Origin: Sipunculus nudus
Taxonomy: Eukaryota; Annelida; Sipuncula; Golfingiida; Sipunculidae
Direction of reading: 5' to 3'
Assembly: GCA_026874595.1 (NCBI GenBank)
Contig: CM049322.1
Coordinates: forward strand, 2,217,900-2,281,899
Length of the DNA: 64,000 bases
Shown here one piece after another: positions 1 through 64,000 of the stretch. The position numbers were made by a program, and so were the translations under genes. Position 1 is the first letter of the stretch. Every line of letters starts with the position of its first letter. The notes below the pieces were generated by a model. It saw nothing but the letters and a program-made list of their open reading frames with translations, was not told the origin of the DNA and did no database searches.

Positions 1-545
1 ACTCTGACTTCAATATGGTTTGCTAATTAATTTGACTACAGTATGGTGTGCTAACTGCTCTGACTGTAGTATGGTGTGCTAATTGCTCTAACTTTAATAT
101 GTTGTGCTAATTACTCCAGCTACAATATGTTGTGCTAATTACTGTGACTACAGTATGGTGTGCTAATTACTGTGACTACTCTATCGTGTGCAAATTACTG
201 TGAATACTGTATGGTGTGCTAATTACTGTGACTACAGTATGGTATGCTAATTACTCTTGACTACACTATGGTGTGCTAATAACTCTGACTACAGTTTGGT
301 GTGCTAATTACTCTGACTTCAATATGGTTTTAATTACTTTGACTACCGCATGGTGTGCTAATTGCTCTGACTGTAATATGGTGTGCTAATTTCTCTGACT
401 GAAATATGGTGTGCTAAGTGCTCTGACTGTAGTATGGTGTGCTAATTGCTCTGACTTTAATATGGTGTGCTTATTACTCTGACTACACTATGGTGTGCTA
501 ATTACTCTGACTACACTATGGTGTGTGTATTACTCTGACTACAAT
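1..545. repeat. 28-bp minisatellite
   Basis: About 19 imperfect head-to-tail copies of a 28-base unit of the form CTCTGACTACAGTATGGTGTG followed by CTAATTA. Copies differ by single substitutions (TGACTGTAG, TGACTTCAAT and so on) and the array is already running at base 1, so its left end is outside the window. It sits in the intron upstream of the CENATAC exon at 841. Bases 546-840 are plain intron ending in a splice acceptor (TTATATTTCTACAG). Confidence 0.9.
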
Positions 546-840
546 ATCACACATGAAGGGATAGATGGAATATTTGGACTTGACTGAGGTTAGGTGTTAT
601 ACAACATGAAACTAACAAAGACAAATACATGGAGCAGGATAACGTTACATTCTGATCCTACCAAAAATACATGTACATGGACCACTAATCTAATAATGAC
701 TTAGGGGTTCCATGTCAGAAATGCTTTAAAAGTAAGTAAGTGTTATCCATAAATTCTTGAATATGATTTTTAAAATCCTGGAAAATCTGGATAGGAATTT
801 AATTAACTCCTTTCTTGTTGTTGTTGTTATATTTCTACAG

Positions 841-976
841 GATAACGATAATGATGAAGATGACGAAGGGAATGTACACACAGGAGCGACTCCACCCTGG
901 TTGAAAGATGATGATGATGAGGAGGAAACAAAAAGTGGAGACATTGGTCCATCCCTCTCATTGTACCAGAAACAAG
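841..976 (+). CDS. CENATAC exon with GATPPW motif
   Basis: The acceptor is TATTTCTACAG ending at 840. The 136-base exon starts in frame 0 with [20 protein letters not shown], followed by the acidic run [18 protein letters not shown] and the tail LSLYQKQ, and ends at phase 1 in AAACAAG|GTGAAT (donor at 977). Reading on through the donor gives G-E-stop at 979-981, so use of this donor is needed for full-length protein. An alternative donor at ATTG|GTCCAT (near 955) has the same phase but a poor consensus and would delete the conserved GPS, so I prefer 976. The last 25 exon bases are also the first part of the 42-bp array unit. Confidence 0.9.
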
Positions 977-3900
977 GTGAATAGAAACACCTGTCCCTCT
1001 CGTTGTACCATAAGCAGGGTGAATAGAAACACCTGTCCCTCTCATTGGACCAGAAACAAGGTGAATAGAAACACCTGTCCCTCTCATTGTACCAGAAACA
1101 AGGTGAATAGAAACACCTGTCCCTCTCATTGTACCAGAAACAAGGTGAATAGAAACACCTGTCCCTCTCATTGTACCAGAAACAAGGTGAATAGAAACAC
1201 CTGTCCCTCTCATTGTACCAGAAACAAGGTGAATAGAAACACCTGTCCCTCTCATTGGACCAGAAACAAGGTGAATAGAAACACCTGTCCCTCTCATTGG
1301 ACCAGAAACAAGGTGAATAGAAACACCTGTCCCTCTCATTGGACCAGAAACAAGGTGAATAGAAACACCTGTCCCTCTCATTATACCAGAAACAAGTTGA
1401 TTAGAAACACCTGTCCCTCTCATTGTACCATAAACAAAGTGAATAGAAATATCTGTCCCTCTCATTGTACCATAAACAAAGTGAATAGAAATACCTGTCT
1501 CTCTCATTGTTCCAGAAACAAGGTGAATAGAAACACCTGTCCCTCTCATTGTACCAGAAAACAAGGTGAAAAGAAACACCTGTCCCTCTCATTTTACCAG
1601 AAACAAGGTGTATAGAAACACCTGTCCCTCTCATTGTATCAGAAACAAGGTGAAAAGAAACACCTGTCCCTCTCATTGTACCAGAAACAAGGTGAATAGA
1701 AACACCTGTCCCTCTCATTGTACCATAAACAAAGTGAATAGAAATACCTGTCCCTCTCATTGTTCCAGAAACAAGGTGAATAGAAACACCTGTCCCTCTC
1801 ATTGTACCAGAAAACAAGGTGAAAAGAAACACCTGTCCCTCTCATTGTTCCAGAAACAAGGTGAATAGAAACACCTGTCCCTCCCATTGTACCAGAAACA
1901 AGGTGAATAGAAACACCTGTCCCTCTCATTGTACCATAAACAAAGTGAATAGAAATACCTGTCCCTCTCATTGTTCCAGAAACAAGGTGAATAGAAACAC
2001 CTGTCCCTCTCATTGTACCAGAAATCAAGGTGAAAAGAAACACCTGTCCCTCTCATTGTACCAGAAACAAGGTGAATAGAAACACCTGTCCCTCTCATTG
2101 TACCATAAACAAAGTGAATAGAAATACCTGTCCCTCTCATTGTTCCAGAAACAAGGTGAATAGAAACACCTGTCCCTTTCATTGTACCAGAAAACAAGGT
2201 GAAAAGAAACACCTGTCCCTCTCATTGTTCCAGAAACAAGGTGAATAGAAACACCTGTCCCTCTCATTGTACCAGAAACAAGGTGAATAGAAACACCTGT
2301 CCCTCTCATTGTACCAGAAACAAAGTGAAAAGAAACACCTGTCCCTCTCATTGTACCAGAAACAAGGTGAATAGAAACACCTGTCCCTCTCATTGTACCA
2401 TAAACAAAGTGAATAGAAACACCTGTCCCTCTCATTGTACCATAAACAAAGTGAAAAGAAATACCTGTCCCTCTCATTGTTCCAGAAACAAGGTGAATAG
2501 AAACACCTGTCCCTCTCATTGTACCAGAAAACAAGGTGAAAAGAAACACCTGTCCCTCTCATTGTTCCAGAAACAAGGTGAATAGAAACACCTGTCCCTC
2601 TCATTGTACCATAAACAAGGTGAATAGAAACACCTGTCCCTCTCATTGTACCATAAACAAAGTGAATAGAAATACCTGCCCCTCTTATTGTTCCAGAAAC
2701 AAGGTGAATAGAAACACCTGTCCCTCTCATTGTACCATAAACAAAGTGAATAGAAATACCTGTCCCTCTCATTGTTCCAGAAACAAGGTGAAGAGAAACA
2801 CCTGTCCCTCTCATTGTACCAGAAAACAAGGTGAAAAGAAACACCTGTCCCTCTCATTGTTCCAGAAACAAGGTGAATAGAAACACCTGTCCCTCTCATT
2901 GTACCAGAAACAAGGTGAATAGAAACACCTGTCCCTCTCATTGTACCATAAACAAAGTGAATAGAAATACCTGTCCCTCTCATTGTTCCAGAAATAAGGT
3001 GAATAGAAACACCTGTATTTCTCATTGTACCATGAACAAAGTGAATAGAAATACCTGTCCCTCTCATTGTTCCAGAAACAAGGTGAATAGAAACACCTGT
3101 CCCTCTCATTGTACCAGAAAACAAGGTGAAAAGAAACATCTGTCCCTCTCATTGTTCCAGAAAACAAGGTGAAAAGAAACACATGTCCCTCTCATTGTAC
3201 CAGAAACAAGGTGTATAGAAACACCTGTCCCTCTCATTGTACAAGAAACTAGATGAATAGAAACACCTGTCCCTCTCATTGTACCATAAACAAAGTGAAT
3301 AGAAACACCTGTCCCTCTCATTGTTCCAGAAACAAGGTATATAGAAACACCTGTCCCTCTCATTGGACCAGAAAACAAGGTGAAAAGAAACACCTGTCTC
3401 TCTTAATCAACCGTGGACAAACACGATGCCTGCTTTGGTCTCAATTGTATAATATGCCTGTCTGAGATGGGATGCATATTGATATACACAGTGCAAGTCT
3501 ATCCGGCAGGTTGTGTGGCCTTTGTCCAGCAGGTTGTGTGGCCTTTGTCCAGCAGGTTGTCTGGCCTTTGTCCAGCAGGTTGTCTGTCCTTTGTCCGGCA
3601 GGTTGTCTGTCCTTTGTCTGGCAGGTTGTCTGGCCTTTGTCCGGCAGGTTGTCTGGCCTTTGTCCAGCAGGTTGTCTGGCCTTTGTCCAGCAGGTTGTCT
3701 GTCCTTTGTCCAGCAGGTTGTCTGTCCTTTGTCCGGCAGGTTGTCTGGCCTTTGTCCGTCAGGTTGTCTGGCCTTTGTCCGGCAGGTTGTCTGGCCTTTG
3801 TCCAGCAGGTTGTCTGGCCTTTGTCCGGCAGGTTGTCTGGCCTTTGTCCGTCAGGTTGTCTGGCCTTTTTCCGCATGTTGTCTGGCCTTTGTCTAGTAGG

Positions 3901-6900
3901 TTGTCTGGCCTTTGTCCGGCAGGTTGTCTGGCCTTTGTCCGGCAGGTTGTCTGGCCTTTGTCTGGCAGGTTGTCTGGCCTTTGTCCGGCAGGTTGTCTGG
4001 CCTTTGTCCAGCAGGTTGTCTGGCCTTTGTCCGGCAGGTTGTCTGGCCTTTGTCCGGCAGGTTGTCTGGCCTTTGTCCGGCAGGTTGTCTGGCCTTTGTC
4101 CGTCAGGTTGTCTGGCCTTTGTCCGGCAGGTTGTCTGGCCTTTGTCCGGCAGATTGTCTGTCCGTTTATGTTTAGTGTAACTGTGATAAGTTAACTGGGC
4201 ATTGATGGATTTTCAAGGAACACACTATTCACTACTCACCAAAATATTGTCTCACTCTGAGTTTTGATTCTCAGCAAAATGTGGTTAGAGGTCAGCAGAC
4301 TTCTTTGTATTGTCACCACATGGATATGATGAATATGGTGGATTTTGATGAAATTCAACAAAAATATTAGGCTATATGATATCTTGCCTAAGTCTGAATT
4401 ATGGCAAAATACATGCATTCTAAATGAGGTCAGAGGCCACCAGACTTTGGTGGCAATGTGATGACTTACAAAAAAATCCTGTGGATTATCAGGAAACTCA
4501 TAAATATTTACCTATAGAGATTCTCACCTGAGTTAAATTCTTGCCAAAATCCATGCATTTTTGATGAGGTCAGAGGTCACAAGACATACAGCAGACATTT
4601 TTAATGCATTCATGCAGTGCTCTTGTTCATCACCTTTGTTAAAGCACTGATCTACCTAATATACCTACATATACCTAATATACCTACATATACCTACATA
4701 TTTCAAAGTTATATAGCTTTCACCTGATATACATCAGCAGATGTTGATAATTATCTTCATTATGATTGTAAAGACTCCTTGATGAATCAAGCTGGTATTA
4801 CATTAATAACCGTGATCACACTGATCAACAGATACTACTCCAGATGTCACTTCCTTGTGTCCTACCTGTCTGTATATACTTGTATTAACAGACTTAAGAG
4901 TATTTTTCAGTAAATATAAAACTTCTTTGAATTTGTGCGCATATTTGTTTATGATTTAATACATAGAAAAAATGCAAGTATAATTGATTAATCGACACAG
5001 ATTAAGACATTAGTTCCTCTGTAGTTGTACTGCTCATTAGCCTTCCTGCCCTTTACAAGACCTGCTTTAGGGTAGTAGTAGTTCCACCGATTAAAATCCT
5101 GTACTATGCATTTTTAACTATATCTTAGTGGATATGGTAATGTATTTTGGAACAGAGGTAGTGAAATAGAAAATGAGAGATCAAGTGCAGCTTTCTTTAT
5201 AATGTAACCCTTGTCCTGTTAAATGCTGCTTTAATTTTCAGTGGAGCTCAACAGAAAGAGGAAGCTCCCCCCTGACAGAGTTGGTGCAAAGTTTGACCAC
5301 AAGGGGGTGACAGGTGCTGGGTGGCTGCCATCATTTGGATCTGTGTGGAGTAAACAAAGGAGAAAACACACACGGTCTGTAGATAAAAATAGAATGTGTA
5401 AATGAGTGGTATGTAGTACTAACTGGAACATACAAAGCTAAATGAAGGCAAGCATAGTAAACATTGAATTTATAAACGTGTAGCAATTACTACTCTGTTG
5501 AGAAAAAGCCTTTAAGGTGCCCATTCACCCATCTTTTGAAAAAGCATTCATTTGTTCTGGCTTCCTGAGTTTAAATATTAATGATCTAAGGGTAATTCTG
5601 GTTATGGAAAGTTCTTATAATAGTGCCTGCATGAAGGATGTATGAACTTGTTTATCAACAACGTTTTTGTAAACAAAGTAATGTTGACAAATGGAAAAAA
5701 ACATGTAACCTAAGTTGGTAAGTTGCATATATGTGGAGGTAGAAAGGTAACTTGTCACAAAACACCAATGCATTTGTTGAATTATGATTATTATGGCTAG
5801 GGGTGGGCCGATCATCGAGTTTTATTGAAAGTCAGTCGGTTTGCTGTCACTTTCAAGCTCTCGATTACCAAAGGCAACTATGGATAACATCATAATAATG
5901 GTTTTCTTTCAAGAATGCCTTTATGTTATAGGCAAATATTATTCTTCCATTTTTTACCACATTCCACGCTTCATATAATGAGCCTGTGTTCCCATATTAC
6001 TTCCGTATGTAACTGAGTATGACTCGGTAGATCCAAGAATGGAGGACTTATTAAAGTTATAATGTGTGAACTCGCAGGGAGCTGCAGCATTAGTGGATAG
6101 TTTTCTTAGGAGATGTACATTGCAAAATGTGGGCGGGATGGCATTAAAATACCCCATAAATTCTCCAGCAATGCCAATTTTGCGAGATTCTCTAAGTATA
6201 ATTGATGCCAGGTGCCACTGTTTAGACCATCCTTAACAAGTTCTTTGTTGGTGCTAACCCGGCCGGTCAAGTATTTTGATTTCTGCTGGTATTTTTTTCT
6301 CACTTGTCTGCAATTTTTTTGGTATAATCTGCCCCAAGCGCACCTGTGCCTGTAAAATCTGCCTTCATGTGCTAGAAAAACAGCCCCTCTAAAGGCCTAA
6401 TAAAATGAAGTTTTGCGGATACTATGTTTTTGACCGGGTTCCAACGCCGCCGCGGCGTTCATTTCCGGAGAACTTCTCTGAGACTACTAGACGGATTTTT
6501 CCGAAACTTACACCAATTATCGGGTCACATGTAAACTGGTGCCTAACCAAGTATCCTTGACCTCTGACCTTTCCTCTCTGCCCAGCGTCCATTTTTGCGT
6601 ATGTTTCCACACATAAACCCACATATCTCGGGAACCGTTTGTAGCCCTTGGATAGCTTTATAACATACACAACACATGGTGGCGCCACCTGCAACCATGT
6701 TTGCAGTGTCCATCTGTGCGTCTGCCTTGGGTTAAAATCACCCATATCTCTGCAGTGGTTTGACTAATTCACTTGAAAATTTGGCATGCGTATACAATCT
6801 AGATAGCTTTCTTGATTTTATGACAGGTGGCGCCACCTATATTCACGTTTATGCTGCAGACATCCAAGCTTATATCTCGGGAACCGTTTGACCGATTTGG

Positions 6901-8279
6901 CCAAAATTTTGCATGAGTATAGCTCTCACAAAGCTTTATAACATACACAACACATGGTGGCGCCACCTGCAACCATGTTTGCAGTGTCCATCTGTGCGTC
7001 TGCCTTGTGTTAAAATCACCCATATCTCTGCAGTGGTTTGACTAATTCACTTGAAATTTGGCATGCGTATACAATCTAGATAGCTTTCTTGATTTTATGA
7101 CAGGTGGCGCCACCTACATTCACGTTTACGCTGCAGACATCCAAGCTCATATCTCGAGAACCGTTTGCCCGATTGGGCCAAAGTTTTGCATGTAAATAGA
7201 TCTCACATAGCTCTTTATCATACGCAAAACTGGTGGCGCCTCCTGCAACAATTTTTGCACAGCGTCTGTCTGTTAGTCTGCCATGGGCTAAAATCACTCA
7301 TATCACGGCAGTGGTTTGACATGTCTCCCTAAAATTTTGCAGGTTTATACATCCTGGACAGCTCTCTTGATTTTATGACAGGTGGCGCCACCTATATTCT
7401 GGTTTACGCTGCAGACATCCAAGCTCATATCTCGAGAACCGTTTGACCGATTGGGCCAAAGTTTTGCATGTAAATAGATCTCACATAGCTCTTTATTATA
7501 CGCAAAACTGGTGGCGCCTCCTGCAACAATTTTTGCACAGCGTCCGTCTGTTTGTCTGCCATGGGCTAAAATCACTCATATACATGTAGTGGTTTGACTT
7601 ATCTGCCTTAAATTTTGCACATGTATACAACTTGGACAGCTTTCTGGATTTTGTGGTAGGTGGCACAACCTACATACACATTTCGGCTGCAGACATCCAT
7701 GCTAATATGCCACACTTCACTCTATTTCCCCTTGCCGCTCAATCCATGCCTCACTTTACCCGTTCCACTCTGATTTTGGCGGATACATGTAGTCGCTTGT
7801 CGACTACATGATTCTAGTTTGATCCTTAAAATTAGTCTGATTGTGTCTATATACTTGGAAGGATCGTTACACCCATGCGCAAGAGGAGAATATGACAGGG
7901 AAACGCAGGAACAGTTTCACAGACTATTTCATATTTCTTTGATAATTCATATATTTGTCTGAACCGATTAATAATTGATCAGCAATCGGTTTGTTCAAAC
8001 CAATGGTCGATTATGAAAAAGGAACCGACTCCCACAACTAAATTTGGTGGGCCCTCACATATTATAAACACAATGATATAAACAAAACAAGCAGCCTGTG
8101 TGCAGTGATATATACGTCTCCAGGTCAATTTTTATGAATGAACCCAGGGATGACCAATGTAAGCTAATAAAGGTGAGATAGGTGATTAGGCCCATTTAAA
8201 TTTAGCCTTTGATATGCATAGATTGTTACCATTTTTGTATATATTTAAATGGATCTTATGGCTAGATATTCTATTAAAG

Positions 8280-8337
<58 letters not shown>

Positions 8338-9519
8338 GAGTTTGGCAATTCTTCGGAAATACCATCAAGGATTGGTTGAAAGGATCAAAACAAAAGAACC
8401 AATTAGCAGCATAACACTGGATGTGGTGCTCCTTCACAAAAGAAAAAAAAATATTTTCACAAAATCAGATCAGCAATTTTCTCGATGATCTCTTTGGATG
8501 TCCTTCATGTCTTATTAAGGGAATGTTACAGTAGATTTATGAATGTCTCTCAAAGAACCACTGAAGTGTGAAATCTTAGTCTGGATTTTTAACCTCAGGA
8601 CTTAACATTGATGCAGTTTTTTTCTCATTATTTCAGAGAGCAGTTCATGAGAAAAGGATACATGAAGACTCAGTTTGAATACAGTGACCATGAAATGCAG
8701 CATGGGTCGGCTAAACCAGGCAGAATGGGTAACAATGATGTCAAGGTCATCAGGACGGGTGGCAGAGATGCAAACAGTAGCCTGGGTGGTCAGGAACATG
8801 AGGTGGTGTCAAATGTCCAGCTGAGGTACACAGGTAATAACCACCAGGGGGCGCCAAATGTTCAGCCGAGTTACACGGGTCATAACCAACAGGGAACACA
8901 AGCGGGCTTATGGGAGAGTTCGAAAATTCCCAAAACTGTGCCTAATAATGGAAATATTCAGCAAGTGTCACATGACGCTGGGTTAACAGTGTCCTCCTCA
9001 GCCAACCAGGCCACAGACACTGTCTCTTCATGTACAGTGTCTGGTTATTACGTCAGTGAAGCTTCAGGTGTTAGCTCGGGGCATAACAATGTGCTGGCAG
9101 ATAACATATCGCAAATATTAAATAAAAACTCACGGACAAACACTTTGTACAACAAGCGTATGGTGAAGCCTTGTACTTCCACACAGACCATTAGTAATGT
9201 TACACAACCATTTAGAGTTTTTCATTCAATGACTGATCGGCAGGAACGGGGAGAAACTAACTACAATAAAACCTCTGATAACTGGTCAGTGGTCAAGAAT
9301 AATTCAGGTGTGACATGTAAAACAAAAGGAGTTGGCGGAGCTAACTTCACACTACCAGGTGATTGGCAGGCTGGACATTCAGATACTCTCCTAGAGGGCA
9401 GCACTCATTCTTCCCAGGGGTCATTTGAGTACAAAAGGAAAAGATCATATGGAAGTCTTGTTGCTTCGGACAGAATCAGAATCAGTGCCAGTCTTCTTAA
9501 TCCAGACCAGAAGAAATAA
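841..9519 (+). CDS. CENATAC (CCDC84) gene, last three exons, 5' incomplete
   Basis: Gene model: join 841-976, 5242-5374, 8637-9519. Phases agree at both junctions (phase 1, then phase 2). CENATAC is known as the centrosome-linked factor needed for splicing of AT-AC minor introns in the U12 spliceosome; it works in the nucleus with TXNL4B. The joined frame contains the family's C-terminal signature in order: [11 protein letters not shown], an acidic stretch, GDIGPS, then [12 protein letters not shown] and [10 protein letters not shown], and RRKHTREQF. The spacing between GPS and LPPDRVG is 15 residues, as I recall it for the human protein. The N-terminal zinc-finger exons would lie before base 1. 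Unlike vertebrate CENATAC, which ends soon after this motif block, the frame continues for about 290 residues of low-complexity sequence. Family assignment rests on recalled human motifs; splice joins are inferred. Confidence 0.92.
952..3405. repeat. 42-bp minisatellite built on the CENATAC exon end and splice donor
   Basis: About 57 copies of a 42-base unit. The unit reads TCCCTCTCATTGTACCAG then AAACAAG (25 bases, identical to the last 25 bases of the exon ending at 976) followed by GTGAATAGAAACACCTG (17 bases, the start of the intron). Common variants are TGTTCCAG for TGTACCAG, TAAACAAAG for GAAACAAG, and a 43-base version with GAAAACAAG and GTGAAAAG. The 43-base version recurs every 4 to 8 units (near 1553, 1806, 2185, 2521, 2818, 3115), which shows higher-order amplification. 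Since 42 is a multiple of 3, several frames stay open for hundreds of codons; these are not genes. In the CENATAC frame every standard unit carries a TAG. Confidence 0.97.
3499..4165. repeat. 23-bp minisatellite in CENATAC intron
   Basis: About 29 copies of a 23-base unit CAGGTTGTCTGGCCTTTGTC plus CGG. Variants are CCAG, CCGT and CTGG at the end of the unit, and TGTCC for TGGCC. Each unit contains a pyrimidine-rich stretch ending in (C/G)GCAG|GTTG, so it looks like a 3' splice site set directly against a GT. It lies in the same intron as the 42-bp donor-like array, 90 bases after that array ends. Long open frames across it come from the repeat and do not code. Confidence 0.95.
4166..5241. other. 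CENATAC intron, weak ~140-bp repeat then unique sequence
   Basis: From 4230 to 4600 three degraded copies of a segment of about 140 bases can be seen (GAGGTCAG at 4288, 4427 and 4566, each followed by CA and AGAC, and each preceded by TTGCCAAAAT or AGCAAAATG). A short TACCTACATA/TACCTAATA run is at 4650-4700. The remainder holds no gene I can see. The intron ends with the acceptor CTGCTTTAATTTTCAG at 5241. Confidence 0.55.
5242..5374 (+). CDS. CENATAC exon with [12 protein letters not shown] motif
   Basis: The 133-base exon enters at phase 1 (G from 976 joins TG to make Val) and reads [20 protein letters not shown] then [19 protein letters not shown] and RRKHT. This is the most conserved C-terminal block of CENATAC. 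I place the donor at ACACG|GTCTGT (5375) at phase 2, because joining to 8637 gives RRKHTREQF, which lines up without gaps with the recalled human RRWQSRHQF. If the intron is retained the frame runs nine more residues (SVDKNRMCK) to a TGA at 5403-5405. That would make a protein close to the vertebrate length, so a short isoform is possible. Confidence 0.92.
5406..6399. other. CENATAC intron, no gene seen
   Basis: AT-rich intron sequence. At 5795-5880 there is a GGGTGGGCCGATCATCGAG segment rich in CGAT and GATT words. A matching CAATCGGTTTGTTC ... GGTCGATTATG ... GGTGGGCC segment occurs at 7985-8055, so 5795-8055 may be one compound or nested transposon around the 278-bp repeats. No coding frame is supported. 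Confidence 0.35.
6400..7712. repeat. 278-bp tandem repeat, about 4.5 copies
   Basis: A 278-base unit repeats exactly in register: the word TTTGACTAATTC or its variants begins at about 6760, 7038, 7316 and 7594. Shared blocks in each unit are GATTTTATGACAGGTGGCGC followed by CACCTA; CTGCAGACATCCAAGCT; ATATCTCG(G/A)GAACCGTTTG followed by (A/C)CCGATT; and CAGCGTC or AGTGTCC followed by TCTG. The first copy (6400-6760) and the last are more diverged. Minus-strand open frames of about 75 codons recur once per unit and carry no domain I recognise. Confidence 0.9.
8280..8337. repeat. TA microsatellite
   Basis: Almost pure (TA)n interrupted by TTTATTTA in the middle. It lies in the last CENATAC intron, 300 bases before the terminal exon. 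Confidence 0.97.
8637..9519 (+). CDS. CENATAC terminal exon, long low-complexity tail
   Basis: The acceptor is TTTCTCATTATTTCAG at 8636. A joins CG from 5374 to give Arg, then [19 protein letters not shown] follows, and the frame stays open for 293 codons to TAA at 9517-9519. After the conserved EQF the tail is rich in Ser, Thr, Asn, Gln and Gly with no hydrophobic core, so it is probably disordered. Two short internal repeats are visible near 8809-8900 ([13 protein letters not shown] and [13 protein letters not shown]). The last 40 residues turn basic ([11 protein letters not shown]). I know of no domain match. The codon pattern, the single long frame and the downstream poly(A) signal support a real terminal exon. 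The function of the tail is unknown; phosphorylation-rich RNP contacts would be a guess. Confidence 0.88.
8841..8855 (+). promoter_or_regulatory. CTCF-like motif inside CENATAC terminal exon
   Basis: CCACCAGGGGGCGCC matches all 15 positions of the commonly quoted CTCF core CCASYAGRKGGCRSY. It also encodes part of the tail repeat (NHQGAP), so it may be chance. It lies near the 3' end of CENATAC, upstream of the intergenic block. Confidence 0.35.
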
Positions 9520-9589
9520 ATATCTCTTGTTGTTCTGTTTGTTTCTGATGTCTTAGTCATGCTCTTTGTAATACTCCAAGGACGTTTAC

Positions 9590-9595
9590 AATAAA
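9590..9595 (+). terminator. Poly(A) signal of CENATAC
   Basis: AATAAA lies 71 bases after the CENATAC stop codon and is followed by a T/GT-rich stretch (CTGTTTATAATGTATGG). This fits 3' end formation near 9610-9620 and a short 3' UTR. Confidence 0.8.
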
Positions 9596-9619
9596 CTGTT
9601 TATAATGTATGGTCTAAAC

Positions 9620-11130
9620 ATCTGTCTTTACACAGTGGCAGATCCATGAATTTTGCTATAGAGGGGGCACAACTAACTCAGTGGGCGATTTTATATGTAC
9701 AGACTAAAAAGGCTATATGTTCAGTGTTCTTTGTGACCTTTAAAAGTGGCATTTGCGAAAGAAATTCTATGATAAATGGGCATTTAAATCTAAAATAGAT
9801 TTGAAATCTTGACTTTGTGAATTTAAAATAACTTATCAAACACACCATATCTCACTCAGCTGCATAGTTAAAATTTAAAAAATGGTGTGTAAGGATTTTA
9901 AGATCCTACAAATATAAATGTTATTGAAATAACTAAACGCTGTTGCAATACGGTTCTTTCTATCTCATAATTTTTAAACAGTGGGTTTGTTTAAGTCATT
10001 AGAACGCAAAATAATTAAATCTCAGTGACTAAATCTTCTACAAATATTTAATAAAAATTTAAAATCTCTTATTTTCTTGAAGCAAAGCAGCAAATAAAGA
10101 ACGGAGATTGGATAAAAGAGACTCAGGTCTGAAATGAAATTGAAGCCAAAATTATTGATCAAATGTGTAATATTTATCTTGGTAATTTGCTATGTCATTA
10201 TCGTTCCTAAAACCAAATTTGTACAAACCTTGTATGGATCCAACAAACTGCTTACAGATGCTGGAAGTAGTCTTCAAATACTGGCGAATCCAGAGGGGGT
10301 TGCAATATCTCTCATTTTTTCTTTTTGTTTTCATTTCTTTTTCATTTGTCATATTTCTTTTTTTTTTTTATTAAATACCAATTGAATTTTGTTTAAGTTA
10401 TCCACTGTTTATTACTTTCATATTTGTGAGACCGGCTTCTGTGGCTCAGGCATAGAGCACAGGACTTTAAGCCGGGAGATCGTGAGTTCGAATCTCAGTC
10501 GAGGCGGTGAGGTTTTTTCATGGTCGGCCCCAACCAGTCAGCGTTATGCAGGCTTAATGGGAAGGCCGTGCCGAATGGTCATGTTTCACTCACAAACGGG
10601 TGCGCCTTATGGGAGTTCCTTGGTGGAATTACCCAGAATGGCGACGATTACGCACCAAGGGCCCGCAGGTGCAGTAGTCACCGGGCCTGGTTGATGCCAG
10701 GATATTAAATGAGAGGAAGCGTGTGATACTGCCCTGTCACTGAGTCCGCTAAAATATGTGTAATCTAACTACTAGTATATAAAACCACATTTAAACAAAA
10801 TGGCAATATATACAGAACACTATATTCGGAAAGGTTATTGAGAAATACAGCCTTAGGTCTGACCGTCCATCAACCAAGGATGTTTCCAGTCATTGGAATT
10901 GCTAGGATCCTTTTGATCAAAAGAGTTGGTTTACAGGGAGAGAATAAGAAAGGGGTTCAGCATGAGAATTAAGGTAAATTAATTACATCCATGGTGAATT
11001 AAGATGAAAGTGTATGAAGTGCACAAGTCGGCAAATAATAATAATAATAAATTATAAAATTACGAACGCTAAAGGGGAAGAGGGCATGTGCCCTCCCTAA
11101 ATCCGCTTACGCATCACATAATATCATATT
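9620..11130. other. Intergenic, probable old transposon around a SINE
   Basis: The block begins near GTGGCAGATCCATGAATTTT (9640) with GAGGGGGCAC soon after. It ends near 11070-11115 with AGGGGAAGAGGGCATGTGCC, CTCCCTAAATCCGCTTACGC. These ends look like degraded opposite ends (GGCGGATCC ... AATCCGC) of the same type as the MITE at 22295. A further GGCGAATCCAGAGGGGGTTG lies at 10284. No coding frame is supported. The SINE at 10430 lies inside. Confidence 0.35.
10430..10706 (+). mobile_element. tRNA-derived SINE, copy 1
   Basis: The head is tRNA-like with pol III promoter boxes: an A-box-like TGGCTCAGGCATAGAGCAC at 10442 and a B box GAGTTCGAATCTC at 10484-10496. The body (GGTGAGGTTTTTTCATGGTCG, TTATGCAGGCTTAATGGGAAGG, CCGCAGGTGCAGTAGTCACCGGGCC) matches, block by block, the reverse complement of 20701-20975. 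Length is about 277 bases. Short frames across it are not genes. Confidence 0.88.
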
Positions 11131-11149
11131 TTGATTATTATGGCCCGCA

Positions 11150-12480
11150 GTGCCCTGTTATCGTTTTATTCTTCCATCCTTTATGCTGTCCGTCCGTCAC
11201 GGCGTCTGCCTTTTACATACATCTCAACGAGAATACATGTGAACTTTAAGTGTATTTTAGAGGTGTGTGTTTATGAGGGCTACAGCTCAACCGAATCACG
11301 GACTTTTCCGAATTTCCTAAGATTGCCACCATAGCACAATCGGCACCCTTGTCCCTTCTACTCTAGAATCTCTTCTGTTTTAGCATGGTGGGACCACAAA
11401 AACCTAAATGTTTATGTAGTTTTCCTTGAAACAGTCCTTATTCAATACACTTGAAAGGACTGCATTGGCCTCTTTCCTGCATTAATATCTACGCCCCTGG
11501 CAGTTACATGCCCCAGTGCATAATGAAGGCCAGATTTTGAATCCAACAATTCCTAAACAGCAGAGTTGTACTTTTGTGAATCTGAGTTTGTGCAGCGTGC
11601 ACAATCTGTGGAAAGACCTATCGGAATTCCAAACCCAATCACTAATTTTCTTTCACGCGATATAACTCAACAAAAACATACTTCAGCTTTCCCAAATTCA
11701 CGGGGATGAGTGGTATATGTGAGGGCTCCAGACCTATTGAATTACACAACTGTCGGTATTCGAATATTGCCGCCACAGCCAAATCGCTGATTTTCAAGTA
11801 ACATCTAAATACACCATTTTCCACTGCGGGGCCCTCTGAGGACGATGGTCCAACTACATCTAGTTTTTTTTCATGTGCATTATCTCAACGAAAATATGTT
11901 TGATCCTTCTCTCAGTCACAGGATTATTGGTGACCCTGAACGGATTAAGTAATGAGGTAGAAAGTGGAGATCAGCTGAATTATAATAATACACGTTGAAT
12001 TTGTTAACTGAAATAAAATGCTTAAAAACAATTGTTTTATTATAATGCATTTTCATATGAGCATAAAATAAATCTGACAGGTATGTAATATGCAGTGTAT
12101 AAAAGCAATAAGGAAAGGGGTTAAGTGAAAGGATATATTTGATCAGCAAAATGTGTTAATGTACTGTCTGCAAACAGGTAAAAATTAATGTTATGCATGA
12201 CATTTTATAACAGATGTTTCAATATCAGTAAATGACCACCAGAGCCCATTCAGTGATTTTGTTTCATATGTCCTATCTTATTGAGAATATGCTTGGTATT
12301 TCTCAAGTTCTCAGGGATGTTTGGTGCCTGTGAGGGCTTCTACTCCAACCACGGACACTTCCAGAAACCAATAGGGCTGCCACAGTGCAATCGGGGATTT
12401 TATTCTGCGAACATTTAACAGAATATTGACACCCAAGAAAGGATGTCTGTTTCAAATAATTGATTCCAGTTAATCCAATA
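11150..12480. repeat. Degenerate dispersed/tandem repeat, about four copies
   Basis: Blocks recur in the same order: CATCTCAACGA(G/A)AATA or TATCTCAACGAAAATATG (11220, 11880, with variants at 11662 and 12279), then TCCAAATTCACGGGGATG or TCTCAGGGATGT, then TGTGAGGGCT(C/T) ... ACGGAC ... TTGCC(A/G)CCA(C/T)AGC ... AATCGG (near 11275, 11715 and 12325). Copies are too diverged to give one exact period. No gene seen. Confidence 0.5.
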
Positions 12481-13490
12481 TGGATGCCAGGCAAATATTT
12501 AAAGTCCTGCACAATAACTTTTCTGATAAGTGTTGTTAAATTACATTCCGGCTGGTATCCAATATGACTACAGGGCTGCCATTTTTAGAAACTGACAATC
12601 GCAGGGCTTAGTTGAGGCTATAACATTGCAATAACATAAATGAAGAAAGGAATTGTCGATTACTTGCATTTCATGTGACGTTTACTTTTATGAGGATTTT
12701 GCTTGTTGATGTTTCACTTTTAGATTTTAAACATCAGATATTAGCATAAAGATCAATTCCTAGATTTTTCTATTGGCACATAGCTAATTAAGTATGTACA
12801 ATCCACCACGTCTTTTAATCCAGTCTTTATCTCAAAGACCAATTTTCTCTTAAGCACATAGGGGGGGGGGGGGTTAACTTTGCTTTAAGTCTGTAGGTAT
12901 TTTGACATTACTGGAAATATATATTTTACTAAAATCTTCTACCAATCACCACAAGTTATATTCTTCTTACCCTAAGATATTATCCTTGATTTACTATTAC
13001 TCTCGCGTGATTATATTTTGGCCTGTGACGAATCATTTTTTATGTACCCAATGGAAACTCAGTCTGTTTTCTACAAACAAGGAACAGACCCTTTTTTATA
13101 GAAAAAAGTTCCAACTTATTTATTGCACAATAATTAATATTAAATTAATGCGATTTCTAGCTCAGATGACTTTCCGTCAGCTCTTTCCGTGATCACTCTT
13201 TTTCCGCCCGTGTGTCCGTCTAGCTGTTCGTCTGTCTGTCCGTCTGTTAACCAGGCACAAATCGTAACCGCTCGACCAAGCATCTGCTGGGCTGAGAAAT
13301 ACCCCCCCCCCCCCCCCCCCCCCCCCGAATGATGACACTAGATACAAAAGCCTCACTGTCGGAAGAACCAATGCATTGATCATGATTCTTTGCATCTTTG
13401 CATGCATATTGATCATGGAGTGTTTCATCAGTTTCTGTAAACTGTTGGTGCCACCTGGATTTTTTTCTAATTTTTACGCAATTTATCCCT
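12481..13490. other. Intergenic, no gene seen
   Basis: AT-rich sequence with a run of about 13 G at 12861-12873 and a pure run of 25 C at 13302-13326. The latter interrupts open frames on the minus strand. A GTCCGTCTAGCTGTTCGTCTG-like stretch at 13208-13245 is simple sequence. Nothing else is supported. Confidence 0.5.
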
Positions 13491-13876
13491 TTCTGAGATA
13501 TGTTAAGATGCGCTTTTCTGTTACATGGCACAAATGGTAACCATTGACCTGGAATCTTTGAACTTGACATCCAGGGAGGTACCTGAAAAATCACCTTGGA
13601 CACCTGAAATTAAGTCTCTATTTCCCATATCCTTCAATATATGGGGCTCAGAAGTACCTCCTAGAATAATAAAAAAATGAGATAAAAGCTTAACAGGACA
13701 CAATTTATAACCATTCGACCTAGAATCTTCTCACTTGAGATCCTGGGAGTTCTGTGAAAAATTTCTTTGGAAACCTGAAATTAAGTCTCTGTTACCCACA
13801 TTTCTTGAGCTGTGGGGCTTGCCTGTGCAAGGACATATGGTCGGCTGAGCGTCATGACCCATGGGTCACTTGTTAA
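13490..13876 (+). repeat. Dispersed repeat family with GACCCATGGGTC terminus
   Basis: There are two internal subrepeats about 171 bases apart, each with ACCATT(G/C)GACCT(G/A)GAATCTT followed by a CTTGA block, then CCTGAAATTAAGTCTCT. The element ends with GGTCGGCTGAGCGTCATGAC then CCATGGGTCACTTGTTAAA. The same end is found at 20662-20700 and 25353-25392, and in reverse orientation at 27950-27990, where the body is also reversed (28150-28470). It is an unnamed mobile or satellite-like family. No protein is encoded. Confidence 0.6.
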
Positions 13877-14089
13877 ATTATGAAATATTATTTATTTTAC
13901 TATTTATTAATTGGCATTTGTGTAAGACATATTCCAGTTAAATTACAAAAACCAGTTGCGCAGTTACATAATAGACAAAAATTATTGTATGCAGGTAATA
14001 TTCAAAAATAAGATTGATGTTTCAGTAACAAAGAGGGGTTTCCATTAAATAGGCAATAATTTCCTTTTATTTATTATATTTTGTTGAAG

Positions 14090-15008
14090 TTCACACTGAC
14101 TAGACAACCGTACTGAAACACGAAAGAATGTGTTCTAAGAGCACGTTTAGACACTCCACCATGCCATGTTTCTCAAGCAGTCCTGCATCTCATTCTGAAT
14201 GGCCAGATCCCCAGAGGTCCTTGGTCTTCGTATAAGGAATGCACAGCTGGACGATTTTGACCAACGGATACCGGTGACCACAGGTTGTGTATGATCAGAC
14301 AACAGTAACAGCACCAAGGTTCCCCGGATGTCCAGTATAGATTTATCCCCAGACAAAGTCCGGGATACTATGGTTTGGGCCTCTGCTTAATGCGCGCGCG
14401 AAAAATTGCTCCAGTGTGGGCCAAAGGTCCCATTGCCATGCGCGCAGAAACCCACTGAAAAAAATCGTGCTGAATTGAGCTTTTCCATTCGCGCGAAAAC
14501 GAGTAATACAAACTGTACGTTCCTGCAAATATAACGAAAATTTAAATGTATGTATGCTCAAAGTAAACTGTGCATAAAGGACACCTGTTCAGGACGGGGA
14601 ATCCGCGGAAATGGAAAGGGGGCCTTAGGCATGGTCGCAGACGGGATACATCTAGTAAGATTTCACGGATCCTTTTCAAATTGTATACGTACATATGTAC
14701 ATAGATATGGATGATAGGACGGAGCCTGTTAAAAATGGGGTCATGATCTTTACTATTGGATAGTGACCTTGACCTTGAATATGTCCAAATTTGCTAAAAA
14801 CCATACAAATCCTTTAATATCTCAAGAAATTTTGCCTGGATTGATAAAAAATAAAGTTGACTGAAAATCTTAGATAGTATTGTTATGAACCAGAAAATGT
14901 TGCCACCACCTTTTATGCTTGCCTTGTTGTAACCCCTTTTTACCCCCACCACTGTGAGCATTAGAAGTTAAAAGAAAACTAATGGACATATTTCTTTCTC
15001 ATTATGCA

Positions 15009-15080
<72 letters not shown>

Positions 15081-15560
15081 TGGGTTATGGAATGATGTAT
15101 ATTTTAATCGGGGTCATGACCTTTGCTATGAGAGTGGCCTAGACCATGAATATTGCCATATATGGTAAAAATCACACTAAATCCTAAATATCTCAGGGAT
15201 GCATGGATTGGTAAAAAAAATGACCGAAGATACCGAAGCTTTGTCTTCTGAAGGAGACAGGTAGCGCCATTATATGTCCCTTCATTTTCAATGGAGAGCA
15301 CTGTCAGCAATGGCCCTGAATATTCCCATATCTGGTGAAAAATGGAAGAAACCATGGTGGCTTGCAAAGTGTCAGTTTATGCTTCTGAAGATAGGGGCCT
15401 ATTCTTGAAGGGGGTGGGATTGTCTTGGGATAAAGTTAGTTAAAGACACAGTTTGTTAAAGAGGCAGATACCTGTGAGGACAGGTTGGATATAACCATAC
15501 AACAGTAACAACACAAAGGGTCTCCGGATTTTGAGTCAGTGTAATTTAAACCACCCGCAT
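14090..15560. repeat. Intergenic with two diverged repeat pairs
   Basis: Block 14270-14340 (CAGGTTGTGTATGATCAGAC, AACAGTAACAGCACCAAGGT, CCCCGGA) recurs at 15483-15530 as CAGGTTGGATATAACCATAC, AACAGTAACAACACAAAGGG, TCTCCGGA. Block 14738-14890 (GGGGTCATGATCTTTACTAT ... TAGTGACCTTGACC) recurs at 15110-15260. A 69-codon minus-strand frame at 14147-14356 starts MSGDKSILDIRG, but it overlaps the repeated block and matches nothing I know. It is probably a transposon fragment. Confidence 0.4.
15012..15080. repeat. TA then GA microsatellite
   Basis: (TA)n for about 42 bases passes directly into (GA)n for about 27 bases. Confidence 0.97.
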
Positions 15561-16399
15561 TAAATATTTTTATTTTGCTTTACATACAAAAAAGGTAAAA
15601 ACAAAATAATAATCAACAAGCGCCCTCCCGCACTGATTTTTAAAAAAAAAAAGTGCCTGAGAACTATACCTTTTCCCCCTTAATATATATGGCTTTGTTG
15701 CTGTGGCGTGAAATAAAACTTTTTGTTATCACACACAGGAGGCTAACCTTCACTCATGGGATGTACACATAAAATTTTACTTAAAATGATATGTTACTCC
15801 TTTTAAAATATGACAATCTGTTAAACGTTTGCTCCGTAGGGACATTGAAGGCACAGCCATAAACTAATGGTGTCTTAGGGTCAGAAATAAAAGCGGAGAC
15901 CAATTTATTTGTTAAACCTGATTTTAAAAAATATGAAAATATAAAGCATTATCGTCGAAAAAAAAGCAGAAAATAATTTACCGGCTGCATTTTAACATTT
16001 AGTGTACTAAAATACCACTTGTTATTGTCCTTTTTGGGGGTTGGGTTGTATCTCAACCCGCAACATTCCTTAGAAGACAGAGCAGTCATGCGTGACCGGA
16101 GGTTACACCTGTCTCTTACCACTGACTTAATATTGATGCACGCTCTTCACCTGGCAAGTCAACCGCGGAGATGCCGGACTTGTCCAGTCACGCGACCTTA
16201 CAACTCAATTATTGTGGGCTCTCTGTCAACGTCACCAAACTTTCTATATTGATAATTTAGTTAACGAAAAGTGAGCTCACATGCCCAGCCTCTTTGTATC
16301 TGCTTTTTTTTAGCAGTGCTGGGCATGCAAACCAAATACTGCAGTGATCACGTCATTCCCTTAACATCGTTATAAATTAATCTGTCATGATGCTTCTGT
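15561..16399. other. Intergenic, no gene seen
   Basis: AT-rich sequence with a G/C-richer patch at 16060-16250. A short plus-strand frame there (16019-16252) has no recognisable motif and no splice or poly(A) context. Nothing else is supported. Confidence 0.45.
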
Positions 16400-19300
16400 G
16401 ACTTTGGCATAATGTTAGATGTCCCCAAGATCGCCTACCAAGCCGAAAACTTGGTCTTTTCGACTTCGTTCCTTTGAGAAATTAAGGAAAAACCTCAATT
16501 GTTTTTAATTAAAAACCTATTTTCACACTTCAGGACTGCCTAATATCAAAACCACTCATCTGTTTTCCCTTATATTTACCATAAATAATCTTCTATATAG
16601 TTCCTGTGTACATGCCATAAATTAGGTCTGTATTATATAATAAAAAAAGTTATGGGCCCAAACATAATGCATTTTGTAAATAATCAGGAAAGAAATTAGA
16701 TCACTTAACACTAAACTTATTAAAGCTAAGCACTTTTTTTTCCAGTAATAAAACTTTTATTAATAAAAAATTAAATTGTATACCCAAAATTAGATCAAAA
16801 TCTTTAAAATTTTTTAAAATATTAGCAAAAATAAAAAAAATTGGTACCTTAAATTTTGCCCAACATTGACCATGGCACGTTTTTTTCCTGTAACTGCTGT
16901 TGATTTAATTTTCAAGGCATGTTTTTGTTAGCATTTCAACTAATAACACCAAAAATTTAAAACCAGTTGACCAAAAACTGTAGATTATATTCAAGTTTTC
17001 AAGCACCATGTCCCATATTGTTTACATCAGGCTAGTGTTATGCAGTTTGCTAGAGCTCAGCTCCCCAGCTTCATCTCTAAGTTCCTTTATTTGGCATAAA
17101 GTTAGATGTCTCCAAAATCCCCTACCATGCCAAGAATTTGGTCACTAGGACTTAATTCTTTCGAGATATTAATGAAAAACTTCCATTAAAAACCCATTGT
17201 TACACTTTAAGACTGCCTAATATCAAAACCACTGATCTGACTTTGTTCATATCTAATATACATATTTTTCTATACATTCGCTATGCACATGCCAGAAATG
17301 ATGTCAGTATTGTGTAACTGTTTTAAGTTATGGGCCCAAACATAATGCACTTTTTAAAAAATCAAGAAATATATTTACTCCCTTAACAAGAGGATTGCTG
17401 AAGCTAGAAATTTTTTTTGTCAGGGATGTAACATTATTTAATCAAGGTTCATTGGAATACCCAAAATTAGTTCTGAATTTTTCAAATTTAATAAGTTATT
17501 AGTATAAATTTAAAATTAGGACCTTAAATTTTGCCCAACTTTGACCCTGGTACGTTTGTTTCCTGAGAGCACTGTTGATATAATTTTCATATCATGCACA
17601 CATAAGGATTTCATCTTTGTAGTTTAGAAAACTGAAAGAAATGGCCAAAATTGTAGCTTTTATTAATGTTTTTATGAGACCATGTCAGACCCAGGCTCTA
17701 CCCAGCCTCTCTTCAGTCACCTGTATGCTGACCTTTTTGACCTTTCAGCAAATTATGCACGCTTGAGGCGAGGCACACAATGGGGCACCCAGGCGGCTTA
17801 TGGCCAGCCACAGTTGGTCCAGGTGTCCAACCCAACTCGTCTAGTAGTTGGTATGAAAAACAACATAACAATAAACAATAAATTAATAAATTTTTATTGG
17901 TTTTTAATAACAAATTAAAGAAAAAATAATAAAAAAGGAATTTGTTAGTTGATGTGTAACAGGAAATTAACTTGCAGTTACTGATGATGCAAGAATCTTG
18001 TATAGATGGATAGAATGTCAATGTCAATGTTATTCCAAATAAAACCATGCAGTCACCTATGGTATTTTTCAGTTTAATTTTTATGATAAAAATAGATCAT
18101 ATTATTCATTACTAATCATTAGGGATCATATGAAGGAAATTAATGATAGATAAAGATGCATTTGATAATATTAATCTAGATTCCTACTGTATCTAGTGTG
18201 TAGATTGATGTGAAAGTAGTCCAAAGTGAATATATAACTTTTATTTTTTAATATAAATAAAAGCCATAAAACCAGGTACTTATGATCATTATTTAAATTT
18301 GTGAATTTTGTATATTCTGGATTCTTAACATCATTGTTTGGCTTAAACTGAATAAATACTAGACATGGTGAGAATGCTTTGCAAATGTATTTGAATACGA
18401 ATATGAATATGTACTGCATTATTAAATTTCTTGCATAATGGGAATTCAGGTAAAAAATGAAAGTATTTGAATATCAGTGCAGATACTTTCAAAATGTATT
18501 CATGAATGCATTCATGAATATATTCTATAATATTATTTTAATAATCATTTCAGTTATATTTTATTTTAAAAAATCATATGATTTTCTTATTATTCTTTAA
18601 ATAAAATTTATATTGGCCCAATATTTGTCGTTAAATTTTAATAAATAGTTAAACTTTTATTATATGTGCTGCTTATAAGTTATATTGCCAAGTCAAATTC
18701 TGTGTGACAATAGCACTCCATTTGTTAATGAAATAAGTAAAATCAATCCTCTTCCCTTTCTCAAAAGATACTATCAAAATCATAAATAAGCTAAACACCA
18801 ACAACTCATAATACAGCTTATATTTATTACCACACAAAACCAGCATGTGCCTCATTTTTTTTTAAGATATAAGCATAAAAATAAAAATCAGTACCTTAAA
18901 TTTTGCCCAACTTTGACCATGTCACTTTGACCATGTCACTTTTTGTTCCTGTAAGTACTATTGATTTGGTTTTCACAGCATGTAAACATAAGTATATAAT
19001 TTGTTTAAATCTAAAATTTAAAAAAAAAACTTGAAAATTAGGCAAGTTATTGATTTTATTCTTGAGGCTCAATTGTAGTCATTTGCTTGGTCCAGATGCA
19101 GGGTCTCACTCCAGGTCACTGGAAGTCAGCTGTGCCAGTGTTTCTGATTTGTTACAGTTACTGGGGGAGAACCCCTGCTGTGACAGGTGTACAGTTATTC
19201 TCATATCACCACCCCGATCCCCCCCGATATTTTTTTCACTGTATCTCCTTAATTGTAATGATGTTTCCACTCTAATGTACAAAACTTTCCTTGAAAAAGT

Positions 19301-20330
19301 AATTCAAGGTGTAATCCAGAAGATGCCATGTTGTGTTTCTTTTAAATGATTTTAACAAATATAATTAAACCCATCATTGTGCCTAAATTGATAAAATATG
19401 TAGCAAATAAAGACACAATTTAAAATTATGAAATCTGAATCAAGTATTATTTTTAGATATTTATTGTTTTGGAAATTAATTTTTTACCACAAAAATAAAT
19501 TAATTTTTGTATGCATGATGTGGTGTTGTCTTAGAAGATTGAGATTTAAGATGATGCAATTTAGAATTATGAATCAATGTTTATATTCAGAAATAAATGT
19601 TATATTGGAAATGTATAGAAATATAAACTTTTAATAAAAAAATTGATGTGATAAAAAAATGAGGATCTTATACATACATTTGTTCATTATTTTCCTGCCT
19701 CTGCAGAATTGGAGATCAGGCTTTGTTTGCCCTGTATGTATACCGGTATGCAGAAGTGTTGTTAATCCCGTCACTCCCCCCCCCCCCCCCCCCCAACCCC
19801 CCCCCCCCCCCAAAAAAAAAAAAAACCCGGCTGCTGCCATTGATTCCTGTGCACTATAGGACATTAGTTTTTTATTGCAAATGTGTAAAATTTATTTGAT
19901 TAAAAAATAATAGGATTAGAAAAAGTTCAGATCTTATTGAAACATATTCTTTCCCTAGGAGAATGGAACATAAAGTGATCAGCTCTGTCCATCATCTCTC
20001 CGTTATCATTAAATATATATTAATTATGAAATTTTTCCTTTAAGACTGTTGAAATCACTTTCATATGCTCTATGTGTTTGGAATTAAGCTATTTAAGTCT
20101 GAAATTTGAAAGCAAATCATATATTCAATTGTGTATTATTGCAGTTGTTAAACTTTAAAAAAATTTGATATAATAAATAAATTAAGAAATAATTGAAACT
20201 TCATATATCATCAGCTTTGTTTGTCTACCAGTCCGTCTTTTTTTTAAAGTATTAAGTAATTATGAACTCTTTTATCCTGTAAGCACTGTTGAATTAAATG
20301 AAAATCATATGTATATACACTATTATAATA
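16400..20330 (+). repeat. Degenerate ~680-bp tandem repeat
   Basis: TTATGGGCCCAAACATAATG occurs at 16650 and 17328 (678 apart). ACCTTAAATTTTGCCCAAC occurs at 16846, 17521 and 18893 (675, then about twice that). AGACTGCC or GGACTGCCTAATATCAAAAC followed by CACT occurs at 16532 and 17212. Later copies (18870-19060 and, weakly, 19870-20330) are incomplete. The region is very AT-rich and includes a C19-AA-C15-A14 run at 19776-19825. No coding frame is supported; the 17682 and 19050 frames have no family features. Confidence 0.65.
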
Positions 20331-20429
20331 AAGATATGTTGTAACTACCACCATTCCACATACCCCCCCCCCCTTCCACCACTAAGTCCTTATATCTGTG
20401 GACTGGGGACATTAGTTATATTTCAACTG

Positions 20430-20645
20430 TACACATTTATCAAATAAAAAGATACCTATATTTAATATATATTATAAACAAAAAAGATTCGATTGAACAA
20501 ATGTGTAAACTACTGAAACGTCAGCAGTTTATCAAAAAGCCAACTAATGATCATGGTAATAGTACAGATTATCTGTTCACAAACTGCTCACATGCTTCAG
20601 TTTCTATCACTTTATCTCCATTTGATATCATTTTAGATTTTAACC
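20430..20645 (+). pseudogene. Non-LTR retrotransposon endonuclease remnant, copy 1
   Basis: The frame from 20501 reads MCKLLKRQQFIKKPTNDHGN then STDYLFTNCSHASVS. The QLI..PT...GN..D.IFT pattern is the C-terminal part of an APE-type LINE endonuclease. It is closely matched by 24046-24135. It is a short fragment with no GDFN motif preserved and no reverse transcriptase. It is followed directly by a GACCCATGGGTC repeat end (20662-20700) and a reversed SINE. Confidence 0.65.
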
Positions 20646-20661
20646 TTCAAAGTCAACTTCA

Positions 20662-20700
20662 GCTGAGCACAGTGACCCATGGGTCCCTTGTTTTATTTTG
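20662..20700 (+). repeat. GACCCATGGGTC repeat terminus
   Basis: CAGCTGAGCACAGTGACCCA then TGGGTCCCTTGTTTTATTTT. It is the same terminus as at 13835-13875 and 25353-25392, and abuts the 3' tail of the reversed SINE. Confidence 0.55.
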
Positions 20701-20975
20701 TATTCTGGTGTCTCCCAGGCCCGGTGTCTACCGCACCTGCGGGTTCTGGGTGTGTAATCATCCCCATTGCTGGGCCATAATTCATTCGTAAGTGAGTGAT
20801 ATACAGCTGTGAGGCACAGCCTCCCATTAAGCCTGCAGAGCGCTCACCCTGGGTGAGGGTCGACCGTGAAAAACCTCACTGTCTCGGTTGAGATTCGAAC
20901 CCACGATCTCCCGTCTTTGTGTCCTTCTCCCGGCTTTGGGTCCTGCGCTCTACCCCTGAGCCACCGAAGTTGGTC
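20701..20975 (-). mobile_element. tRNA-derived SINE, copy 2
   Basis: On the minus strand it begins GACCAACTTCGGTGGCTCAG, with A box GGTGGCTCAGGGGTAGAGCGC (20945-20965) and B box GGGTTCGAATCTC (about 20890-20902), followed by the same body as copy 1 at 10430. Between the boxes it holds a small duplication, AAAGCCGGGAGA then AAAGACGGGAGA, which lengthens the tRNA-like head by about 19 bases relative to copy 1. Confidence 0.88.
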
Positions 20976-21595
20976 GCTTATGTGACTTTTACGGGTCGAT
21001 AATCCCTTGGGATTGTTCATGCATGACAAGCTTAAATATAAATTACATAAATGTATAAGATATATAATACATCAACAGCTGATGCAATGTTTATGATTTT
21101 ATTTTTGTTTGGAGCGATATCCAGGATATAGTAAACAAGGTTTCGCAAAAATGTTTTCGGAAATAAATGAATTAATGATGTCGCACTGAGTGTTGCATGA
21201 GTGTCGTCAAAGAGAAGTTCGTGAACCCTACAATGGTAAATCCTGTGTTCACGTGACATGGAAATCTAGTTGTGTTTGAAAGACAGCAAGGATTCCATTA
21301 CATATAAACCCAGTGTCATCAGTCATCCTCACCATTCTGGGTGCAAATCCTGACATTTAACCGTTTATGTTGTGAAAAGGCACAGAATACAAACTCAGTC
21401 GCACAAACTAACCAAATTATATATATATATGGACCTGGCCATTTTCTTATTGTCTTTTCAACGTGAACCACACACGTTTAAACATAATTTTCCACATGTT
21501 AATAGATACATTTTACTCAAATATTTTTTGCTGATTATATGAGGAACTGGGCCATGGTGATTCATTAGTCCACATTGTCTGAATAGGTAGTCATA

Positions 21596-21605
21596 TATAT
21601 ATATA

Positions 21606-21647
<42 letters not shown>

Positions 21648-21648
21648 A
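21596..21648. repeat. TA microsatellite
   Basis: (TA)n with a few interruptions (ATTTATA, GTATA). Confidence 0.95.
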
Positions 21649-22294
21649 GGTAAGGTAAAATACAATATACTTTATTAATCACTAACTGGGAAATATCATT
21701 GGGTCCACACAAATGTAAAAAGAAAATATTTATTACTATAATAAGCCTAACTAAATTATACCATTATTCCCCCATAAAATACGATAAGACTACCAAACCT
21801 GACTGGATACAACATGCATGCATTACTTACGTGATATAAATAAATAAAATTTCTATCATGCACGGACGCACACAAACAACACACATAACAATATGTGTAA
21901 ATTTATTTAAATACATGTATACATAAAAACAGACGGACTGCCGCATGTTAAGAGTTAGCTGGGCGTCCACTTCTCTCGATCCGCAATTAGTCGAAGTGGA
22001 TGTGTATTGTCTGCCATAATGCAGAACTGTTACAATTTGGTTTCATCAAGATTCCTGCCGACTACCTTCCCCATTCTTTTTATTGACTTGTCCCGTTTAT
22101 TCGTGTTTTGTTTTGTTGTTTTACCACCATAACACACAATACCGAAGTTTAAAACATTCTGTACAATAGAACAACAAAACAAATAAAGCAAATCGGATTC
22201 TACCTCAAAATTTCTTAATTTGCATGGAAAAATGAGTATTTTTTTTATAATATTCACCTGAAAGAATCCAGGTCTTTACTATATAGTATATATC
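21649..22294. other. Intergenic, no gene seen
   Basis: Simple AT-rich sequence with short ACACAC words. No open frame with codon character, RNA gene or repeat structure that I can support. Confidence 0.4.
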
Positions 22295-22469
22295 CAGGGG
22301 CGGATCCAGGATTTAGGAAAAAAAAGGGGGGGGGGGGGTTCAACCCAGGAGGACTTATGAAAATCCTAAAAATGGGTCATCAGGTCTGGAAAAGGGGGGG
22401 GGGGGGGTGGTCCAGGCCGCAAAATACGTCTAAACCACCTTAAAAAAGATAGCTTCGGGTCCGCTTCTG
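22295..22469. mobile_element. MITE with terminal inverted repeats
   Basis: The element starts CAGGGGCGGATCCAGGATTT and ends AGCTTCGGGTCCGCTTCTG. The ends pair as inverted repeats (CAGGGGCGGATCC against CAGAAGCGGACCC, 10 of 13). It is flanked by the direct repeat ATATC on both sides (22290-22294 and 22470-22474), which fits a 5-base target-site duplication. At 175 bases, with internal G runs of 12 and 13, it has no coding capacity. Confidence 0.65.
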
Positions 22470-22849
22470 ATATCTATCATTGAACCTCTCAGATGTTTGG
22501 CCAGGTGTATCTGATCATGTATTCTGGGATATTCTTTGAGGTCTATTGATAATCAGTAGCTTCTAATTGTAGCTTGTTCACTTTTGTACTGTTCACAAAA
22601 CTCACCTTTTACCTGCAGTCAGAAACTGTCCTATGTTTAATAAATCTTTCTTTAAAAAAAGGGGAAAAAATCTGTCAGATTTCAATGCGACTTTTGTTTT
22701 AATATCTTGCTCCCAATGAGAATTACGTACGCCTCGTAAGTTAGAAAAATACTAGATGTGTCGGAACAACACGAATACCCAAGCTTGGAGCAAATTATGA
22801 ATATTTGTTAAAGTTTGTAAAATGTTCTGTTTATACGGTCAAATGTAGG

Positions 22850-23310
22850 TCATCCAGGACAAAATGCGAACTGTAACAGGTCATAATCCGTCAACACAGC
22901 AAAAATCAGGTCAATATCTGCAGGCATTGCGAAAAAAATCTGTACATATGCATTTTTCAGGAACATTCCCATTTGCGTAAAATGTTCTGTGTTCAGAAGA
23001 CATGATACGGTCAAAGGTAGGTCCATTGGGACAAAACGCGAACCCGATCTGTAATTGGTCATGATCAAGCCACACACCAAAAGCCAGGTCAACATCTGCA
23101 GGAATTGCGAAAAAAATTCTGTACATGTGCATTTATGATGAAAATTTCTATTTTCATGAAATTGTCTATGTTCAGGAGCTGTCATACAGTCCAAAGTACG
23201 TCAACTGGGACGAAACGCAAGCTCGATCTGTAACTGGTCATTATCTGCCAACACATAAAAAATTAGGCCAATATCTGGAGTCATTGCAAAAAAGTCCGTA
23301 CAACTGTTTG
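22850..23310. repeat. ~175-bp tandem repeat, three copies
   Basis: GGACAAAATGCGAAC (22857), GGGACAAAACGCGAACCCGA (23027) and GGGACGAAACGCAAGCTCGA (23206) start three units of 170-180 bases. Each continues with TCTGTAAC(A/T)GGTCAT, GTCAA(C/T)ATCTGCAGG and ATTGCGAAAAAAAT, then CTGTACAT and TTCTGTGTTCAG or TCTATGTTCAG. An ACGGAATG simple repeat follows at 23320-23375. Open frames across it are incidental. Confidence 0.85.
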
Positions 23311-23913
23311 ATTTCGAAATGACGGAATGATGGAAGGACGAAATTACAGAATGACGGAATGACGGAAATGCATAAAACTATATGAAATACACAATAGTGT
23401 CGTTTAGACATTGGCGGAGACATATCTATTTCTGATTCTGAAATAATTGGTTTTTTTTGCACGTACCTGGATGTCCGAGCGATATTCTGGCTGTCGACAG
23501 AGAATTTTAATCTGATTCTTTCAGCTGACCCTTAGTTTTGCCTACTACATCAAACAAAAACGAGTAAACAAATGTGATGACTACACATTACGGACCCTTA
23601 CATTTTACTATAATCAGATACTCATTTTATATCCAGATATATGATCATATAATGAAAAAATGCGGAAAATGTATTTTTTTAATTCATTTTTTTTTACTTT
23701 TGCTAATTTTGGAATGTTTTTCTTTTTGTATTAGATTATTATCTAATGTATGCCTGGACATTAATTTTATGTCCACACAGTTATATTTTAAAGTGTGGAT
23801 CTTCCAGTTGTGAGAAAATTCCTTGCTTCTAAAGATTTAAAACTCTTTGCTTTTTTAATATTTGTGACATTCAGTGTCATATCATAGTTTTATGATAGCA
23901 TATTGGTTGCACC

Positions 23914-24160
23914 ATGAAGTTATCAACCCCCGTCCAGCGGCGCCTTCTGTCAAGTCCTTTTTCCTTTGGACTTAATGAACTGTTCACATTTGATAAAATA
24001 GAAAGAAAATTGGTTTTATTTATAAAATATGATCCAACTGAAATAATGTGTAAAATGCTGAATTTTCAACAGCTAATCGAACAGCCAACCAATAAGCATG
24101 GTAATAGTATAGATCTTATATTCACCGACTGCTAACATGCTTTAGTTTCAGCATTAGGAA
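23914..24160 (+). pseudogene. Non-LTR retrotransposon endonuclease remnant, copy 2
   Basis: The frame 23914-24135 ends KMLNFQQLIEQPTNKHGNSI then DLIFTDC and a stop in place of the next residue. It parallels copy 1 at 20501 residue by residue (PTN.HGNS.D.IFT.C.HA). Upstream residues (KYDPTEIMCKML) match the region before copy 1 (KIRLNKCVNY-like when shifted). Truncated on both sides. It lies 45 bases before the PHD-finger remnant and may belong to the same element. Confidence 0.6.
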
Positions 24161-24204
24161 ACACATGGTCAAATCACATGCACAAAATATAACTTGAAAC
24201 AATA

Positions 24205-24842
24205 TCGCCTTACAGTGTGATGAATGCCAGGAATGGTGTCACATTAAATGTGGCATAGCATAGACACCAATTTTTTAGAATACCAACAGATTGTAGATGG
24301 GGAGCTAGAAGTGGACTGGATGTGTCATGTCTGCCTGCGCCAAGCAAAAGGACCACAAATGTATGAAACCTACACCGTTTAGCCACCTCCCAGATCACGG
24401 ACTCCATCTCTCAGATCGGCAACACCACCTCCCAGATCGGCAACACCACCTCCCAGATCCCCGACTCCTCCCAGATCACCGACTCGATCTCCCAGATCGG
24501 CAACACCACCTCCCAGATCGGCAACACCATCTCCCAGATCCCCGATTCCACCTCCCAGATCACCGACTCGATCTCCCAGATCGGCAACACCACCTCCCAG
24601 ATCACCGACTCGATCTCCCAGATCTGCAACACCACCTCCCAGATCACCGACTCCACCTCCCAGATCACCGACTCGATCTCCCAGACCTGCAACACCACCT
24701 CCCAGATCCCCGACTCCACCTCCCAGATCACCGACTCCACCTCCCAGATCGGCAACACCACCTCCCAGATCGGCAAAACCACCTCCCAGATCACCGACTC
24801 AACCTCCCCAAAAAAGCTCTAAATGTTTAGACCCAAAGTCTT
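24205..24842 (+). pseudogene. Broken PHD-finger ORF with PPPRSPT repeat tail
   Basis: From 24209 the frame reads LQCDECQEWCHIKCGIA. After a +/-1 shift near 24260 the next frame reads DTNFLEYQQIVDGELEVDW then MCHVCLRQAKGP. Together these give the CxxC...WCH..C...W.C..C pattern of a PHD zinc finger with one frameshift. A TAG at about 24381 is followed, in the same frame, by about 18 heptad-like repeats of PPPRSPT, PPPRSAT and SPRSPTR (21-base units, 24384-24800), and then QPPQKSSKCLDPKSLK and a stop. PHD-type fingers with Pro-rich flanks occur in ORF1-type proteins of some LINEs and in chromatin proteins. Which one this came from cannot be told here. Long frames on other strands and frames over the 21-base repeat are shadows. 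Confidence 0.6.
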
Positions 24843-25090
24843 TAAAATAGGCCTACAATTATACATAATGATAATAAAATTATAATAAAATTATAATATT
24901 GATATTCAGTAACAAGTTATACTGTTAAATGATTTTAAATAAACGTAATATTACCTGCCTTCACATATTAATCATTTAATAGATTTCTAGAAATAATGTG
25001 TCCATTCGAATGGTTGAACTAGTCTTATTTATTAACGATAATGCAGTGTCACATTAGACTAAAAACCTTATCTGTCACACAGTAATAACG

Positions 25091-25091
<1 letters not shown>

Positions 25092-25137
<46 letters not shown>
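25092..25137. repeat. TA microsatellite
   Basis: Uninterrupted (TA)n. Confidence 0.97.
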
Positions 25138-25140
<3 letters not shown>

Positions 25141-25352
25141 CAAATAAAATTGTTGATGTATAACGTTATGTAAACATGGTTTCGATTTCTAAATTCTTAA
25201 ATTATTAGGTGCGATCGCAAGCTTGGGATAACCAGTCCCTGCGGGCAAACATCGAAAGAGGCGTTCAGGTCCGATGGCAATGAAAACGGGTGCAGATCAG
25301 TCGCGGAATAAATAACCATTCATCACCTCTCAGAAACAATTAACTTCAAGGT

Positions 25353-25392
25353 TAACTTTAGCTGGGCAGAGTGACCCATGAGTCCCTTGTTA
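25353..25392 (+). repeat. GACCCATGRGTC repeat terminus
   Basis: AACTTTAGCTGGGCAGAGTG then ACCCATGAGTCCCTTGTTAA. It is another copy of the terminus seen at 13835 and 20662. The flanking 25393-26150 stretch has a T15-G13 run at 25558-25586 and no gene. Confidence 0.5.
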
Positions 25393-26149
25393 ATAAATTT
25401 CAACGAGTGTCTGATTGACTTAAATATATACCTTTGGTCTCGTTTGGTGCATTTTTTTAATTTAAATCGGTATTTGAGCATCCATCTAATAGGCAGTTAC
25501 TTGGATGAACAAGACAACAGTGAGCCTTATATGCTGAAATGTACCCGGTGGTACAGTTTTTTTTTTTTTTTGGGGGGGGGGGGGTTACTAAAACTTGAAG
25601 CCTTAAAGAAAAAGAACATATTTAATAGCACTAAGACTTTTGTTCCGGGTATGAGTGTCTAAAATACAAGCTGTTCCATGGCTTTATTGGGAATAACATC
25701 ACAATATCCTGTCACCAGATGATTATAAATCTGTTGAACACCAAGCTCGCTCATTCAAATCGTTTATGCCAGAACATTTTCCATAAAATACAAAAACAGA
25801 AAACACAAATGAACCTGTTTTGTACATATTTAAATATATGAATCATCAATGAGAAAGACGGACCACACGTTTACCATAAATAATAAACTGGAGCTCAGTA
25901 AAAGATCTGTAAATAAACATTAAGACCAGGCAGCATTACCCTCATACAGTTTCAACAAAAGGGTCCGTGATATTGTCAGATGTTAATAGAAGGAAGAAAG
26001 TGAAATATCGGAATTCACCCAGGTGACGTGTCATACATCAGAAGTTATCCGGCCATAACAGTTACGGTCAGTATGTCAAAGAGGTCGTCGTGCATTGGTA
26101 ATATTGCAGAGTCTGGGATCACTGGTCAGGACACCCAGTGAAGAGAGGT

Positions 26150-26215
26150 GTGGTTACATTATATCAATGTATGTATGAAGAACATGAGCTTTAATACACA
26201 CTCAGTCTTTAAGAA
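26150..26215 (+). promoter_or_regulatory. Putative promoter/5' UTR of protease-homologue gene
   Basis: A TATA-like TTACATTATATCA lies about 60 bases before the ATG at 26216, and a TGACGTGTCA element (CRE-like) lies at about 26022. The transcription start is not defined. No upstream in-frame ATG was preferred because the ATG at 26216 opens directly into a signal peptide. Confidence 0.3.
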
Positions 26216-26285
26216 ATGAAGACCTTAGTTGTCCTTGGTGTCCTGGTCGTGCTCCTTGCTGTGGAGGAAGGAAAACCAGTCAAAA
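26216..26285 (+). CDS. Exon 1: signal peptide
   Basis: ATG AAG ACC starts MKTLVVLGVLVVLLAVEEGK then PVK. There is a short positive start, a 14-residue Val/Leu core and probable cleavage near Ala15-Val16 or just after. It ends at phase 1 at the donor AAAA|GTAAGT, a strong consensus. Confidence 0.88.
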
Positions 26286-26384
26286 GTAAGTACGTTTAGA
26301 ATCTTTACTTCTCTTATAATTTCTTTGTCAGGATTTTTGTTAACAATGGTGAAGGCATTTTTTACATGGATGATGTTTAGCTAG

Positions 26385-26435
<51 letters not shown>

Positions 26436-29400
26436 GAAACTAGTGACCACAAGGATGATATGGCTAGCCTGTGTAGACGTAACCATGATTCACCACGCTG
26501 CGTTTTGGTGCTATGTTTGAATCCAACATGAAAAGACATACCAATGTAAAATCTATAGACGTTTATATTTCAGACATCGTGGTTAGCGCTTTACACCATA
26601 ATGACATAGCATATGACAAACTTTACAGTTACCGCATAATTTTAGTGCTGTTATTCAAAAGTTTCAATTACTATGGCCAAACAATCTCCATATTCTTTCT
26701 GAATTAACCATTCTCATTAGTTTGACATGCAACACTTACTCCCATAACTGTCATATACTAATCCGTGGGGAAGCCCTTTTCAAAAGCAGTATTATTTACA
26801 ACACGTACAAGCTCGACTCTCGCTACGCTCCATACGTATAAATATATCTGAATCAAGCTTGGAAAGTTCGATTAAACAAAACAGCAAGTTACCAGTCATA
26901 AATATTCAAAATTATATTTGAATCCTACTATACGGCGATCGAATTACACGGGTTTAACATTAGAGAACGGGTAAGTTCTGGTGCTGCATGTTGGGTGTGG
27001 AATGATAACAAGAACGGATATGTTCTGGTGCTGTTCGTTGGGTGAGAGATGAAAACAATAATGATGCAATGATGTCAGTGCCGTGAATGGTCCATGAAGT
27101 TCAGCCAGCTCAGAAACCATTGGGAAGGTTCGCGAAATTGTTCACTCATGCAAAATCAGTAGATATGACGGTTTCAAGATCTTCTTAACCAAGTCACACT
27201 CTACTCATTACAATCCCTCCGTTTACTTCATATGGACGAGCGATTCAATTATAATGTTACCTGCATAACTTTCGAAGTATTAATTAATAATATCACTAGT
27301 TATGTCAAGATCATATTGTGCTCTTTCATAACATGAGGACAATCTTTTATTGCCAAAGCTTTTGGAATTGATTTATTTTTACTTTAATTTTTTGACATAG
27401 ATTGTGAAAATAGTTAAAATATACAGGAATGGCATATTCCATTATCTAGTTGGTGGCCTTTGGTTCTGTCTAGAGGTGAGGGAATCCGGTGAACAGATAG
27501 GCAACATCTCGACTTGGACGGGCCACAACAACGCACTGTCATAGACACCCTGGGGAACCCATAACCAGCGGGGAGTGGGGCATTTAACGATTTGTTACTA
27601 ATCTTATATGAAAAAAAAAATTTTCATACAATGTATATACCTGATATTTTACATTTATATCGACTACTACACTATCTGTATTTTGCTGGAAAGCAAAATT
27701 AAAATTAAGGGTTGCATAAGTAGAGAAGTAGGTAGCATAATTATTTTAATCCGCAGTTTTGAGTTTGTAGATCGTTCGATGTTTTACGTAAAATGAGTCT
27801 GTTGGTGTACAAGATGCACATTTCTTCTTCTCCAGACAAAGGCATGGAAATGTATTATCAGCCTTTAACATACACATGTAACTTCCAATGTAAAGAGAAA
27901 AATGTAAAAACTTATCACATTTTTACTTCTCCCATTTACTGTATAGTAGTAACGGGTGGCACGTGGGTCATGACGCTCAGCTGAATTTGACATACAAGGA
28001 CACATGATCTGGCACAAATATATTTCATAAGGAGCCTTGAACAACGGGTAGAATGACAGTCCTTAGAAAATAGGTGACAATGACCTTGTATAGACTTTTC
28101 AAGATTGTTCCAGGAACTCCCCATATCATGTTCTTTCACCACAATAGAGGTCACATTGACTTTTTTTCAGATTTCTGAGGAATTTTAACAGGAATATACT
28201 TGAAACTTCAAATAAGAAGTTTCTAGGTCCAGCTGTAACCAGCCATACAGATCTGTCCTATAGGGAACTAAGATCATATTCTTTAACAAATTTGCATGAT
28301 CTATTTCACCATGACCTAATTTCAGGTTTCCACAAAGATTTACGCAGAATATCCCTGGATGTCATGTTAGAAAGACCTCAGCCCAAATGGATAAACTGTG
28401 TACCCTGCGTGCCTCACAGGGTGCTCAAATAATGTTTAATGTCCATGGCTTGCAGACTATGTCACCATGACCTAATGTCAGGTTTCCGAGGAGAGTTGTG
28501 TAATGTTCTAATCTGGTTTCAAAGATTGGAAGCGCTTTTTTTTGCAGACTTGCTTTATTCAGTTACCAAAATTAAGATGGCCGCTAATCTCGGATCTTCT
28601 CGGGAGACGGTAAACAGTGCAAATAGTTACTACGGAGCTCTCTAGATGTCAGCAACGCCCATCTGGGCCAACTGTATAACATTATAATTTACATAATACC
28701 TCTTTAGATAGGCAGTGAGATGTACCAAGGTCTAAGGGTTACGGTTTGGGTTCTATTAAAGGCTTGGCTACTTCATGTGGTTTAAAAAACAGAGAAAAAA
28801 AAAACATAAGTTATTTTAACTTTTACTCATTCACAAAATGTTGCTGTTGCATCATAAAACCCACCTCAATTGTTTCCTCCTACCAAAATTATTATAAAAA
28901 AAATGAGCTAATTTGCCTTTCAGTAAAGTTTGGTTGATGTGATTTCTGAATTGTAAAAAAAAAATCCAAAATGGCCGCCTTCATGATGGCCGCCAAATAA
29001 ACCCATGGGACAACATTTCGCAATAGAAACCTCAAAAGCAGACAGTCTAAGGAATTTAAAATGTAGGTTAGAAAAATACTTATTCTGGGTTAATGGGAAA
29101 CCATATGTCTTTTTTATTGTGAAGGACGATTTGGTCATATGAGTAAACTTATTGCTTAAAAACCAGGCCATATTTCTTGCCTGCATCGAAGCTAAACTTT
29201 ATTATAAAAGACACTTGATCTATATTAGTAATTCATTATTATTATTATCATTATTATAATTATTATAATTATGGTAGTGTTAATCATCTTATGTAGTATC
29301 AATTCATTCACTCACTTTTATGAAAATTAGATAAGTTGCAAACAGCAAAACAAAAACTAGACTGCGGTCGAGCGCTTGCCGGAAATGACGTCGAAATAGT

Positions 29401-32400
29401 CCGATGAATGAGCAAGAAATGAGAGGTAGAAAACGAGCCCTTGCTTGTGAAGATAGGACCAATTTTGTCAAAGTTAAGAAGGAAATAAGATTTGGTCGTG
29501 TTTTGATGACCTTGACCTTTGACCTATTCAGACAAGACACATAGAACTTCCAGAAATCTTTAAGACACACAATATATATGAAAGTTACAAAGAGATTCAA
29601 GATAGACTGAGAACTGAAGAATGTTATGTGTAAGACGCATGAACCAGCAAGCAGAAGAAATTGAGACAGCTGACGAACAGACAAACATATTGACAAAGTA
29701 ACACAAGATGAACACCAGATGACTCAACCAGGTTATAGAAAAGACTCAGAGGCAGAAAATAAGCTATAGTTTATGTAATTGAAGTTTTTTAGTTTTGGAG
29801 ATAAAACCAACAAGTGATATGTTTGGGAGGTTCGACTGCAGCGCCACCTAACGGCCATATCCAGAAATAGAAAAATATCTTTCGAGATATTATTCCAAAA
29901 CAGAAGATTTACCAGTCCAAAGCGATTGCTGGAAAAACTGAGGCCTGTAGTATGCTATAAGTCAGACGCAAGAACCAAGAAGCAGGCGAAATGGACGATA
30001 ACTGACAAACAGACAGACATACTGACAAATTGACACAATATCAAAACCAGTCGACCAGACCAGATTATGAAGAAGACTCAGTAGAGGAAAAAATAAGCTA
30101 TAATTAATATAATTGAGGTTTATGTTTTGAGATAAATAACCAAATATGAGATGTGTGTGGAGGTTTCGGTGCAGCGCTACCTAGCGACCATATAAAAAAA
30201 ATGAAAAATCGCTTTTGAGATATTAGTGTAAGATTTAAGACGTACCAGTTTTAAAATGATTTCTGCAAAACTGTGTCCTGTAGTATGCTATAAATAATAG
30301 ACAAGGACATGGAAGCAGGCGAAATTTACGACAACTGACAAACAAACAAACATACGACGGATTGACACAAGTTCAAGACCAATCGACCAGACCAGAATCG
30401 AGTTTAACTACAACAGACACAATCGGATTATGTACGTATAACTGGCACCAGGCCACAGAGGGGAACGTATCAAATGCAGAACAATTAAATTTACATCAGT
30501 TACTCCCGTTATGTGATCAAAGAGATTAAGGTTATTTAGATGATTCTTTGGTAAGCGCTACAGTGGTTCACTGGTGTTGATTTTATCATAGACTACAATG
30601 CAAAGGCTACAATTATTTCAAACAATAAAATTACTCGTCAAGCAGTATCACTCGTATGATATCGGTGGCCAGACACATGAATTGACAAATATATGTTTGA
30701 AAAATCATGAAAACTTGGAATGAGGAACGATATTTGATTGTCCAATATTTGTTTCTTTCAGAAGGATGCAAAAGTCCCCCTCACAGTGATGCGTGTCTAC
30801 TGAATAAATGGATCTTTGCCGGATGTTTACCAGAAGGCACAGCAGCGCCACCTAATGGGGTAATTATTTTTTAAAGAAAACTACAACTACTTGGTTGGAG
30901 ATATGTGTCACTTGAAGAGCATTATGTTTATGTACAGATAAACCTTAAACTTTACTTCCTGGAAGACTGATAGTTACTATAGGCGTACTGAACTTGTGAA
31001 AAAGGAGCACATATTATAAAACAATTATATAAAACGATGTATCTTGTTGGATATTTTAAATTATAAATATAATATTGATATATTTTATTATTTACTCTCG
31101 TTGATCACATGATGATCACCTAGGTTACAATCAATAAAGGTTTAACAAAGTAATTTACCGTACTGTTGGTCAGACTATGACAGAGTTCTGGCGGAAAATG
31201 AGTGTCCCTGCAATGAAAGATGACATGAAACAGTACAGGAGGAGGGCGATAAGAGGCTGGACGGTCAGGGAGGGGCCAGAAAACGGAACGGAGTACATGA
31301 CACTGTGTTACGGCAAACAGGGAGGTGAGTTCAAATTGGGGGGGGGGGGGGAGATAAATTTGCTGATATCTTAATGTGATTTTCAAGCTGTATTTTAAAT
31401 GTAGAGAAAGGTAGTTGATTCAAGATGGAGTTGACAGTTTATTGATGTGAAATAAGTTTGATAGAACGGCTTGCAATTCAGCTGAAACTTCAAACAAGGG
31501 AAAACATTTTTATTGTTTTAAACAGGTCCATAACATTCTATGGGATCCGTACCCAACGTTTCTTGAATTGTTTTTGAAATTTTACAAACAAACAATTTAC
31601 AGACAAATCTACACAAAATTCCTCGAAAATGTCAAGGATAAGTGTATCGCATATGACATTACTTTTTGAGCAGAAGGATAGGTAGCAAAACCGAAGATAG
31701 TATCATAAGCGCCATGTTGTGATAATGACAATATAATGTGTAAGATATGTTAAGAATAGAGCACAGCACACAGACAGCAGGCTGATTATACAGAAGGTTA
31801 GTTGGTTACAGCACATTACTTAAAAGCGGGGTGGCTCATTGGTGACTATCCGAATAAAAACTAGAAACATAAGGGAAAGATCTAGTAACGGGAAGATGAA
31901 CTATTATTTAATGAAACATTGAAAGCTTGATATTATTTCTTATATTGTTTAATATTTCTACATAATATTTTTATGAGAAGTGAACAAACTAAAGCATTTT
32001 CATTTTTCTCATGACTCTTCTGTTCTTTGTTTCTTTTCTCTAATTAATATAAATAACTATTTACTTATTACAGATGACTGTGGTGGTGATGAACAGCCCG
32101 GACCTCATACCGTCGCCTGTCTAAGAAGACTATGGAATGAAACTAGTTGTTACATGACAGGAACCAAAGCTCCACTGCGAGGTCCGGTAAGGGTAAATTG
32201 TTCTTTTCCCGTCAAGTGCTCAGTATGATATTATAATGGGAATGTTGACACACTGCCTACACCTAGTATTGACGACTGATATTGAACGTACGGCTATTCA
32301 TATGAAAATTTTCTGTTGAATTTCTTCTTTTTTTATATTTTATATCACTTGAAAATAATTTATGATCCTGTGACCACAAACACATATGCCGAACACTACA

Positions 32401-35400
32401 CGAGGTACACGTAGGTTTTTTATATTTAAGCAAAGACTGACTGATCTGCGCGCACACTTAAAATATTTGGACACAGAGAAAAATGCAAAAATGTATGTCT
32501 GATTTTCCTGAGATTCATAATGGGTCAATGCTGGGGGTTTTCAAATTTATCTGTGGACTGGTTGGCATTTGCATCAGATTCACCAATCGCGAGTGCCACT
32601 GTAAGTTTTATAAACATTAAGCAGTTACTTTTTATCGTAATATATAGCTAATATAACAGAGGAAAACAATAAATGTTTACTTGTCTTATTATCTGAAATT
32701 ATATGGGCAGCCTGAAACACTCAAAAGGAAAAAAATCCATAAAATGCTCGCGACATTACGTACATGTTACGGCGGCTAGACAATGATATGTACGCGACAT
32801 TACGTACATGTTTCTGGCGGTTGGACCATGATACTCGTGACTTTCCGTTCATGTTACGGGCGATTGGACCATGCCACTTGTCACATAACGTACATGTTAC
32901 GGGCGGCTGGACCATGATACTCGCGACAATACGTTCATGTTACGGGCGATTCGACCATGATACTCGAGGCATTACGCACATGATACGGGCGGCTGAACCA
33001 TGATACTTGCGACATAACATACATGTTACGGGCGGCTGGACCATCATACTCTCGACATTACGTCCATGTTACGGGCGGCTGAAGCATGCTACTTGCGACA
33101 TTACATACATGTTACGGGCGGCTGGACAATGATACTCGAGACATTACATACATGCTACGGGCAGTTGAACCATGAAACTCGAGCGATTTAACGATGATAC
33201 TCGCGACATAATTACAAGTTACGGGCGGCTGGAATATGATACTTGCGACATTACGTACATGTTACGGTCAGATAGACCAAGATAATACAGACCAGTCTGA
33301 GGCAGTGGTCAGATGCAGTAGAGATCTATATCTGATGAAATATTTCCTTTAAATACGATAATGTCATCTCAGCACAATCTTGTGTCCTTTCTTTAAAATA
33401 AGTTACATTTGCATTATGTTTCATTGTATTGAAAATAAATATTAACAGCAGAAAGAAGAAAGTGCCAAAAATGGTTGAATTAATGATAGTGTACTAGCAT
33501 AGCAAGCAAAAAACTTTATCTGCATGTATAAGATAATGATAGCTTTGTACCCCTTCTCCATATACAGGCGATCAAACAGCTGAACCAGCAGACCGTAGGT
33601 GATATTAAGATGATGGCTGAGGGGATTTTCTCCATGGCGAACGCTACGCAAGATAAGGAATCTATCCAGCAATGCTTCGGTGAGTGGTCTTATTTTTCCA
33701 CGCAAGGACCTTGATTCAGCAGCCTCTCTGGCTTCTGCTTCACGATTAATAAATAATCAAGAAAGTGTTAAAGACGAAACCACAACGCTATTCAAATCAA
33801 ACGACCAGCACATTGTTAACACAGGCTCCAGTTAAAAACGCATGAACAAGACAGGGACGGCTTACATGGCTTTTATTATTTGTTAGATTCTCGATGTTTG
33901 ACAGAAACCATATGCCGGATGTTCTCTTAAAACTAGTGCACGAGAGCAAATCGATTTGTTCAGTTGTCTTATTCATATTTTTTTGGGAAAAGCGGCTGGC
34001 TAAATCAATTTTTTAGAGCATAGTCACGCACTTTAAAAATATATATGAAAATGACGCCGAGTTCCATGAGAGTATTGTAAAATCTTTAATAACCTTCAGT
34101 TATGTACCTATGCATAATAACGTCCGACTATGGTCTTCAAATAATCCCTAGAAACAATTTTATCAATATTAAATGAAGGCAAATATTATATATAGGTCGC
34201 TTATTAAAATTTATATATTTAAGTCACTAACGTTATATTATTTACATATACGCCTATAATTATAAATATATTTAGCCCACAAGTATTCATAAAAAAAACG
34301 CACAAAGAACTGCGTGTTGTTTATAGCCTAGTATTCAGAAATTGCACTTTGAAACCACTAAAGGCAAACTACACAGTGCAAGTGTTTCTAAAAACTTACC
34401 TAAGACATTGCTTGTATACAGATACATGCCTTCCTAAAATAAACGCTGCTTAAAAACCTAACGCTTGGCATTTATGAACTCTCGATGGGTAAAAGCATAG
34501 ATTACTGTCCGCCTTGCTAATGTTGACATGTGCGATAGATAGGTAATAATACAACGGCACACTTAATTATAAATACTTTTATTTTTATCCAAAATCACAT
34601 CAAAAACTATATTAAAATCTCCTCCTACTAAAATATTGTCTGTATTTTCTATATGCTGCTGTATTAAGTTATAGAATCTAATGTAAAATCTATTTTGTTC
34701 ATTTGTCATATTTGGAGCATAAATGTTTATTACCTTATATTCTATTCCCTTTATTTGTAATCCAGTTATTAGAATCCTTCCATCTTGAGAACTGTGAACC
34801 TTTAACTCATCTTCTATTTCTAAATTTTTTTTAATGAATATAGCACATCCTCTGCTAGATGAGTTTGCATTACTATAAAAAACTTTCCCATTCCATTCAT
34901 TATTCCACTGATTCTCTATTTCTGTAGTTCCATGTGTTTCTTGTAAGAATAGTATATCAGCCCCATGCAATTTGAACAAAAAAAAATTGGAACAAAAGAA
35001 ATTAAGAAAACAGTAGAAGAAAACTTAAAAAAACCAATAGATTATTTATCATTAACTGATTTTCTAGAATCAAATACCCGTCAAAGAAACGTTATACATG
35101 GAGACAAAAGAATGGTAACATTTGCTCTAGATTAGATTATTGGTGGATCTGACAAACGTTACAAGATACAGTTAAAGATACATATATTGAAACATACATT
35201 CATTCAGATCATTGCGCAGTAATTTTGGATTTGGAACACACATCAGATAAAGAAAAAAAAGGGTAAAGGCGATTGGAAATTAAATTGAGATATATTACTA
35301 GAAGCAGGATTTGTGGAAAATCTGAACAAAGAAAAAAAAGTATGGGATAGAGAGTACAGTATTATTAAAGATGACAGGGTTAAATGGGAATTGTTTAAAT

Positions 35401-38400
35401 TCAAGATAAGACAGTTTAGTATATCATATTGTAAAAAAGAGCCAAAGAAAGAAGAACAAAAGAAGAGAGTCTTATAAAACACAAGGCTGTATGCTTAGAT
35501 CTAAAATTAGATGGTTAGAACATGGAGAAAAAAAATTCTAAATATTTTCTCAACTTAGAGAAGTATAATAGTGGACAAAAATGTATAAGAAAATTAGTGT
35601 CAACAACAGGAGAAATAGTAACCAAAGGAAAAGAAATTTTCGAAATGCAAAAGGAATTTTATCAGAAGTTATATTGTTCACAATTGCAAAAAAACACTCA
35701 GGAGGAGTTGGATGAATACTTGGATAAAATAAAGTTGCCAATGTTATCCAAAATTAAATTCTGAATATTTAGGTAAAGAAATTACAGAAGAAGAATGTTA
35801 TTTAACTCTAAAAACATTTGCAAAAAACAAAAGCCCAGGAAATGATGGTATATCAGCAGAATTTTATCAAAAGTTTGGCCCCTTTTTGGCTCAACTATGT
35901 AAGCATCATTTAAGCGATCTTTTTAAAAAGGGGAATTGTCATCCTCTCAAAAACAGGCAATAATAACATTAATTGACAAGAAAAAGGATAGAACTTTATT
36001 AAAAAGTTGGAGGCCCATATCTCTAATAAACGTAGATTACAAAATTTTATCAAAAACTTTAGCATTAAGATTAAAAAAGATCATGCCAGAAATTGTTAAT
36101 ACAAATCAAACTGGATATATTCAGGAAGATATATAGGGAAAAATATAAGAATTTTATCAGACCTTTTAGAATATACAAGAATAAAAAAATTACCAGGGAT
36201 ACTAATCAGTGTAGATTTTGAAAAAGCTTTCGATTCCTTGGAATGGAACTTTATGATATCAGTGTTGGAGAAATATAAATTCCCATCCATATTTATTAAT
36301 TGGATTCACATTTTAGGTAATAATATTAAAAGCTGTACAATAAGTAATGGGGTTACATCTGGATATTTTAAAGTTAAAAGAGGGGTTCGACAAGGAGACT
36401 CTTTGTTCCCATATTTATTTGTTGTAGCTGCTGAAGTAATGGCAGAATACATAAAAAGTTCAGAAAAGATAAAAGGATTAGAAGTTTCAGGATATCATTT
36501 TAAGTTACTTCAATATGCAGATGATACGGTAGGAATTACAAAAGACAAAAGTTCAGCTAAATATTTCCTTGAGATCATTAAACAATTTGGTATTTTTAGT
36601 GATTTAAAAATTAATTATGAAAAATGTGAAGGTATGTGGATAGGTCAATATAGAAATAATAAGCAGAAACCACTAGGAATAATATGGCATGATAATCCAA
36701 TAAAGTTTTTGGGAGTTTGCATTTCATATGATAAAAAAGAATCTGAGGATTTAAATTTTTTCTCTAAGATGAATTCAGTGCAAAATACGTTGAAAATGTG
36801 GAACCAGAGAGGACTGATATTTTTAGGAAAAATACAAGTAGCAAAGTCATTCTTTTTTTCAAAGTTTTATTATTATATCTCTAATGCATCAGTACTAGTA
36901 GACTTTTGTAAAAGAGTTGATAAACGTTTCTTCAGATTTATGTGGAATGGAGGTAGAGAGGGAATTAAGAGAGTAAAATTAGTACAAAAAGTGGAAAATG
37001 GTGGTCTAAATGCTCCACATGTAAAATCAATAATTTATACATCAAGAGTAGCATGGCTTAAAAGATACATAAAGGTAGGAGAAAGACCATGGAAGGTGTT
37101 GTTTAGATATTATTTACAGATACTCTGTCCAGATGAAGAGTTGTTGCTTAACAGTAATATAGAAGTAAAAGATATAAAATTATTTAACATTCCAAGCTTT
37201 TACAAAGAAGTCTTAAAAAGTTATATATTGTTACGAATGAAATATTTTGAAAACGTTCCCGTTGAAGAGCAAATTATTTGGAATAATAAATTATTAAAAA
37301 TTGACAATGCTTTTACTTATTGGAAACAGTTTTCAGATGTAGGAATTAACATAGGATTAGATTTGTTTGATTACATGGGCAATATCAAGCCTTTTGAATT
37401 TTGGATTGGAAAAGGTATCTCAGGAATACACTTTTTAAAATGGTATGCCCTTGTGTCTAAGTTTAAAAATCTTAAGCTGCAAAATTTAAGTTTTAAAGAG
37501 CCCTTTTCTTTTGCTTTTTTAATAGGGAGCAGATACTCAAATCTGGTGCATCTTCGAAAGTAATATGTCAGTGCTTTGTGGGTACTATATTAAGAAAAGG
37601 GCCATACATTCCAAATATAGCAAGTTGCATGTCAGACGTAGAGGTAGATTATAAGAAAGTATACAAGCTTCCCTTTAAAATATGTTTGGACACAAAATCT
37701 AGAGTGTTTCAATATAAATTGCTTAATAATTGTTTAGTAAATAATTATTGGTTATGTAAATGTAAGATTAAAGATTCTGATTTATGTACTTTTTGTAAAA
37801 GAGCGCAAGAACAATTAATACACTTGTTTTGGTCTTGTTATAAGGTTAGAACACTATGGACAGATATTGAAAGGTGGTGTAAACAAAAAGGTATCAATAT
37901 TGATATAAATATCTCTACATTCATGTATGGTGCTCCAAGGGCACCTGTAGTAGGAAATTTAATTTTGTTAGTGGTGAAACAATGTATAAACAATGCTAGA
38001 AATAGTCAAGAAGGTCTATCTTTTGATAAAGCATGTCAGTAAATCTGGAAATATGCCAGAATAGAATTTATGATGGCACCAAAAAAATAACTTGGTAACT
38101 AAATTTCATAGTAGATGGGGAGAGTTTAGTTATGCTAGAGATTTCATAAATTATGGATATACAGATAATTAGAGGATTTACTCTGAGAATACAGATATTT
38201 TATACATATATACTGGAGTATTATCAGATATTTTGTTTTGGGAATATATATAACACCATATGGAATTGAATAATACAATTTATATTGGTAAGACAGTGGT
38301 TCTTTATACACATATATATTGAAAGGATATTGAATTGTTTTGGAAACTTTCATTGTTGGTTTTGTATATATTGTATTTGTTTGTTTGTAATAAAAAAATC

Positions 38401-41400
38401 TGGGGACAGAGATTCCAGGGAAAAAAAAACTTTTAATTTTGGAAATTTTAAATGCTTATAGGTTACGGTTGAAAAGAAATCGTTAAATATGTTAATTCAG
38501 TACTCGTATTGCTTGGAAAGTATTTGCCGCTATATATCCGGTGATTTTACATATGTAATTATAGAAAAGCCGTTTAATACGTCATTACGTTGAATACGCG
38601 CATTCGCCTTCTTTTGTCTTTCCTGTTCTTCTAATTTTACCCTGCTCATAATTATACGGATTTGCTTTGCTTTGTAGGGTGCGGTATAAGCAGTATAGAC
38701 AAATTCATCTTTGGAACGAGCGTGACTGATGCAAAACGTTGGCCTTGGGTGGTTCGTACTTACCATGAAAAAAACTACCTCAGTATAATGGAATTTTTTA
38801 AAATAAAAATCATGACTCTGGAAAGGTCAATTTAATATTGTAATACACTACCTAATTATTTGACTACTTTTAATTAATTGTACATGTATTTGTATTAAAT
38901 AATGGAATAGCTGCAACTAACGTCTGTTATCATTGACACAACACCACTTGATTAGTAAACAGTAATTAATTGTACATGTATTTGTATTAAATAATGGAAT
39001 AGCTGCAACTAACGTCTGTTAACATGGACACAACACCACTTGAGTAGTAAACATGAAAAACTGTAATTAATTGGACATGAATATTTATTAAATAATAGAA
39101 TAGCTCTAAATAACGTTTGATAACATGGACACTACACTACCTGATTAGATAACAGTGATTAATTGTACATGAATGTTTATTAAATAATAGAATAGCTGTA
39201 AATAACGTCTGACAACATGGACATTACACTACCTGATTAGTTAACAGTAATTAATTGTACATGAATGTTTATTAAATCATAGAATAGCTGTAAATAACTT
39301 CTGATGTTATGGCATTACAATATCGGATTAGTTAACAGTAATTAATTGTACAAGAACGTTTATTTAATAATAGAATTGCTGTAAATAACGTTTGATAACA
39401 TGGACACTACACTACCTGACTAGTTAAGAGTGATTAATTGTACATGAATGTTAATTAGATAAAGAATATCTGTAAGTAATGTTTGAAAACACAGACACTA
39501 CACTACCTGATTAGTTAACAGTGATTAATTGTACATGAATGTTTATTAAATCATAGAATAGCTGTAAATAACTTCTGATGTTATGGCACTACAATATCGG
39601 ATTAGTAAACAGTAATTACTTGTACAAGAACGTTTATTTAATAATAGAATTGCTGTAAATAACGTTTGATAACATGGACACTACACTACCTGACTAGTTA
39701 ACAGTGATTAATTGTACATGAATGTTTATTAAATAATAGAATAGCTGTAAATCACGTCTGATGATATGGGCACTACACTACCTGATTAGTTAACAGTAAT
39801 TAATTGTACATGAATCATTTATAATAGCTGTAAATCACATTTAATAAGGTGGATACTACACTACCTTTTTAGTTTACAGTAATTAAATAATAGAATCGCT
39901 GTAAATAACCTTTGATAACATGAAAACTACACTACCAGATTAGTTAACAGTGATCAATTGACTATGAATGTTTTTTAACTATTGGAATAGCTGTAAATAA
40001 CGTCTGGTAACATGAACACTACACTACCTGGTTAGTTAACAGTAATTAATTGTACATGAATTTGTATAAAAATTGAATATCTGTAAATAACGGTTGATAA
40101 CGTTGATAATACTCTTCCTGATTAGTTAAGAGTAATTAATCCTACATGAATGTTTATCAAATAATAGAATAGCTGTAAATAACGTCTGATAGTATGGGCA
40201 CTACAATATCTGATTAGTAAACAGTAAATATTTGTACATGAACATTAATTAAATAAAAATACTTCTAAATAACGTTTGATAACATGGACACTACACTACC
40301 TGATTAGTTAACAGTGATTAATTTTATTTGAATGTTTATTAAATAATAGAATAGCTGTGAATCACGTCTGATGATATGGGCACTACACTACCTGATTAGT
40401 TAACAGTAATTAATTGTACATGAATCATTTATAATAGCTGTAAATCACATTTAATAAGGTGGATACTTCACTACCTTTTTAGTTAACAGTAATTAAATAA
40501 TAGAATCGCTGTAAATAGCCTTTGATAACATGGAAACTACACTACCAGATTAGTTAACAGTGATCAATTGACTATGAATGTTTTTTTAACTATTAGAATA
40601 GCTGTAAATAACGTCTGGTAACATGAACACTACACTACCTGGTTAGTTAACAGTAATTTATTGTACATGAATTTGTATTAAAAATTGAATATCTGTAAAT
40701 AACGGTTGATAACGTTGATAATACTCTACCTGATTAGTTAAGAGTAATTAATTCTACATGAATGTTTATCGAATAATAGAATAGCTGTAAATAACGTCTG
40801 ATAGTATGGGCACTACAATATCTGATTAGTTAACCGTAAATATTTGTACATGAACATTAATTAAATAAAAATATCTGTAAATAACGTCTGGTAACATGGA
40901 CACTACACTACCTGATTAGTTAACAGTGATTAATTTTATTTGAATGTTTATTAAAAAAATAGAATAGCTGTAAATTATGTCTGACAACATAGAAACTACG
41001 CTCCCTGATAAGGTATCAGTAATTAATTGTACATGTATGGAAATTAAATAAAGAATATCTGTAAATAACGTTAATAAACATGGACACAATACTACCTGAT
41101 TAGTTAACAGTGATTGATTGTACATGAATTTTTATTAAATCATAGAACAGCTGTAAATAACTTCTGATGTTCTGGCACTACAATATCTAATTAGTTAACA
41201 ATAATTAATTGTACAAGAACGTTTATTTAATAATAGAATTGCTGTAAATAACGTTTGATAACTTGGACACTACGCTACCTGATAAGTTAACAGTAATAAT
41301 TGTACTTGAATGTTTATTAAATAATAGAATAACAGTAATTAATTGTACATGACTCAACCATAATAGCTGTAAATCACATTTGATAAGGTGGATACTACAC

Positions 41401-44400
41401 TACCTTTTTAGTTAACAGTAATTAGTTGTACAAGAATGTTTATTTAATAATAAAAAGGCTGTAAATAACGTTTGATAACATGGACACTACACTAACTGAC
41501 TAGTTAACAGTGATAAATTGTACAGGAATGTTTATTAAATAATAGAATGGCCTGAAATAACGTCTGACAACATGTAAACTACACTACCTGGTTAGTTAAG
41601 AGTAATTAATTGTACAAGAATGTTTATTTTATAATACAATTGCTGTAAATAACGTATGATAACATGGACACTTCACTACCTGATTAGTTAACAGTAATAA
41701 ATTGAACATGAATGTTTATAAAAATAGAAAAAAATATTAATAACGTTTGATAACTTGGACACTACGCTACTTGATTAGTTAACAGTAATAATTGTACTTG
41801 AATATTTATTATATAATAGAATATCTGTAAATTACGTTTCATAACGTAGACACTACACAACCTGATTAGTCAACAGTAATTTATTGTACAAGATTGTTTA
41901 TTAAATAATAGAATAGCTGTAAATAACGTCTGATAACATGGGCACTACACTACCTGAGTAGGTAACATTAATTAATTGTACAGGAATGTAAATTAAAGAA
42001 TGAATATCTGTAAATAACGTTTGAAAACATGGACTCTACACTACCTGATTAGTTAACAGGGATTAATTGTAAATGAATGTTTTTTAAATAATAGAATATC
42101 TCTAAATTACGTTTCATAACGTTGACACTACACAACCTGATTAGTCAACAGTAATTAATTGTTCATGAATTTTTTTAAATAATAGAAAAGCTGTAAATAA
42201 CGTCTGGTAACATGAACACTACACTACCTGGTTAGTTAACAGTAATTTATTGTACATGAATTTGTATTAAAAATTGAATATCTGTAAATAACGGTTGATA
42301 ACGTTGATAATACTCTACCTAATTAGTTAAGAGTAATTAATTCTACATGAATGTTTATCGAATAATAGAATAGCTGTAAGTAACGTCTGATAGTATGGGC
42401 ACCACAGTATCTGAATAGTTAACCGTAAATATTTGTACATGAACATTAATTAAATAAAAATATCTGTAAATAACGTTTGATAACATGGACACTACACTAC
42501 CTGATTAGTTAACAGTGATTAATTTTATTTGAATGTTTATTAAATAATAGAATATCTCTAAATTACGTTTCATAACGTTGACACTACACAACCTGATTAG
42601 TCAACAGTAATTTATTGTACAAGAATGTTTATTAAATAATAGAATAGCTGTAAATAACGTCTGATAACATGGGCACTACACTACCTGAGTAGTTAACATT
42701 AATTAATTGTACAGGAATGTAAATTAAATAATGAATATCTGTAAATAACGTTTGAAAACATGGACTCTACACTACCTGATTAGTTAACAGGGATTAATTG
42801 TACATGAATGTTTATTAAATAATAGAATATCTCTAAATTACGTTTCATAACGTTGACACTACACAACCTGATTAGTCAACAGTAATTAATTGTACATGAA
42901 TTTTTTTTAAATAATAGAAAAGCTGTAAAGAACGTCTGGTAACATGGGCACTACACTACCTGGTTAGTAAACAGTAATTAATTTTATAAGGATCATTTAT
43001 GACAGCTGTAAATCACATTTGATAAGGTGGATACTACACTACCTTTAGGTAACAGTAACTAATTGTACACGAATTTGTATTAACAATTGAATAACTGTAA
43101 ATAACGTTTGATAACGTTATCACTCTACCTGATTAGTTAAGAGTAATTAATTCTTCATGAATGTTTAATAAATATTAGAATAGCTGTAAATAACCTCTGA
43201 TAACATTGGCACTACAATATCTGATTAGTTAACAGTAATTAATTGTACATGAATGTTTATTAAATAATAGAACAAAATCTTAATAACGTTTGATAACTTG
43301 AACACTACACTGCCTGATAAGTTAACAGTAATTAATTGTATATGAATGTTAATGAGATAATAGAATTTCTGTAAATAACATTTGATAAGGTGGATACTAC
43401 ACCACCTGATTAGTTAACAGTAAATAATTGTACATGAATGTTTATTAAATAATAGAATAGCTGTAAATAACGTTTGATAACGTTGTCTCAACACTTCCTG
43501 ACTAGTTATGAGTAATTAATTGTACATGAATGTTAATTAAATAAAGAATATCTGTAAATAACGTTTGAAAACAGGGACACTACACTACCTGATTAGTTAT
43601 CAGTGATTAATTGTACATGATTGTTTATTAAATAAAGAATATATGTAAATAACGTTTGAAAACATGGAAACTACACTACCTAATTAGTTAACAGTAAATA
43701 ATTGTACATTAATGTTATTTAAATAATATAATTGCTGTAAATAACCTTTGATAACATGGACACTACACTACCTGATTAGTTAACAGTGAACAATTGAATA
43801 TGATTGTTTTTTAACTATTATAATAGCTGTAAATAACGTCTGGTAACATGAACAAAAAAGAATGTCCATTTATAATAGCTGTAAATAACGTCTAATAACA
43901 TGGGCACTACACTACCTGATTAGCTAACTGTAATTCATTGCACAAGAATCATTTATAATAGCTGTAAATCACATTTGATAAGGTGGATACTACACTACCT
44001 TATTAGTTGACAGTTATTCATTGTACATGAATTTTTACTAAATAATAGAATAGCTGTAAATAACGTTTGATAACGTTGTCACTACAATACCTGATTAGTT
44101 AAGAGTAATTCATTGTACATGAATGTTTATTAAATAATAGAACAAAATCTTAATAACGTTTGATAACTTGAACACTACACTGCCTGATAAGTTAACAGTA
44201 ATTAATTGTATATGATTGTTAATTAGATAATAGAATTTCTGTAAATAACATTTGATAAGGTGGATACTACACCACCTGATTAGTTAACAGTAAATAATTG
44301 TACATGAATGTTTATTAAATAATAGAATAGCTGTAAATAACGTTAGATAACGTTGTCACTATACTACTTGATTAGTGAAGAGTTATTTATTTTACTTAAA

Positions 44401-45869
44401 TATTAACTAAAAAATAGAATAGCTGTACATAACGTCAGACAACATGGACACTGCACTACCTGATTAGTTAATAGTAATTAATTTTACATGAATGCTAGTT
44501 ATGCCTTTAGGGCTTTTCATGACGAGTTAACCTTTCCAAGTGAGTATGTGGAAACACCGACTCCAAAATAATAACAAAATAAAAATAATAAAAGATGACA
44601 TTAATTATAAAAAGATCAACATTGACCATTGTTAATCGATAACACATAAACCTATATTTTGGATAAATTTTTTTCTCATATAACAGAATAAAAAAATAAG
44701 CTCCGGCCACCTGACTTGTTAAGATACTTTTTGCGTCCAATGCACTTTTGTGTTCGGAGCATAGCTACATTTCTCTGTATGTACTTTACACATTGCAATT
44801 GCAGTTAAGCTCTGTGTTATTTTCTTTACACGTGTATTAAGGGAATACAAAACAATGTGGTAGTGAGTATAATTCCAGAACAAAATTAAAATGCGCTCCC
44901 TCTTGGGAAATAAAACTGTCAAAATGTCGCATCTTGTTTGAGATTAATGATAAAAAAAGCATTTTATAGCTATCCCGAGAATTGGGCACTTTTAAATTTT
45001 ATACCCCATAAAGGAAATCTCAGTTGCTACACTGAGAAATATTAACCTTACTCTCTACCAACTATATGTTCAAGATACGTATCTCCAAGGATTTTTTCAC
45101 ACTTTTGATCTTTGACATTTTACTTTACAGGTGGGGATTTTTCTTTATGGAATATATTGCACTGGAGCCTTAATTGGTCCTAAGTGGGTCCTCAGCACTG
45201 CCTATTGTGCATACACGTAATAAATTTATTTCATTTCTATAATGTTCAAATCTTATCGATTGGGTAAATGAATTGATTTTCACAAGGAATGCCTTTTCTT
45301 TTGATGTTAAATGTGTTAAGACATTGGATATTAAATATGAAAATATGACTTGATGCCCATATAAGATTAAAACTAAGTAAACGGATTACCCTTAAGGTAT
45401 TCATTGTGCAAAATGGTTATTCAAAGGCGTATTTGTTGGTTGCAAATGGAGCTATCCAGGATTAAAATACAGAGTATTAAACGGTTAATCACTAACACCG
45501 TGCTTAAATTCTACTCTGATATTCAATCATAATAATTAAACATAACTAATGTTGCCTTAGTTGGGCGAGATACACACTATTGGATGTTTGCTTAGGAAAG
45601 TCTGGACTGCATGTGAACGTCACATATCATGACTTCACAACTATATCATGGACAAGTGCTGCGAACATCAGGTAGTACTTTTTTTTATTCATCTTATTTA
45701 TGTTTCAGTACCCAAGAGGGAATGGGTGTGTTGGCAGGTGGACACTTGATAGACTTAAGCGAGAATAAACACATGCAGAATGTTTTGGTGGCCAGAACCC
45801 ATATCAGTCCAAAGTATCAGAACTACAGTGACAGGTCCGAAATTTCACTTTGTCGATTTCAGTCGGTTA

Positions 45870-45910
<41 letters not shown>

Positions 45911-45974
45911 TATGTATATATATATATAGATAGATAGATAGATATAAATACCTTTATACACACATTATTTATAA

Positions 45975-46013
<39 letters not shown>

Positions 46014-49000
46014 AGATAGGACAGAAAAATATATTTCCGCATATTTGGTTTCTTCCTGAATATTTACTGTTGGTATTAAAATATTTTAAGATCCGTGCAC
46101 AATGTTGTCTAGATGTTATCAATTAAGATGATGAGACAGCTTTTCTATACCTGAAAAAATATTGAATTTTATTGGTGTCAACCGCTTCAAGATTAAATGT
46201 TATGTTGACTGTGTATATATGCATCTTTCTTCTCTGGATTCCATTCTGTAATCGTTCTTATTGCTGGGTAATAATAAAGAGAACCGCTCGACAAGTGACT
46301 GAAACCAATCTTCGGGCATTAGTGTTCCTTTAAGCCCACAAAGCCCTCACCGGTGCTAGGTGACAGAAATATCATTGAGAAAATGATATATAAAAGGAAT
46401 GTTACCAGCACATTTCAAATTTTCTGCTTGTCTTTCGATATTTAATTTTTTCTTCAGTGGCCAAAGAACAAAAGTCAGTCACATACAAATAAACTTAATG
46501 ACAGGGTTTGACTTTTAAGTTAAACCTAGGAATAACCTCGGACATAAAACATGCAAGCCGATAGCATTGGGCTCGTAGTGACGTGTCTAGGGGAAGGGGA
46601 ACACATCGAGACCTCGGACATAAAGCATAAAAGATGATAGCCTGGGGCTCGTGGTAACGTGTCTAGTTGAAGGCGAACACATTGAGACCTCGGACATAAA
46701 GCATAAAAAATAATAGCCTGGGGCTCATAGTAACGTGTCTAGTTGAAGGCGAACACATTGAGACCTCGGACATAAAGCATAAAAGATGATAGCCTAAGGC
46801 TCGTGGTAACGTGTCTAGTTGAAGGCGAACACATTGAGACCTCTGACATAAAGAATAAAAGATGGTTGCCTGGGGCTCATGGTAACGTGTCTAGTTGAAG
46901 GCGAACACATTGAGACCTCGGACATAAAGCAAAAAAGATGATAGCCTGGGCTCGTGGTAACGTGTCTAGTTGAAGGCGAACACGTCCAGGCCACGGACAT
47001 AAAGCATAAAAGATGATAGCCTGGGGCTCGTAGTAACGTGTCTAGTTGAAGGCGAACACATTGAGACCTCGGACAAAAAGCATAAAAGATGATAGCCTGG
47101 GGCTGGTGGTAAGGTGTCAAGTTGAAGGCGAACACATTGAGACCTCGAACGATAAACGAAGCATAAACGAATCGAAGCATAAACGATGATAGCCTGGGGC
47201 TCATGGTAACGTGTCTAGTTGAAGGCGAACTCATTGAGACCTCGGACATAAAGCAAAAAAGATGATAGCCTGGGCTCGTGGTAACGTGTCTAGTTGAAGG
47301 CGAACACGTCCAGGCCACGGACATAAAGCATAAAAGATGATAGCCTGGGGCTCGTAGTAACGTGTCTAGTTGAAGGCGAACACATTGAGACCTCGGACAA
47401 AAAGCATAAAAGATGATAGCCTGGGGCTGGTGGTAAGGTGTCAAGTTGAAGGCGAACACATTGAGACCTCGAACATAAAGCAAAAAAGATGATAGCCTGG
47501 GCTCGTGGTAACGTGTCTAGTTGAAGGCGAACACGTCCAGGCCACGGACATAAAGCATAAAAGATGATAACCTGGGGCTCGTGGTAACGTGTCAAGTTGA
47601 AGGCGAACACATTGAGACCTCGGACATAAAGCATAAAAGACGATAGCCTGGGGGTCATGGTAACGTGTCTAGTTGAAGGCGAACACATTGAGACCTCGGG
47701 CATAAAACATAAAAGATGATAGCCTGGGGCTCATGGTAACGTGTCTAGGGGAAGGCGAACACACCAAGATCTCGGACATAAAGCATACAAACCGATAGCC
47801 AGGGGCTCGTGGTAACGTGTCTAGTTGAAGGCGAACACATCGAGACCTCGGACATAAAGCATAATAAATGATAGCCTGGGGGCTCGTGGTAACGTGTCTA
47901 GTTGAAGGCGAACACATTGAGACCCCTGACATAAAGCATAAAAAATAATAGCCTGGGGCTCATAGTAACGTGTCTAGTTGAAGGCGAACACATTGAGACC
48001 TCTGACATAAAGAATAAAAGCCGATAGCCTGGGGCTCGTGGTAACGTGTCTAGTTAAAGGCGAACACATTGAGACCTCGGACATAAAGCATAAAAGATGA
48101 TAGCCTGGGGCTCGTGGTAACATGTCTAGTTGAAGGCGAACACATTGAGACCTCGGACATAAAGCATAAAAGATGATAGCCTGGGGCTCGTGGTAACGTG
48201 TCTAGTTGAAGGCGAACACATTGAGACCTGGACATAAAGCATAAAAAATAATAGCCTGGGGCTCATAGTAACGTGTCTAGTTGAAGGCGAACACATTGAG
48301 ACCTCGGACATAAAGAATAAAAGCCGATAGCCTGGGGCTCGTGGTAACGTGTCTAGTTGAAGGCGAACACTTTGAGACCTCGGACATAAAGCATAAAAGA
48401 TGATAGCCTGGGGCTCGTGGTAACGTGTCTATTTGAAGGCAAACACATTGAGACCTCGTACATAAAGCAAAAAAGATGATAGCCTGGGCTCGTGGTAACG
48501 TGTCTAGTTGAAGGCGAACACGTCCAGGCCACGGAAATAAAGCATAAAAGATGATAGCCTAAGGCTCGTAGTAACGTGTCTAGTTGAAGGCGAACACATT
48601 GAGACCTCGGACATAAAGCATAAAAGATGGTTGCCTGGGGCTCATGGTAACGTTTCTAGTTGAAGGCGAACACATTGAGACCTCGGACATAAAGCATAAA
48701 AGATGATAGCCTCGGGCTCGTGGTAACGTGTCTAGTTGAAGGCGAACACATTGAGACCTCGGACATAAAGCATAAAAGATGATAGCCTGGGGCTCGTGGT
48801 AACGTGTCTAGTTGAAGGGAAACACGTCCAGGCCACGGACAAAAAGCATAAAAGATGATAGCCTGGGGCTGGTGGTAAGGTGTCTAGTTGAAGGCGAACA
48901 CATTGAGACCTCGGACATAAAGCAAAAAAGATGATAGCCTGGGCTCGTGGTAACGTGTCTAGTTGAAGGCGAACACGTCCAGGCCACGGACATAAAGCAT

Positions 49001-52000
49001 AAAAGGTGATAGCTTGGGGCTCGTGGTAACGTGTCAAGTTGAAGGCGAACACATTGAGACCTCGGACATAAAGCATAAAAGACGATAGCCTGGGGGTCAT
49101 AGTAACGTGTCTAGTTGAAGGCGAACACGTCCAGGCCACGGAAATAAAGCATAAAAGATGATAGCCTGGGACTCGTGGTAATGTGTCTAGTTGAAGGCGA
49201 ACACATTGAGACCTCGGGCATAAAGCATAAAAGATGATAGCCTGGGGCTCATGGTAACGTGTCTAGTTGAAGGCGAACACATTGAGACCTCTGACATAAA
49301 GCATAAAAGATGATAGCCTGGGGCTCGTGGTAACGTGTTAGTTGAAGGCGAACACATTGAGACCTCGGACATAAAGCATAAAAAATGATAGCCTGGGGCT
49401 CGTGGTAACGTGTCTAGTTGAAGGAGAACACATTGAGACCTCGGACATAAAGCATAAAAGATGATAGCCTGGGGCTCGTTGTAACGTGTCTTGTTGAAGG
49501 CGAACACATTGAGACCTCGGACATAAAGCATAAAAGATGATAGCCTTGGGCTCATGGTAACTTGTCTAGTTGAAGGCGAACACGTCCAGGCCACGGACAT
49601 AAAGCATAAAAGATGATAGCCTGGGGTTCATGGTAACTTGTCTAGTTGAAGGCGAACACGTCCAGGCCACGGACATAAAGCATAAAAGATGTTAGCCTGG
49701 GGCTCATAATAACGTCTCTAGTTAAAGGCGAACACATTGAGACCTCTGACATAAAGCATAAAAGCCGATAGCCTGGGGCTCGTGGTAACGAGTCTAGTTG
49801 AAGGCGAACACATTGAGACCTCGGACATAAAGCATAAAAGATGATTACCTGGGGTTCTTGGTAACGTGTGTAGTTGAGGCGAACACATTGAGCCCTCGGA
49901 CATAAAGCATAAAAGATGATAGTCTGGGGCTCATGGTAACGTGTCTAGTTGAAGGCGAACACACCGAGACCTCGGACATAAAGCATACAAACGATAGCCA
50001 GGGGCTCGTGGTAACGTGTCTAGTTGAAGGGGAAAAGATTGAGACCTCGGACATAAAGCATAAAATATGATAGCCTGGGGCTCGTGGTAACATGTCTAAT
50101 TGAAGGCGAACACATTGAGACCTCGGACATAAAGCATAAAAGATGATAGCCTGGGGCTCATAGTAACGTGTCTAGTTGAAGGCGAACACATTGAGACCTC
50201 GGACATAAAGCATAAAAAATGATAGCCTGGGGCTCGTGGTAACGTGTCTAGTTGAAGGCGAACACATTGAGACCTCGGACATAAAGCATGAAAGATGATA
50301 GCCTGGAGCTCATGGTAACGTGTCTAGTTGAAGGCGAACACATGAGACCTCTGACATAGAGCATAAAAGATTATAGCCTGGGGCTCGTGGTAACGTGTCT
50401 AGTTGAAGGCGAACACATTGAGATCTCGGACATAAATCATGAAAGATGATAGCCTGGAGCTCATGGTAACGTGTCTAGTTGAAGGCGAACACATGAGACC
50501 TCTGACATAGAGCATAAAAGATTATAGCCTGGGGCTCGTGGTAACGTGTCTAGTTGAAGGCGAACACATTGAGATCTCGGACATAAAGCATAAAAGATGA
50601 TAGCCTGGGGCTCGTGGTAACGTGTCTACTTGAAGGCGAACACATTGAGACCTCGGACATAAAGCATAAAAGATGATAGCCTGGGGCTCATGGTAACGTG
50701 TCTAGGGGAAGGCGAACACACCAAGATCTCGGACATAAAGCATACAAACCGATAGCCAGGGGCTCGTGGTAACGTGTCTAGTTGAAGGCGAACAGATTGA
50801 GACCTCGGACATAAAGCATAAAAGATGATAGCCTGGGGCTCGTGGTAACGTGTCTAGTTGAAGGCGAACACATTGAGACCTCGGACATAAAGCATTAAAG
50901 ATGATAGCCTGGAGCTCATGGTAACGTGTCTAGTTGAAGGCGAACACATTGAGACCTCTGACATAAAGCATAAAAGATGATAGCCTGGGGCTCGTGGTAA
51001 CGTGTCTAGTTGAAGGCGAACACATTGAGACCTCAGACATAAAGCATAAAAGATGATAGCCTGGAGCTCATGGTAACGTGTCTAGTTGAAGGCGAACACA
51101 TTGAGACCTCTGACATAAAGCATAAAAGATGATAGCCTGGGGCTCGTGGTAACGTGTCTAGTTGAGGCGAACACATTGAGACCTCGGACATAAAGCACAA
51201 AAGATGATAGCCCGGGGGCTCATGGTAACGTGTCTAGTTGAAGGCGAACACATTGAGACCTCGGACATAAAGCATGAAAGCCGATAGCATGGGGCTCGTG
51301 GTAATGTGTCTAGGGGAAGGCGAACACACCAAGACCTCGGACATAAATCATACAAACCGATGGCTGGGGGCTCATGGTAACGTGTCTAGTTGAAGGCGAA
51401 CACATTGAGACCTCGGACATAAAGCATAAAAGATGATGGCCTGGAGCTCATGGTAACGTGTCTGGTTGAAGGCGAACACATTGAGACCTCGGACATAAAG
51501 CATAAAAGCCGATAGCCTGGGGCTCGTGGTATCGTATCTAGTTGAAGGTGAACACATTGAGACCTCTAATTTAAAGCATGAAAGCCGATAGCATGGGGCT
51601 CATGGTAACGTGTCAAGGGGAAGGCGAACACACCAAGACCTCGGACATAATGCATACAAACCGATAGCCTGGCGACCGTCCGGATAAAAATTCTTCAAAA
51701 CTATTATTACAAGAAAAGGACGTTTACAAGATATCTCTCCGACTTCCAGAGAATGAAACAATGAGACGTAATAAATAGTTGTAGTTCAAATGAGAAAAAA
51801 TATATTTTAATACACCTGGCCAAATATAATATTCAGAAATAATGAGAGAGACTTGGCTTAGAGCGGCTTCATTTTGTATTTATATTGTTATCCAATATCA
51901 CATAGTTTCGGTAATGTTATGTTGGCCTTCTCGCCTTCGATATAAAAGGCCCAGTTTAAGGCCCAGTATTAACATTATAATGGCCCAAGTAACAGTTTAA

Positions 52001-55000
52001 TTATATCTTTTAAGGTGCTAACGCATTTACAGAAACTATAGAAGTGAGCCAGGTTTACCATATATTATTAAAGCATATCTACGGGCTGTCTGACTAGAGC
52101 CGGCGTCACGCGTAACAATATGAGTATGTATTCGTACCGCTTCCCGTATTCGTATGTTCTATTTAGGTGAGCACATCTGTACATCAAATCCTTGATTACT
52201 TGCATAACGCGCGTATTCAAAACATTGAACTGTTGGTCAAGGTTGCTTTTTCTCTGGAACTAATTTAGGTGCACATGTCCACTCGTGTGGTACACAAGGA
52301 CCGTCAATATGTACATATGTTCTATTTTACCTCTGATGTAATGCAGGTTGTACATATTCTCGTTTAATTTTATTTAATTTGCGAGATCAATTTATTTACG
52401 TATAAAATAGCAGAAAGCGTTAAAGTTTCTAAACAATTGTTTTAGCGCAAAAATGTAGAAATAATTTTAAATCGATTTACTGAATGAAAATGTTTTGCTT
52501 ATTTTAGAGTGGAGAATGACATTGCCCTGTTTGAATTGGCTGAACCCCTGACATTGAGCCCCAAGATTCGGCCAGTTTGTTTGCCGGTGCCAGGTGGCGC
52601 TGCATACACTGATTGTTATTACGCGGGATGGGCCCCAGTTGGTAAGAAAATACGTTAATTCCACCAAGTTCCCAAATATAACTTAATATTAAAGAGGACA
52701 CATCTGCATCGAAATATCTATAACTAAACGAATCGTACTTACTTATACTAAAAGTTTATTGTTTAACATAATTTAATGAAGAATAATTAATAAAATCTGC
52801 TTATTACATCAACATTTAAACATGTTTGATTTTGTGTAGGTAAAATATCCGCATTTGTTTAACCCTAACAGAATACTGCATAATTTCTATTTTAAGTCTA
52901 TTTAAGTTCTATGCACATCCAAGTTAACCAAGATTATCATAGGGTTTATTTTTTATCATATATATCACGCCATAAAAAGATTTCCTGCTATGAAATATAA
53001 TTTCTGGATATATATGTGATGTATTTTAAAATTCAATTATATCAACTAAAATGGTTTATTTCTTTAAATTTTTGCCTTAAAATGTTTTTTATGTGGAGGT
53101 AACCATCTCAATTTTTATGCTTTCTCGTGTAAATCTTAATCAAAGATCTCCATCTGCTGAGTTTCATTTTTTTATTAAACATGAACTTTAATAAACAATT
53201 TGCATATAAAGAACATACTTACATACAATACAACATATAAACAGTATACAGAAACAAACAAACAAGATAACAGATATGAGATTACATTAAACACTCTAAA
53301 CTGTCCCAGCATTATGTGTCTTATTCCTTTTCCGCTTAAGGTAAGGGAATGAAATCCAACATTTGTACCCCTTTATTTTGATATAAGTCGTGTTTTCTTA
53401 TGTGCCCGTACATTTGATCTTTTTCATATATTTGAGAAAAGTAAAACATGCATGAATCTTTGGTTTTCTGTCAAATAATTTACAATTATAATTTAAGTAA
53501 CGTGCATGTATCGCAACCTTATTGAAAGCCATTTCACCCCCGGTATGCTTAATATTTTACATTTTTCCAATAGAGTTTAGGTCTCTTCTGGCCAATAAGT
53601 TAGTCTTACATGTCTTCAAATTGTTTATTCCTGTCTGTGTGAGACACATTAACTTACATTCCTCTATCTCCATAAATAATTCTTTTCCTAAACTAACAAT
53701 TTGTTCCACAATAGCTCTATAAATCAGATATTTTCTTGGTACTCCACGACTGACCCATATTCCAAAATCTGTACATTTTTCATTTGCACCAATAACATCT
53801 CTGTAATACCATAAACCAGTTAAACAGCCTTTTATTAAAAACAGATTTACCATTAACCTTAATATTCTTATTATTTCTTGGGTGTTTTCTAAATTTCTTC
53901 CATATTCTTAAAATATTACATTAAAATTCTGGCGGATTGTTCAGTCCCTGCAAGTTATCTACTTTATAGTTACTGTACAGGACCACTGGAAAACCACCTA
54001 ATTGATTAAGAAATTATTCACAAAAATATTTCCAGTCTCTTCCGTTATTCTTTATGTATCGTTTAATCCAATTCATTGTCTGTGCTTCAATAAAACTTTC
54101 AAGGTCTAACATACATTGACCCCATGCTTTATATCTTATCATGTTAATACTGCTCTACTAATACCAAGCCTTTTTTCTCTTCAGTCACACAATTCCATAC
54201 ACGTTTGTTTATTCGTTTAATATACCCTTTTTTCATGGTTAGAACTGCACATGCGTGTACATTTTGTGTAACAAGGATTTGGATATCAGTATTCTTCCTT
54301 TGAGTGTTAAATCTCTTGTTTTCCATAGGGACAAAATATTTTTAACCTCAACTAATTTTGGCTCTATATTTGCATTCAATCGAACTAGGTCGTCTCTGTT
54401 AATAAGAATTCCAAAGGTGTTTAATCCTTTGGTCCATTTTATACCGTGAAACTTACAATACTCTTTATATAAACTACATAAAAGCATACCCTCTGTTTTT
54501 TTCCTCTTTTATTTTGAGACCAGAAATTTCTGAAAATTTATGTGGCATATTCCAGAACTTCTAGGTCGAACTTTAATCTGAGAGTAATGCTGTGGTATCA
54601 TCGGCATAAAACACAAGCTTAATTTCCTTGTCTAATACATTAATTCTTTAATACTCTGGTTATTCCTAAAGGATAGTACTCATAATTTTAAGATAAAAAG
54701 ATATAGAGACAATGGATCACCTTGTCTCACACCTCTCCCTTAAGGAAAATACCGGGATGTATGACCATTATTAATTACACACGCTGAGATGTTAGAGTAA
54801 AACATTTTGACCCCCCAAAAAATTAACACTGGTCCAACATTTAAAATTTCTAAAGTTTTGAAAATAAAATTCGATTCTAATGAATCAAAAGTTTTTTCAT
54901 AATCAAAACTAATTAATATTCCAGGTATATTCCCCATGTTAGTGTAATCAAGTGTATCTATTATAGATAGACTGCCTCTCAAATACATAGACCTTTAACG

Positions 55001-58000
55001 TATCCATGTTGATTCATATGTATTAACTTTGGCAACCATATAGTTATACGCTTTGAAATTGTTTTAGTTAATATTTTATAATCCATATTTAAAAGTGAAA
55101 TGGGTCTCCACGTTTTATAATCGTTCTGTCTTTTCTCTCTCTCTTTTATAAGTGTTATAACCCCTTGCTTTTGTGAATTAGACATTTCTCATTTTATAAA
55201 AGATAAATTAAAACTCCCTGTCAAAAGGTTGTTTATTTTGTTCCAGAAAATTTATAAAACTCTATTGTGAATCCATCATTTCCAGGTGATATACCATTTT
55301 TGAAAGTTTTAAGTGTTTTGCTCAATCTCTTCCAAGGTAACAAATCCCTCACAACTATTTTGTTCCATCTTTGTTAATTCCGGAATATTATTCCGCTTAA
55401 AAAAATTACTACTAGCCACACTTTCAATGTTAATATTTGTTGATGTATAAAGATACTTCTAGTATAAAGCTACTTTCTTGAGTACATTCTGTGTCCCCTA
55501 TATCACTGATTCTTCATCTATCGATTTTGTTATTTTTTTCCTTATGCCATTTCTTTTTTCCAAATAAAAATACTTTGTACTCTTTTCTCCTTCCTTCATC
55601 CACGTTACTTAGCCCTAGTCATTATACCTTTAACCTTTTCTTGATAAATTTCTTCCACGTCGTGCATCAATTCATCAAATTCTGCAATGAGTTCATTATT
55701 ATCCTCCATGTTTTGTAAACTTCTAATTAACATCAATTCTCTTTCCTTGGTTTCCTTTTTCCTTTGCTTAGAAAACTTAATACATTCTTTACGAATTTCA
55801 TATTTTATCAATTTCGATTGTAGTGCTAATTCTTCCATATTATCTAGTTGGATTTGCCACATCGATATTTTATTATTGATATGTCTCCTAAATTCTTCAT
55901 CTTTTAGTAATCTATTACTAATTTTACAGTAACCTTTTCTTCGTTTCTCTGATTCATGTTTGATAAGATCTAAGGATATCCCTGAATGATTTGAAGGAAA
56001 TGCAGGTAAAATTTTCAGATTTGGTTATCTATCTTGTAAGGTTTCCGATGTAAATAGTAATCCAATCTGCTATAAACGGGTACTTCTTTTCCATGTAAAG
56101 GTTTTGCTCTCGTTTTCTACTCGCCAAATATCTTGTAGATTATATAGTGTTTTTATCATATTTATATCCTTATTTACATTTTCTTTTAATTTACCCTTTG
56201 ATCCTTTTCTATCCATTTTATTGAGTACAGTTTTCCAGCCACCATCCATAATAACATTGTGTTCATTTTTAATTACAAACAGTTTTTTTAAAGGAACATA
56301 GACATTTTCTGCATTTGGAGAATATATATTCACAATATAAAAAACGGAACTGTCTTTTGTAACTTGTATCATAACGACTCTGCCTTCTTTATCAGTGTCC
56401 TCTCAATTTTACCCTTTGATTTACTTCCAACAATATCATTACTCCATGAGCATGGTTCGAATTATTTCTGGCTGCTTTCTGACCTCCCCATTCATGTCTC
56501 CATCGATTCTCGTCTGATGTTCCACAATAGGTTTCTTGTAACAATCAAATGTATGCTTTACTTTTTCTGACCCAAATAAATATAGCACGGCGTTTTTTCC
56601 CCTTTTTTCTTATACCTCTTACGTTTAAAGAAACAACTCTAAGCCTATAACCAGTCATTAACTTTTTTATGGTTTAATTACTATTTTGACAAGCACATAT
56701 TGCGTGAAGCTGAGAAATGACGTATTAAGGATGTTTATGGATAAGATAACCCCAATCTGTCAAATTTCAACATCAGGTTATTTTAACTTAAAGTGTCTGC
56801 CCAATGAATGTCGGCAAGTGTCGGCTGGTACGGCACTTTGGGCTCCCCTCAGTCTTGGTACTTTATTCACAAAAAACTTTCGTTAAAAATACACCGGAAA
56901 CTAGTTCCTGATAACTTTCCTGAAATTAAACTAATTATTTATAATAATTAAATAAATGTGAATATAATATATAATATTCATTACATTTCTTCTGATGATC
57001 CTACTACTGTTATTCAACAATAACCTTATCATATGTACGCCATTCTCAGCCGCTCAAATTGTCAGCCACTCAAGTCGTCAGCCTCAGGGCAAACCAAAAA
57101 ATTAACAGTTATTTCCACTACTCTCTTTCGCATGTCTCGATATGTATCTACTTATAAAGACCTGTTCCAAGCACAACATTATAATAATAGCAATAAATAA
57201 ATAGGCCCTGTGCGCCCCCCTCCCTTCCCCACACCATGAAAAACAACTCCACAAATATTAGTGCGACTGTGACCATTCCTATCCATTTGTTAATTAATAG
57301 AAATAATATCAAATCCCAAATAAACCTCCTTTATCATCTTATCTTAATAGTAAGTTTAACTAAATCATGAATAATGAAACTTATGAACATATCTTTTTCT
57401 CTCTTCTTAAAATAATAATGAAAATAACTAAACCCCTTTCAAAATACCCCCACAAATAACAATCAGAGCGACTGTGCTGTCATGGTTTGTCCCATAATTT
57501 CTATATAATTATTCGCATCAATTTGTTTAGTAACAATAATGTCAAATCACAAATATACTTGAATTATAATGTTACGTTAATAATGTACATATTACGGAGC
57601 GTTTGTCAATACTGAAATCAAACGGCATACCTTTCCCCTGAACTTCTGTGAAATCCCAAATTTATTGCAGGCCTGCGTCTCAGGTAACCAATTAAGGAAA
57701 AAAGATTCTCAGTTACTTAAAAAGCTCAGTCCCAAAACTCCGTCAACTAAAACTTACGCTAATCCTTAAAGTACCATTTATGAAACTGTGAACCTGCTTC
57801 CACATTTCATGCACAACATTTTGTACAAATGCTGCGCTGTAATGGCGGAAGTTAATTCCTGCTTAATATAGTGCGTCCCCACTCCGTTTGCAAAGGCCAA
57901 TACCCTAATCATTATGTAAGAAGCTTATATTTCCCAGAGTCTTGTGTATTGCATAAAATGCTTGAATTGTATGAAGCGCACGAATGTACAAATTTACCCA

Positions 58001-59918
58001 ACGACAACACCAGCCAACCTGCAATGTAACCGCTCTGCTTTAGCAATGAGAAAGGTTTACCGAAAAAAAAAATTAAAAATTAAAGTTCCACTTTTTTTCA
58101 AAAGTGTCCAAAATTTTCTTTAATGATAACGTTTTGATAATAATAATTTAAAGAAAAACGATAAAATAATTATAACAGTTTGTCAGTCCATTTCACTTCC
58201 CTGTATTGGTATAATTGTCCTGTTGATAATCAGTCGTCCTCTGCAAAAGTAAGCTTTGTCTGTATGCCTGTCTCATCTGTGGTTGTTCTTTTTTTCAAAA
58301 TAGGTCTTCTTTAGTTAAATCAGGGACCACATTCAGGTTCCATTTTGATTAGAGATTATGTGACATTGCAGTAGCACTCGCTGCCTATCATATTATTTTT
58401 CTCCTTTGCGGGGTCACAACACTAAGTCACACACATGCAGAGACGCATTCAGCCAACAAATAACCCTATTGAAAACAAATCTGAAACTCTCTAAAAATAT
58501 GATTTTGAATATATTTACACTACATAAATATTCTTGGCGAGTGGAGAGTATTACCATATTTTTTCTCTGATCTCGTGATTTTTTAGACAGTCCTTGAGAT
58601 ACCAGTTACCAAAATCCAGTTATTCACTGACATATAAGTGGGAATATTAGTAACTGGAAAACACAACTGCAAAAAATAATACAAATTTATTTAAAAAATC
58701 TAGATTTAAATTGAAACATTAGTTTACATAAAAAGGAGCTCCATATAGATATCTATATATCACAAATTGTTCAGACAAGTTTCTGTACACAGAATTAAAA
58801 TTTGGGTCAATTTATTTGCATGCATATGGAGCGGGGCTAAGTGAAAATGTGAAACAGTGACCCTTAAGACACTTATGGACCATGTTTGATCAGTGACCGT
58901 GCCTTAGAAATATTTGGTGCCCACTATCTCCTCCTTAAAAGTGAGGTAACTTATCTCTAATGAATTCTCATGGCTGACGCATTTTGTTTACGGTTGAGAC
59001 ATAACAAATAGCGACATGTTGTTTTCTCTGTTCAGTAATTCGGGATTATACATCCCTAGCCCTAATACTTAATCCTAACACTTTAAACTATAGATTTCCC
59101 AGGAAGATAAAATGAAAAAAAGGTTTCAGTTTGTTTAATATATTTAGAAAACAAAGGTTCATATAACCTTACCGTAATGTTGAAATCAGTAATGCTGCAC
59201 AAACAGAATAAGGGCGTCCCTATCAACATGAAACTGGGCATGTTATTTCATATCTATCAGGATAAATCTTGAACCAATGCAAAAAGAAGCTGTAAAATGT
59301 ACCTCCCAGCATTCGGCATAAATGCACATACAATAAAAATACATGCAATATAAATCGCATCAGCACTCTGATATACGACAACGTATATATTCTTGTCCAA
59401 ACAAGTACATTAGCTAACATGACATGGCGCGTCCGCATATGATAATTATCGCGTAAAAACGAGATACTACGCACGGAAATAAGATAATAAAAATTTAAAT
59501 TTTTGTGTGTCCTATACGAGCCACCGTATTTATTTAAACAGAAAATGGAATAGTCGAAAAAAAAAAATCCTGTGCATTACACCCATCCCCTTAGTTAACT
59601 CTATCCTTGTTTTTTTTGCCGATAAACCCAGACACTAAGATATTATATTGCCCGCCTCTCATCTCTGTCCGTTCTGCCCCGCTACCCAAGATAAGATAGC
59701 TCGACTGTGTGTATGTACAGATTATTGAAGTAAATTACTTATAACATCTGGATATACTTACAGAACATAACTACCCATTCCTCCAGGAGGAAGCAGTCAC
59801 TATTATCACCGATGAAGACTGTGTAAGCGCTACTTCCCTTCCTTGGATTCCGACAGGCGGCGCTGTGTGTGGGAACTCGGCGAGCGGTAGACAAGCATGT
59901 GCAGAATACCCAATATGG
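26216..59918 (+). CDS. Secreted serine-protease homologue with duplicated N-terminal domain, 10 exons, 3' incomplete
   Basis: Gene model: join 26216-26285, 30762-30859, 31174-31324, 32074-32186, 33568-33679, 38678-38751, 45131-45216, 45709-45834, 52508-52641, 59764-59918. This gives 373 codons and every junction keeps phase. Residues 1-16 are a signal peptide (MKTLVVLGVLVVLLAV). Residues 26-103 and 109-181 are two copies of an unnamed domain, each with four Cys, a C-L-x(2-3)-W-x(3-4)-C core, GTxAPxxG and a final C-(Y/F)-G. Residues 183-373 are a chymotrypsin-fold (S1) domain. Catalytic Asp is present in NDIAL (281), but the His site is Tyr (TAYC, 231) and the Ser site reads CAEYP (Pro 371). 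The bond normally cut, R|IVGG, is F|IFGT (191-192). It should be secreted and proteolytically dead, as in the serine-protease homologues known as cofactors in invertebrate immunity. The ligand is unknown. N-glycosylation sites: NGT 93, NET 128, NAT 169. The last exon must lie beyond the window. Confidence 0.9.
26386..26433. repeat. TA microsatellite
   Basis: (TA)n in intron 1, 100 bases after exon 1. Confidence 0.95.
26434..27949. other. Intron 1, no gene seen
   Basis: AT-rich intron sequence. AAGAACGGATATGTTCTGGTGC at 27010 partly repeats GAACGGGTAAGTTCTGGTGC at 26964 (46 apart). No exon of the gene is expected, because exons 1 and 2 join in phase. Confidence 0.5.
27950..28470 (-). repeat. 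Dispersed repeat family, reversed copy
   Basis: It starts at GGCACGTGGGTCATGACGCT then CAGCTGAA, the reverse of the 13835-13875 terminus. The body has subrepeats with CATGACCTAAT(T/G)TCAGGTTTCC at 28311 and 28467. Read on the minus strand it contains GGACCTAGAAACTTCTTATT like the 13490 copy. Confidence 0.55.
28471..29499. other. Intron 1, no gene seen
   Basis: It contains AAGATGGCCGCTAATCTCGG (28576) and AAAATGGCCGCCTTCATGAT then GGCCGCC (28968), short words common in dispersed repeats, plus ATT trinucleotide runs at 29230-29270. No coding frame is supported. Confidence 0.45.
29505..30410. repeat. 333-bp tandem repeat, about 2.7 copies
   Basis: GCAGCGCCACCTAACGGCCAT at 29838 recurs as GCAGCGCTACCTAGCGACCA at 30171, exactly 333 bases on. 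Shared blocks are TTTCGAGATATTA or TTTTGAGATATTAG, CCTGTAGTATGCTATAA, GAAGCAGGCGAAAT, GACAAACAGACAGACATACT, CGACCAGACCAGA and AAAATAAGCTATA(A/G)TT. The first copy is partial (29580-29837). It is intronic and non-coding. Confidence 0.88.
30762..30859 (+). CDS. Exon 2: first half of domain copy 1
   Basis: The acceptor is TTTGTTTCTTTCAG. The exon is phase 1 in, phase 0 out. It encodes KGCKSPPHSDACLLNKWIFA then GCLPEGTAAPPNG, with Cys 26, 35 and 45. The donor is AATGGG|GTAATT. It corresponds to exon 4 of copy 2 (C.RLWNETSC...GTKAP..G), including both intron phases. Confidence 0.88.
31174..31324 (+). CDS. Exon 3: second half of domain copy 1
   Basis: The acceptor is ACTGTTGGTCAG. Phase 0 in, phase 1 out. 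It encodes TMTEFWRKMSVPAMKDDMKQ then YRRRAIRGWTVREGPENGTE and YMTLCYGKQG, with Cys 101. The donor is GGAG|GTGAGT. It is paired with exon 5 by position, phase and the closing C-aromatic-G. A run of 13 G lies 15 bases into the following intron. Confidence 0.88.
32074..32186 (+). CDS. Exon 4: first half of domain copy 2
   Basis: The acceptor is TTTACTTATTACAG. Phase 1 in, phase 0 out. It encodes DDCGGDEQPGPHTVACLRRL then WNETSCYMTGTKAPLRGP, with Cys 109, 122 and 132. The donor is CCG|GTAAGG. The nine-residue gap between the second and third Cys equals that in copy 1. Confidence 0.9.
32745..33275. repeat. 43-bp minisatellite in intron 4
   Basis: About 12 copies of a 43-base unit: GACATTACGTACATGTTACG then GGCGGCTGGACCATGATACT and CGC. 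Adjacent GTTACGGGCG words are 43 bases apart. Copies vary at several positions and some are shortened (33180-33200). Confidence 0.93.
33568..33679 (+). CDS. Exon 5: second half of domain copy 2
   Basis: The acceptor is CCCTTCTCCATATACAG. Phase 0 in, phase 1 out. It encodes AIKQLNQQTVGDIKMMAEGI then FSMANATQDKESIQQCF, ending with Cys 180. The donor is TTCG|GTGAGT. It aligns with exon 3 (M..DM/I......C-aromatic-G) but is 13 residues shorter. Confidence 0.88.
33680..34540. other. Intron 5, no gene seen
   Basis: AT-rich intron sequence upstream of the LINE. I searched it for an IVGG-type exon and found none; that exon is at 38678. Confidence 0.5.
34560..38420 (+). mobile_element. L1/Tx1-like LINE with inverted 5' segment
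   Basis: On the minus strand, 34563-34979 encodes the first part of an APE endonuclease (LFLQETHGT, NIYAPN, VGGDFN). From about 34980 the plus strand continues the same protein: KRYTWRQ and SRLDYWW near 35090-35145, SDHCAVILDLE at about 35205, then reverse transcriptase (SWRPISLINVDYKILSKTLA, 36008; DFEKAFDSLEW, 36215; RQGDSLFPYLF, 36388; QYADDT, 36510). One frame is open for 441 codons (36238-37563). A shift leads into 37578-38042, with the L1-type C-terminal CTFCKRAQEQLIHLFWSC. The 5' half of ORF2 has several stops and shifts. The 3' end has AATAAAAAAATC and a final A run at 38420. The inverted front is the signature of twin-primed insertion. It sits in intron 5. Confidence 0.9.
38678..38751 (+). 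CDS. Exon 6: activation-site region of the protease-like domain
   Basis: The acceptor is TTTGCTTTGCTTTGTAG. Phase 1 in, phase 0 out, 74 bases. It encodes GCGISSIDKFIFGTSVTDAK then RWPWV. CG is the usual Cys before an S1 domain. FIFGTSVTDAKRWPW aligns with R|IVGG.......WPW, with 14 residues from Ile to the Trp as normal. The residue before the would-be cut is Phe, not Arg or Lys. The donor is GTG|GTTCGT (weak); TGG|GTGGTT one codon earlier is equally in phase. It is missed by length-based ORF searches. Confidence 0.82.
38846..44492. repeat. 92-bp satellite, about 61 copies, in intron 6
   Basis: The consensus unit is CCTGATTAGTTAACAGTAAT then TAATTGTACATGAATGTTTA, TTAAATAATAGAATAGCTGT, AAATAACGTTTGATAACATG and GACACTACACTA. 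Units vary widely and shortened ones occur (CATGAATCATTTATAATAGC replacing the middle part). A higher-order period of 610 bases shows at 39751 and 40361 (ATCACGTCTGATGATATGGG). It is very AT-rich with no coding frame over 70 codons. Confidence 0.95.
44493..45130. other. Intron 6, right flank, no gene seen
   Basis: Unique AT-rich sequence from the end of the satellite to the exon 7 acceptor ACATTTTACTTTACAG. Minus-strand frames here have no recognisable motif. Confidence 0.5.
45131..45216 (+). CDS. Exon 7: region of the lost catalytic His
   Basis: Phase 0 in, phase 2 out. It encodes VGIFLYGIYCTGALIGPKWV then LSTAYCAYT. This aligns with the S1 stretch (hhG....CGGSLI...WVLTAAHC); the two Cys that form the His-loop disulfide are kept (216, 232), but His is Tyr 231. 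The donor is ACAC|GTAATA. Confidence 0.93.
45217..45708. other. Intron 7, no gene seen
   Basis: 492 bases of AT-rich intron ending in TTATTTATGTTTCAG. Confidence 0.7.
45709..45834 (+). CDS. Exon 8: S1 domain middle strand
   Basis: Phase 2 in and out. It encodes TQEGMGVLAGGHLIDLSENK then HMQNVLVARTHISPKYQNYS and DR. It fits the S1 pattern V.LG.H.L......Q...V......P.Y. The donor is ACAG|GTCCGA, weak after GT. The next exon joins it in phase to give RVENDIAL. Confidence 0.88.
45871..46013. repeat. TA, GATA and CA microsatellites
   Basis: (TA)n at 45871-45927, (GATA)n at 45926-45943, (CA)n at 45976-45998, then (TA)n to 46013. It is 36 bases after the exon 8 donor. Confidence 0.95.
46014..46533. 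other. Intron 8, left flank, no gene seen
   Basis: Unique intronic sequence between the microsatellites and the 76-bp array. No exon is needed here for phase. Confidence 0.5.
46534..51672. repeat. 76-bp minisatellite, about 68 copies, in intron 8
   Basis: The consensus unit is GATGATAGCCTGGGGCTCGT then GGTAACGTGTCTAGTTGAAG, GCGAACACATTGAGACCTCG and GACATAAAGCATAAAA. Two main sub-types alternate: CACATTGAGACCTCGGACAT, and CACGTCCAGGCCACGGACAT. Others carry CACACCAAGATCTCGG and CTAGGGGAAGG. Sub-type order repeats over several hundred bases (for example GGCTGGTGGTAAGGTGTCAA at 47101 and 47424, 323 apart), so blocks of 4-5 units were copied together. Minus-strand frames of 60-220 codons (RGLNVFAFNLTRYHEPQ) are by-products of the repeat. 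Confidence 0.97.
51673..52507. other. Intron 8, right flank, no gene seen
   Basis: Unique sequence with moderate GC up to the acceptor ATGTTTTGCTTATTTTAG of exon 9. Confidence 0.5.
52508..52641 (+). CDS. Exon 9: catalytic-Asp region of the protease-like domain
   Basis: Phase 2 in, phase 1 out. It encodes (R)VENDIALFELAEPLTLSPKI then RPVCLPVPGGAAYTDCYYAG and WAPVG. NDIAL carries the Asp of the triad (281), VRPVCLP-like IRPVCLP and C-x2-(A/S)GW are standard S1 landmarks. The donor is GTTG|GTAAGA. The best-conserved exon of the gene. Confidence 0.96.
52642..53160. other. Intron 9, left flank, no gene seen
   Basis: AT-rich unique intronic sequence before the antisense LINE. Confidence 0.55.
53165..56665 (-). 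mobile_element. Degraded L1/Tx1-like LINE, antisense
   Basis: Read on the minus strand from about 56660: LRVVSLNVRGIR (start of APE endonuclease), VFYIVNIYSPNAEN (56330), DIWRVENESKTFTWKRS (56100), then reverse transcriptase with YKTWRPISLLNMDYKILTKT (55115), GILISFDYEKTFDSLESNF (54900) and VFYADDTTALL (54590-54611). It continues with KGRILISKSLL (54285) and a C-terminal region (53557-53853) ahead of a 3' end with AATAAAAAAA at 53168. Stops and frameshifts occur throughout. GGDFN is changed to GGWKT. It is an older relative of the intron 5 LINE, in the opposite orientation. Confidence 0.88.
56666..59763. other. Intron 9, right flank, weak duplication, no gene seen
   Basis: Segment 57230-57380 (ACAAATATTAGTGCGACTGT ... 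ATAATATCAAATCCCAAATA) is loosely repeated at 57450-57600 (ACAAATAACAATCAGAGCGA ... ATAATGTCAAATCACAAATA). The rest is AT-rich unique DNA. The intron ends with CATCTGGATATACTTACAG. Confidence 0.5.
59764..59918 (+). CDS. Exon 10: region of the lost catalytic Ser (3' end uncertain)
   Basis: Phase 1 in. It encodes EHNYPFLQEEAVTIITDEDC then VSATSLPWIPTGGAVCGNSA and SGRQACAEYPIW. LQE..V.II.DEDC, then C(A)G and G...AC, are the S1 landmarks before the active Ser. The expected GDSGG after AC(Q) is replaced by EYPIW. I end the exon at TGG|GTCAGT (59919). If that donor is not used, the frame runs to a stop at 60051-60053 inside a 31-bp repeat. GTAGAC at 59887 is an alternative donor that would leave out the ACAEYP segment. 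Confidence 0.82.
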
Positions 59919-59994
59919 GTCAGTGTTAACCCTTCACTTCCTGAACCACTCAAATCTAAATACATAACAACATCATCCACTCCAATCGAAGTCC

Positions 59995-60420
59995 AAAACA
60001 TCCTCACCCACTCCCATCTTAATCCATTACACACTCACCAACTCCCATCTTAATCCGTTACACCCTCGCCCACTGCCATCTTAATCCGTTACACCATCAC
60101 TCACTGTCATCTTTATCCGTTACACCATCACCCACTCCCATCTGCATCCGTTACGCCATCACTCACTCCTATCTTAAAACGTTACTCCCTTACTCTCTCC
60201 GTTCTTACTCTGTAACACCGTCACCCTTTCCCATTTTAAAACATTTTATCCTCACCCACTCCAATTGTTACACGTTACATTCTTATCTACTGTCACCTAA
60301 ATCCGTTACATTATTACCCACTCCAAGAATAATACAACACACCATCACCAATCCCATCTTAATCCGTTACATCCTCACCCTCTCCCACCTTAATACGATA
60401 CATCGTTAACCATTCCTTCT
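59995..60420. repeat. 31-bp minisatellite after exon 10
   Basis: About 13 loose copies of a 31-base unit: TACACCCTCACCCACTCCCA then TCTTAATCCGT. It begins within 80 bases of the exon 10 donor and decays toward 60420. Confidence 0.9.
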
Positions 60421-60431
60421 TAATCATTTTC

Positions 60432-60435
<4 letters not shown>

Positions 60436-60475
<40 letters not shown>
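60436..60475. repeat. TA microsatellite
   Basis: Uninterrupted (TA)n. Confidence 0.97.
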
Positions 60476-60476
<1 letters not shown>

Positions 60477-60825
60477 TTGAACATATTAATTTCAACAAAT
60501 ATATTTCTCAAGGAGATGAATTAAAAATCGAGCATTTTATTGTTTCATCCTTACATAAACCTTTCTTTAATGGGTTTACATCTGTTGAAGAGAACATTCT
60601 TGTATATACAATACAAATATTTTTTGGAAAAAATGTTCTAAAAAATTAAAAATAATCCATTCTGTTAGTTTAAAACTTAATTATGCGTTTTTGTGAATGT
60701 TATCAATTAATATTAAGCCGGTTGTATTAGCACCTAACGATCATATACGTTATTTTGTGTTGAAACGCTTAGTTCATGGACAAAATATGCGTTTCGTTTA
60801 AGTACATTTTATGCCAGCTTATGGG
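60476..60825. other. Intron, no gene seen
   Basis: AT-rich unique sequence. I looked here for the final S1 exon (GGPL ... GVYT ... Y) and did not find it. Confidence 0.55.
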
Positions 60826-63800
60826 TGAAGGTACATTTGGCGTTTAGCATCTTAGAGAGTCGCCGGTTGAATAGGTTTTCGTGTGGCTTCAGGTACATTT
60901 GATGTTAGTTATCTTTGGCAGTCTTTTTTTTATTATTTCGTGTGGCTTCAGGTACATTTGGTGACAAGTATCTTTGACAGTCGCCTGTTGGTTTGGTTTT
61001 CGTGTTGCTATAGGTACATTTGGTGTTAGGTGTCTTTTGCAGTCGCCTGTTTTATTGGGTTTTGTGTGGCTACAGGTATATTTAGTGTTAGGTATCTTTG
61101 AGAGTCGCCTGTTGTATTGGTTTTCGTGTGGCTACAGGAACATTTGGTGTTAGGTATCTTTGGCAGTTACCTTTTGTTTTGGTTTTCGTGTGGCTACAGC
61201 TATATTTGGTGTTAGGTATCTCTGGCTGTCGCCTGTCGTATTGATTATCTTGTAGTTACAGGTACATTTGGTATAAGGTATCTTTGGCAGTCGCCTGTTG
61301 TATTGGGGTTCGTGTGGCTACAGGTACATTTGGTGTAAGGTATCTTTAAGAGTCCCCTGTTGTATTGGTTTTCGTGTGGCTACAGGAACATTTGGTGTAA
61401 GGTATCTTTGGCAGTTACCTTTTGTTTTGGTTTTCGTGTGGCTACAGGTATATTTGGCATTAGGTATGTTGGGCTGTCGCCTGTCGTATTGATTATCTTG
61501 TTGCTACATATACAGTTGGTGTTAGGTATCTTAGGCAGTCGCCTGTGGTATTGGTTTTCGTATGGCTACAGGTACAATTGGTGTTAGGTATCTTTTGCAG
61601 TCGCCTGTGGTATTGGTTTTCGTATGGCTACAAGAACATTTGGTGTTAGGTTCCTTTTGCCGTCGTCTGTTGTATTGGTTTTCGTATGGCTACAGGCATA
61701 TTTGGTGTGAGGTTTCTTTTGCAGTCGCCTGTTGTATTGGTTTTCGTATGGCTACAGTTACATTTGGTGTAAGGTTTCTTTTGCAGTCGCCTGTTGTATT
61801 GGTTTTCGTATGGCTACAGGTACATGTGGTGTTAGGTATCTCAGGCAGTCGCCTGTTGTCTTGGTTTTCGTGTGGCTACAGATATATTTGGTGTTCCGTA
61901 TTTCAGGCAGTCGCCTATTGTATTGGTTTTTGTATGGCTACAGATACATTTGGTGATAGGTATCTGAGGCAGTCGCCTGTTGTATTGGTTTTCGTCTGGC
62001 TACAGATAAATTTGGTGTTAGGTATCTCTGGCTGTCGCCTGTTGAATTGGTTTTCGTGTGGCTACAGGTACATTTGTTGTCAGGTTTGTATTGGTTTTTG
62101 TATGGCTACAGATACATTTGGTGATAGGTATCTGAGGCAGTCGCCTGGTGTATTGGTTTTCGTATGGCTACAGGTACATTTGGTGTTAAGCTTCTTTTGC
62201 AGTCGCCTGTTCTATTGGTTTTCGTATGGCTACAGGTACATTTGATATGAGGTTTCTTTTGCAGTCGCCTGTTCTATTGATTTCGTATGGCTACAGGTAC
62301 ATTTGGTGTATGGTTTCTTTTGCAGTCGCCTGTTGTATTGGTTTTCGTATGGCTACAAGAACATTTGGTGTTAGGTTCCTTTTGCAGTCGCCTGTTGTAT
62401 TGGTTTTCGTCTGGCTACAGATATATTTGGTGTTAGGTATCTCTGGCTGTCGCCTGTTGAATTGGTTTTCGTGAGGCTACAGGTACATTTGTTGTCAGGT
62501 TTCTCAGGGAGTCGCCTGTTGTATTGGTTTTTGTATGGCTACAGATACATTTGGTGATAGGTATCTGAGGCAGTCGCCTGTTGTATTGGTTTTCGTATGG
62601 CTACAGGTACATTTGGTGTATGGTTTCTTTTGCAGTCGCCTGTTGTCTTGGTTTTCGTGTGGCTACAGATATATTTGGTGTTCCGTATTTCAGGCAGTCG
62701 CCTATTGTATTGGTTTTTGTATGGCTACAGATACATTTGGTGATAGGTATCTGAGGCAGTCGCCTGTTGTATTGGTTTTCGTCTGGCTACAGATAAATTT
62801 GGTGTTAGGTATCTCTGGCTGTCGCCTGTTGAATTGGTTTTCGTGTGGCTACAGGTACATTTGTTGTCAGGTTTGTATTGGTTTTTGTATGGCTACAGAT
62901 ACATTTGGTGATAGGTATCTGAGGCAGTCGCCTGTTATATTGGTTTTCGTATGGCTACAGGTACATTTGGTGTTAAGCTTCTTTTGCAGTCGCCTGTTCT
63001 ATTGGTTTTCGTATGGCTACAGGTACATTTGATATGAGGTTTCTTTTGCAGTCGCCTGTTCTATTGATTTCGTATGGCTACAGGTACATTTGGTGTATGG
63101 TTTCTTTTGCAGTCGCCTGTTGTATTGGTTTTCGTATGGCTACAAGAACATTTGGTGTTAGGTTCCTTTTGCAGTCGCCTGTTGTATTGGTTTTCGTCTG
63201 GCTACAGATATATTTGGTGTTAGGTATCTCTGGCTGTCGCCTGTTGAATTGGTTTTCGTGAGGCTACAGGTACATTTGTTGTCAGGTTTCTCAGGGAGTC
63301 GCCTGTTGTATTGGTTTTTGTATGGCTACAGATACATTTGGTGATAGGTATCTGAGGCAGTCGCCTGTTGTATTGGTTTTCGTATGGCTACAGGTACATT
63401 TGGTGTATGGTTTCTTTTGCAGTCGCCTGTTGTATTGGTTTTCGTATGGCTACAAGAACATTTGGTGTTAGGTTCCTTTTGCAGTCGCCTGTTGTATTGG
63501 TTTTCGTCTGGCTACAGATATATTTGGTGTTAGGTATCTCTGGCTGTCGCCTGTTGAATTGGTTTTCGTGAGGCTACAGGTACATTTGTTGTCAGGTTTC
63601 TCAGGGAGTCGCCTGTTGTATTGGTTTTTGTATGGCTACAGATACATTTGGTGATAGGTATCTGAGGCAGTCGCCTGGTGTATTGGTTTTTGTATGGCTA
63701 CAGATACTTTTGATGATAGGTATCTGAGGCTGTCGCCTGTTGTATTGGTTTTCGTATGGCTACAGGTACATTTGGTGTTAGTTTTTTTGCAGTCGCCTGG

Positions 63801-64000
63801 TGTATTGGTTTTCGTATGGCTACAGTTACATTTGGTGTTAAGCTTCTTTTGCAGTCGCCTGTTCTATTGGTTTTCGTATGGCTACAGGTACATTTGATAT
63901 GAGGTTTCTTTTGCAGTCGCCTGTTCTATTGATTTCGTCTTGCTATAGGTACATTTGGTGTTAGGTGTCTTTTGCAGTCGCCTGTTTTATTGGGTTTTGT
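60826..64000. repeat. 62-bp minisatellite, about 51 copies, runs off the window
   Basis: The unit is TTGGTTTTCGTATGGCTACA then GGTACATTTGGTGTTAGGTA, TCTTTGGCAGTCGCCTGTTG and TA. Frequent variants are CAGATACATTTGGTGATAGG and TATCTCTGGCTGTCGCC. A block of 787 bases is duplicated: the shortened unit TTGTTGTCAGGTTTGTATTG occurs at 62075 and 62862, with the same unit order on both sides. As 62 is not a multiple of 3, each frame reads through three unit phases (period 62 residues). Frames of up to 227 codons (WFSYGYRYIWC) are repeat artefacts. Confidence 0.96.

Follow-up and report, generated by a model that had tools for sequence, protein, structure and literature searches.

A 42-bp minisatellite of splice donors at a conserved CENATAC junction in Sipunculus nudus

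The closest precedent for an array of splice donors is the minisatellite of human IFI6 (6-16, G1P3), which provides multiple donors (Turri, Cuin and Porter 1995, cited through PMC4526556, PMC2915984, PMC3618361 and PMC2572611). Downstream repeat units of IFI6 are reported to be donors in use, giving rise to three mRNA species (PMC4526556). The array described here, at the end of a CENATAC coding exon of the sipunculan Sipunculus nudus, is of the IFI6 kind by anatomy and is a larger, stop-bearing variant of it, in that its unit is longer (42 bp), its copies number 58 and it contains a stop of its own. The IFI6 unit is reportedly 12 bp, and its array is said to hold fewer copies than the 58 found here. 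Later IFI6 donors are described as leading to different protein isoforms, whereas in CENATAC an in-frame stop truncates every later choice. A literature search aimed at donor arrays or exon-end minisatellites, for which no completeness is claimed, returned IFI6 by way of citing papers; the available portions of papers on the earthworm metallothionein and DAT1 genes describe no donor array.

Tandem donors in genes for minor-spliceosome proteins are also known from the USSE of U11-48K and U11/U12-65K (PMC5473595). Those donors are reported to be U12-type and to activate an upstream 3' splice site without being spliced themselves (PMC5473595), whereas the CENATAC array comprises 58 U2-type donors and starts with a real exon end. 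A search with three patterns, exact matches only (donor pattern [AG]TATCCT[TC]), found no U12-type donor or branch consensus on the plus strand of 977-5241, the intron that holds the array; the tandem U12-type 5' splice sites of a USSE are thus absent in exact form.

Two further systems bear on the locus. In potato RdRp, a tandem duplication across an intron-exon boundary copied splice signals, as probably in CENATAC, but one duplication is reported to have created a new intron (PMC4974935), whereas here many copies lie inside an old one. The intron is considered old because its position and phase match those of human intron 9, and it does not represent an intron gained by duplication. Human CENATAC is reported to promote splicing of a minor-intron subtype, and donor-shifting mutations at its c.805 junction (intron 9) cause mosaic variegated aneuploidy, the protein losing 64 residues from its C-terminus (PMC8280824). 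Junction, residue and phase are those of the Sipunculus locus, but the human disease alleles are point and small-deletion mutations and the present case is a repeat array in a reference genome.

The conserved junction and its array

The window (the whole 64,000-base stretch of DNA analyzed) contains these parts of the gene:

841-976, plus strand: CENATAC coding exon, penultimate or near-last, ending in phase 1; acceptor TTTCTACAG before 841; assigned by PF14968 and the 8y6o_R alignment
977-5241, plus strand: CENATAC intron, the positional homologue of human intron 9; contains a 42-bp and a 23-bp array
5242-5405, plus strand: following CENATAC coding exon, which encodes the conserved C-terminus; acceptor TTTTCAG before 5242

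Joining 841-976 to 5242 onward yields 99 residues with a match to Pfam CCDC84 (PF14968) at 111.1 bits (E 1.2e-31, profile positions 237-321 of 330, cut-off 25.3) and to PDB 8y6o chain R (332 residues, Centrosomal AT-AC splicing factor) at E 3.9e-24. This C-terminal homology, which includes the conserved end motifs, supports the assignment to CENATAC/CCDC84 made in a preliminary description of the DNA. Exons further upstream, where the N-terminal zinc fingers would be encoded, fall outside the window. The exon at 5242-5405 is likely the last coding exon, in which case translation stops at the TGA at 5403-5405.

The same alignment locates the exon end. The number of residues between GPS and LPPDRV is equal in the window protein and 8y6o_R. 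Window residue 45 (Q) is aligned to residue 268 (E) of that chain, and the exon ends one base into the next codon. In human, c.805 is both the last base of exon 9 and the first of codon 269, so residue and phase are the same, and the 3' end of 841-976 is homologous to that of human exon 9. The exon end at 976, as originally proposed, is therefore well placed, and an end at 955, which the preliminary description had named as an outcome that would count against it, or elsewhere is rejected on the basis of this match. Judged from sequence, the 976 donor corresponds by homology to an old junction that has been conserved, and the exon end was probably in place before the array, because the junction matches c.805 without a change in length.

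The array and its associated features are as follows:

952-3396, plus strand: 42-bp minisatellite of 58 units, delimited by Tandem Repeats Finder (TRF) and cutting at the unit start
974-982, plus strand: first donor, AAG/GTGAAT (slash, exon end), the sole frame-keeping donor
982-984, plus strand: in-frame TAG met by transcripts that use a later donor or keep the intron
975-992, plus strand: predicted 5-bp donor hairpin AGGUG-AAUAGAAA-CACCU, recurring in most units

TRF calls the array at 952-3403, with period 42, 58.2 copies and 92% matches; when it is cut at the unit start, 49 units are 42 bp long, nine are 43 bp, and the last ends at 3396. Unit 1 (952-993) straddles the exon/intron boundary with 25 exonic bases (952-976) and 17 intronic bases (977-993). 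The donor thus lies inside the unit, and unit 1 coincides with the exon end itself, an anatomy that makes this a splice-donor minisatellite and upholds the composition given in the preliminary description. Mean identity to unit 1 is 96.0%, computed after removing the surplus base from each 43-bp unit, and 10 of 58 units, counting unit 1, are identical to it. A blastn-short search (E up to 1, 901-3420 masked) found no further copy of the unit in the 64,000-base window.

GT is present at the donor position in 56 of 58 units, units 11 and 55 being the exceptions. The exact nonamer AAG/GTGAAT occurs in 28 units; others are AAA/GTGAAT (n = 11), AAG/GTGAAA (n = 10), AAA/GTGAAA (n = 2) and AAG/GTGTAT (n = 2), and five units, including the two without GT, have a nonamer of their own. 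The main changes are G-to-A at -1 (13 copies) and A at +6 in the form AAG/GTGAAA (10 copies). The earlier count of about 57 near-identical donors holds for the number of copies beyond the true boundary, which is 57; the nonamer of that boundary recurs exactly in just 27 of these.

In each canonical unit the donor is also preceded, at a distance of 7 bases, by an acceptor-like stretch (CCTGTCCCTCTCATTGTACCAG), and CCAG is kept in 42 of 58 units. In this respect the units resemble 7-base microexons, which would shift the frame if included.

Reading frames and the choice of donor

In the frame of the exon the intron begins GGT GAA TAG, placing a stop between donor 1 and donor 2. Reading all 58 unit positions bears out the earlier claim that only the first donor keeps the frame and that a TAG soon follows. 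The 57 others, two of which lack GT, share one truncated reading (...YQKQGE-stop), and retention of the whole intron ends at the same stop. A splice junction more than 50 nt past a stop is the usual mark of NMD targets; this arrangement holds for 56 later unit positions, donor 2 excepted. The part lost after later donors is the conserved CENATAC C-terminus, and the alignment indicates that it includes the two most C-terminal motifs of the human protein. Human alleles without these two motifs are reported to give no rescue and a worse defect (PMC8280824).

Making full-length protein probably requires the cell to choose, among many sites that are almost equal, the one that comes first. This puzzle has a published answer in human reporters: in a designed human-cell library, the first of two tandem 5' splice sites is reported to be favored at equal strength and predominantly used when both are consensus (PMC6783452). 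That library covered two donors, compared with 58 here, and the same report notes earlier conflicting evidence and exceptions set mostly by sequence away from the site (PMC6783452).

Several properties of the locus relate to this choice. Donor 1 closes an exon of 136 nt, which each later donor lengthens by 42 or 43 nt. GAAGAW/GATGAW motifs occur at 4.5 per 100 nt in 841-951 versus 0 in 977-3396; GAR triplets differ little (8.1 per 100 nt in the exon before the array versus 6.5 in the array). The donors are U2-type and of moderate score, 4.63 by a scoring matrix fit for ranking only; by this matrix, 2 of 285 GTs outside the array in 1-6000 score at or above the first donor. The nonamer and predicted hairpin of the first donor are common to many copies, and no local mark sets it apart. 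We infer that order in the transcript and exon context favor donor 1. The spliceosome would mainly use this site, the earliest in the transcript, which closes the 136-nt exon and adjoins GAT/GAA-rich coding sequence, and some leakage to later donors may produce transcripts that read GGT GAA TAG, lose the C-terminal motifs and are mostly NMD-prone.

Strong RNA structure was considered and rejected. Over the first units, a 300-nt fold shows nothing unusual (z -0.18, with 83 of 200 shuffles folding as well), and for three consensus units no advantage was seen over 28.8% of 500 shuffles. In 39 of the 58 unit contexts the predicted donor hairpin is at -5.9 kcal/mol or below, a stability matched by 16 of 5000 donor-keeping shuffles and, away from the listed arrays, by 74 of 2225 GT contexts. 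It is a weak, post hoc lead toward a regulatory reading, tested after being noticed in a fold, and the true donor is predicted to form it too. Rfam gave no match at gathering score in the window.

Taken together, these data lead us to favor, with moderate confidence, a minisatellite that was seeded at the conserved boundary, is tolerated through preference for the first donor with some leakage, and is a near-neutral or mildly expression-lowering passenger. In 27 of the 41 neighboring column pairs of the unit, at most two units are changed; the GT of the copies is kept no better than the rest and gives no sign of purifying selection, as expected of a passenger.

The strongest competitor, though an unlikely one, is a length-dependent attenuator, in which every extra donor would make a poison junction more likely and array length would set the balance between full and truncated CENATAC. 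The common truncation from 57 of 58 unit positions, 56 of them with a distant downstream junction, fits such a device, and the worsened defect caused by human proteins without the two C-terminal motifs suggests that leakage could matter (PMC8280824). Against it, the copies show no special retention of GT. An extension in which a variable array is a heritable dial, its length setting the truncated fraction and so tuning minor-intron splicing between individuals, is improbable.

It is equally improbable that intron-proximal donors are preferred, leaving most transcripts unproductive and the full protein to a minority of them or to shorter-array alleles. The conflicting evidence noted in PMC6783452 and the identical nonamer in 28 of 58 donors would allow it, but the reported preference for the first donor at equal strength (PMC6783452), the exons of up to about 2.5 kb that late donors would require and the reported essentiality of the human gene (PMC8280824) all argue for the first donor.

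Origin of the array

On the passenger reading, a 42-bp piece across the old exon 9/intron 9 boundary would have been tandemly duplicated and have grown to 58 units within the intron. A column-by-column consensus of the array is identical to unit 1, the 17 intronic bases included, and the adjoining unit 2 is 4 edits away. Units 3-10 are nearly uniform, with a mean pairwise edit distance of 0.57 versus 3.39 in units 11-58. This pattern fits an array with its source in the exon end, the near units having expanded recently and the far ones being older. A search for a fixed higher-order period in units 11-58 at lags 1-12 showed no more than a shallow dip at lag 7 (2.71 versus 3.72 at lag 1); the units fall into recurring types with private changes.

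The reverse direction, in which the array overwrote the exon end by gene conversion or slippage, is a slim prospect. Identity of unit 1 to the consensus even in its intronic bases, next to a unit 2 that differs by 4 edits, could reflect such an event, as could residues 39-43 (LSLYQ), which are unlike the human row of the alignment; however, phase is kept and length is unchanged relative to human. The exonic part is more likely the source than an insertion, because the human protein has aligned residues there with no change in length. Still more doubtful is a copy number that is partly an assembly artefact, given the recurring unit types with private changes and the joining of unit 1 to intact exon sequence.

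Fourteen tandem-array stretches, hand-listed from TRF rows, cover 21,304 of the 64,000 bases. In a region so rich in minisatellites, it would be no great surprise for an array to include a splice site by chance. The intron before exon 841-976 holds a 28-bp array with about 20 copies at 1-547, which is cut by the window start. Very large arrays lie at 38871-44494 (~92 bp), 46535-51672 (~76 bp) and 60829-63998 (~62 bp).

The CENATAC intron itself holds a second array at 3502-4160 (23 bp x 28.7 by TRF, unit TCCGGCAGGTTGTCTGGCCTTTG), with AGGT in 27 copies and CAGGTTGTC in 24. Its pyrimidine-rich run ending in CAG/GT resembles a weak recursive-splicing motif, probably by chance. Elsewhere, 34563-38042 contains pieces of a LINE-like element with reverse transcriptase (PF00078) and zf-RVT (PF13966) domains, together with an endonuclease domain (PF03372) on the opposite strand. 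A 308-residue open stretch at 8593-9519 on the plus strand has no Pfam match at E 0.01 and is possibly a large coding exon.

The array and the biology of CENATAC

The array is most likely not an evolved regulator. The preliminary description had raised a U1 sponge or dose-sensitive switch, for which support has so far not emerged, and self-regulation of CENATAC, which is poorly motivated: the donors are U2-type, the intron has no exact U12 consensus through which U12-type sites could act, and CENATAC is reported to promote minor introns (PMC8280824). Sequestration of U1 snRNP by the many U1-type sites of one intron, or an autoregulatory loop through the minor spliceosome after the fashion of the USSE, whose tandem U12-type donors lie in other minor-spliceosome genes (PMC5473595), is very improbable, since the intron contains no exact match to a U12-type donor or branch consensus and the U2-type donors are only of moderate strength by the ranking matrix.

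The locus presents a natural version of a classic splicing experiment and a natural test of donor choice, in which one acceptor faces 58 donor positions at a near-fixed spacing of 42 bases and only the first position gives the full protein. The array sits on a junction whose misplacement causes a chromosome-instability syndrome in humans. If its length did act as a dial, the truncation so set would be the one that causes aneuploidy in people.
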